From Paracyclopina nana (lineage: Eukaryota; Arthropoda; Copepoda; Cyclopoida; Cyclopettidae), in assembly GCA_019096065.1 (NCBI GenBank), contig JAGUCH010000001.1, positions 11,160,001 through 11,224,000 on the forward strand: DNA of 64,000 nt, read 5' to 3'. Made by a program: the position numbers and the translations under genes. Of the stretch, positions 1 to 64,000 are shown in pieces. Under the pieces are notes generated by a model that did no database searches, was not told the origin of the DNA, and saw only the letters and a list, made by a program, of their open reading frames with translations. Position 1 is the first letter of the stretch. The number at the start of each line of letters is the position of its first letter.

Positions 1-774
1 GTTGTATTGCTTACATTGGACGCAATTTTCTACACAGCTTGAAGACCAATGCAAATTAATTTCGTATTGGTACATATACTAGCAATTATCGTTTTTTAAA
101 AGGTTGACACTTTGATTGTTTATGGGGATATTTGATTCATTTTTAAAGCAAACCTTTGCGACATTCTTTACCCTAACGTAATTTTACCTAAAAGGTTCTG
201 AAGGCCAGCATGTAACAAGTCAAACTTACGGCGACAACTTATAGCTTTCTTGATTCCATAATCTTCAATCAAGCTCAGAAATGAGATTTTCCTCTCGGGA
301 AAATTTCCATTATTTTGGTGCAGAAGCTGTGGAAATGAGATGATGAGGAAGGAGGGCCGGGCCTTCTTCGGATCTATTTGTGGTGTAATTTTGCCAAAAA
401 GGGCTGGAAGGTCTAGAAAAGTATGTCAGACTTACTGTAGTAGCAACTTTCTTGTTGAGATAAGCTTTTGTGATCTGTTCCCACTTTGAAGTGGATCTTG
501 TTGTTGGCCTTGAGCTGAAAAGCTTCTGCTGGCTCCTTCTGCTCGGAGAAAAGAAGGATACAAAATTGAATTGACATCTTTGCAAATGACATGCTGATGA
601 GTCGAGTCATTTCACGCGTCAATAACTTTCAATTTACACACACATCCACAATATATTCTAGTCGCTCTGCCTTGATGTGTATGCACACCTAAAAACCTGG
701 GGATTTTGGTGCAGCAATATGTGATGCTGCAAGACAACTCATTAGCTGTGACATTGCTTCTTTCTAATTATCAG
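1..774. other. Intronic DNA upstream of first visible neuroligin exon
   Basis: No exon is recognisable here. The first visible neuroligin exon begins at 775 after a typical acceptor (TTATCAG) and needs one base from an upstream exon. This stretch is therefore read as intron of a gene that starts before the window. The short open frames on both strands lack coding character. Confidence 0.6.
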
Positions 775-13453
<12,679 letters not shown>

Positions 13454-13495
13454 AGAAACATTGTCATGATTCTGATATATACGGATATAGAGATC

Positions 13496-13593
13496 AATAA
13501 AAGTTATATATATACCCTGTCTGCTGTGCATTTGAAACACACTAAATAAACTCAATTGTTTACGATATGTACCAACTTCCAAAATTCTTTATT
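13496..13593. terminator. Facing poly(A) signals of two convergent genes
   Basis: AATAAA on the plus strand at 13496-13501 lies 43 bp after the neuroligin stop codon. TTTATT at 13588-13593 is AATAAA on the minus strand, 140 bp after the stop of the giant SAXO-like gene. With usual cleavage 10-30 bases downstream, the two transcripts end within a few tens of bases of each other. Confidence 0.7.
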
Positions 13594-13732
13594 TGTATGT
13601 GTTTGTCACGTAGAAAACAAGTGCTGAATGTATTACATGGATTAGTTGCGGTTATTGGTCATCGCGTATATATGGTTGTGTGAGTATCACAGGGTATTAT
13701 TACATGATAGTGTGTTCAGTGTTAGTATGAAT

Positions 13733-16700
13733 TCAATTGGAAATGGTTGGCAAGAATATCTTGTGGCCAGATGAGGACTGGCGTTCATACTTGAACGGCG
13801 AAGCTCCAGTGCTGAGTCCAGATGCTGGACATTGGTAGTCATGGTAGCCCACACCTGCGAACGACAGCCCAGCTCCACCGTGGAGCACAGTGGACTCGGC
13901 CCAAGTTTTGCGTTTGGAAGCACTAAACGAGCTGCTCTGCTGCTCTTGCCAAGCCAGCTTCTGCTGAGTGCGTTGCTGCTGAAACTGCTGCTGAAACTGG
14001 CGCTGTTGCTGCTGACTGGCCGTTGACCATGTGGTGGCTGCAGCAGCAGATTGCTTTGACATCACAGCTTGCTGTTGATACTGTCTTGATTCACTTTGCG
14101 CGGAATTTGACCAGCGCTGATAGTCCTATTTCAAAAAAATAATTGTCATAATTCCAATATTTGTATATTTGTATTACCTGTTGCTGCCCAGTGCCAAAGT
14201 AATTGCTTGAATTGGTGTATGAATGGTTGACAGCAGCATTGGCAGATGATTGCCTTCGATGAGAGTCGATGACAGACACATCCTTTTGAACGCCAATTTG
14301 GACACCAGCACTCTCTCTGAGGCTGCTGGCGAACTTGTCGGTATTGATAGCCTTGATGGCTGCCTCTTGGTCGGTGGACTGAACAACTGTTGAAGCTACA
14401 CCGGTGCTCTTGGTCTGCTTCGTCACGGACGCCTTCGATGACGAGACAGAGGCTACAGTTGTGGACTTCTTAGTTGTTTGACGCTGAGCTTCCCTCTCCT
14501 CAATTGCTCGCATGGTTGAGGAAGAGTCCTCACCAATCACTATTGAGGATTTGACATCCTTGCGAGCACCTTTAGATGACGCATAGTTCACCTTCTGAAT
14601 GGCTTTGGATGCACTGCGTGCCTCACTCATCATCTCCATGGATCCCTCCATTTTGAGGTTATCTTGGCGCCGGACAACTGCAGCTCTCTCACCAGGAAGC
14701 ACAGCTCCTTGGTTGCGATTCATATCCAGAGCTCCCTCCATTTTCAAGTTGTCTTGGTGCTTGACTGCTTTGACTCGCTCTCCCATCTTGGCTTCTGCCT
14801 TCATTCGTCCTTCAAATGTGCCTTCAATTGTGAGGTTGTCCTTGGCTCGCACAACTTCTGCTCTTTCTCCCTTGACTGCTTCTTTAGAGGATCTCCTACC
14901 TTGAAACGTGCCTTCTAGCTTGAGATTGTCTTGGTGCTTCACTACTTGAGCTCTCTCACCCCTGAGCATTTTGGTTTCCTTTGTCCTGGATTCAAAACTG
15001 CCTTCTAAGAAGAGGTTGTCTTGGTGCTTTTTTACAGTGGCACGTTCACCTTGAGTGGTAGCTAATTCTTTTCTATGAGCTTCCATAGTTCCTTCAAGCG
15101 CCAGGTTATCCTTATGGCGCACGGCGACAGCTCGATCGCCACGCGCAAAGGATTGGCCCTTTACTCTTTTCCCCTCAAATGTTCCTTCCATCTTTAGATT
15201 GTCGCTGTGCTTGACAATTGAAGCTCTTTCTCCCTTCAAAACTGTTGCAGTCTGCTTGTGCATTGAATGTTCTCCTTCCAATGTTAGATTGTCATGATGT
15301 CTTGACACCTCAGCCCGCTCTCCATGCGTACTTTGGAAGTAGTCTTGGGACCGACCTGAAACAATAACTTCAATTTGAGAAATGGTTTTTTCTTTAAATA
15401 AAACTGAATTCATAATTGCATAAAAAAGTCTCAGACTGTGAGCTAAAAGCCTTACTTGAAATCATATAGCCTGGAAGCAATCAAGTTGCCCTGACTGTTG
15501 TTTCCAAAAGCAGCTTTTTTGAAAGAACCTGTCACATTTAAACTTCTCAAATCTATTTACGTCAATTAACCTTACCCTCAATTTGGCCCTCAAGTCTCAA
15601 ATTGTCAGCATGCACCACAGTTTGACTGCGCTCCCCTTTTGTGGCCCACTCCTTCTTTGTGGCATCTAGTTCACCAGATAGCTTCAGATTGTCAGGGTGC
15701 CTCACAACCTTAGCCCTGTCTCCAGGAGACCATTTGGACTCTTGCTTGCCAGTAAAGCTACCTTCAGGAAACAAATTATCTGGATGCTTCACAGGTTTTG
15801 ACTTTTCACCAGGAGCCCAATCAGGCAACTCCCTCTTCTTGAATTCTCCCTCTGGCTTCAAGTTATCAGGATGCTTGATTACTGGCGCCCTTTCTCCAGG
15901 TGCCCATTGATCCTTCAAGCGACCAGTAAACTCTCCCTCTACCTTCAAATTGTCAGCGTGCTTAGCTACCAATGCTCTTTCTCCCTTGATGGCCCATTCT
16001 TTCTTGGTAATTTCAAAGGAACCATCCAAGCACAAATTATCTTCTCTCTTTGCAGCAGTCACACGCTCACCTGGTGTCCAAGCATCTGTCTGTCTTTTCT
16101 CAAAATCACCTTCTGGATGCAGATTGTCAGGTCTCTTCACTATAGGTGCTCGATCTCCTGGTGCCCATTGCTCAGAGTGTTTAGCTTCAAAAGATCCCTC
16201 CAGATGAAGGTTGTCAGACCTTTTTACTACAGGAGCTCTTTCACCTGGAGCCCAATCATGTTGGGGCCGTTTCTCGAAATCTCCCTCTGGCTTAAGATTG
16301 TCCGGTCTTTTCACCACTGGTGCCCTTTCACCAGGAGACCATCCGTCTAATTTTCTTTTCTCAAAGTCTCCCTGCATAACAAGATTGTCTTCATGTTTCA
16401 AAGTTTGCATTCGTTCGCCTTTTGTTGCCCATTCTTTCCTGACAGTCTCCATTTCACCTTCCATGAAAAGATTATCCTGTCTTTTCACCAATTCAGCTCT
16501 CTCCCCTGGAGCCCACAAGTTAACCTTTCTCGACTCAAAGGATCCTTCACTTTTGAGATTATCTTCATGGCGTACAACTTGCATTCTTTCGCCATTGGTT
16601 GCCCACTCTTTTCTGGTTGCATCAAACTGGCCTTCCATATGAAGGTTATCTTGTCTGATGACCACAGCTGCCCTCTCACCAGGAGCCCACTCTTGTGGCT

Positions 16701-19700
16701 TTCTCTGGTCAAAGTCACCCTCAGGCTTGAGGTTGTCAGCTCTCTTCACAACTGGAGCCCTCTCACCTGGGGCCCATTGCTCTTGAGGTCTGTCAGCAAA
16801 CTTGCCCTCTGGATGAAGGTTGTCTGGCCTCTTCACAACTGGAGCTCTTTCTCCTGGTGCCCATTCCTGGGTCTTCCTCTGGTCAAAGTCACCCTCAGGT
16901 TTGAGGTTGTCAGCTCTCTTGACAACAGCAGCTCTTTCACCTGGAGCCCATTGTTCAGTGTGCCTTTGCTCAAAAGCACCCTCAGAGTGCAGGTTGTCTT
17001 GTCTCTTGACCACAGCTGCCCTTTCACCAGGAGCCCACTCTTGTGGCTTTCTCTGGTCAAAATCACCCTCAGGCTTGAGGTTGTCAGCTCTCTTCACAAC
17101 TGGAGCCCTCTCACCTGGGGCCCATTGCTCTTGAGGTCTGTCAGCAAACTTGCCCTCTGGATGAAGGTTGTCTGGCCTCTTCACAACTGGAGCTCTTTCT
17201 CCTGGTGCCCATTCCTGGGTCTTCCTCTGGTCAAAGTCACCCTCAGGTTTGAGGTTGTCAGCTCTCTTGACAACAGCAGCTCTTTCACCTGGAGCCCATT
17301 GTTCAGTGTGCCTTTGCTCAAAAGCACCCTCAGAGTGCAGGTTGTCTTGTCTCTTGACCACAGCTGCCCTCTCACCAGGAGCCCACTCTTGTGGCTTTCT
17401 CTTGTCAAAGTCACCCTCAGGCTTGAGGTTGTCAGCTCTCTTCACAACTGGAGCCCTCTCACCTGGGGCCCATTGCTCTTGAGGTCTGTCAGCAAACTTG
17501 CCCTCTGGATGAAGGTTGTCTGGCCTCTTCACAACTGGAGCTCTTTCTCCTGGTGCCCATTCCTGGGTCTTCCTCTGGTCAAAGTCACCCTCAGGTTTGA
17601 GGTTGTCAGCTCTCTTGACAACAGCAGCTCTTTCACCTGGAGCCCATTGTTCAGTGTGCCTTTGCTCAAAAGCACCCTCAGAGTGCAGGTTGTCTTGTCT
17701 CTTGACCACAGCTGCCCTCTCACCAGGAGCCCACTCTTGTGGCTTTCTCTGGTCAAAGTCACCCTCAGGCTTGAGGTTGTCAGCTCTCTTCACAACTGGA
17801 GCCCTCTCACCTGGGGCCCATTGCTCTTGAGGTCTGTCAGCAAACTTGCCCTCTGGATGAAGGTTGTCTGGCCTCTTCACAACTGGAGCTCTTTCTCCTG
17901 GTGCCCATTCCTGGGTCTTCCTCTGGTCAAAGTCACCCTCAGGTTTGAGGTTGTCAGCTCTCTTGACAACAGCAGCTCTTTCACCTGGAGCCCATTGTTC
18001 AGTGTGCCTTTGCTCAAAAGCACCCTCAGAGTGCAGGTTGTCTTGTCTCTTGACCACAGCTGCCCTCTCACCAGGAGCCCACTCTTGTGGCTTTCTCTGG
18101 TCAAAATCACCCTCAGGCTTGAGGTTGTCAGCTCTCTTCACAACTGGAGCCCTCTCACCTGGGGCCCATTGCTCTTGAGGTCTGTCAGCAAACTTGCCCT
18201 CTGGATGAAGGTTGTCTGGCCTCTTCACAACTGGAGCTCTTTCTCCTGGTGCCCATTCCTGGGTCTTCCTCTGGTCAAAGTCACCCTCAGGTTTGAGGTT
18301 GTCAGCCCTCTTGACAACAGCAGCTCTTTCACCTGGAGCCCATTGTTCAGTGTGCCTTTGCTCAAAAGCACCCTCAGAGTGCAGGTTGTCTTGTCTCTTG
18401 ACCACTGCTGCCCTCTCACCAGGAGCCCACTCTTGTGGCTTTCTCTGGTCAAAATCACCCTCAGGCTTGAGGTTGTCAGCTCTCTTCACAACTGGAGCCC
18501 TCTCACCTGGGGCCCATTGCTCATGAGGTCTGTCAGCAAACTTGCCCTCTGGATGAAGGTTGTCTGGCCTCTTCACAACTGGAGCTCTTTCTCCTGGTGC
18601 CCATTCCTGGGTCTTCCTCTGGTCAAAGTCACCCTCAGGTTTGAGGTTGTCAGCTCTCTTGACAACAGCAGCTCTTTCACCTGGAGCCCATTGTTCAGTG
18701 TGCCTTTGCTCAAAAGCACCCTCAGAGTGCAGGTTGTCTTGTCTCTTGACCACAGCTGCCCTCTCACCAGGAGCCCACTCTTGTGGCTTTCTCTGGTCAA
18801 AGTCACCCTCAGGCTTGAGGTTGTCAGCTCTCTTCACAACTGGAGCCCTCTCACCTGGGGCCCATTGCTCTTGAGGTCTGTCAGCAAACTTGCCCTCTGG
18901 ATGAAGGTTGTCTGGCCTCTTCACAACTGGAGCTCTTTCTCCTGGTGCCCATTCCTGGGTCTTCCTCTGGTCAAAGTCACCCTCAGGTTTGAGGTTGTCA
19001 GCTCTCTTGACAACAGCAGCTCTTTCACCTGGAGCCCATTGTTCAGTGTGCCTTTGCTCAAAAGCACCCTCAGAGTGCAGGTTGTCTTGTCTCTTGACCA
19101 CTGCTGCCCTCTCACCAGGAGCCCACTCTTGTGGCTTTCTCTGGTCAAAATCACCCTCAGGCTTGAGGTTGTCAGCTCTCTTCACAACTGGAGCCCTCTC
19201 ACCTGGGGCCCATTGCTCATGAGGTCTGTCAGCAAACTTGCCCTCTGGATGAAGGTTGTCTGGCCTCTTCACAACTGGAGCTCTTTCTCCTGGTGCCCAT
19301 TCCTGGGTCTTCCTCTGGTCAAAGTCACCCTCAGGTTTGAGGTTGTCAGCCCTCTTGACAACTGCAGCTCTTTCACCTGGAGCCCATTGTTCAGTGTGCC
19401 TTTGCTCAAAAGCACCCTCAGAGTGCAGGTTGTCTTGTCTCTTGACCACTGCTGCCCTCTCACCAGGAGCCCACTCTTGTGGCTTTCTCTGGTCAAAGTC
19501 ACCCTCAGGCTTGAGGTTGTCAGCTCTCTTCACAACTGGAGCCCTCTCACCTGGGGCCCATTGCTCATGAGGTCTGTCAGCAAACTTGCCCTCTGGATGA
19601 AGGTTGTCTGGCCTCTTCACAACTGGAGCTCTTTCTCCTGGTGCCCATTCCTGGGTCTTCCTCTGGTCAAAGTCACCCTCAGGTTTGAGGTTGTCAGCTC

Positions 19701-22700
19701 TCTTGACAACAGCAGCTCTTTCACCTGGAGCCCATTGTTCAGTGTGCCTTTGCTCAAAAGCACCCTCAGAGTGCAGGTTGTCTTGTCTCTTGACCACAGC
19801 TGCCCTTTCACCAGGAGCCCACTCTTGTGGCTTTCTCTGGTCAAAATCACCCTCAGGCTTGAGGTTGTCAGCTCTCTTCACAACTGGAGCCCTCTCACCT
19901 GGGGCCCATTGCTCTTGAGGTCTGTCAGCAAACTTGCCCTCTGGATGAAGGTTGTCTGGCCTCTTCACAACTGGAGCTCTTTCTCCTGGTGCCCATTCCT
20001 GGGTCTTCCTCTGGTCAAAGTCACCCTCAGGTTTGAGGTTGTCAGCTCTCTTGACAACAGCAGCTCTTTCACCTGGAGCCCATTGTTCAGTGTGCCTTTG
20101 CTCAAAAGCACCCTCAGAGTGCAGGTTGTCTTGTCTCTTGACCACAGCTGCCCTCTCACCAGGAGCCCACTCTTGTGGCTTTCTCTTGTCAAAGTCACCC
20201 TCAGGCTTGAGGTTGTCAGCTCTCTTCACAACTGGAGCCCTCTCACCTGGGGCCCATTGCTCATGAGGTCTGTCAGCAAACTTGCCCTCTGGATGAAGGT
20301 TGTCTGGCCTCTTCACAACTGGAGCTCTTTCTCCTGGTGCCCATTCCTGGGTCTTCCTCTGGTCAAAGTCACCCTCAGGTTTGAGGTTGTCAGCTCTCTT
20401 GACAACAGCAGCTCTTTCACCTGGAGCCCATTGTTCAGTGTGCCTTTGCTCAAAAGCTCCCTCAGAGTGCAGGTTGTCTTGTCTCTTGACCACAGCTGCC
20501 CTTTCACCAGGAGCCCACTCTTGTGGCTTTCTCTGGTCAAAGTCACCCTCAGGCTTGAGGTTGTCAGCTCTCTTCACAACTGGAGCCCTCTCACCTGGGG
20601 CCCATTGCTCTTGAGGTCTGTCAGCAAACTTGCCCTCTGGATGAAGGTTGTCTGGCCTCTTCACAACTGGAGCTCTTTCTCCTGGTGCCCATTCCTGGGT
20701 CTTCCTCTGGTCAAAGTCACCCTCAGGTTTGAGGTTGTCAGCTCTCTTGACAACAGCAGCTCTTTCACCTGGAGCCCATTGTTCAGTGTGCCTTTGCTCA
20801 AAAGCACCCTCAGAGTGCAGGTTGTCTTGTCTCTTGACCACAGCTGCCCTCTCACCAGGAGCCCACTCTTGTGGCTTTCTCTGGTCAAAATCACCCTCAG
20901 GCTTGAGGTTGTCAGCTCTCTTCACAACTGGAGCCCTCTCACCTGGGGCCCATTGCTCTTGAGGTCTGTCAGCAAACTTGCCCTCTGGATGAAGGTTGTC
21001 TGGCCTCTTCACAACTGGAGCTCTTTCTCCTGGTGCCCATTCCTGGGTCTTCCTCTGGTCAAAGTCACCCTCAGGTTTGAGGTTGTCAGCCCTCTTGACA
21101 ACTGCAGCTCTTTCACCTGGAGCCCATTGTTCAGTGTGCCTTTGCTCAAAAGCACCCTCAGAGTGCAGGTTGTCTTGTCTCTTGACCACAGCTGCCCTCT
21201 CACCAGGAGCCCACTCTTGTGGCTTTCTCTGGTCAAAATCACCCTCAGGCTTGAGGTTGTCAGCTCTCTTCACAACTGGAGCCCTCTCACCTGGGGCCCA
21301 TTGCTCATGAGGTCTGTCAGCAAACTTGCCCTCTGGATGAAGGTTGTCTGGCCTCTTCACAACTGGAGCTCTTTCTCCTGGTGCCCATTCCTGGGTCTTC
21401 CTCTGGTCAAAGTCACCCTCAGGTTTGAGGTTGTCAGCTCTCTTGACAACAGCAGCTCTTTCACCTGGAGCCCATTGTTCAGTGTGCCTTTGCTCAAAAG
21501 CACCCTCAGAGTGCAGGTTGTCTTGTCTCTTGACCACAGCTGCCCTCTCACCAGGAGCCCACTCTTGTGGCTTTCTCTGGTCAAAGTCACCCTCAGGCTT
21601 GAGGTTGTCAGCTCTCTTCACAACTGGAGCCCTCTCACCTGGGGCCCATTGCTCATGAGGTCTGTCAGCAAACTTGCCCTCTGGATGAAGGTTGTCTGGC
21701 CTCTTCACAACTGGAGCTCTTTCTCCTGGTGCCCATTCCTGGGTCTTCCTCTGGTCAAAGTCACCCTCAGGTTTGAGGTTGTCAGCTCTCTTGACAACAG
21801 CAGCTCTTTCACCTGGAGCCCATTGTTCAGTGTGCCTTTGCTCAAAAGCACCTTCAGAGTGCAGGTTGTCTTGTCTCTTGACCACAGCTGCCCTTTCACC
21901 AGGAGCCCACTCTTGTGGCTTTCTCTGGTCAAAGTCACCCTCAGGCTTGAGGTTGTCAGCTCTCTTCACAACTGGAGCCCTCTCACCTGGGGCCCATTGC
22001 TCTTGAGGTCTGTCAGCAAACTTGCCCTCTGGATGAAGGTTGTCTGGCCTCTTCACAACTGGAGCTCTTTCTCCTGGTGCCCATTCCTGGGTCTTCCTCT
22101 GGTCAAAGTCACCCTCAGGTTTGAGGTTGTCAGCTCTCTTGACAACAGCAGCTCTTTCACCTGGAGCCCATTGTTCAGTGTGCCTTTGCTCAAAAGCACC
22201 CTCAGAGTGCAGGTTGTCTTGTCTCTTGACCACTGCTGCCCTCTCACCAGGAGCCCACTCTTGTGGCTTTCTCTGGTCAAAGTCACCCTCAGGCTTGAGG
22301 TTGTCAGCTCTCTTCACAACTGGAGCCCTCTCACCTGGGGCCCATTGCTCTTGAGGTCTGTCAGCAAACTTGCCCTCTGGATGAAGGTTGTCTGGCCTCT
22401 TCACAACTGGAGCTCTTTCTCCTGGTGCCCATTCCTGGGTCTTCCTCTGGTCAAAGTCACCCTCAGGTTTGAGGTTGTCAGCTCTCTTGACAACAGCAGC
22501 TCTTTCACCTGGAGCCCATTGTTCAGTGTGCCTTTGCTCAAAAGCACCCTCAGAGTGCAGGTTGTCTTGTCTCTTGACCACAGCTGCCCTCTCACCAGGA
22601 GCCCACTCTTGTGGCTTTCTCTGGTCAAAATCACCCTCAGGCTTGAGGTTGTCAGCTCTCTTCACAACTGGAGCCCTCTCACCTGGGGCCCATTGCTCAT

Positions 22701-25700
22701 GAGGTCTGTCAGCAAACTTGCCCTCTGGATGAAGGTTGTCTGGCCTCTTCATCACTGGAGCTCTTTCTCCTGGTGCCCATTCCTGGGTCTTCCTCTGGTC
22801 AAAGTCACCCTCAGGTTTGAGGTTGTCAGCTCTCTTGACAACAGCAGCTCTTTCACCTGGAGCCCATTGTTCAGTGTGCCTTTGCTCAAAAGCACCCTCA
22901 GAGTGCAGGTTGTCTTGTCTCTTGACCACAGCTGCCCTCTCACCAGGAGCCCACTCTTGTGGCTTTCTCTGGTCAAAGTCACCCTCAGGCTTGAGGTTGT
23001 CAGCTCTCTTCACAACTGGAGCCCTCTCACCTGGGGCCCATTGCTCATGAGGTCTGTCAGCAAACTTGCCCTCTGGATGAAGGTTGTCTGGCCTCTTCAC
23101 AACTGGAGCTCTTTCTCCTGGTGCCCATTCCTGGGTCTTCCTCTGGTCAAAGTCACCCTCAGGTTTGAGGTTGTCAGCTCTCTTGACAACAGCAGCTCTT
23201 TCACCTGGAGCCCATTGTTCAGTGTGCCTTTGCTCAAAAGCACCCTCAGAGTGCAGGTTGTCTTGTCTCTTGACCACAGCTGCCCTCTCACCAGGAGCCC
23301 ACTCTTGTGGCTTTCTCTGGTCAAAGTCACCCTCAGGCTTGAGGTTGTCAGCTCTCTTCACAACTGGAGCCCTCTCACCTGGGGCCCATTGCTCTTGAGG
23401 TCTGTCAGCAAACTTGCCCTCTGGATGAAGGTTGTCTGGCCTCTTCACAACTGGAGCTCTTTCTCCTGGTGCCCATTCCTGGGTCTTCCTCTGGTCAAAG
23501 TCACCCTCAGGTTTGAGGTTGTCAGCTCTCTTGACAACAGCAGCTCTTTCACCTGGAGCCCATTGTTCAGTGTGCCTTTGCTCAAAAGCGCCCTCAGAGT
23601 GCAGGTTGTCTTGTCTCTTGACCACAGCTGCCCTCTCACCAGGAGCCCACTCTTGTGGCTTTCTCTGGTCAAAATCACCCTCAGGCTTGAGGTTGTCAGC
23701 TCTCTTCATAACTGGAGCCCTCTCACCTGGGGCCCATTGCTCTTGAGGTCTGTCAGCAAACTTGCCCTCTGGATGAAGGTTGTCTGGCCTCTTCACAACT
23801 GGAGCTCTTTCTCCTGGTGCCCATTCCTGGGTCTTCCTCTGGTCAAAGTCACCCTCAGGTTTGAGGTTGTCAGCTCTCTTGACAACAGCAGCTCTTTCAC
23901 CTGGAGCCCATTGTTCAGTGTGCCTTTGCTCAAAAGCACCCTCAGAGTGCAGGTTGTCTTGTCTCTTGACCACTGCTGCCCTCTCACCAGGAGCCCACTC
24001 TTGTGGCTTTCTCTGGTCAAAATCACCCTCAGGCTTGAGGTTGTCAGCTCTCTTCACAACTGGAGCCCTCTCACCTGGGGCCCATTGCTCTTGAGGTCTG
24101 TCAGCAAACTTGCCCTCTGGATGAAGGTTGTCTGGCCTCTTCACAACTGGAGCTCTTTCTCCTGGTGCCCATTCCTGGGTCTTCCTCTGGTCAAAGTCAC
24201 CCTCAGGTTTGAGGTTGTCAGCCCTCTTGACAACTGCAGCTCTTTCACCTGGAGCCCATTGTTCAGTGTGCCTTTGCTCAAAAGCACCCTCAGAGTGCAG
24301 GTTGTCTTGTCTCTTGACCATAGCTGCTCTTTCTCCTGGTGCCCAAGCATCCAGCTGCTTTTTTGCAAAGTCTCCTTCTGTTTTTAAGTTATCATGATGC
24401 TTAATTGCTTGCGATCTTTCCCCTTTTGTGGCCCACTCCTGTTTGGAGGCTTCAAATTTTCCCTCCATGTGAAGATTATCTTGTCGTTTCACAACTGCTG
24501 CTCTTTCTCCTGGAGCCCATATTTCTTGTATTTTTGTTGCAAAATTTCCTTCCATTTTTAAGTTGTCATCATGTTTTATCAATGTCACTTTTTCAGATTT
24601 ATGCCATTCTTCTGTTCGTTTTTTTTCAAAGTCTCCTTCTGGTTTTAGATTATCTGCTCTCTTTACAACTTGTGCTCTGTCACCAGGTGCCCATGTGTCT
24701 CTTTGACGTGCTTCAAACTCTCCTTCCATTTTAAGGTTATCTTCATGCTTTACTGCTGCCATTCTCTCTCCTTGGGTTGCCCATACTTGTTTGTTTGTTT
24801 CAATTTGTCCCTCCATGTAAAGGTTGTCTTGCCTTTTTACAACTGCTGCCCTTTCACCTTTAGACCATTGCTGGAGTTGCCTTTTTTCAAACTCTCCTTC
24901 TGGCTTTAAGTTATCTGCCCTTCTTACAACTGTGGCTCTATCACCAGGGGCCCATTGCTCTGTTTCTCGACCTTCAAACAGGCCTTCCATTTTTAGGTTG
25001 TCATCATGTCTCACTGCAGCCATTCGTTCACCTTGAGTTGCCCATTCTTGCCTCCTTCCTTCAAACTGGCCCTCCATGAAGAGATTGTCTTGTCTTTTTG
25101 CAACTGCAGCTCTCTCTCCTTGACTCCATTGCTGGTATTGTCTCTTGTCAAACTCACCCTCTGGTTTCAAGTTGTCTGGTCTTTTGACTATGGGTGCCCT
25201 TTCCCCTGGTGCCCATTTGTCAATTTGTCGTGTCTGAAAGTCCCCTTCAATTTTTAAGTTGTCTTCATGTCTAACAGCTGCCATTCTTTCACCATGAACG
25301 GCCCATTGCTTTCGACTTGATTCTATTTCTCCCTCCATGAAGAGATTGTCTTTTCTTTTTATTACAGCAGCTCTTTCACCTTGGGCCCATTGCTGTGGTT
25401 GTCTTTTATCAAAATCTCCTTCTGGCCTTAGGTTGTCTGACCTCTTAACCATTGGCATTCTTTCTCCTCGTGCCCACTTTTCAGTTTGTCTACCTTGAAA
25501 GTCTCCTTCCATTTTTAGGTTGTCTTTGTGCTTCACTGTAGGCATCCTTTCACCATTTGTAGCCCATTCTTGTTTGTTAGTTTCCATCTGTCCTTCCATG
25601 TGGAGATTGTCTTGTCTTTTGACTACGGCTGCTCTTTCTGCTGGTACCCATTGCTGAGGTTGTCTTTTGTCAAATTCACCTTCAGGTTTGAGATTGTCTC

Positions 25701-28700
25701 CTCTTTTAATTACTGGAGCTTTATCTCCAGGCAACCATTTTTCAGTCAGTCTTCCTTCAAAGTTTCCTTCCATCTTAAGATTGTCTTCATGGCGGATGGC
25801 TTGCATTCTCTCTGCCTGGGTAGCCCACTCTTGTCTGGTGCTTTCAATTTGACCTTCCAAGTATAGGTTATCTTGCCTCTTCACAATTTCAGCTCTTTCT
25901 CCTTTAGCCCATCCTTGGATTTGTCTCTGTTCAAAATTTCCTTCAGGCTTCAGGTTGTCACTTCGCTTTACAATTGAAGCTCGGTCACCTGGAGACCACT
26001 GATCAGTTTGTCTTCCTTGGAACTGGCCCTCCATTTTGAGGTTATCAGAATGCTTGACAGCTTGCATTCTCTCACCTTTGGTTGCCCATTCTTGCTTTGT
26101 CATGTCAATGGTACCTTCCATCCTTAAATTGTCAGAGTGTTTTTGTACATTTACCCTTTCTGCAGCCATCCATTGCTGGGATTCTCTTTTCTCAAAATCT
26201 CCTTCAGGTCTAAGATTGTCTGACCTTTTTACAGCCCTTGCTCTTTCTGCAGGTTCCCATTGTGATGCTTCCCTACTCTCAAATGTACCTTCCATTTTGA
26301 GGTTGTCTTGGTGCTTAACTGCAGCCATTCTTTCACCATTGATTGCCCATTCTTTTCTAGATCCCTCAAACCCACCTTCAGGGTGCAGATTGTCATTGTG
26401 TCTGATAGGCTTGGCCTTTTCTCCGCCAACAAATGGTTCTTTGCTCCTACTAAGCACATCTCCCTCAAGCTTGAGATTATCAGGATGCTTCACTATTGAA
26501 GATCTTTCACCCATCTTCCATTCTCCCAAATGGCGTGACTCAAACTTTCCATCTGAAACTTTCAAGTTATCTTCATGTTTCACCATTGTGGCTTTTTCGG
26601 AGATCTCCAAAGCTTGATTCTTGACTTCTTCAGCTTCTTCCTTAGTCCAAGTTCTTTTCCTTACTGCTCGTTGCTTCCCTGAAGTTGCTGCTTTCAACTC
26701 AAAGCTTGATTGGCTTGATTGGATGACTCTTTTGCTCGCAAATGAAGAAGCTTCTTTTTTGTCGTATTCCACTGACCCTTCAAGTACTAAGTTGTCAGAT
26801 GGTTTTTGAACTTTAGCTCTAAGATCTTTCAAGTCCACAGAGTCCAAAGAGGCATTATTCTGCCTTACAATAGAGCCTCCAACTAGCCTGACTTCGCCAT
26901 GGTTTTGGAAGACCTTACTGGCACTGATGCTCTTTGCATTTATTGTCGAGGCTTCAGAATCCTTGGTGAATGTATTCTGCCTCAACAATTTTGGCCTTGC
27001 ATCAACTTCATCAAGAGTGGCACCAAAAATAGCTGCAACCTCTTGGTCTGCGCTTACTGAAAAGGAAAATAAGGCTGGGTTTATTTCATGATAGGTCAAT
27101 ACTCAATTGATTTCTAGTACAGCTATATAAACACAAGATTGAGTGATATTCAAAACATTAGCTTCTTCAGCCTCCATAAAAGATATGCTTTTTTATAAGC
27201 ATGACCAAGATTGAAAAGGAGTCAATCTACTCTTAGAAGGGATTTTTCCAAACTCACCAATTCATCAAATGACTGTTTCAGAGTGGCACATGTTTTTGCA
27301 ATCGAAAAAGCTAGACTGAGCTAAGAAGAAAAGGGGACAACATGGTTTCAGCTAGTTGAGGGGGGACTTTCTCCCATTTTCGCAGAACACTCTTGACTGA
27401 CATGAACTACACAGGTATGGTGGAGCTATATGCATAGATCCAACAATTGATAAGTTAAGCTCTTGGTTTGTAAATGAATGTAGGTCTGTTCTCAGCAAAC
27501 TCTGGCCGTGAACTAGACAGTGTAGAAAATTTGTGTTATATGTGATTGAGTTGCCATGTTTACTAAGGCCTGCCATGTGCATTTATACTGTGAGAATCGA
27601 GAACAACATTCCTTGCTCGCCTGGCTTCACTTGGAACGAATTATTCATTAAACCATTTTTCATGCCAAAATAACAAAATCTATAAGGGCATAATTTGTTG
27701 CATTCTCACTACGTAATATCAAGAAAATCCTTGCTGGAAACTTTTTCGTACTAGCTTGTCCCACTGCATTGTGTGATTAATGGAACAACACACATAAAAT
27801 TAGCTGAAGCAAAATTAGCCTTACAGCATTGCCATTACCTCCAAGGCCAATAAAGTACTTGAACAGGCCGAAAATAAAATAATCGATTTGCCTCTATTAA
27901 AAGGAAGGGAGCTATAAGAGTAAAAAAGATCCTGCTTTATGCAAGGGAAGATTTGCATTAAAGGACCCTAAGCTGACTTAAGTACATTCCAGAAGCGGCA
28001 TCAAAAAATCCTCGCGGAATTTATTGGACCCAACAAAACCTTTTGGTATAGTTGACCACCAATGAAAAGGTAGTTGGCAAAAAATGGGTAGTTGAATTAC
28101 CCAGAAACTTGGTTTTTAAGAATGCATGGCAAAAATTCACTTGGTTGCCACTACCATTTCCTGTAACTATCTTCCTACTATGTGACAGGCCAAGTGAAAA
28201 CCAAGTACATTTTCATAGAACTACTACCATTTTTCTCACTATGCTGCAACCAGGCCATGAAGGTAGTTTCTAGCAAGTTACAAACTTGGGCAACACCACC
28301 TTTTTTTAACTATGTGCCCATCATGATGGGATGCTGCAAATTGTATTATTCATCTACTATGTTTTTTGTAACTACCTTTTCACGAGTCTGATACTATGTT
28401 CAACGCCTTAGGTGAAGTTGGCATCTAATCTAACTTAGTAAACTGTTCAGAGATGGCTCTGCTAGCAATTGAATAATTTGTGAAATTGTTCTTATCAATA
28501 ACTTTTAATGGTTCTAAGATTTCAAAAATCATCATTAATGAATGTTGTTTAGAACAACATGAAAACTGAGTTAGAAAATATCATGCTTCTCATTTTCAAA
28601 CAAAAGCTGAGATTTTTTTAATATTTCAATACTGTATACTTTGTGTGTGATTCAGTCACTATCATCCACTCTATTATTCTTAACTAATCATTCAGCCTTG

Positions 28701-31700
28701 CTGTCTAAGTTTAAGTTTGATAGTCAGCACCATCTTGCGCATAAATTGAGCGCAGACTGCATGGAACTAACTGCTCATAAGAGGATGCTTGGTTAAAGGG
28801 CCTTGGAGAATAAAATCTGTTACACACTATGTCAACACTAGTGATGTCATCTAAGTTCATGCACCATCAAGTATGCTTGGATGTTTATGTGGACCATGCT
28901 TAAATCAAAATAATGATATGATAATTACATTAATAAATAATCCTTTAACTAACTTACAACTAGGTAGTGCACTAGCAGTTACGTGGTAGTGAACCATGCG
29001 TCTGGTAGCAGCATTATGGTTGAAAGTTTAAAAGTATACACTATCAGTGCACTATGCTTAAATGATATGGTACATCACCAGTGGCTCAAGTCACTTTGAA
29101 ACATAATGCACTATATCATTTTCACTAGCCCCTCACTACACCAACAAGGTGCCATAATCAATTTAATGCGTGTCTCCATTTAAGGGTGGTCAACTAGGCT
29201 GTCATATTTCGTTGGTAAGATAGTTGCAACATAGTTACAGGTTAAAACAGGGTTTTGTTGGGGATGTTTTTCCTCCAAAGCAGCATGATCAATTTTCTTC
29301 TTCCCATAAATACCAGAATCGCACTATAGGCCTAGTGGAATGTGCCTCTAAGAAACGCAATGTGGCGCGCAACTTACGTGAAGCATAATGAGCCTCTCGC
29401 TCAGCTGTTGAAGATGACTTGTGAAACTCCATCGATCCAGATTGGTAGGACTGCAAAAACAAAAAAGATGCTTGTCAACCCACAATTGGTTGGATAACGA
29501 CAATGGCATGTAAACTTGGGCATATATTATAACATACATTACATATACCGTACATGTTACAAAAAAATGGAGCAATATTCTCACCTGCTCAGCTTTTCCT
29601 TTGACAACCAATGAGGAAGACTGAGCCTGATCGGCCATGTGAGTCAATGAGGCTGATTTAGTGATTTTTGCATCGCTTTCCAATCCTCCTGACGTTTTTC
29701 GCGAGGCCTTCCTCAAGCTCGACCTCTCTTCAGAAGCCCGAGCCAAGTAACGCTCTTGTGAGGAGGCTCGTACGTGCTTTTGATGATATTCCACAGCTTC
29801 CTGAAATAGAAAAAAAGAGTGTGAAACTGAACAGCACGCCCTTAAAATGATTGCGGGTCACTCCTCCCAGAAATTTCAAGGCAAGTGAGATTTTAAATTG
29901 GCAAAGGATCAGTTTTCACTGTTGAAGTGGGGCGAAAATAGCCTGATGCACACTCTAGCTTGTTGTTGTACCTGAGCTGCCATTTTTTGCTGCATTTCGG
30001 ATGACATCACAACTTTTGAGCTTGAGGCCACCATTGACTTTCTCGCCTCCGAGGTTGACATGGAAACGGAAGTGGCAGCCATATAGTCAGCTGACGATGA
30101 AGACGTCATCGTCATACTTGTGGAGGCCTCAGTTTGGGACTTGACCATTGATGAGCTCGATCCTGAGGTCAACGCGAGCAAATTGGCACTCAGGGCTTTG
30201 GGCTCCACAATGGCAGTCACACCAGCCGACGTCTCTTTGCTGACCTCGCTACGGAAGGACACTTTTTCCGAGGTCATCATCTCGGCCTTCGCTGAGGCCT
30301 CAATGGACAAAGCCACCGCGGCCGATGGGGCCGTACTGGGCCTATGCTTACATCGGTGACGGCTAGAAGCAATAAATGAAAAATTATTTGGTGTGCTTTT
30401 TTTAGGCTGTGAGGGAATTTCGAGCATCATAACACGAAACTTATTTTAAAACCGTTCATCAACTCCATTCAGATCAGATTTTTTGCTGACGTTGGTTTTT
30501 TAACAATCTTTTGCGATTAGCCAAGTAATACATTTTTAAAATTGTTGATGAAAAAGAGGGCGTAGCAAGGTAAGGATAAAGTATGTTTCATATTTTGCAA
30601 TCTAAAGTAGAGCTTCCTCTTAAAACAGGTTTTTTGATAAAGGGGTGGAGTCGAGGTTAGCAACCATATTTCCTCAAGTATCATGGCTTTCAGCGTAAAA
30701 TTGAGATAAAAGCAGTTATTCGCGTGGCTTCCATGCTATTTGTGACCAATGATATTTGTGAGGAAACAAATGTTGTCCTATTAGCTAGCAGGCGTGGCCC
30801 AAGAAATAAAGTAGGTGACCAGGTGTGGCAATGACAACTTGCCCACAGGTAAAGGAAAAAAAAACATGAATGAAAAGTTTGCTAATATGCGTACTACAAA
30901 AAAAGTTGAAGCTTGTTGGTGACTTTTCACAGGCATGCTTGGAGGCATTTTTATGCAAAAAGGCAATTTTGGCTGGATGAAAATTGAATTGAATTTTCAA
31001 AAAACTGGCAGCTTGACTACATTTTCATTGAAGTGCGTTGAGAATAATTGAGAGATGAAGAACGCAATGTTTTGGGGCGCATTGCATAGAATAAGTGTTT
31101 TCCTTCCCCCAACAATGAAGAACGAAGTGGCCTCAATCATACCAGAAGAAGCAATTTTCAAACTGATCGATGATCGATTGATTGAGTGACTGCCGCAGAT
31201 TCAACAACCAAGCACACACATTCCTACGGTTTGTGGCTTTGACCATTACTTTTCATTTCAGGTCCAAGTGCAACAAAAAAATCATGAAGACCCTTACACC
31301 CTTGGAAACATATGAGTAATTATAATGGAGCAGTAAAGACATTAACATCAACTTGCCAAATGGCTTAAATTCGCTGGTGGGCTAGCTTCTGCGAGTCGTG
31401 CTAAACTTGCTGCTTGAAAACTCATCCTTGCCTTGAGCATTTTCCCAATTTTGAGAAATTGCCACACCTGCAGTTTCATGCCACACTTGTTCAAAGGGGA
31501 AGACACCCACGTGCATTTTCACTCAAAATATTAGTATGCAGAAAACCAGAAATTCTGGGATGGCAATCGCATGCGAAAAGAAATAAATAAAGTGACGTCA
31601 CGTGACCCCTGTTTTGGTATGACTCATCCGATTTTAGTGGGCGCCCACCTGTTTAAATTTGGGCATGTGCGCACACAGGGCAAAACCTGACTTTTAAGCT

Positions 31701-32247
31701 TTTTTGAGGAAGTGTCGATGATTTACAAGGCAAATGCTTAATTCTGGTCTAGTTTGCATGATGCGTGGTTTACCATGGCTTACAGTGCATGACGGCAATA
31801 AATCATGCGGCTACTTACTATATTTACAGCTTTATTGTTGCCCAATCGTTGCTGGTACAACTTCTATCATGATTTTTAGGTAAAATCAAATTGGTCACTC
31901 ATTATTAAGGAATAAAACTATTTCTTTCTTATGAATCTTAATTTACGCAAGGATTTATAGCTAGCTAACAAAATGAACGCACAAATGTCATTAAGATGCG
32001 CACACATTAACTTTTGACACCTGCTTTAATGCCTTTATGATGCTGTATCAACGGCAGCCTGACCAAAGTGAAGAATAGTTGAAAAACTAAGCTGAATAGA
32101 TTAAGTTTGCACTACCCATGGCCGACGAATGGGCTTTGGCAAAGTTGCGTTGATTGCTTACCCGCATGTGCAAATTTGGCATATGCACTTTTCATCCACT
32201 TTCTTGGCCTCCTTGAGGTCAGCGGAGGCTGGTTTATCGGTCTTCAT
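13733..32247 (-). CDS. Giant SAXO-like microtubule-binding repeat protein (about 4,605 aa)
   Basis: Exons in transcript order: 32247-32162, 30362-29972, 29800-29585, 29450-29378, 27056-15576, 15355-14178, 14125-13733; all phases match and the sum is 4,606 codons including stop. Exons 1 and 2 join to give CICQICTCGRHRCKHRP, which closely matches the N-terminal cysteine signature I know from SAXO1/SAXO2 (CICxxCxCGRHxCxH). Residues about 35-255 are Ser/Ala/Lys-rich. From about residue 300 to 4400 the protein is a chain of 29-residue repeats, consensus GERAxVVKRxDNLxPEGxFxxRxxxxWAP, resembling in layout the Mn modules of SAXO and MAP6 proteins that bind microtubules. The tail is Gln-rich. An upstream in-frame ATG at 32256 is an alternative start. 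Exon 15576-27056 is 11.5 kb. The SAXO link is inferred from the cysteine motif; microtubule binding is inferred, not shown. Confidence 0.85.
14640..16649 (-). repeat. C-terminal diverged 29-residue repeats of the giant protein
   Basis: About 20 repeats, 8 in exon 14178-15355 and 12 at the low-coordinate end of exon 15576-27056. All keep DNL-x2-EG at 29-residue spacing but differ strongly in the linker (for example FEGRMKAEAKM, FESRTKETKML). One repeat is split by the intron 15356-15575: joining LEGQIE to GRSQDYFQSTHGERAEV restores the repeat rhythm, which supports this splice. These older-looking copies are not homogenised with the central array. Confidence 0.8.
16650..24325 (-). repeat. Central array: 22 near-identical 348-bp higher-order units
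   Basis: The period is exactly 348 bp (116 codons), visible from identical words every 348 bases between 16820 and 24128. Each unit holds four 29-residue repeats, recognisable by their cores QDNLHSEGAFEQRHTEQ, ADNLKPEGDFDQRKTQE, PDNLHPEGKFADRPQEQ and ADNLKPEGDFDQRKPQE. Units differ at only a few sites: Q or H in RP(Q/H)EQ, Q or K in FD(Q/K)RKP, VVKR or VMKR, and silent changes such as CCACAGCTG or CCACTGCTG. Because 348 is divisible by three, the array expands without breaking the frame. Copy number in an assembly may be unreliable. Confidence 0.95.
24326..26800 (-). repeat. N-terminal diverged repeats with a three-repeat super-period
   Basis: About 28 repeats of 29 residues. They cycle through three types: KHxDNLKMEG, KRxDNLKPEG followed by an FxKRQxQQW linker, and KRQDNLxMEGQ followed by QEWATxGERM. 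The super-period is therefore 87 residues, unlike the 116-residue super-period of the central array. Codon use is more varied and AT-rich than in the array, consistent with greater age. Confidence 0.8.
27057..29377 (-). other. Intron 4 of the giant SAXO-like gene
   Basis: Runs from the donor CAC|GTAAGT (minus strand, 29377) to the acceptor CCTTTTCAG (27057). It joins a 73-bp exon to the 11.5-kb exon. It contains the inverted-repeat element at 28063-28382. No exon is otherwise supported. Confidence 0.65.
28063..28382. mobile_element. Candidate 320-bp MITE-like element
   Basis: The left end TGAAAAGGTAGTTGGCAAAA is matched by the reverse complement of the right end, TGAAAAGGTAGTTACAAAAA. Short words ACTACC and ACTATG recur inside, and GGGTA/TACCC forms a small hairpin near the left end. 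There is no coding capacity. I cannot assign a family, and a target-site duplication is not clear. Confidence 0.45.
30363..32161 (-). other. Intron 1 of the giant SAXO-like gene
   Basis: The donor is GCGG|GTAAGC at 32161-32160 and the acceptor TTGCTTCTAG ends at 30363 on the minus strand. It splits the glycine codon of the cysteine signature. It carries a compact group of CRE, E-box and AP-1 type words at 31593-31626. No other exon is supported. Confidence 0.7.
31593..31626. promoter_or_regulatory. CRE / E-box / AP-1 word cluster
   Basis: TGACGTCA at 31593-31600 overlaps CACGTG at 31599-31604, and TGACTCA follows at 31620-31626. Three perfect bZIP/bHLH consensus sites in 34 bp inside the first intron of the giant gene suggest an enhancer. 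Binding is inferred from the words only. Confidence 0.4.
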
Positions 32248-32256
32248 GGTCAGCAT

Positions 32257-35200
32257 CAAACTAGTAATGCAATTTGATGTGATCCATCTCGTATGAAGAA
32301 AATAAGTTACACTGGTGAATGTGGAGACCTCAAGGTCTTTTCTAATACATGTCTGGGTTTTGATGCTCTGGGCCGCGGCCGCGGTAAAATGTCCATCCAG
32401 GTGTGCGCGCTCTGTACGAACTTGCGAAGCCCCGTGCGCGATAATAAGGATTCCGGCCAGCCATGTCACGCACAAGGTGCTTATATCGAGGTGGAGCATG
32501 ATCCGCTTAGCAGTCGAGACCCAAAGCTCATTTGCATAAAAAGAGCAATTAGAGCCGAAAATGCGCTGAATTTGGTTATGTTTTAGCGGCGCTATCTAGA
32601 TGGTTTGCATTGTCTCCTACTTTTTACACATCCTGCAAAGCAAAACAAAATCCCCAGGTATTATTGACAATTGCAGCCTTATTACTTTTTTAACACAGGT
32701 ATTTTTCTCCCGTCATCCCGTAGCTTGCAGCAGGCATTTCGTGAGTGCATGAATTGATCTTTGATTTTCTCTCAGCCAAGGTAGTCTCCATCAAGGTTTT
32801 TTCAGCTGACTTTTCGTATCGAGGGATTAAACTTTCGGTTACCTACTACCTTGGCTTAATGTCTACCATGTACACTAGTGACTCATATGGCATTGCATTA
32901 TTCATGTTACGCACCCTTACTTGTAGAATGTATAGATTTTTTGTGCCTTTTAGCCTCACCTCCCACTCATATGGTTCTGACTCAGAAACGTTGATGTCAT
33001 TTTGTTGCCTCCAAATCAGGACAAAGCAGGTTTTCAAAAAGAGCCATCGCCAAGTAGCTCACAACTGATAAACCAACAAATGCCAGGCAAAGTGGGCGCA
33101 AAGTCCAGAATGAAATTCTAGCCGCTAATGGTTCTCTTTTGAGATAACGCTTTCTTACAAACAGCGTTATCACATTTCTTTCACCCCATATGGAATCATC
33201 ATGCAATCATGCAGCAGGTATGAATGAACAGAGCGAGCACCGCCAATTTTCAGCTTTCTTTTAAAAACCAAGGACTTTCTCCTCTCCAAATAATGCTTAA
33301 TGGCATGCAATGTTCGCCAAAAGCCCAATCAATTTTGGGTAGAAAAACATGCACATGCTACATACTTCTTTCAGTAAACATAGGACAGCGCTGATTATAT
33401 TTTGGGAACGTTATTGCTTTGGCCATGTTATAAATGCTGTCAAAATGCGAGAACTTTGCTTGGGTGTAGTATGGAAAGGGTTGCTTGATATCTTGTGTAT
33501 CATCTGCCCACTTTGCCATCTACCCACTCGCGTAGACCTGTTTCCTACTAAGAAATACTATCACATTGCTGCAACCTGCAGGCCTAGTATTATGTAGGCC
33601 CAGTAGAAGATTATTGATCATGATCTTCTTTTCGGTTATAAGCCATTTTTGCGTGTGATGCAGTTCAGTGGAGCGGGAAATTTTACCCAGGCCTTTGTGC
33701 ATTATTGCGATAAAGCAATTTTCAAATGCAATATCCAAACTGTAGGTTCTCCTGATTTGACAACTTTCAAGCATGATGTTGTAATTGTTGTTGTTTTAAT
33801 CTAAAAACCCGCCATCTTGCAAGACTTTGAACAACTATTGAAATTCTATACTTTTCAGGTTGATCATTGCCAAAACTATGTAATCTCAACCCAAGACAAG
33901 ATGAATAATGTACGTAAAAACTTTACTGGGTGGCTACAGAGCATATTCAAAAGTTGGATGTAAGGCAATAAATTGGAGGCCAATATTGTTTTTGACCTCT
34001 AACCATAGCCAGGCCGCAGAAGGAAAAAATACGTGGTGCTTAACTGCCCATATATAATAATTTATGAGCCTCTTTTCTGGCCTCTATGGCCATATTAGGC
34101 CGTATTAGGTGTACTTGGTTTTGTATTAATTTCCTATTAACCGGAATTGGATGTGAAACTAGTTGGTGTTTTCATTCCAAATGGATTTACTGCAGCTATG
34201 GCAATTTTGTGGAAATCCCACTTCAGCTTGCTTGAAATGGTTTCAATTTATGCTCTATAATTGGAAATTTTAAGAGAGATTGCGGATTACGAGAATTAAG
34301 GCCACCTGTGATTGGCCTTTAACCAAGCAGAAATTAGAAAGCACTTTCATGCGTGGAAGTTGATATGAAGGTCACATCTCCAATCGATTTAGTCAAGGCC
34401 AAATGCAATCCTCAATGTTTGCCTCCAAGAAGGAAGGCCTTTAATGGCCTTTACGAATCCAGGCAGCAGAATTCACTGAAAATCAATATAATGCAACACT
34501 AACGTTCATGGCCTTGATAAAGAAACGACGAACCTTGTGAATTCAAGTGAGACCATATGTGACATTTTCCCTCGCAATTAAAAAAAATCAAAGGACACGC
34601 GCTGAAAAAAATCATGATAATTTGAAACAACAGTCAAAATATTTAAAAACCAACCCGAATTATTTTTTAGAATTTGATTAACAAAGTATTTGTACCCTGA
34701 TTAGCAATTAATATGGCTGCAAGCTTACAATCACGGCCTGTATTGTCATCACAGTCAGTTTCAATTTATTTATTGTACTTATCAAATAAATGAATAGCTC
34801 TTTTGAGTCAAGTCATTAATTCATCCACCGCAAAATGAGCAAGGTAGCGATGTCATTAAACTGTGCTGGTCTCGCGAACAGATGCATGACAACTCAAGCT
34901 CGATGGTGAGGTTGGGCAAATATTGTAACTGTTGTTGCGTTATTATGAAAGTATGATGGAATTGGGATCTTTTTTCCGAATATTGGAATGATAAAAGAAG
35001 TTCATTATGATAATTCATTATTTCTTCTTTTTTTAGTTTCTTGAAACTGCCTACACAAGAGTTTTTCAAAAATAGCGTTTATCCCTTCTATTCAGCATCA
35101 TGTAGCATTTTAGAATTTTTAAACTTGAATAACATGATTTGTCATTTTCGCGTGTGTAAGCCAGTTTACTAGTTCAACTGGACATACAGTTTACCCAATC

Positions 35201-36293
35201 TTCTGTCACGAATGGTTTCTTAAAGTCGATAATGTTTTTGGAGAGGAAACTGAGCAATGCAATGGCAGAACCATAAATCAGCTGTTTTTGCTGCTTTGTT
35301 TCACATAACAATTGCGTTGTGGTGAAAAAGCATCATGACAGCCCCAAAATCATTCTTTGCCGACTAAGTAAATAAAACAATAGTGCTACCTGAAATGCCT
35401 CCAAAAAAGTAACTTTCAATTTTAGCCAAAATTCTGCCAGTTAAGATTTTAAGGCAAGCCTTAAAAACCTTGGTTCGAAAAAATAGCTCTCCCAGATTTC
35501 AGTGACGTCAATAAATAGGCGCGGCCCATTTTGATTTCTTTTCTCGCCAAATGACAATGGTCAAAATATAAATACAACTATCTCAGCTCAAGTTTGGTAA
35601 AATACCCCAAATTCAACATTCATCAACAAACCTATGAACACTCTGCCTCAAAACGGGATCTATCAACTCATCACCGCACAATTCTGGCACTTTAAGGTAA
35701 TTTTTAAGGGGAACTCACTTACAAAGGATCTGGTATTGAGGTGGCACCTAAAGGCGAAATTGACTTAACGGAAGAGAGTCGTGTAAATTGAGGCATAATA
35801 TTGGGAAAATATTTTGAAAAATTATCTTTTTATTTCTCATAACTTAAATCGAAGTGCTAAGTTACAACTCTAAATATTAATTACAATGTTGGAAAATGGT
35901 TAAGCAGACCCAAAAGCCAAAATAATGGAAGTCAGTTCAAGAGAATGAGTGAATCGGGGAAAATACGATTTAGAGAGTAGTTTACTAATTTTCAGGCACT
36001 CAGTAAAGTTTTACAGCCAACGATTCAACTTTTATCTAATCAAAATCAATAGTACATGAAAACAATCCCTTTGTTAAATGTAATTTTTTCATTAACAAAA
36101 GCTCATATTGCTTAACTTCTCGTAGGAAAACTCGATTACTTGTGAATTAAACTTAACTCGGGTCATGAATCGGACCTATCATTACTCGACAGCTGACATG
36201 GAAAGCTAAAAAACTTGAAATATCTGTGAGAGTGATTTAATTCCAGCAAATTATGGCTTAAAATAGGAAATCTTAGCAAAAAATCAATTCAAA
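32257..36293. other. Intergenic region between two divergently transcribed genes
   Basis: Separates the start of the giant SAXO-like gene (minus strand) from that of the long bunched isoform (plus strand). A CpG-rich patch at 32370-32470, including CCGCGGCCGCGG, is the likely promoter zone of the SAXO-like gene. A CRE plus TATA-like pair at 35503-35574 may serve bunched. The frame of SAXO exon 1 stays open upstream to 32499, but this is probably untranslated leader. The rest is AT-rich with no supported gene. Confidence 0.55.
35503..35574 (+). promoter_or_regulatory. Candidate promoter of the long bunched isoform
   Basis: TGACGTCA at 35503-35510 is followed 57 bp later by TATAAATA at 35567-35574. 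The first bunched ATG is about 720 bp further on at 36294. The arrangement fits a CRE-containing TATA promoter with a long leader, but no transcript start can be read from sequence alone. Confidence 0.35.
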
Positions 36294-39200
36294 ATGGCCG
36301 ACGAGGAAATCATGGAGATCGAGAAGCGGCGAAATACTTCGTTTAAAATCACGAATATTTTGCCATCGAGGCCGGCCTCGAACGATCCCGAAGAAAGTGA
36401 TGACCCAGATGATTCTCACACAGAGGACATTTCTGGGAGTGACCTCGAAAATCTGCACCATTCTTTGGCCTCCGCGGCCTCCGCGACCTTCGTCGCAAGA
36501 GGAAGATTCAACATCTGGCCCGCAGCCGCTAATGAAACGTCGGCAGCCTCGGCAGCTTCTTCAGCCTCACCCGCGTCTGCGGCCTCGCATGCCACCTCAA
36601 ATGCTAACAATCACGTGGAAAAAGTGACTTCTACTAGAATCATGGCCACTGCTGGGGTCATGGCTAGTTTTCCCAACTCCAATAGGTACCAGTCTGATAC
36701 AGTGTTAAATTATGAGGCTTGAATTTGCTCTAAGCGTGCGGCCAAAAAAGTTGATGTCGAGGTTGCGTGAAGTTGATGCTCTGAATTTCCGATTCACTTC
36801 AACTAGCACTGAGTCATTGTTTACTTTCAGGCACAAGGTCGCCTATCCTCCGCACGGACCAACGGACCGATTTAAAGTGGTTAAAATCATGACCTCGAAG
36901 CCCCTTCGTAGAGGACGCTGGAGCGTTATTGACTACCCCGATAAAGAAAAGATTGTCATTCCTCCCAAGGATGCAGGTCAATCCACGCATCTGACTGCTC
37001 CACCCATGCTTGCAAGTCAACTGCACGCAGGTCAAGCTCATCAGCAGGCCAACCAGGGACAATGCAAGGGTCCTTCACAAGGCCAAACTCAGTCTCACCA
37101 AACAGCACAGCCGCAAAAGTCTGTTCAAGGCCAAGCTCAGCCTCAGCAAGCTGTTCAAACCCAGCAGCCTCAGGCTCAAGTTCAGTCTCAACAAGTTGTT
37201 CAAGGCCAACCTCAGCCTCAACAGGCTGTTCAAGGCCAAAATCAACCGCATCAACTTGTTCAGGGTCAAGTTCCTCCCAAGCAGCAGGTTGTCCAGGGTT
37301 CGGTTCAGTCTCAGCAACAAGCTGTTCAGGGCCAAGCTCAGGCTCAGCAACAAGTTGTTCAGGGCCAAGTTCAGCCTCAGCAACAAGTTGTTCAGGGCCA
37401 AGTTCAGTCCCAGCAACAAGTTGTTCAGGGCCAAGTTCAGCCCCAGCAACAAGCCGTTCAGGGGCAGCCGCAGCAAATTGTGCAAGGGCAACTACAACAG
37501 CCTCAGCAAGTTGTTCAAGGTCAAATACAGCAGCAAACTGTTCAAGGCCTAGTTCAGCAGCAAACTGTTCAAGGCCAAGTTCAGCAGCAATCTGTTCAAG
37601 GCCAAGTTCAGCAGCAAACTGTTCAAGGCCAAGTTCAGCAGCAACCCCAACAAGTTGTTCAGCAGCCTCAGCAGATCCTGGCTGGCCACCTACAGCAGCA
37701 ACAGGCTTGTCAGCAGCAAATTCCGGCCAGTCAAGCAGGACTACAAGTTGCTCAGAAGGTACACTCTACTGTTCAGGGTCATCCCCAGCAACATATGGGC
37801 CATCCAACTGCTCAAAATCAATCTCAGCAACATCAGATGGGCCAGCCCGCGCCTCACCAAGTTGCTGTTCAAATGAACCACCCTCAAATGAATCATCCTC
37901 AGCAGCACGTAGCCCAAGGCACAATTCATATGAGTCAACAAGGCTCTCTGCAGCAGCAGTGCCAGCAGCAAGTGGGTCAACCCTCCTCCAAGCAGATGGG
38001 TCAGCAGCCTGTTGCCTTCACAATTGGAAACGAAGCATTGACTATGACCCCTACTTCGATGCCTGTGGAGCAATCTGACCCAACGCAGCAGGTACACTTT
38101 TTTTATTCATTTTCATTCTTGTAATTGTATTTTAATATTACACCCTTTAGGTGTGGGCTCAGCAACTTAAGCCTACTCAGGAGTCCAAACCTGTCGGCCT
38201 CAATAGTGTCCAAACTGTTCCGGCCAATTTACACACTTTGGGTGCTCAAGCTCAACAGCAGCCTCCGTTGACCTCGGCCGATATTTCCATGGTTGCTACT
38301 TCACATCATACGTACCATGGACCTCAGGTATATTTCGAGTTACGGCTAAACAAATGTTTCATGGAACAAAAAATGTCCGAACAAGAGATGGATTGGGAAA
38401 ACTGTTTATTTGTGTTATAGAAGCGCCCCAATTTCCTGTTCTTGACTAGACAGGTAACACCCCGGCTCAAAAAGTGTCGTCGTCACGTCCACAAATTATT
38501 TACAGTTCACCAATTGTTAGAAATTCACAAAAAACTACTACTTTTCATCTGCAATGCAATAAGCACTTGTTAAATACTATCGGCATAGTATATAGCTCAG
38601 CTCAACCTTTGGTAAAACGAAAGTGCTGAGTCCGTCTTCACTCATCTTTTGAATAAGTTGTTTCTCAGACCGTCTCATTTTTCAGGCCTCGCATCAGCCT
38701 CTACCACAGCAAACTCCATCTCAGCATATGATTGCTCCGTCTGGTAGCGCAACACCAGCTGCACAAAGCCACGTAACTTCTGGAACTCCTGCTGCGGCCT
38801 CACAAGTAACGAAGCTCATTTGAAGTCCTCAGCTATATTATTTTACGCTTCATTTCCATTTAAGGCTTCGTCTCAATTCGTGAGGCCTATTGATCTTCCC
38901 AAATATCAGCCCCAGTTCATACCCTCCGGTCCTGGGTCGACTGTCAATTCAGTTCCTCCATCCAGGGATCCTAAGACACTCGGAGGCGTGGCCGCGTCCC
39001 AGGTGGGCACTCCGACTTTGAGCAACGTTGCCACCCCTCTGCCTGTCGTCACCCAAGTGGGTGTGGCCTCGCAGACTTACCTGGAGTCTGCAACACGTGA
39101 CAGCCATCCTATTGCTAGTGAAGAACTGGTTGAAAGGCTTGAAGAAATTTCAACCAGACAAGGATCTCCGGACGCTTCTGAGGACCCAGAAAGGTAGGCA

Positions 39201-42200
39201 GTACTTTATTAATCAAACCCCATGAAATATTCATGGCACTGCAGTGAAATGACTAGTTACGTCCCATAGTCACTATAGTCATAACAATAATTGAGAAAAA
39301 CTGCATTATGGTTTTGAGCATGTTGCCAATTTTCGGGGAATCATGCCCCCAGCAAACATACGCCTCGGAGTAGCTAGTCCTCCACTCCGGTGGATCACCC
39401 ATTTGCACCCATCAGCATTGCAGTTCAACCTGTGAATGTCTTTCGTGTCGGGTTCTACTGATCCGCCTACATGAAAAACAGACAGTCCATTCCAGGAGGG
39501 AAAAATCCTGCCCCCAGCGATCACATGATAGAAGTCAGGCCCTTAAAAAATAAGCTCATTCGAACATTCGGACTAATTATGAGCTACTAAGTACCATTGA
39601 TCCAAACTTCGTTTTCAATGTCGTAGAACTCTGTCCTCGCAGTTAACGAGGAGAGGCTGGTCTGTCCTCCACCAGTGACCACAACCACCTTTCGGTCACC
39701 CATTGATCGATTTATAAAGATGCCGCAAGCTGATCCTCCATACCTTGGAGTTATTGTTGGCGGACCAGGTCTGAACGTAAAGTCCACCAAGCTCACCATA
39801 TAAGTGTCTTTGTAGCTGGTGCCAGCATTGAATCCCCCTATCACCATTCCGGATTCGTTGTCGAATTGAACTGCACACATGCCAGCCTTTTGTAAGTTGG
39901 ATGGAATTAGCGGTCCAGTTTGGTAGCCATCGATTGTGATGATGTACGAAGTTGACCCAGTGTATCCACCAAACATCCAAACCCGCTCAGAGTCAAGTTG
40001 AAAAGAAATGCCGATCCAGAGAGCTTTTGGAATGGAAAATATCCTCCCGTCAAAACCAAATACTTGACACTTAAAGATATTGCCTGCATTGCCTCCAATG
40101 TAGCCACCACATATCACTGGATAAGTGTTGTTGACTAACCCCATCGTAGGATACTGCGATTGGCTGTAGCCTTTTTCTAAGCTATCGCAAATGTTCGATC
40201 CATCGTACAAATCTGTGACTGTAACCGTTGCATCCGATGGTCCCATAGCAGTTACCAGTAGCCCGTCCGTCTCAAGGTGAGGCTGAATGTATGGCATGAT
40301 CACCTCGTTAACCAATAATTCAGTGGGAGCATCAGTTGCATTGTCGGCCATTTTGAATTGGCGATACAGCTTGCAGTTAAACGTCGCATTGTCGTAACTT
40401 ACTCCTCCGCAGTCGTATTCACACTCAGCGCAGCATCGAGTGAGAGACTTAACTTGGATCGTCTTTATCTCGATGTGATTTGTCACATTTAGTGCAATGA
40501 AATGAGTTTGTAGCAGAAGTGAAGTAATGAAAGTGGGGCAAGCTAGGAATACTACAAGTCCTTTCATTTTGACGCGTGTATTCTGACTAGCCATGAGAAC
40601 CACTCAAAGTACAGTATTTTGTGGCTTACAAAATCAATCGCAATTTAATTATTGTAGAATATAGTTAATTGGTCTAGAAAAAAGCAGTAATGGAAGATTT
40701 TGGGCTTTAATAGCCTTCGAATTACTTTCAAAGTCTATCTTACTTTCGCACTTCAATAATATATTGATGTACGGCCAAAAAAGTAAATATTACATTATAT
40801 CCATTGCTTTGTTTTAGCCTCTCACTTGACGCATTCCAAAATCGTATTTTGAATGCTTACTATTTTGTGCCCAATGAGTCATTGTTGGCCAGACAAAGCT
40901 GATTTTCTGACTATGATAAAAAGATGCAAAATGCCAGAGGTTAAATTGATTTTGCTTGAATTTCAGGCCTTGAAAAAGGTCAAGCCTTTCTTCGTTTCAA
41001 TGCTCGTCTTTCTCACATTTTTACTGGGCATTTTGTTTGTTATCACAAGGCAGATGAAGCTGGCCCAGAAATGAAATGCAAGCCACTATGCGAAAACGCT
41101 ACCTTGAAATTGTTAGCTTTTTTAAAAATGCTAATGTAGCAGTAGTAGACCAAGATAAGGGTGTAGACTTCAAGGGTAGGCAGCTTTTTAAAGAGCTCTT
41201 TGAAACAAGGCCGAGGACACAAGCTTTCTTGCACCAGAGACGACAAAATAGTGTTCATCTTATTTACGAACTACTTCATGTGGTTAGATTGGCTAAAAAT
41301 GTACCAAAAGATCCATTTTTCTAATTAATGGCCTTAACAAATTGGCTTCGGCTGCACTAAAATTAATTTGCTTATGCAGATATACTGAAGTTGTTATTGT
41401 TTAGGTGCAGTTGCTGTTGCTGCACGATGTAGATTTATAGCATTCTTAAGTTTTTTCTGTGCGTTTCCTCCCAGTGCATTTCCGTGATGAGTGAACATTT
41501 GCTCATTTCCCCAATAATTCTCGTTGTTGCCGAGTGACCCATTTTCTTCTGGGAATGAATATGTCTCGCGCAGCTTTGCTCAAAAATTTCACAGAATGTC
41601 AAATATTCTGTGCTTCCTAGGAAAAAAATAATTACCTCGAAATTGCGCACTTACATTCTGATGACACCATGAATTAATTGGCCATTCGCAAAAATTCTGC
41701 TGATGGCAACAAATTGCTTTCACTTTCGTTGAGTACTTTTTCAAATACTGAAAAGAATTTTCTTTCTTTTCTAAATAGTTGTGAATGCATATACTATGTA
41801 GTAAGGTCAGTTTATGTGCTTTACATAAGGGTTTTGGCCTAGATTGGGTTGATAACCGGCTGAGTCTAGCTCGACTCCATCAAAGTCTGCCAAGTTTTTA
41901 AGGTCTTCTTCTCTTGTGTCGTTGAACCTTGAAACTTTCATGTGTCCTATGAAATCTTAATAGGTCACTGAAGCAGCTCTCAAATTGCCTTGACAACAGA
42001 AGCTGCTAGAAGCTTTCCAAAGTGACTTCAACACTGACGATGATTTTATTTGGTAATAAAAGGCTCACTTTTAAAAGCTGTGGACGTAATTTGATCAAGT
42101 GATAAAAATAGACATTTTCGAATTCCTTTGTGTCAATAATAACTTGAAATAATTGCCATTGCATACAAAGCTAATGAATGAAAATCCATAAGTTTATTGA

Positions 42201-45200
42201 ATAACAGGTTTGTTCGATTCGGGGCTAAAAGTACAAGATCAGAAAATGAGCTGAATGGCTAATGTTCTACTCCAAAGTCGAACTGGGCAAAGGACAAAGT
42301 TAAGGCCATTCAGGCATTAATTCATGATAGGAAACTCCCATTTTTAAAACTCTTGTTCGCAAGGCCACATTTCACTCATCTTCATCTAAGGCTTTTTAGC
42401 CTTTTAATTAGTGCATGAAATGACGTCACGAGACTTGAAGTGACCGCACATGTGCTCGACTTTCTGCTACTATGTAGTCGTGGGCGAGCGACTATTTTAT
42501 GTGACTTGGTAGACATTTTGTCGCCCGTTTGCCATTTTTTCTCTCGTCAAGCTCCAGTAAATTCAATGCGTGAGAAAGCTTGCAAATTTCAAGCCAACAA
42601 ATTTGAGGCATCTTTTAATGAGCATGCTTGTGATTCGCAAACACTGAACAGTAAGAAATTAACCTTCTTGCGGCACAAAGGGGTATTTTCAGCTGATGAC
42701 GTGCTAAACTTTACTGCTTGGTTGGTGAAGGTCAAAATTTTGCGCACCCCCTTCTGTCTGCTGGTTCAATTTGCAAGCAAACACAGTGGTCGACTCGAAT
42801 TTTTTTGTAACGAAACAGCGATGCGTTAATGGCCCTAATGCAGATGAGTAGAATATATCTTTGACACAGTGGAAGAGGTTGAGACCCAAACAAGTTTCCC
42901 ATCTTGATTAATTTCTAAGCCAGAATGCTTGGAAGTTTCCTATGCGAAGGCTAATCAGCCTGAACATTACTTTGATTCTTATCAATACTTTTATGCTGAA
43001 GTGGAATTTCGTTGCTTAGTGAAACAATATGGCATTGTAATTTAGTTTCCTTCACCTACATAGTTTTTACAGCGAGCGATGTTCAGCCGAGTGTGTACTT
43101 GTGCTAAAAGTGCTGCTAGTTAGTCTAGGACATGCAGAATCTTGGCCAGTCATAAACGGAGTGCTGTACTGCCAAAATGACCTCGATTGTTTCAAAAACC
43201 TAAGTCAATCCTGCATTTGTCGTCAGAGGAAAGTGCAACGACAACAAAAATCAACAAATGTGTGTGCGTTAGACTACGGCGCGCCCATCGTTGACTTTCC
43301 GTACTTTTTGCTGAAAATCCATCAGTCTTGGCCAACTAGATCGGCTACTCAGTCATTCTAGTAAAACATCGAACTCTAAATAAAGGGTAAACAGCTCGTT
43401 GTTGCTTTGAATAGCTGTATTTTTCATAGTAAGTTTTGATTGCTTTTAATCAATTGGCCATATGTTAGTTTAAGAGCAGCTTGTGCCTATAACGTTTTTT
43501 GGCTTTGATTTGAGGCAAATAAAGGAAATGACTTCACTGTGGCCATTGTTTTGAATTTACCAACCTTCTTGACTCTTGCGGTTTTAGCAACATTGAATCG
43601 ACAAAGCAAACTTAAAGGATGTGTAACGAACAAAGTTATTTTACTTGAGTGGTCAAAATCTGCCCGAGATTTGCTGAAACCTTATGAATCCTCTTTTGGC
43701 CTGATCATCATCTTAAAGCAATCTGTCTTACTATGATCTACTCAGCGTTCCACACAAAAAGTTGCACTTTGCCTCTAGAGCTCCCATTATTTAGACTTCC
43801 TTGTTGTCTCTCATCATCGCGTTCGGCTCATGTCCAGCGCGTGACGTCAGCTTATTTTGGAGCCCTACGGGAATTCATTCAGTAGTTTTAAGGCCTCATA
43901 ACTACGCTGAAGTCCTTGATAAAATGGCGGCAATCATACGAGAAGAGCCTCTCTTAAAGCAGCTAGTGCGAACCAGGGCTCTGAGGGGGCGTGACAGTTC
44001 AGCCTCGCCCACTAGGCGGAACTTGGCCTCTGGAAAAGGGGGAGTGGCCCACAGATCAAGCAGCCAGCCTCCTCTGAGGCAGCAGCACAATGTGTACCAG
44101 TTGCATATTTTGCCCTACAATTGGGTATACCCCATGGCCACGCCCATCAATAGCATGATTGCGGCTGCGCCCCTCAAAAAGCTGAGCTCCGTCTCGCAGC
44201 CTGATTTAAGCAAACTGATGGCCACGCCTCCAATGGCCACTCTTAGCAGGTGCTCCACGCCCTCCACCAACATTTCGCCGTATTTGAGCCCATTGAATTT
44301 GTCGAGAGCGGCCACGCCCACTCCCACACAATGGACGGCGTGGCCTGATGCCAACAATAATAGCAGCACCAACAAATCCACGTGTCAGTGCCCCACCGAG
44401 AATGCGTGTTTCTCCAGCCTGTGTTGTCAAATTTGTAAACTGTTTCCTCATAAAGGCAGAAAAAGTGTGGAAAGTGCTAAAAATGCAAATTTGTCTGCTG
44501 CATCAACTACGTTCCTGCCTGACAATTTCAGCAATTTATTTCGGCCTATTTTTGCAAGGTAACAAAAATGTTCATATTTCGTGTTAGATGGCGCTCTGTG
44601 TGAATCAGTTGTTGCGTCAGTGAATAGCGACGCGCCACCTATAGGCAACTTAACGAATTCATTTATTGTATGGCAACGAGTTAAGTGGATCTTAATAAAA
44701 GTTTTGCCATCTATAGGAATTAGAAAAACAATTGTTGGGTAGATGGCAGCAGGTGTTAGTGCAAGAGTAGGCCTGGTTCATCTCTTGTCAATCCGGCATT
44801 GTTTATTTTGCCTACAAATGTCAAAAGTGTTTTGTCAAATGTCAGCTGTAGATGTAAAACTAATGGGATTGCAGCCAAATGTGAGACTGAGAATCACATC
44901 AAGTGTTTGGGAAGATGAAAAAGCAGGTCATTCTTTATTTATAAGGGTCTTTCTGTTTGTTAAAGTAACGTATTAGATTACGCAATATCAGTATTTTTTA
45001 TGCATGACATGTAAAACGAATGCTTAGTTTTTCACAGACAGTTGAGTGCAAAAAATATTTTCAAAATCTCTTGGTAACCTAGGATAAGTCTCCTCGATCT
45101 TTGTTAGATAGTTAGCAACCATTAATTAGGTTGAATGCATAATGCAATGTGCATTTCCTCTTAAAGATACGAAAAGTACGCTATGTTTTGTACCCTAACC

Positions 45201-48200
45201 GGATTTTTCCGGCTTTTCGGGCCTCTTTTGCAACTTTCTCGAGCTTTCTACATAACTTGGTGCCTTGAAAACTGGGCTGCTGCACCGCTCAGCTTTCTCG
45301 TCTCAGATGGAAAAAAGCTATTGTGTCTGAGCGATAAAAAATGGCGCCAAATTGTCTAGTCTATCATCTTATTTTTTCCTCTTATTTTCCAGGTATGTTC
45401 AATTCTTGAAGTTACTCTACGTGGGTCGTAAGTTGGCTTAAAATTTCAATGTATGTCCAAAATAGTGCTGAAGTCGACCAAATTACCTCCATGGCAGCCG
45501 GCAGTAATTTGAGCTATCATGGCAGCAAAAGATCGTCTGCTGCTGAGATCACTGCGAATTTCCGTAGCTCTGGCGCTGTCCTTCGGCGCAGTAGCAGTAT
45601 CAATAGCGCCCAACATCAGCTGCCAACTGCGCCGCCTGCGCCGTCCGTGCCGGGCTCACCTATTTTAGGTGGACCCAATAAAGAGCAAAGATTTCTCATT
45701 GCCTCCTTCTGCAGGTTAGATGAGTGTGAATTAACCAGTTTTCCCGAGATTTTTTAACCCCGCAGCAAGGCTACTAATTTTGTTGAATTTTATTGGTGTG
45801 CCCCTAATAATGCTTAGAAATTTAGGAAGAAGTCAGCAGTTCTCAGTTCAGTTTTCCCTTGGAAACATGAATAAGCGCCTTAAGAGGTCTGGTATGTTTC
45901 GTGTTGTGTGCTTTGGTCGTATGATTCATAATTACATGCAATGAATCATTTCTTGAGTGATACCAGATTTGATGGCTTTTTCTGGCCATATCTGGTCATG
46001 TGGTAATCAGAAAAATATGGATTTTTGCCTTGCTTATCACGCCAATTTGTACTCTCCATTCTAGCCTAGTAACTCGGTTGCTAAGCTCAAAACTTGATCA
46101 CGTGCACAGTAGACAAGTAGGTGAAGTAGTTGAATCATCTGTTAATACATGAAATGTTTGTTTACTGTTACCAAGCGCTAAATTAGAATATTATGAGATG
46201 AGTCATGCAGATAAATTGTCGGGTTCGTTTAAGCAAAACTTCCATTTGGAACCTTTCATCTCGGTAATTTTCCTCTGATTCAAAAAGTTGAAAAACAGGT
46301 TATTGTGCGTACGTATGGAATCTTCATTAAGTTAAATGGCCTCTGTTGGGTCCATCAAGTCTGCTAATTCTGTAATGCTATTGAACAGTCATCAGAAAAT
46401 TCCTTGCAATTTTATTGCGAAGAGAATGTTTATGGCTATTAGCAGACGTGAGCTCATTGTTTGTTTGCTTAGCCTCATGTTGAGTACTTTTACCATGCGT
46501 ATGTTAAGCTTCATTTTTTACATTCATACATGCATTCATTTTTGGCGCCATGAAGTCTGTTTTTCCTCCATTGTCTCATTTTCCGGCGCCAGTCCGTCTA
46601 TATTGACTTCTCGTATTTTTGCCTTGGTAACAAGGTGGGTTAAATGAAGCAGGATTTTCAGGGCCATGCGCACTGTGGAGGAACCATGCAAAAAGTGGCT
46701 TTTGATGGGTTTTTTCCCAACTTAATTGGCTCTTAGTGTCCATGGGTTGGAGCCGGCCGGTACATTTTGAGACCTGCGAGCTTGTTTTTTTTTAAGCGCA
46801 GGGTGATTCGTGTTTGAAAATTAGGTCAACGCTGTCGTACACTTGTGACTTTTTGATGTGTCTCTTTCAAGGATTTTTTGTCACAACACACCTTTGCATG
46901 CTCGCCGTTGTTGACAAAAGCCCTGCAATTTCACCGCAATTGCTGCTAGCCCTTGATAAAAAACCTCTGAAAAAGAGTCGAGGAGCCTTTCTAGCTCAAC
47001 GCCTTTTTCGTTTATGCTGCAATAATTGCCATTATGGTGATGGATGATGTACCGAAAAACTGCATTGATCCAGAAATGCGAAAAAAATGTTGCCATAAGG
47101 AAGTTGAGCGCCGCAAACCAGCTGCAGTGCATCAAGTACGTTGCTTCTATGCGTCACCCTGTTCAGGAGCAAAACAAAGGCGCCCGCACGCCGCCCTTGC
47201 TTAAAAGATTTAGTTGAGCAGTAGTGAAAAGTGCGGTAAACAAAAGGACATTTGACGAGAAAATGTACATGGTATTCGTCTTCCCCTGGATGTTCCTCAT
47301 CCTCTACTTGTTCTTCATGTGCTTTGACAAGTGAAGGGTAAGCATGAATAGCCTTGAAAAAAGCAAAAAGCCACGGCTCACTTGGATTTCTTTGTATGGC
47401 CTCACCTTGGCCTTCATTTTCAAGTACTTTGGCCTTGTGTTGTAGTTCATAAAAAAGTCCTCAATTCAAGCTTCGAAAGACTGGCATTGTCAATACAGTG
47501 AAGGAAGTGGGTCTGATATTGTTGGCCTTTTTAATTCGATAAATCAATTAAAGGCTGCCTTGGATGGATGAGAAATGAATGGCCATAGTTGGAAGTGAAA
47601 CATCTTGAGTCGAGATGGTATATCCTTGGCCTTTGTTTCGCATCGGTTGCACTTTTTAATAATTCAGTGGGGTTGCTAGCAAGTACGCTTATTGTCCGAC
47701 TCGGCCTTTTTCAAGGGCTTGCAAGGTCAAAGTTTGCAAAGAGGCCAAAAATAGCAGCATTTAACAAGTTTTCGAAGGGTGGGGAAAGTTTCAAGGGCAA
47801 AAGTTGGAGCACGAGCAAATTAAGTCTCAATCGAAGCGTAGTGCAAAATATGGCCATTAGTACATGGGAATTTCATGAATAATGGATTTTTTCGGGATGG
47901 CGTCCAAAATGCTGAGACATGTTCAGAGTGATGGGTGAAAGCTGAGCGTGGCTTTCTGTTGGCGCCCCTAACTGAAAGTTGAGAGCTGGCGTCAGCTGAC
48001 AGTTCAGCTGCTCTTGCCACTAAAGCAGAGAGGAGACTGTGAAAAAACATGATTGAAATTTTCTTTCTGGATGACGATCACCCAGGAGGAAATTAAATAA
48101 GTGAGCGATGCAGCCAGGACACGCCGTGAAACTGCCCGGATCCGGATTAGAAACGACTTTAAGCCATCACCATAACGGAGTCATGACTTACAGCCATTAC

Positions 48201-51200
48201 GTTAACGGATCCATTTTGTCTGTGCCAAAAGTTAGCGCTATATCAGCAGCAGCGGCCAAAAGGTCATCCACTGACGAAGGTGTGAACGGACTGGTTAAGT
48301 CATTTCTGGGGTACGTTGATCATTCTCTTATTCGGAGCAATTGATGAGAAGCATATTGGCGAAGCCTTACAAATTTTTCGTTGCATAGATTTCGTAATCC
48401 CTTTGCATATCAAGGATCGATGCTGAATGTTTGTCCTTCGTAGATGGAAAAAATAGCGCTCTTTATTTGAATAGAGGGCCTAAATGCCCTATAAGTTGGC
48501 AAGGAGTGATACTTAATGTAGATAAAGTAGGAGCTTAGGAGCAGACGATGACATGAGATCCTCCTGTCTTGAATCCTTACTTTATAATTCAGTGCGTGTA
48601 TAGTTTATTTACCTTAAAGGCTGCTTCTCTACTAAACGTCTTCGATTCGTTCAAGTTTTATCGCGAAACTGCCACTGTGATCAAGTAATTGAAGGAGAAA
48701 AACATCAGCTAAAGTAAGCCTTGGAAGCCCTATACTTTAACTCGATTCCCTTGTTGGGTAAAAAAGCATGGAAATTGGAGTACAAGTCTGACTGAACATG
48801 AGCTACGGGAAAGTCATAACAAATACAGCGAAGTTGCTGAATAAACAGAGCCTACTAGCTTTCGAGGATAATGTAATGTAAACTTACTCAATAGCATTTC
48901 TTCTGGATTTTAAATGCTAGGAGAGAAATAAAATCCGGATTTGGCGAGTCATCCGTGACTTGTGCGGAGCTGGAAATGCAAAAAATTCGCTAATGCAGAA
49001 AGTACTTCTCTGCTTACGTAAAGGAGTAGACTTCGACGCAAAATTGCTTTCTGCGTGCATGGCAACCATGCTTTATTTGTTTCCTTCCAAAATCTTGTCA
49101 AAGTTGAGCGTAGGGATCGAAGAGCACTTGATTTTCGCTAGGTTCATTGCTCCTCAACTAAAACAAATTGAGAGTATTATAGCCCAAGACTACCATTATG
49201 TTTTGCTGAAGACACGGCACAAATATCTCATTTGATTGGATTTTTTCTATTTTACGTTAGTTTTACATGCTTTACCCGTGCGGATTTCTTCGGTACGTCT
49301 TTTTGAGACTAATTAATATTTCTGCAATTTTGCTCCTGATGGGTTGAAATTTTAGCTTTGTGAATATCAGCAAAATCAACCTGTCCGTTTTCTTTATGTA
49401 ATCACATTACACAATATAACTTATTGCGTAGACATTGCAAGTAATACATACATGTCAGGTCCGAATTAGGGAATGTCTTGAATTAATCTGTATCTTGTTA
49501 TATGGAGAGCTTTCCTCCTAAGCCTCATCGACTTTCGAATATCTTCTTTTACTTTGCATAAAATGATGCACCAACAGAAAAGTTTCGCATTAATCATTGA
49601 CAGGAAGTGTTTATTATTAGGAAAGTGTATTTTGGCAGCTTCATGACAAATCAAATTAGCAGTAGTAAAAATGGCCTTGGATTTGTTTACTACACAGCTT
49701 TCTTTTTGGCCTTCAAGAATGCTTCATTGTTTGCTATAAAGTGCTTTTTTGAATTACTCCTGCACATCATCCAAAGGCTTCTTCTTTTATGTCAGGCTCT
49801 TGAGTGTTTCTAGCTAGTGGTACGAAAACGATTTTCCATAGATGTATCTGTGGATAATTTTGTTGTCGTGAATCATCCAAGCATGTATGGCAAATTCTTT
49901 CTTTTTGTCCAAGAATTTCTTGGCTTGATGCCTGAAATCTCTAGAAAGGCAAACGCAGTCTTCAGTTTGACTTCGAGCATAGATGCAACTCTTCAGTATT
50001 CTTGAATCAAAAGTGATGAGAACTTACTAGTGTCAGAGCTTTGCAAAAACATGGGCAAAATTCCTTCAATTCACCAATTTCAAACCAGAAAAGAGTTGGG
50101 CAGTGCTTTGAATTTATGCTTCAAAGAAACTGGCAAAAGGTGAGCTGGCTCTTAGTTATTAAAAGTAGTAAGTTAGCTTAGATCAAAATTATGTAAAAGC
50201 CTGATAATATCGTATTTGAAGTGTCTATAAACAAACACGCCATAGCTGTTTTTGTGATCCAGTTTTAGTGCTGAAGAATCTGCGTTGTATGTGAGATACT
50301 ATGGACAAATTATTGGCTGACAATTCGGAAAATAATGCTGAGCAGGGCATACTGAAAAGGCCTAACAATTTGAACGTAAACAAGAAAAAAGTCACTTATG
50401 ACTTGAGGCAGTAAGCAAGCTCTTTTTATCTATGCATCCCTGATGAGAAGATGGAAAATTGCGGAACCTGTATCTGATAATTGTACGCGGAGCACATCAC
50501 CTGATTTTTGGGCGTACGAACTTTTCTCTCCTACATGATGGCAGGCTTAGAATTCGTTGCCCTCGGGCTTCAAGTTCTAGGCTAGAGGTTTTCATGCACC
50601 TGTGTCTGTGTCTCACTTTTATTGGATCGTCCAGTTGCATCCAGTCTGTTGGGGCGTCGTCGTCGCCTCCCTTTGTTTTCTGCAACAAGGATAATATCTT
50701 GGGATGGTCAAGCACTTTGATCGAGCACCTCTGAATCTGCCAGGATTATCTTCATGCATAATTTTTATTATTTTTTTTATTCGTTGGATTGCATTTACTG
50801 TGCATTCCGACGTATGTGCATTTGGTAGCTTTATCGAACTTGGTCTTGTTTTTGATGCATGATGTCTAAGCTATAACAAAAAATTAAATAGTTCTCATTT
50901 ACTTGAGGTCTAATTTCAGCTATTTCAATTAATGCGTTTTTGCATTGGAATGTATTCTCTAAGGTCTTTAAGCTGGTATTACGTCTCGTGCTACCAGATT
51001 TGAAATATTTACATAAACTTCAATGACGTCAGTAGGTTCGATTGAAGCAGAAAAACATATCTTCGTGTGCTTGAGGGCAGCTCTCATGGTTCATTCCTGA
51101 AAAATAATCTTAAAAAATTAATCGTAGCAAAAAACTACTTTTGTGCGCTCTATATTATTGGGACACAGAAAGTGAAGGTACGCTGAATTTGCTCCCAGCC

Positions 51201-53258
51201 TCCCCAGCTACTCTTGCAGTTGAAGCTGAATTTTAAACGCGAGTGAACGATTCAAAATATTTACTAGCTAAAGGATATGATTTCAACGAATAGTGATACA
51301 TTTCATAGCAGCTGGAATCAAATTTTGGTTCCAGCAGCTCAGCAGCTTTTGGCTGCCTTGTCTTCAAGTGGAATTGGCATTGCTGAGTACTCAGCACTCT
51401 TCTGGAACAGAAATAGGTAAACAAACATTTGTTTTCCACTTGGTAACGATATTTGTTCTCATGGAGGCACCACAAATTCCATAATTGTGCAAGATAAGGC
51501 TGTTGAGAGCTAGGGTACAAATAGTACTTGTTATTTTATTCCAAAATAGCTACTTTTACTCTTTAAAACTTTGTCTCATATAATTGACTGTTTTTGAATA
51601 TGCCTCTCTTTTGTTATAAAGAAGTGCTATTGCTGATAGTAATGGTCAAAAATCATGAAAAATGGCCACATTTGTTTAGAAGTAGGTGGAATTCCTAGAA
51701 TAAAGGCCTCTTTCAAAGACTGCTGCGGGAAAAAGAAAGCGGCCTTTCCCAAGCACACATTTGGAAATCTAGGTCATGCAGGAGCGAGCAAGAAAGGAAA
51801 GCTCTTGGTGTTGCTAAGGCCAAAATGCTCGCGTACTATGAAAGGCCTTACGTTTGGCCTTCGATAATGCTCTGTCCAGATGCAAGTGTATGAGACCTTT
51901 GCTACACGTGTCCTCAAAATTCGGCCTTCAGTTGTGCTACTGGCCTTGAGGCTGCGTCCTTTGTTGGCCTTCAGTATATCTGGTTTGGTCGAGTTTTGCG
52001 AAAGCCTCCCTCCTGCCAACTAACATTATTCGTGCCATGGAAACGAGGCCTCGTGTGTGGCCTTTTGTGGCCATGTAGGCATCGAAATCAACATCAATCA
52101 TATGTATGTGCAGTTGTCAACAAATGGGATAAAATCTGGGTCAATACTATGCTAGTGGCGCTTTTGTGGAACATTTGGCCCCCTTCTACTATCCCATTTT
52201 TAAAGAGATTTTTAAATCTAGCTAGCTATGAATTTAAGCTGTTATTTTAAACGCTATTAAGGCCCCCATTGCTCAGGCATATATTTCGTAAGAAATACAT
52301 TGGAAGTGGCCTTTAAATATTGGTATTGCAAACAAGACCAATCTAGATCTGGTAGCTTTCCAATTTGATTGTCACGCAACCTTTTCAAAAATCACACTGG
52401 GAATTGAGTGCTCAAATGCATTTTTCTTCACTTGAACGTTCGGATCAATTTTCAAACATCTGCGATCAATTGTCGTCTTGGCGTGTTTTTGCTGTCCGTT
52501 TACCCCGGTGTGAATCCATGGGCTTTCTCCAAACATTGCCACAGATGTTCAGTGCTGCTCGAGCCATTTCAAAGAAAACAAGCGACCTTTTTTATACCCT
52601 AAAATAATATAGAATCGTGTGTCAAAATGCATCTGGATAATAGAGAGGCAAGCCTGGAAGAGGCTAGGCGCTATCTAACTGCCATTTATAGGTTAATAGC
52701 GGCATAATAAAGCTCAGCCAAACGGTATACTAATAGCGTCATTTTTCTCCCTTTACAGTGCCTCTGGAACCAATCAAGGTGCCATTGACAATCGGATTGA
52801 ACAAGCCATGGTGAGTAGAAAATATGGATGATTACCAGGCAAATGCCAAGCCTTGAGCTGCTATTCTCATGTTTTTTCGCTTGATATTAGAAATTTTTTT
52901 CGACTTGCAAGCAGTGCACATTCTTATCAAAAATGGTGAGTGAGATGCATCTCACGCCATCAATCTTGAAAAAAGCCGAGGCTGTTTCACAGTTATGCTC
53001 GCACAAGCTTGTACATTGCCTTTTGTTTTTTTGCAGGATTTGGTCAAGTCCCACTTGATGAACGCAGTTCGCAGTGAAGTTGAAGAACTGAAGGAGAAAA
53101 TTATCAAGTTGGAAGAGACCATAAGCCAACAGCAAGTTGAGCTGAGCAAGCAGCAATCCGACATGAGCCGAGAAATTGGCAAATTGCAAGCGGAAAATGA
53201 ATTCTTGAAGGGCCACGTGGGTCCCGATATTCTTGTCCAGTTGTCAAACATTCAATAA
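36294..53258 (+). CDS. bun: Bunched / TSC22-domain protein, long isoform (850 aa)
   Basis: Leucine-zipper regulator of growth and transcription; in flies the long BunA isoform promotes growth together with Madm. Exons: 36294-36685, 36831-38091, 38151-38327, 38686-38805, 38865-39193, 52759-52810, 53037-53258; phases agree and the total is 851 codons with stop. Two motifs typical of long TSC22 isoforms are present: RNTSFKITNILPSRP near residue 12, and DRFKVVKIM followed by RRGRWSVIDYPD at about residues 140-165. Residues about 190-600 are very Gln-rich. The C-terminal TSC box begins AIDNRIEQAMDLVKSHLMNA and continues as a coiled coil that is longer than usual. A 13.6-kb intron (39194-52758) holds the alternative first exons and a nested antisense gene. 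A poly(A) signal lies at 53518. Confidence 0.9.
37261..37645 (+). repeat. Gln-rich coding minisatellites in bunched
   Basis: Two in-frame tandem arrays. About 37290-37470 repeats a 33-bp unit coding QQQVVQGQVQP/S, and 37525-37645 repeats a 27-bp unit coding TVQGQVQQQ. Both keep the frame and lengthen the low-complexity Gln-rich segment, so length polymorphism would be expected. Confidence 0.8.
39306..40594 (-). CDS. Secreted kelch-repeat protein nested in the bunched intron
   Basis: Two exons, 40594-39595 and 39541-39306, joined in phase 1 across a 53-bp intron (donor ATG|GTACTT, acceptor TTTTTTAAG); 411 residues, or 402 if the start is the ATG at 40567. The second ATG directly precedes a hydrophobic signal peptide (KGLVVFLACPTFITSLLL). 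A Cys-containing segment follows (CCAECEYDCGGVSY, then CKLYRQF), resembling a PAN/apple-type module. Then come at least five kelch-like blades with GG pairs: VICGGYIGG, WMFGGYTGS, MVIGGFNAG, VVVTGGG and VIAGGRIFP. Several N-glycosylation sites (NVT, NAT, NES) fit secretion. A minus-strand AATAAA at 39210-39205 lies 96 bp after the stop. No specific orthologue is recognised; the kelch call is good, the PAN call weak. Confidence 0.8.
40595..43923 (+). other. Part of the large bunched intron, no supported exon
   Basis: AT-rich. A perfect TGACGTCA sits at 42421-42428. Open frames at 41076-41324 and 42440-42829 lack splice signals, family resemblance or good start context and are treated as chance. 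Confidence 0.55.
43842..43849 (+). promoter_or_regulatory. CRE upstream of alternative bunched exon
   Basis: Perfect TGACGTCA palindrome 75 bp before the ATG of the alternative first exon at 43924. Its position suits a proximal promoter element; function is inferred. Confidence 0.4.
43924..44558 (+). CDS. bun: Bunched alternative first exon A (predicted 302-aa isoform)
   Basis: ATG at 43924 opens 211 codons plus two bases and ends at donor GCAAG|GTAACA. Phase 2 is exactly what the TSC-box exon at 52759 requires. The encoded segment is Ser/Thr/Pro/Ala-rich with basic patches (RTRALRGRDSSASPTRR, KKLSSVSQPDLSKLM) and a cluster of cysteines near the end (CQCPTENACFSSLCCQIC). The G+C content and codon pattern are clearly coding compared with flanking intron. 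The N-terminal segment matches nothing I recognise. The frame extends upstream without a stop, so another start is possible. Confidence 0.7.
44586..44750. promoter_or_regulatory. Cluster of four CTCF-like AGRTGGC words
   Basis: AGATGGCGC at 44586-44594 (+), GCGCCACCT at 44632-44640 (AGGTGGCGC on -), TGCCATCT at 44705-44712 (AGATGGCA on -) and AGATGGCAGC at 44741-44750 (+). The two minus-strand copies share an extended CCTATAG prefix. These resemble the fly CTCF core AGRKGGCGC. They lie between alternative bunched promoters, where an insulator would be useful. Confidence 0.35.
45449..45714 (+). CDS. bun: Bunched alternative first exon B (predicted 179-aa isoform)
   Basis: ATG at 45449, 88 codons plus two bases, donor CTGCAG|GTTAGA in phase 2, matching the acceptor at 52759. 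The segment is Ser/Ala/Pro-rich (GSKRSSAAEITANFRSSGAV, LRRSSSINS, PTAPPAPSVPGSPILGG). RRSSS resembles a basophilic-kinase or 14-3-3-type site. A second ATG (MAAGSNLS) lies 14 codons in. An alternative donor at TTTTAG|GTGGAC (45668) would shorten it. Confidence 0.7.
48108..48310 (+). CDS. bun: Bunched alternative first exon C (predicted 158-aa isoform)
   Basis: ATG at 48108, 67 codons plus two bases, donor CTGGG|GTACGT in phase 2. The encoded start is MQPGHAVKLPGSGLETTL, with His/Tyr-rich and Ala/Ser-rich patches and an end NGLVKSFLG before the TSC box. The sequence just upstream (47985-48012) contains paired CAGCTG E-box words and is a plausible proximal promoter. Confidence 0.7.
50301..50410 (+). 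CDS. bun: Bunched alternative first exon D (predicted 127-aa isoform)
   Basis: ATG at 50301, 36 codons plus two bases, donor GAGGCA|GTAAGC in phase 2. It encodes MDKLLADNSENNAEQGILKR and a basic end KKKVTYDLR. It is short, but the phase and donor agree with the other bunched first exons. Confidence 0.6.
51277..51416 (+). CDS. bun: Bunched alternative first exon E (predicted 137-aa isoform)
   Basis: ATG at 51277, 46 codons plus two bases, donor AATAG|GTAAAC in phase 2. It encodes an amphipathic, Ala/Leu-rich stretch (ILVPAAQQLLAALSSSGIGI) ending EYSALFWNRN, in general style like the short hydrophobic first exons of vertebrate TSC22D1 and TSC22D3. A perfect CRE lies 246 bp upstream at 51024-51031. 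Confidence 0.55.
52627..52691 (+). CDS. bun: Possible bunched first exon F (predicted 112-aa isoform)
   Basis: ATG at 52627, 21 codons plus two bases, donor TATAG|GTTAAT in phase 2, separated from the TSC-box exon by a 67-bp intron. It encodes MHLDNREASLEEARRYLTAI, likely helical. The donor is weaker than in the other first exons, so this is tentative. Confidence 0.35.
52759..53258 (+). CDS. bun: Shared TSC-box exons of bunched
   Basis: Two exons, 52759-52810 and 53037-53258, common to all isoforms. They encode ASGTNQGAIDNRIEQAM then DLVKSHLMNAVRSEVEEL, a near match to the TSC box of TSC22 proteins, then a leucine zipper. Hydrophobic residues fall every seven positions as I-I-L-M-L-L. From LKEKI to ENEFLK there are 41 residues; the equivalent span in TSC22D1 and fly Bun is 23 as I recall. 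The terminus GPDILVQLSNIQ parallels SPEQLAQFQAQ of vertebrate proteins. Confidence 0.92.
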
Positions 53259-53517
53259 GCTTATTTTAATGCTTCTCTAGTTTAAATTGAACTTCTCTTT
53301 TTTATTATTATTACTGGCTGTGTGAGTACATTACGAAATGCTGATTTTTTTGAGGGTCTTCTTCTGCAGTTGTTGTCGTGGTCAACACAACTATTTTTTA
53401 TATATCACAGCCCCACCAACTGCACAAGTGAGCCCTGAAAAACGCCCCACCAACCATAACCACAACTCTACTACGTAAACTAATATTTTTTGGTTCATAA
53501 ACAATTTCTCCTAATAT

Positions 53518-53523
53518 AATAAA
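53518..53523 (+). terminator. Poly(A) signal of bunched
   Basis: First AATAAA after the stop codon at 53258, giving a 3' untranslated region of about 280 bases. Confidence 0.5.
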
Positions 53524-54413
53524 TCTTATGGACAAAGTTGCAATATCCTACTCTCATTTTTAAGTTGGAAATATATTTGAATAAAAAATGGGAAAAAAGT
53601 TGTATGACTAAGCTTTTTCGCGTGAAAATCGTGCTCCGGAGCAAAACTGGGGATTCACGCGATTCATCTGCGGTTATACAATACAATTCTTGGTAAACCT
53701 GCTTACCCAAGTGAGGTAAGAGTGTCAATTGCATAAGTATTAATGTCTGTAAGGACTTTTCATGTGAATTGAAGAGCTTCATTTTTTCACCGCGAAGAAT
53801 TACCAAATACAGCTCGTATACTCTATTTGTGGCCTTGTACAAATCGGAGAACAATTGTCAAGCTTCATTGATCGATACAAGGCTGGCCAGGAATCATGGT
53901 CTGCATGCCATTGGCAGGAATAGGCATAAATGCCGGCAACAAATATCCGTTATCTTCCTTATTCATTGGATGTTGTTGAAACTTTACATTGCAAAAATTG
54001 TCAAGTAATATAAATTCACAGCATCAGCACGTTTATGGCGTATTAGAAAAACATTTCAATTTGGTGTCAAGCGAAGGGAATTATCCCATCAAGTCAAGAA
54101 TGAGGCATTGTTCATGCTGCAAAATTGTTTTAGTTGGTTGCATCCTTGTGTAAGTGATTCTTCCTGGTTTCCACAGTGGCTTTCACATTGATTAATTATT
54201 TTTCGGAAGGTTCAGTTAACGGCCCCGCAACCTTTCTTCCTTGCGTGCTTATGAATTGAGAGCAAGTAAGTTATGGCTTCCTAGAAAATCCTTTTTTGCT
54301 CGGTGGCAAACTTTCCTCCATTTTCAAACGAATCTGACATTTGGTCAAGAAACTTGACGGTTGCTCACTAAAGTGAAATGTCAAGTTCGCCTGAATTAAG
54401 TTTGCCATAGAGA
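53524..54413. other. Intergenic DNA between bunched and the DUR3-like gene
   Basis: AT-rich, with no supported exon, and presumably holding the DUR3-like promoter. Open frames on both strands are short and lack coding character. Confidence 0.5.
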
Positions 54414-57400
54414 ATGCAAGAAAGGCTTGTTCAGTCTCTTGGGAGAGGTTTAGCCATAAAGATGCTTAGTATATTGCTTTTGCTTGTAAGCTTAGCCCAT
54501 GGGGACCTTTTATCTGAAGGCAGACATGAGAAATCCCTGGACTGTGCCTCACAATTGGTCCAATCCACAAGAAAGCAGATTCTGGACGCGAAAAGTCAGA
54601 CTCAGGGCGTGAACCCAACTGTGGGCATTGGGGAAGCCATTTTGATATTTGGCATTGTGGGGGCAATCTCTCTGGTCATTGCCACAGCTTTCCGACAAAT
54701 CCGGAAAACTATTTACAAGGATTCAGCCAATCTGGACACTGCATTTGATGCTGGTGGAAATATCACCATTGGTTTGACAGCAACCACGGTGGTCTCGCAA
54801 TGGACTTGGGCTGCAACGTTACTCCAATCAACTTCGGTTGCAAGCAGCGTGAGTTATGGGTGTGCAGGCCAAAAGGAATCAAGAAGATTCGCAAAGATGT
54901 TTTCGCATGGGATCATGTGCATTGACCTTGATTGAGCTGATGTCGAACAAATTGATTTGGGTTGAAACTTTATCGGCAAACTTTCATGACACATAAAAAC
55001 TTTTGCTAGCGCGGATGTCAGAAAGAAAAACTAATCGCATTGATTATCTCAACTTTTCTGGTTATTTTTGTAAAATTGATATTTAGCTCTGATCAAGATG
55101 ATCTATAATGTAAGGTGACCCCTTATCTCAGCTGTACTTCTACACTTCATCTGACTATGCTATGGAAGGGCTTCTGACGAAAAAAGTAGAGTTCTGTGAA
55201 TCGTGAGTTTCACCAAAAAGCTGTCAGATGATAGAAAACGCCATATTTGCGCAATTCTCGAAGAAAAAATTCCATGTCTGGTAAAGCTGATTAACAGGCT
55301 CCTCCCACTCGAGCACTAAAAAATTGGCGCTAAAATCTAAATTTGAATTTCCCGCTTTTTCATTGAAGCAAGCAGCATAAGCGCCACCGCACAAATGACG
55401 AAAGAACTAAAATAAGTTTAGTGAATTAACTTGCATACTTCCGTCTAGAATTGTCATAGTGGATGGCCCTGGCTCTGATGATTTTTTATCCTGAGTGAAA
55501 AAAAACCGTACAGTATTTTAAATTAGTTTTTTGATAGCCGCTTTTTCATTTCCAGTTTGGCATCAGTGGGTCTTACTGGTATGCAGCGGGGGCATCAATC
55601 CAGATCATTTTATTTGCCATTCTGTCAATCATGTTCAATATCCATGCCCCTGGAGCCAAAACATTCCTTCAAGTCATCAGGGCCCGATTCGGCCTACGGA
55701 CCCATTCCATCTTTTGCTGTTTTGCCTTCTTCACCAATCTTGTGGTCACCTTGATGCTCATGCTTGGTGGCACAGCTGTTTTGACCAGTCTGGTCAAGGG
55801 CTTGAGTCCAGAACTGGCATCCATGCTTTTAGCAATTGTCATTGGGAGCTACACTCTCGTTGGAGGTGTTGGCGCCGTGTTCTACGTATCTTACTTTAAT
55901 TGTGCTCTCATGTTCATAATTATCCTGGTGCTGATTGTAGAAATATTTTACAATCCCTACCAAAACCCTAACAACCCGTTTGGCAGCTCCACTTCACTGT
56001 ACCAATTTGTGACATGTTGGAAAGCGCCCGATTCAAATGCACAAAATAGCTACATGACCTTCTTCTCATCCCGAGGCCTCATCTTTGGCATCATCAACAT
56101 TGTGGGCAACTTTGGAGCTGTATTTTGCGACCAGGCTTATTGGCAGAGCTCTGTTGCTGCCAAGCCCATTCAAGTAAGAGAAAATAACTGGCGAATGCCC
56201 TCAGCAGAGCATAATGTGAATTTTTAAGAGGGAAATTCTGCGAGAGTGCTCAAAGGCCATTTCATAAACTGCAACAAAGCAGGAGCCTCAAGCTATTTGC
56301 CAATCTTTGTTGCCTTAATGAAAGTAGTTTTTTGCTTCAACCTTACTTTTGATAGGGAGTTTGGGGATTCATTGCTGGTGGATTGGCCTGGTTTTCCATT
56401 CCCTTTGCGCTGGCCACTACCATGGGATTGGCTTACTTAGGGCTCTCAAGTGCCCAAGGATATCCATTATTGACTGATGATGATGTTGCGAAAGGTAAAG
56501 GAGTAGAGTTAATCATTTATATGGAGCCAGCTGACGAGAGCCACAATTTCAGGCCTATCAGCACCTCTGGTGGCTCAGAAATTGCTTGGCACCACTGGTG
56601 AGTATGCCATTATAGTTTTGGTGCTTATGGCTGTCATGTCGACAGCATCAGCTGAAATTATGGCTGTAACATCAATCATCATCTATGACATCTACCAAGT
56701 GTATATAGAGCCTTTCAGAAGTGACCTTGAAGAAGGAGAGTGCATTTTGTGCAGAAATCTATTGGCCCAGTGTGTATGTATCAATGGCAAAAAATGCAAA
56801 GAGTGCAAGGTAGTACATTCAACTAAGAGACTGAGCCTGTCATCAAAAGTTTTGCTCAATTCTTGCAGAGAGATGATAAGAAAATTGTGGAATTTCAAGG
56901 AATCATGAAACCCCATTACACTTGCACATTGCACAAGGAGTTTAGAGAGTATCAAGACAAATTGCTGGCCAAGAAAAACTGGGCCATAATTGGTTGCACT
57001 TTCTTCATCATTCCCCTGGTTTTGGTGGGCTGGTCAATAAATCTGAATTTGGGCTGGACTTACTACTTCATGGGAGTTTTGATCTCTTCTGGGGTCATTC
57101 CCATTATCTTTGCTATGACTTGGCCCAGGGCTTCTTCACAGGGCATGATCAGTGGAATATTAACTGGGTGTATTAGTGGCATTTCATCTTGGCTGGCATA
57201 TACAGCCATTTTTGAGGGTGGACTGGGTGATTTCATTGCAAATACAGGAAAAGTGAGTTTTCAAGCAAGATTTGAGTTGGATGGAGCTAGTGCGATAAGT
57301 CATGATTGAATGCTTTCAGGACTTTCCCATGCTAGTGGGAAATGTGGTATCTATTGTGGTTGGTGGGGTGGTATGCTTTGTGGTTTCAATTTTTACAAGG

Positions 57401-57961
57401 AAGAAGCTGACAGCTGAAGAAGTCATTCTGGAGTGGGAGAAAACAAGGAACATTGACAACCCCATCAATCCTTGGAATGAAATATTCAAGGCATTTATAG
57501 TCCATTATTTGTCCTAAAATCAGTTTGTCTCAGTTGATCTTGGTTCATGTCAATCTGTCTCGGTTTGCAATTGAAGCATTTTTTTTTCTTTCCAGAGAGA
57601 CTTGGGGCTAAAAAAGCTGACTACTTACCATGATAGGCCAACTTTGGAGCAAATGAGGGATCGTTACAAGACCACAATAATCATAGCCATTTCTTCCGGC
57701 ATCTTTTTCTCAGCCATGCTCATCGTGATTTGGCCCAGCTTAATGCTCGTGTATGAAGTTGTCTCATCTTCTGGTTTCGAGATTTGGTCCTCAGTTTGCA
57801 GAGGCTGGGTGTTTGTGGCAGCAATTTTCATCATTGTCGTGCCTCTGTATGAAGACACCCAGAATGTCAAACTGTTCAACCAGGGGACTAAGCCGACCAA
57901 TTACAAAGTTGAAGACAAAATTGTAGTGTCAGCTATAGCAGTGGAGGAAAGTCAGGAATAA
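54414..57961 (+). CDS. DUR3: DUR3-like urea/sodium-solute symporter (789 aa)
   Basis: Polytopic plasma-membrane transporter of the sodium:solute symporter (SLC5-type) superfamily, DUR3 branch, which imports urea and related solutes. Exons: 54414-54848, 55556-56173, 56356-56494, 56553-56809, 56869-57252, 57320-57490, 57596-57961; 789 residues. DUR3-type motifs include VVSQWTWAATLLQSTSVASS, FGISGSYWYAAGASIQ, NIHAPGAKTFLQVIRARFG, VLVLMAVMSTASAEIMAVTS, and IDNPINPWNEIF followed by RDLGLKK. About 14-15 hydrophobic helices are visible, and the first ATG is followed by a signal-peptide-like stretch. A cytoplasmic loop has a Cys-rich cluster (residues about 465-485). Intron 6 seems to use a GC donor. 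The stop codon lies inside an AATAAA (57957-57962). Confidence 0.88.
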
Positions 57962-58128
57962 AAGCACAAATTGGTAGCATTAAGAGCTTAGCTGAAGCAT
58001 TAGAAAGCAATTATCTCCAAATGCCGAAATGCAAATGAACTCACAAGGATAATTTTAAGGAAAAGGGAATTTTTCTGTTCTTTATTAGGAGAATGTAGTT
58101 GTGGTGCCAATCAAAGATAGTCGTCTTC

Positions 58129-58323
58129 ATGCGTTTGACCACAGCCGCAGTGGTGCTATTTGTTTTAAGGTGTCCCTCGATGGCCACTGTCCACACACTC
58201 GAAGAGATACTCGATCGTAAAGGCCAACCATTCGACAGCAGCTTGGCGGCCAATCTTAACAATGAGAAATATCTAATTGGCCGTTTGCCCAGATGCCTTA
58301 TGCTCACGACTGTAAAGGCATAA
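58129..58323 (+). CDS. Candidate small secreted peptide (64 aa)
   Basis: The ATG at 58129 opens MRLTTAAVVLFVLRC, signal-peptide-like, then an acidic/polar stretch (HTLEEILDRKGQPFD) and a basic C-terminus (LIGRLPRC). Codon use is less AT-rich than in the flanks. However, the region lies between the DUR3-like and NDRG stops and probably overlaps the NDRG 3' untranslated region on the other strand (TTTATT at 58081). There is no family match and no clear promoter or poly(A) signal of its own. Could be chance. Confidence 0.3.
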   Translation: MRLTTAAVVLFVLRCPSMATVHTLEEILDRKGQPFDSSLAANLNNEKYLIGRLPRCLMLTTVKA

Positions 58324-58721
58324 TTGGTCTTGACCGACTCACGTCATCTCAAAATAGCCTAGCGGTCTGGTCAACGCTTTCAGCATACGGCTTTCATTTT
58401 CAGCTCAGCCATTCCATTGCACTCCAATAATATGATGCCTAACAAAGTTTGATTGCAAATTACTTGCTGATTTCCTTTTCCTAACGGCCAAGCCGAGCAC
58501 TTTGGTAACCAAAGACTTCCTTCTTGCTGCATATATCACGTTATGAAAGGAAATCAAAATGAAAGCAGAGCACGAGAAAAGATAGAGAGTATAGAGTTTC
58601 GTCTTTAAAATATTGAGGAGGACAGATATGTGTGTGTTTAATGTCGATTATAACTATCAATATGTAGTACATCAAATTATAGTAGCAGAGTTCTTCCCAT
58701 ATCATCAATTGCCAAGGAGGA

Positions 58722-59797
58722 TCAGTTGGCGCCAGTCAAAGACAGCCTCCGAATGTTGGGCTTGTCGTACTCCTCCATGGACATCCTGCGGCCGCCCAAA
58801 GAGTCCCTGGATGACCTTCGCTCCACATTGGGCAAGTCCACTGAGGTGAGCCAGCCAAGGCCCTTGACGAAGAGCAAAATTGAATTGGCCAATTTGCCAG
58901 GTGCCTCATCCATGACCGTGAAGACATCGTCGATCTTCAGCATGGACGTCTTGGTCTTGTCACAGTAGCCGAAAATGGCCTCCATGCCCTTCACATGGCC
59001 GTCAGCCTTGGCCCCAGCCACGAGCATGGTTTCGCAGCGCAATGACTTTTCGATGGTGGGCACGATGTTGGAACGGTTCATGAAAGCTCCCACATACTTG
59101 GACACATTGGCCTGGTTCATCTGCTTTTGGTCTGCAGTCAAGGGCTTCTCTGTGAGCCTGAAGCTCTTCACACGATCCTTCATAATATTGAAGAAGTTGT
59201 ATTTTGATTTGAACAAATGAATGCCTTTTTGAGCAAGTTACCACAAGGTTGTCAATGATGGTCGGTGCAGCTTCATTGGGATTGATGCAGACAATGCCAA
59301 GGCACCTGGAGACGTGCATAGCCCCAAACCTGAGCATAATGTTGGCACCTGCACCTTCACCCAGGCCAACCACACATTTGACTCTCAAATGGTCAAGCAC
59401 GTTGACCAAGTCCTCTCCAATTTCCTGCATGGTGGGAAAAGGCCCATCCAAGTCAGGTGCTCCATCTTCTTGCCCAACCAAATCCACGTGGATGAAGACG
59501 GCCTTTTCACGAATCAAGGACATGGCAGGGGAATTGACAAATCTGATTGAGGTACGAAATACTGGCGAAAAGTGGCACGTAATGATGTTTAGAATTGTAC
59601 CTAAGCCAGGTGGAGTGGTTTACCCCTGTGTCATGGACAGTGAGGAAGGCGCAAAAGTTGTCCTTGGTCTCCTTACTTTGGGCCAGGGACAGGTCACCCT
59701 GGACCCAGACACTCAAAGCTCCAATCCTCTCAGTAGGGATGATGTAGTGGGATACAACATCGCAAGCTGGAACACTCTCTTGGTTTCCGTCTCCCAT
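58722..59797 (-). CDS. NDRG: NDRG-family protein (317 aa)
   Basis: Catalytically inactive alpha/beta-hydrolase of the N-myc downstream-regulated family, linked to differentiation and stress signalling. Exons: 59797-59601, 59542-59242, 59177-58722, phases consistent (318 codons with stop). Family features: VWVQGDLSLAQSKET, AFLTVHDTGVNHSTWLRFVN, HVDLVGQEDGAPDL, FPTMQEIGEDLVNVLDHL, GLGEGAGANIMLRFG and ETMLVAGAKADGHV. The nucleophile motif GEGAG lacks serine, as expected. It most resembles the invertebrate ZK1073.1-type subgroup as I remember it. The 64-bp intron 59178-59241 (GTG|GTAACT to TATGAAG) explains an apparent frame change. The C-terminal tail is basic and Ser-rich (RRSSRDSLGGRRMSMEEY, NIRRLSLTG), with likely phosphorylation sites. 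A minus-strand AATAAA at 58086-58081 would give a 640-bp 3' untranslated region. Confidence 0.88.
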
Positions 59798-61541
59798 TTT
59801 AAATCCTGGAATTTCGGGGGAAAAGGCTCAGTGTCTTAATTGAGTTCCCACAGGTCTTCCTTGTTCAGATAGACATATGTAGCGCAGTACAAAAAAATGT
59901 CTCTCACTTTATTGAACTACTATAAACGATCCAAGTCCCTCCACTGTATAAATCAGACTGATCCTATATTGATCACTCAATTTATTTGCTTTCTAAGCAA
60001 ATACGACGGCTCTGAGAGGAGACTGCATAAGCTATAAATGATTGGCTTCTCAGGGCTTTTCTAACAAAGATAAAATATCTGGTTTCCCTCTAACCAGTGC
60101 AGTTTGGCTAAAATGTCTCTAAATAAATAAGCATCTAGAGTTTCATGGGCAGAAGGAACTTGCTCCCAAAGCAAGTACAAACATTTAGTTGCAACTAAAT
60201 TGAAATTCAAGAAGTGGACATTCCAGTTTCAGATGGATTGCGCTAAAATGCTTTTGACGAATTGCATTAGCTAAAATATGCTTTGCTAATATTTATTTCT
60301 GGCTACTTTTTTTGGCTTCCAGAGAGTACGTATTTTAAATGACTTTCAAATGACTTGAGCGAAATGCTTCTATATGTCTAGGAAAACACGAAAAGAAAAG
60401 GAGGAAACGGCAAAATTTTGGCCACAGCCCAAATTGGAGTAGAAAGTACGGCTTGTAATTTTCCATGTAGGGTTCGAAGTTGGCTTTCAAAATCCCCTTT
60501 GCACACCAAAACTCGATTTCACAAGTGCATTTTTCCTCATATATGAACAAGTTTTAACTGATAGGCTAGACGATAAAAATAGCGAACAAATTGATTCGTT
60601 TCTTTTAAGAAAACATTTATGGCGGCATTTGCCTCCTAGTATGAGACTGAGCCATGTTTCTCAAATGCAGCTCTGAATAAACAAAGCTTTGATCCAATTT
60701 CATGCTTGAACTGTAAAAGCTTTCAGATTATGCCAAGAAACCATGAAATATTGTCGAAATAGGAATCAATCCCCAGAGGCCGTACATTTATAAGACTTTC
60801 GCAAGTATTATATAGTCACGCTATTTAAATAGCTCATAACATATAGCTGCTATTTAAATACATTCAGAGGCTATTTAAATACATTTTATGCTATGACAAT
60901 GTAATAGAGCGAAAGATCAAGCAACTCAGGCAAGCTTTTCAATTAATTAAGTCTTTTACTTGTAACTCACCGTTTTGATCAAGTGAATGTGCTGCATCAA
61001 ATGTGCAACGCTATTTTTTAGGTGACTCAATGTAGAAGCTTGACATTTTTATTTAAGAACGGAAATTACCTTGTGCGTCGAGGCTTTCGTGTTGCGATGT
61101 TAAAGCTAAGCTCAAGACAATGATGCCAACAACTTGAAGATTTGAGAGTGCGCGCGTGAGCCGAAACGCTACCGTGCAGCACACTGGGCCAAAAGATCTC
61201 AACTTGCGCATCGTACAAAGTACACAGTACATTCAATATACTATTATAACTGCATGCAGTAAACAGATTGGAAATCTGCAGCGCACTTGAATGAGCTGGC
61301 GGTGCATATGGTCTGATGAAGATATCGACATATGCTGCTGTATTCAATAGATTTTTGCCAAATTCGAAATGATAGCATATGCAGAATAACCGAGAAAGTA
61401 ACTCGTATTTATTCATATTTTGAGACATTTCTCAGAGATGACGCTAAAGCATCAGAAAGCCTTGAGAAAGCCTTCTTCTCTGTGTGTCATAATAACCGTG
61501 AAAGCTTTGTATTTTAGTAGGCTCCACGATTTCATCCAGCC
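59798..61541. other. Shared upstream region of divergent NDRG and dpr-like genes
   Basis: AT-rich. It holds three direct copies of GCTATTTAAAT at 60820, 60849 and 60870. No coding exon is supported on either strand. Confidence 0.5.
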
Positions 61542-62503
61542 ATGGTTGCCCATTTGGGACCCATCATCTTAATTCAGCTTTTTCTGTTCATCGGTTAATT
61601 TCAACCCTGTTATTTTTTAGACCATGTTTATCTTACCTCTTCTTAAAAGTAGGTATTTACTCCGAAAGCCACGTGACGCGAAAAAACTATGGGGAAATTG
61701 ATCGCATTTTCCCACCAAGATTCGTAAATGACAGCAAATTCTCGATCATCGCAACCTCTGGTAACACTGCTCATTTGGCTTGCGAAGTGCAAAATATTGG
61801 AGAGAGAGAGGTAATTATGTTTTGAAGTTAATGTATCGTCATAATTAAAATTCAATTTTGTAACGGCAGGTTTCTTGGATCAGAAAGAGTGACTTTCACA
61901 TAATCTCAATTGGCACCACCAAGTACAGCAATGATGAGCGATTCAATGTGGTGAATGTCTCAGATGAGAAAAACAAAAATGGATGGATATTGTCCATTCA
62001 GCACACTTTGCCATCAGATTCGGGTTTGTACGAGTGCCAAATCAATACTGAGCCCAAGATGAGCCGCATTTTCAGCCTCCAAGTTGCCGGTACATTTGTG
62101 ATCACTATTTTTCAAAGCCATTCGCGATTTTTCTTCTCAGTTTGCAAGGCAAGGATACTGGGCAGCAGGCAGGTTTTCCTGCAGAATGGCAATGACATCA
62201 ATCTCACGTGCAGGTAAGTTGCTTTTAAAAAGGCTCAGTCCAAGCGCTTGACTCTTTTCCTGTAGGGTTGAGGGATGCCCAGAAGCTCCTGGTTCAGTGT
62301 CTTGGTATGCCAATGGAAAAAGGGTGGACGATCAGCTAGCTAGAGGTGGAATCTCAGTCGTTACTGAGACACGCCGGAGATCCTCCAATCTAGTGGTATC
62401 TTCAGTGAACCAACACGATTCGGGCAATTACAGCTGCGTTTCAAACAATGCTTGGTCTGATTACGTTTTAGTTCACGTGGCGACTAATGAAATTGAGTCG
62501 TAG
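61542..62503 (+). CDS. Dpr-like two-Ig-domain secreted protein (246 aa)
   Basis: Relative of the Drosophila dpr (defective proboscis extension response) family, neuronal surface Ig proteins that pair with DIPs. Exons: 61542-61593, 61653-61810, 61870-62089, 62141-62213, 62266-62503; phases agree (247 codons with stop). Exon 1 encodes a signal peptide (MVAHLGPIILIQLFLFIG). Ig1 has HLACEV, VSWIRKSDFHIISIGTTKYS, DERFNVV and the diagnostic DSGLYECQINTEPKMS. Ig2 has INLTCR, VSWYANGK and DSGNYSCVSNNAWS. The intron inside the second-Ig cysteine/Arg codon region is shared style for Ig genes. The protein ends VHVATNEIES directly after Ig2 with no membrane helix or GPI signal. A poly(A) signal is at 62562-62567. 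Confidence 0.85.
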
Positions 62504-62567
62504 ATAGTTCTTCATGTCATTGTAAAATAATGCATTACCAATTCGGATGAATTTAGGCTCCAATAAA

Positions 62568-63380
62568 ATTAATTCACAGCTTTAATTTGGCTTTGGGAAA
62601 GTTTAGGGAACCACCATAAAGACTTCATTCCCTTCAGCAAGCATTCAAATGTGTCTCAACTCCAGCCAAATAAAGGTCAGTTTTATTTTGCACTAGCCAC
62701 TCACCAAATACAACGAGTGCTGCTAAATAAACCAATTGCTATATCCATAATTCGAGAACATTTCTTCTCCTATCTTTAAAAGTTTTTTGGTGATAAAAGC
62801 CCCAGCAAAGCCAAATCTAGCACAGTCAACCAAAAAATAAAACTTGTAGTATGTTCGAGTTTTTTTTGTACTCGCCACGGAATGCTTCAAGTTGGGCTCG
62901 AAGATATAATTTTTTGTGCTGAAATCCAAATCTTAAAATGGCTCTGGTGGTGCTGTTGATTTGTATAAATATGTACGCAGCGAGTAGCATATTAATGAGA
63001 TTCTCAAGTATTTCATTGGGCTCCTCAAGTCGGTCATTATTGCGTTTATTGGATTTTCTGTACTTACTTTCATGACCAAGGCTTAGTCTCTAATGAGGAA
63101 TCGAATGCTGCTAAAAACAATCTGGCATTGCAATTTGGGTAGACTATTGTACTTTTGCGAAGCAAATATAAAATCGTGGTTGTTATGCAAGTGGTTGAAA
63201 TTCTTTGCTTGGAGCTGTGCCTTCTGTTTGGTCCCGATGGCAACAAAAAAACCAATTGTTAGACCCAGTTGGTGGTTGTTAACCACCATTGCAAGTGGCT
63301 TTCACATTGGCCTAATGAGAAGAAAGCTTGTGCAGCAAGCATTTTAACCCTGCTCAAAAATCAACACACCAGCAAGCTAG
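62568..63380. other. Intergenic DNA before the last gene
   Basis: AT-rich. A perfect inverted pair of short words around 63240-63290 (AACCAATTG...GGTGGTTGTTAACCACC) forms a small hairpin. No exon is supported. Confidence 0.45.
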
Positions 63381-64000
63381 ATGGGCACTGTATTTTTGAT
63401 ACTTACGAGCACCATATTTCCTGTGCTTGTCATCTCATGGCTGTGCTGCATTGCTTTCTGTATTTATAAGAGCTTGCTCAAGCATCTCAAACGACCGGGA
63501 AGAAATACAAAAATCGAGGTACCTTAACCTGTTCATTAGCTCGATCCAGGCTGCAATAAAACGTGTTTCTTTTATTACAGGTCGTGGTCACAGATAGAAG
63601 AAGCTCAGAAATCCCAACATTAGATGAAGCCCACAATAATAATGGCAGGTCCATAGCCATCGGAGACAATCTTCCATACGGGATCACTGAAGTGGATGTG
63701 GAGGGTGGGCTTAACCAGTCCTACTCTTCCCAGTCCTTCTTAAATGGCAGCCATGGATCTGTCCTCCTATCAGATGCTATCAAAGAAGCCAGGAAAATGA
63801 GGCATAATCAAGTGACAGTACAAACTCAGCCAAAAGAAAAGAGGAAGGAAATGAGGCCATCTGAGCCCTTCTACTATCCCCAATTACCTCAGTCTGAAAA
63901 TGTGACAGTGAACGACCCAATGGCGCCACTTCAGGCCCCTTTCCCCGGACTACCACCCCTTGATAGTCGTTTCACACGAAGACACTCGTCTGCAGTCTTG
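63381..64000 (+). CDS. Unrecognised single-pass membrane protein, 5' part
   Basis: Exon 1 (63381-63518) starts MGTVFLILTSTIFPVLVISW and continues with LCCIAFCIYK, one long membrane helix ending in cysteines that could be palmitoylated, followed by a basic stop-transfer segment (KHLKRPGRNTK). The donor ATCGAG|GTACCT joins in phase 0 to the exon starting at 63581 (acceptor TTTTATTACAG), which remains open to the window end. The cytoplasmic-looking part is polar with AIKEARKMRHNQ, Pro-rich YYPQLP and PFPGLPPLDSRF, and RRHSS. A TAG lies directly before the ATG in frame. I do not recognise the family, and the C-terminus is missing. Confidence 0.6.

Follow-up and report, generated by a model that had tools for sequence, protein, structure and literature searches.

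A predicted giant protein with a SAXO-type cysteine head and about 135 repeats of 29 residues in the copepod Paracyclopina nana

SAXO proteins, which bind and stabilise the microtubules of axonemes and related structures, begin with an N-terminal cysteine cluster, motif 1 ([GR][KT]CVC[ESR][LI]CTCGK[HC][KR]C), and also contain motif 2, a series of Mn and Mn-like repeats in which position 6 is T/S and position 12 is F/Y, the minimal signature being [TS][TS]x4[YF] (Dacheux et al. 2012, PMC3280300, in excerpt). According to the same excerpt, the final Mn-like repeat, close to the C-terminus, is a longer one and contains a Cys-Pro motif (C236-P237 in TbSAXO, whose last construct ends at 266), members of the family have 11.6-20% Pro and a pI of 8.25-9.05, and microtubule binding by TbSAXO is conferred by the Mn-like repeats and not by the head. 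A conserved head alone is thus no proof of microtubule binding. The Toxoplasma protein SPM1, which shares a motif with SAXO, has repeats of 32 residues that follow a protofilament at a period of 8 nm, and its authors predict one repeat per tubulin dimer (PMC8144581, in excerpt).

The window analysed here, a stretch of 64,000 nucleotides of P. nana DNA, contains a predicted minus-strand gene extending from 32247 to 13733, with seven exons that encode 4,605 residues without internal stops. All six introns are GT-AG, the phases are consistent across every junction, and the coding total of 13,818 nt is a multiple of three with its sole stop at the end; the joining of the exons into one continuous gene is predicted splicing. 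Exon 1 (32162..32247, GT donor in phase 2) contributes the start codon together with the greater part of the SAXO-type cysteine head, encoding residues 1-28 plus two bases of codon 29, and exon 2 (29972..30362) completes the head (GRHRCKHRPST) in an intact frame before a Ser/Thr/Met-rich stretch. Exons 3 (29585..29800) and 4 (29378..29450) precede the 11,481-nt, stop-free exon 5 (15576..27056), which carries most of the repeats, and exon 6 (14178..15355) encodes the final degenerate repeats and a Ser/Thr-rich tail; exons 2 to 6 all have AG/GT junctions. Exon 7 (13733..14125, AG acceptor) encodes a Gln-rich tail with a Cys-Pro pair and ends in a stop codon at 13735-13733, and an AATAAA poly(A) signal is read from the sequence on the same strand at 13588..13593, about 140 nt beyond the stop. 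Exon 5 has no Met ahead of its first DNL, so an upstream start is needed. No RNA families were found within the window at gathering thresholds.

Codon usage was scored using the other open frames of the window as the training set. All seven exons have positive scores in their own frame, ranging from 0.08 to 0.26: 0.078 for exon 1, 0.222 for exon 2, 0.209 for exon 3, 0.246 for exon 4, 0.078 and 0.084 for exon 5 (its two ends only), 0.204 for exon 6, and 0.262 for exon 7. The top score among 300 intron windows is -0.026, with the qualification that the background table was built from these same introns, which favours low intron scores. One antisense frame reaches 0.088 in exon 1 and one reaches 0.245 in exon 4, compared with 0.078 and 0.246 for the respective predicted frames.

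The original prediction assigned a SAXO-type cysteine head to this protein, and this is borne out. Residues 19-33 (EKCICQICTCGRHRC) correspond to SAXO motif 1, with five cysteines, Gly and His all in place, and fit the published expression at 11 of 15 positions, as counted by hand. Head residues 19-38 align with SAXO1, and the score of the head against SAXO1 is equalled by none of 5000 shuffles. A phmmer search of the PDB with exons 1-2 returned three matches up to E 10, with SAXO1 at the top (E 0.0053) followed by two other STOP-family chains (E 0.14 and 0.54) that are each too weak alone; for scale, a query with full-length human SAXO1 gives no better than E 0.006 for the STOP-family chain 9e78_1U. 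The best Pfam family for the head is SAXO1-2 (PF05217; E 0.0025, model positions 3-22), although its 17.3 bits are below the curated cut-off of 26.5. The sequence of the cysteine head marks it as a true SAXO motif 1, and it is very likely that the giant protein is SAXO-derived. Of the seven cysteines in the whole protein, the head accounts for five, a repeat for one, and the C-terminal Cys-Pro pair for one.

This pair, C4574-P4575 (13826..13831, minus strand), lies 32 residues from the C-terminus and recalls the SAXO Cys-Pro motif, but it stands without a surrounding Mn repeat. Comparison of the tail with the last 80 residues of SAXO1 gave scores reached by 147, 443 or 797 of 5000 shuffles, according to gap cost, and by 166 of 5000 in a separate run; with all of SAXO1 the counts are 844 of 5000 for 60 residues of tail and 818 of 2000 for 130 residues. 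A PDB search with the tail did not find SAXO, and the pair as a retained SAXO C-terminal motif is suggestive only. The whole protein has a pI of 8.23, just outside the SAXO range, and a Pro content of 7.1%, which is clearly outside.

The interior is built of repeats. There are 136 DNL anchors and hence 135 intervals, of which 126 are 29 residues, six are 30, two are 31, and one is 75, in agreement with the proposal of a giant SAXO-like protein of about 135 29-residue repeats. The accompanying proposal of a fixed 29-residue pitch stands for those 126 intervals and fails at both ends, where the first two spacings are 75 and 30 residues and seven of the last eight are 30-31. Two distinct higher-order periods are present rather than one. 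Units 4-27, the N-side zone (24307..26394; coordinates by hand from residue numbers), have a three-unit, 87-residue period, with identity at lags 3, 6 and 9 above all 2000 permutations among nine lags tested. The central array (16651..24306, by hand) comprises 22 copies of a block of 116 residues, or 348 bp, made up of four 29-residue repeats, and Tandem Repeats Finder reports a 348-bp unit with 22.1 copies and 98% matches at 16643-24345. The C-side zone (14577..16650, by hand), which starts at unit 116 and continues through the final DNL repeat, is degenerate, with a pitch of 29 that later becomes mostly 30-31, and is split by the intron at 15356-15575; units 116-127 show no higher-order period in the lag-identity permutation test. 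All three zones are on the minus strand.

We surveyed unit positions in 42 units (3-31 and 115-127, five of them inside the array), picked from the zones with 29-residue spacing. In addition to DNL, which is constant by its choice as the anchor, G7 and [ED][RK] at positions 21-22 are conserved in all 42 units, as is [GAS][ED][RK] at positions 20-22. A Trp is found at position 16 in 12 units and at position 17 in 29, with a Phe in one; because the position of the Trp varies while [GAS][ED][RK] stays fixed, the shift is compensated within the unit. The repeat region is charge-neutral (730 K+R and 743 D+E), with a pI of 6.94 and 7.9% Pro. Nineteen of the 22 array copies are distinct, with nine synonymous variant codons (on 74 sites) and five non-synonymous ones (on 274 sites), and mean pairwise differences of 2.12 and 0.93 respectively. 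The resulting dN/dS of about 0.12 is an uncorrected estimate made by hand, on copies that exchange sequence and form non-independent pairs, and because the variation is mostly synonymous the protein sequence of the array looks constrained.

The view that the 29-residue repeat is an Mn module is not supported. None of the 135 repeat units contains the [TS][TS]x4[YF] signature, which occurs four times in the full protein (59, 116, 4580 and 4593), each time outside the repeats. Profile-profile alignment with 11 SAXO1 Mn repeats is no better than with column-shuffled decoys, 13 of 200 reaching the score for A-type and 28 of 200 for B-type units, and when the repeats are aligned directly to the central part of SAXO1, 157 of 300 shuffles do as well. 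In 12 B-type units (ETNKQEW among them) there is a likeness to the Mn helix TTxKxDY, the first Thr being replaced by an acidic residue and the Tyr by Trp, but the decoys of the profile test leave this unsupported. For a 125-residue segment, AlphaFold2 supplied with 10 rows taken from the repeats of the window itself reached a mean pLDDT of 51.3 and a pTM of 0.11, and as no part of the model is confident it supports no Mn-like helix. Profile HMMs are said to be defeated by the shortness and divergence of the Mn unit (PMC10973386, in excerpt), and distant descent of the repeat from Mn is therefore possible.

Nor does the repeat fall convincingly into an unrelated family, an outcome that the original prediction had regarded as contrary to it. 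Pfam, NCBIfam and PDB searches with the repeat gave no relevant family, and SAXO is missing from the PDB searches and Pfam scans run with it. LptD_N is the sole family above its cut-off in one Pfam scan (25.4 against 20.4 bits), with the C-side repeats of that scan falling below, and it matched one of 23 members in a second scan; as a bacterial outer-membrane family it appears spurious, and we consider it an artefact of composition. PDB matches to ZBED3 chains (E 0.021), DnaK (E 0.19) and Tm1382 (E 0.29) are attributed to chance. A pattern search of the prokaryote and viral collections produced 14 stretches with no relatives by tblastn, and a second pattern produced none; with DNA patterns in these collections one had no match and the other found a single stretch of Hathewaya, a bacterium, treated as chance. 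The strings DNLKPEG, DNLKMEG, DNLRPEG, DNLRMEG, DNLKLEG and DNLRLEG were not found in the open-licence literature, and no title among the matches listed there describes a giant SAXO-headed repeat protein.

The best explanation overall, to which we assign a probability of about one half, is a SAXO-headed protein lying along a microtubule, with its interior rebuilt as 29-residue repeats. An animal gene of the SAXO family would have kept the N-terminal cysteine head and perhaps, on weaker evidence, the C-terminal Cys-Pro tail, while tandem duplication presumably expanded the interior to the approximately 135 units seen here, which are homogenised as blocks of 87 and 116 residues and whose protein sequence selection has apparently maintained. 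The protein would most likely run lengthwise on a long-lived microtubule, following one protofilament and perhaps lying inside the tube like its SAXO relatives. With one unit per dimer, or 29 residues per ~8.2 nm, a single molecule might span about 1.1 micrometres and keep the lattice from coming apart. Microtubule binding, pitch and any role as a ruler rest on SAXO ancestry and on the analogy with SPM1; lengthwise binding has roughly even odds, and the register of one unit per dimer is proposed more tentatively. A stronger version, in which a re-invented lattice-binding repeat forms a ~1.1 micrometre tape with one 29-residue unit per dimer and blocks of ~24 and ~32 nm marking register as a ruler for other binders, seems improbable; the blocks could serve as a functional 24/32-nm mark, but unequal crossing-over is the simpler account of them.

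Several other explanations must be weighed against this one. The giant interior of a SAXO-derived protein could instead be a flexible spacer or projection, with the microtubule held through the ends or a few units and the repeat number free to vary, its precise value being of small consequence. The lack of an Mn signature, the neutral charge and the absence of a predicted fold are all compatible with this, as is the precedent of Futsch, in which conserved ends flank central repeats that differ between fly and honeybee (PMC2821913, in excerpt); however, the constancy of G7 and [ED][RK] in all 42 surveyed units, together with the mostly synonymous variation in the array, suggests a specific contact in each unit, and we consider a spacer unlikely, if a serious contender. 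It is also conceivable, at longer odds, that the head has been retained while the repeats bind some other partner, say a different filament of the cytoskeleton, or a scaffold in sensory cells or muscle. The lack of a convincing family match for the repeat in Pfam, NCBIfam or the PDB speaks for this, but the SAXO relatives described in excerpts of three reports act on microtubules (PMC3280300, PMC8144581, PMC10973386).

The remaining doubts concern the gene itself. With splicing predicted only, a 2.3-kb intron between exons 4 and 5, and exons 1 and 4 that are short and not clearly above their best antisense frame, head exons 1-4 and repeat exons 5-7 might belong to separate genes, or the repeat gene might start elsewhere. 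This is quite unlikely, as phases agree with GT-AG boundaries at all junctions, exon 5 is Met-free before its first DNL, and exons 2, 3, 6 and 7 are clearly coding-biased in frame. Twenty-two near-identical 348-bp copies are open to miscounting in assembly, but to read the array as an artefact of assembly or as non-coding satellite DNA is scarcely credible when 19 of the copies are distinct, their variation is mostly synonymous, and the diverged flanking units are open and in register.

If the repeats of this SAXO-headed protein do bind tubulin, it would be a very long single lattice binder, with one polypeptide on up to 135 dimers, and would offer a direct test of how far fixed-pitch repeat proteins set microtubule length, lattice spacing and stability. 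It also suggests that members of the SAXO family may keep the head while their repeats diverge beyond recognition, such that family counts based on Mn would miss them.

The protein resembles SAXO1 in its N-terminal C-x-C-x2-C-x-C-G-[RK]-H-x-C, the SAXO family in its linear repeats between head and tail and, marginally, in its basic overall pI, and perhaps TbSAXO in the Cys-Pro pair near its C-terminus. It differs in size, with 4,605 residues compared to 266 for TbSAXO and 477 for the SAXO1 chain 8ou0_D, close to the tenfold expansion originally proposed, and in unit number, with 135 compared to six in TbSAXO, 12 in mouse SAXO1, and 5-13 in SPM1 and its homologues. Its 29-residue unit is shorter than the 32 of SPM1 and the ~33-35 of SAXO (an Mn of 15 plus an inter-repeat of 18-20; PMC3280300, in excerpt), and it departs from SAXO in the missing Mn signature, the low Pro content and the charge-neutral repeat region. 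In the GFG-repeat inner proteins EFHB/FAP21 and CFAP77, tandem repeats of ~31 residues each span a tubulin pair along the protofilament (PMC10973386, in excerpt); the likeness is by description, and their signature Gly-Phe-Gly is missing in the 29-residue unit, which has E-G-x-F. MARP-1 of Trypanosoma brucei is a giant microtubule-associated protein of ~320 kDa with ~50 conserved 38-residue tandem repeats, and the excerpt that describes it makes no mention of a SAXO head in MARP-1 or MARP-2 (PMC12114266). These two proteins are likened to ours by architecture alone, as giant tandem-repeat proteins that differ in repeat length and in their protozoan host. The ends of Futsch are MAP1-type, unlike those of SAXO. 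This insect MAP1B homologue is likewise similar in architecture, with conserved ends and a long lineage-specific interior, which in the fly has 66 repeats of ~37 residues and in the honeybee two other kinds, and by eye the fly repeat is unrelated to the 29-residue unit (PMC2821913, in excerpt). Giant repeat-built microtubule proteins are already known from MARP-1 and Futsch, and one with a SAXO head and this length would be a new form.

The seven exons predicted on the minus strand between 32247 and 13733 join into a coding sequence of 13,818 nt that specifies 4,605 residues without internal stop codons; the introns are all GT-AG and the exon phases agree, sustaining the original prediction of a protein of about 4,600 residues from seven exons. 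Codon-usage scores of the seven exons in their own frame (exon 5 at its two ends only), using a table trained on the other open frames of the window, range from 0.08 to 0.26, and the top score among 300 intron windows is -0.026, a comparison biased towards exon/intron contrast because the background table was drawn from the same introns. In exons 1 and 4, both short, one antisense frame scores equally or nearly equally; these two are backed mainly by the splice phases and the motif of the head. The exon 1 frame is open upstream (32158-32595, minus strand), with an in-frame methionine ahead of a hydrophobic stretch resembling, by eye, a signal peptide. This open stretch is probably 5' untranslated sequence, and a protein with an extended N-terminus is possible.

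The gene is convergent with carboxylesterase-family exons identified by Pfam (8030-13453, plus strand). An open frame in the downstream part of this neighbour (12257-13453, plus strand) has no family match but looks neuroligin-like. The introns and the neighbouring families suggest that the genome is that of an animal. Also in the window are an open frame rich in Gln that carries tandem repeats of 33 and 27 bp (36709-38124, plus strand) and, from Pfam, a Kelch open frame with a PAN match below threshold (39587-40603, minus strand), a sodium:solute symporter exon (55538-56227, plus strand), an Ndr family member (58722-59619, minus strand) and an immunoglobulin V-set exon (61864-62217, plus strand).

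The claimed SAXO-type cysteine head at the N-terminus is borne out. Residues 19-38 (EKCICQICTCGRHRCKHRPS) match SAXO1 in a PDB search with an E value of 0.0053, and the two other matches up to E 10 are also of the STOP family (E 0.14 and 0.54); as a yardstick, full-length human SAXO1 matches the STOP-family chain 9e78_1U with an E value of 0.006. None of 5000 shuffles reaches the score of the local alignment to SAXO1, and by hand the head fits 11 of the 15 positions of SAXO motif 1 as given in passages of PMC3280300. The Pfam model SAXO1-2 scores 17.3 bits against residues 19-38 (model positions 3-22), below its curated cut-off of 26.5, as expected because just 20 of its 474 positions are shared.

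The protein contains 136 DNL anchors, and of the 135 intervals between them 126 are 29 residues long, six are 30, two are 31 and one is 75; the proposed fixed pitch of 29 residues does not hold throughout. In 42 units tabulated from zones with 29-residue spacing (units 3-31 and 115-127, including five from the array of 348-bp blocks described below), where DNL is constant by choice of anchor, G7 is invariant and positions 21 and 22 are always E/D and R/K, respectively. Twelve units have tryptophan at position 16, 29 have it at 17 and one has phenylalanine instead; the G-E-R that comes after it stays in place, so that a one-residue shift inside the unit is compensated. Units 4-27 have a 3-unit (87-residue) higher-order period, with identity at lags 3, 6 and 9 above all 2000 permutations (nine lags tested), and are followed by 22 copies of a 116-residue, 348-bp block (16651-24306; 22.1 copies with 98% matches by Tandem Repeats Finder); a permutation test found no higher-order period in units 116-127.

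These 22 copies, of which 19 are distinct, differ on average at 3.14 of 348 bases. Variant codons are synonymous in nine cases and non-synonymous in five (74 synonymous versus 274 non-synonymous sites), with mean pairwise codon differences of 2.12 and 0.93, and dN/dS is approximately 0.12 (by hand, uncorrected, for copies that are non-independent because sequence is exchanged among them). The array seems to have been recently expanded or homogenised with its protein sequence under constraint. At a distance of eight copies, one of the 11 lags examined, the sequences resemble each other more than expected by chance (13 of 2000 permutations are as low), which hints that a block of eight copies was duplicated. 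A 2,678-codon open frame antisense to the array (16351-24387, plus strand) is not counted as a gene; it arises automatically when one block that by chance is open in that frame is present in near-identical copies.

The implied identity of the repeat with the Mn module, the repeat of SAXO proteins, is not supported. The minimal signature [TS][TS]x4[YF], taken from passages of PMC10973386, occurs in none of the 135 units. When unit profiles are compared with one of 11 Mn repeats from SAXO1, column-shuffled decoys reach the score in 13 of 200 cases for A-type units and 28 of 200 for B-type, and 157 of 300 shuffles do as well as units aligned directly to the middle of SAXO1. Four PDB searches with the repeat lack SAXO, with top matches (E 0.021, 0.29 and 0.19, none in the fourth) that look like chance, and Pfam scans and an NCBIfam scan of two segments return no credible family. 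Pfam LptD_N scores 25.4 bits (curated cut-off 20.4) on repeats at 25000-27054, minus strand, apparently a false positive and useful knowledge for annotation pipelines. According to the authors of PMC10973386, profile HMMs fail on the Mn unit because of its shortness and divergence, so a distant relation may have been missed. At the sequence level, the 29-residue repeat cannot be recognised as an Mn module.

Of only seven cysteines in the whole protein, five belong to the head and one to a repeat; the seventh is part of a Cys-Pro pair that lies 32 residues before the C-terminus. SAXO proteins have a Cys-Pro pair within the last repeat, C236-P237 in TbSAXO, whose constructs end at 266 (passages of PMC3280300). 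The tail resembles the end of SAXO1 (its last 80 residues) only marginally, with 147, 443 or 797 of 5000 shuffles scoring as high for different gap costs, its alignment to whole SAXO1 has no significance (last 60 residues, 844 of 5000 shuffles; last 130 residues, 818 of 2000), and SAXO is absent among the PDB matches of the tail. As a SAXO-like feature the tail is suggestive only.

With 730 K+R versus 743 D+E, the repeat region carries no net charge to speak of. Tau-type proteins of the outer surface have basic repeats, so that a luminal position would fit slightly better here. AlphaFold2 gave no structure for four units (mean pLDDT 51.3); an extended binder could give such a result, which proves nothing. 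SPM1 of Toxoplasma shares a motif with SAXO proteins and, according to passages of PMC8144581, places 32-residue repeats along the protofilament inner face with an 8-nm period, one repeat per dimer being predicted by its authors. By arithmetic, 29 residues with seven in a helix and the others extended could reach as far as ~9 nm, sufficient for one tubulin dimer, and 135 units at one per dimer would cover ~1.1 micrometres of microtubule. In TbSAXO it is the Mn-like repeats that bind microtubules and the head does not (passages of PMC3280300), and head ancestry alone is therefore no proof that the 29-residue repeats bind.

Of the SAXO features compared, the head motif is present and the Mn signature absent; the Cys-Pro pair and the composition (pI 8.23 and 7.1% Pro, against 8.25-9.05 and 11.6-20% in the family) point neither way. 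The predicted protein, whose microtubule role is putative, is best called SAXO-derived, with a repeat domain that would have diverged or been replaced. Giant repeat-built microtubule proteins are already known. They include MARP-1 of Trypanosoma brucei, with ~50 units of 38 residues (passages of PMC12114266), and insect Futsch, with 66 units of ~37 residues in the fly and, between conserved ends, quite different repeats in the honeybee (passages of PMC2821913).
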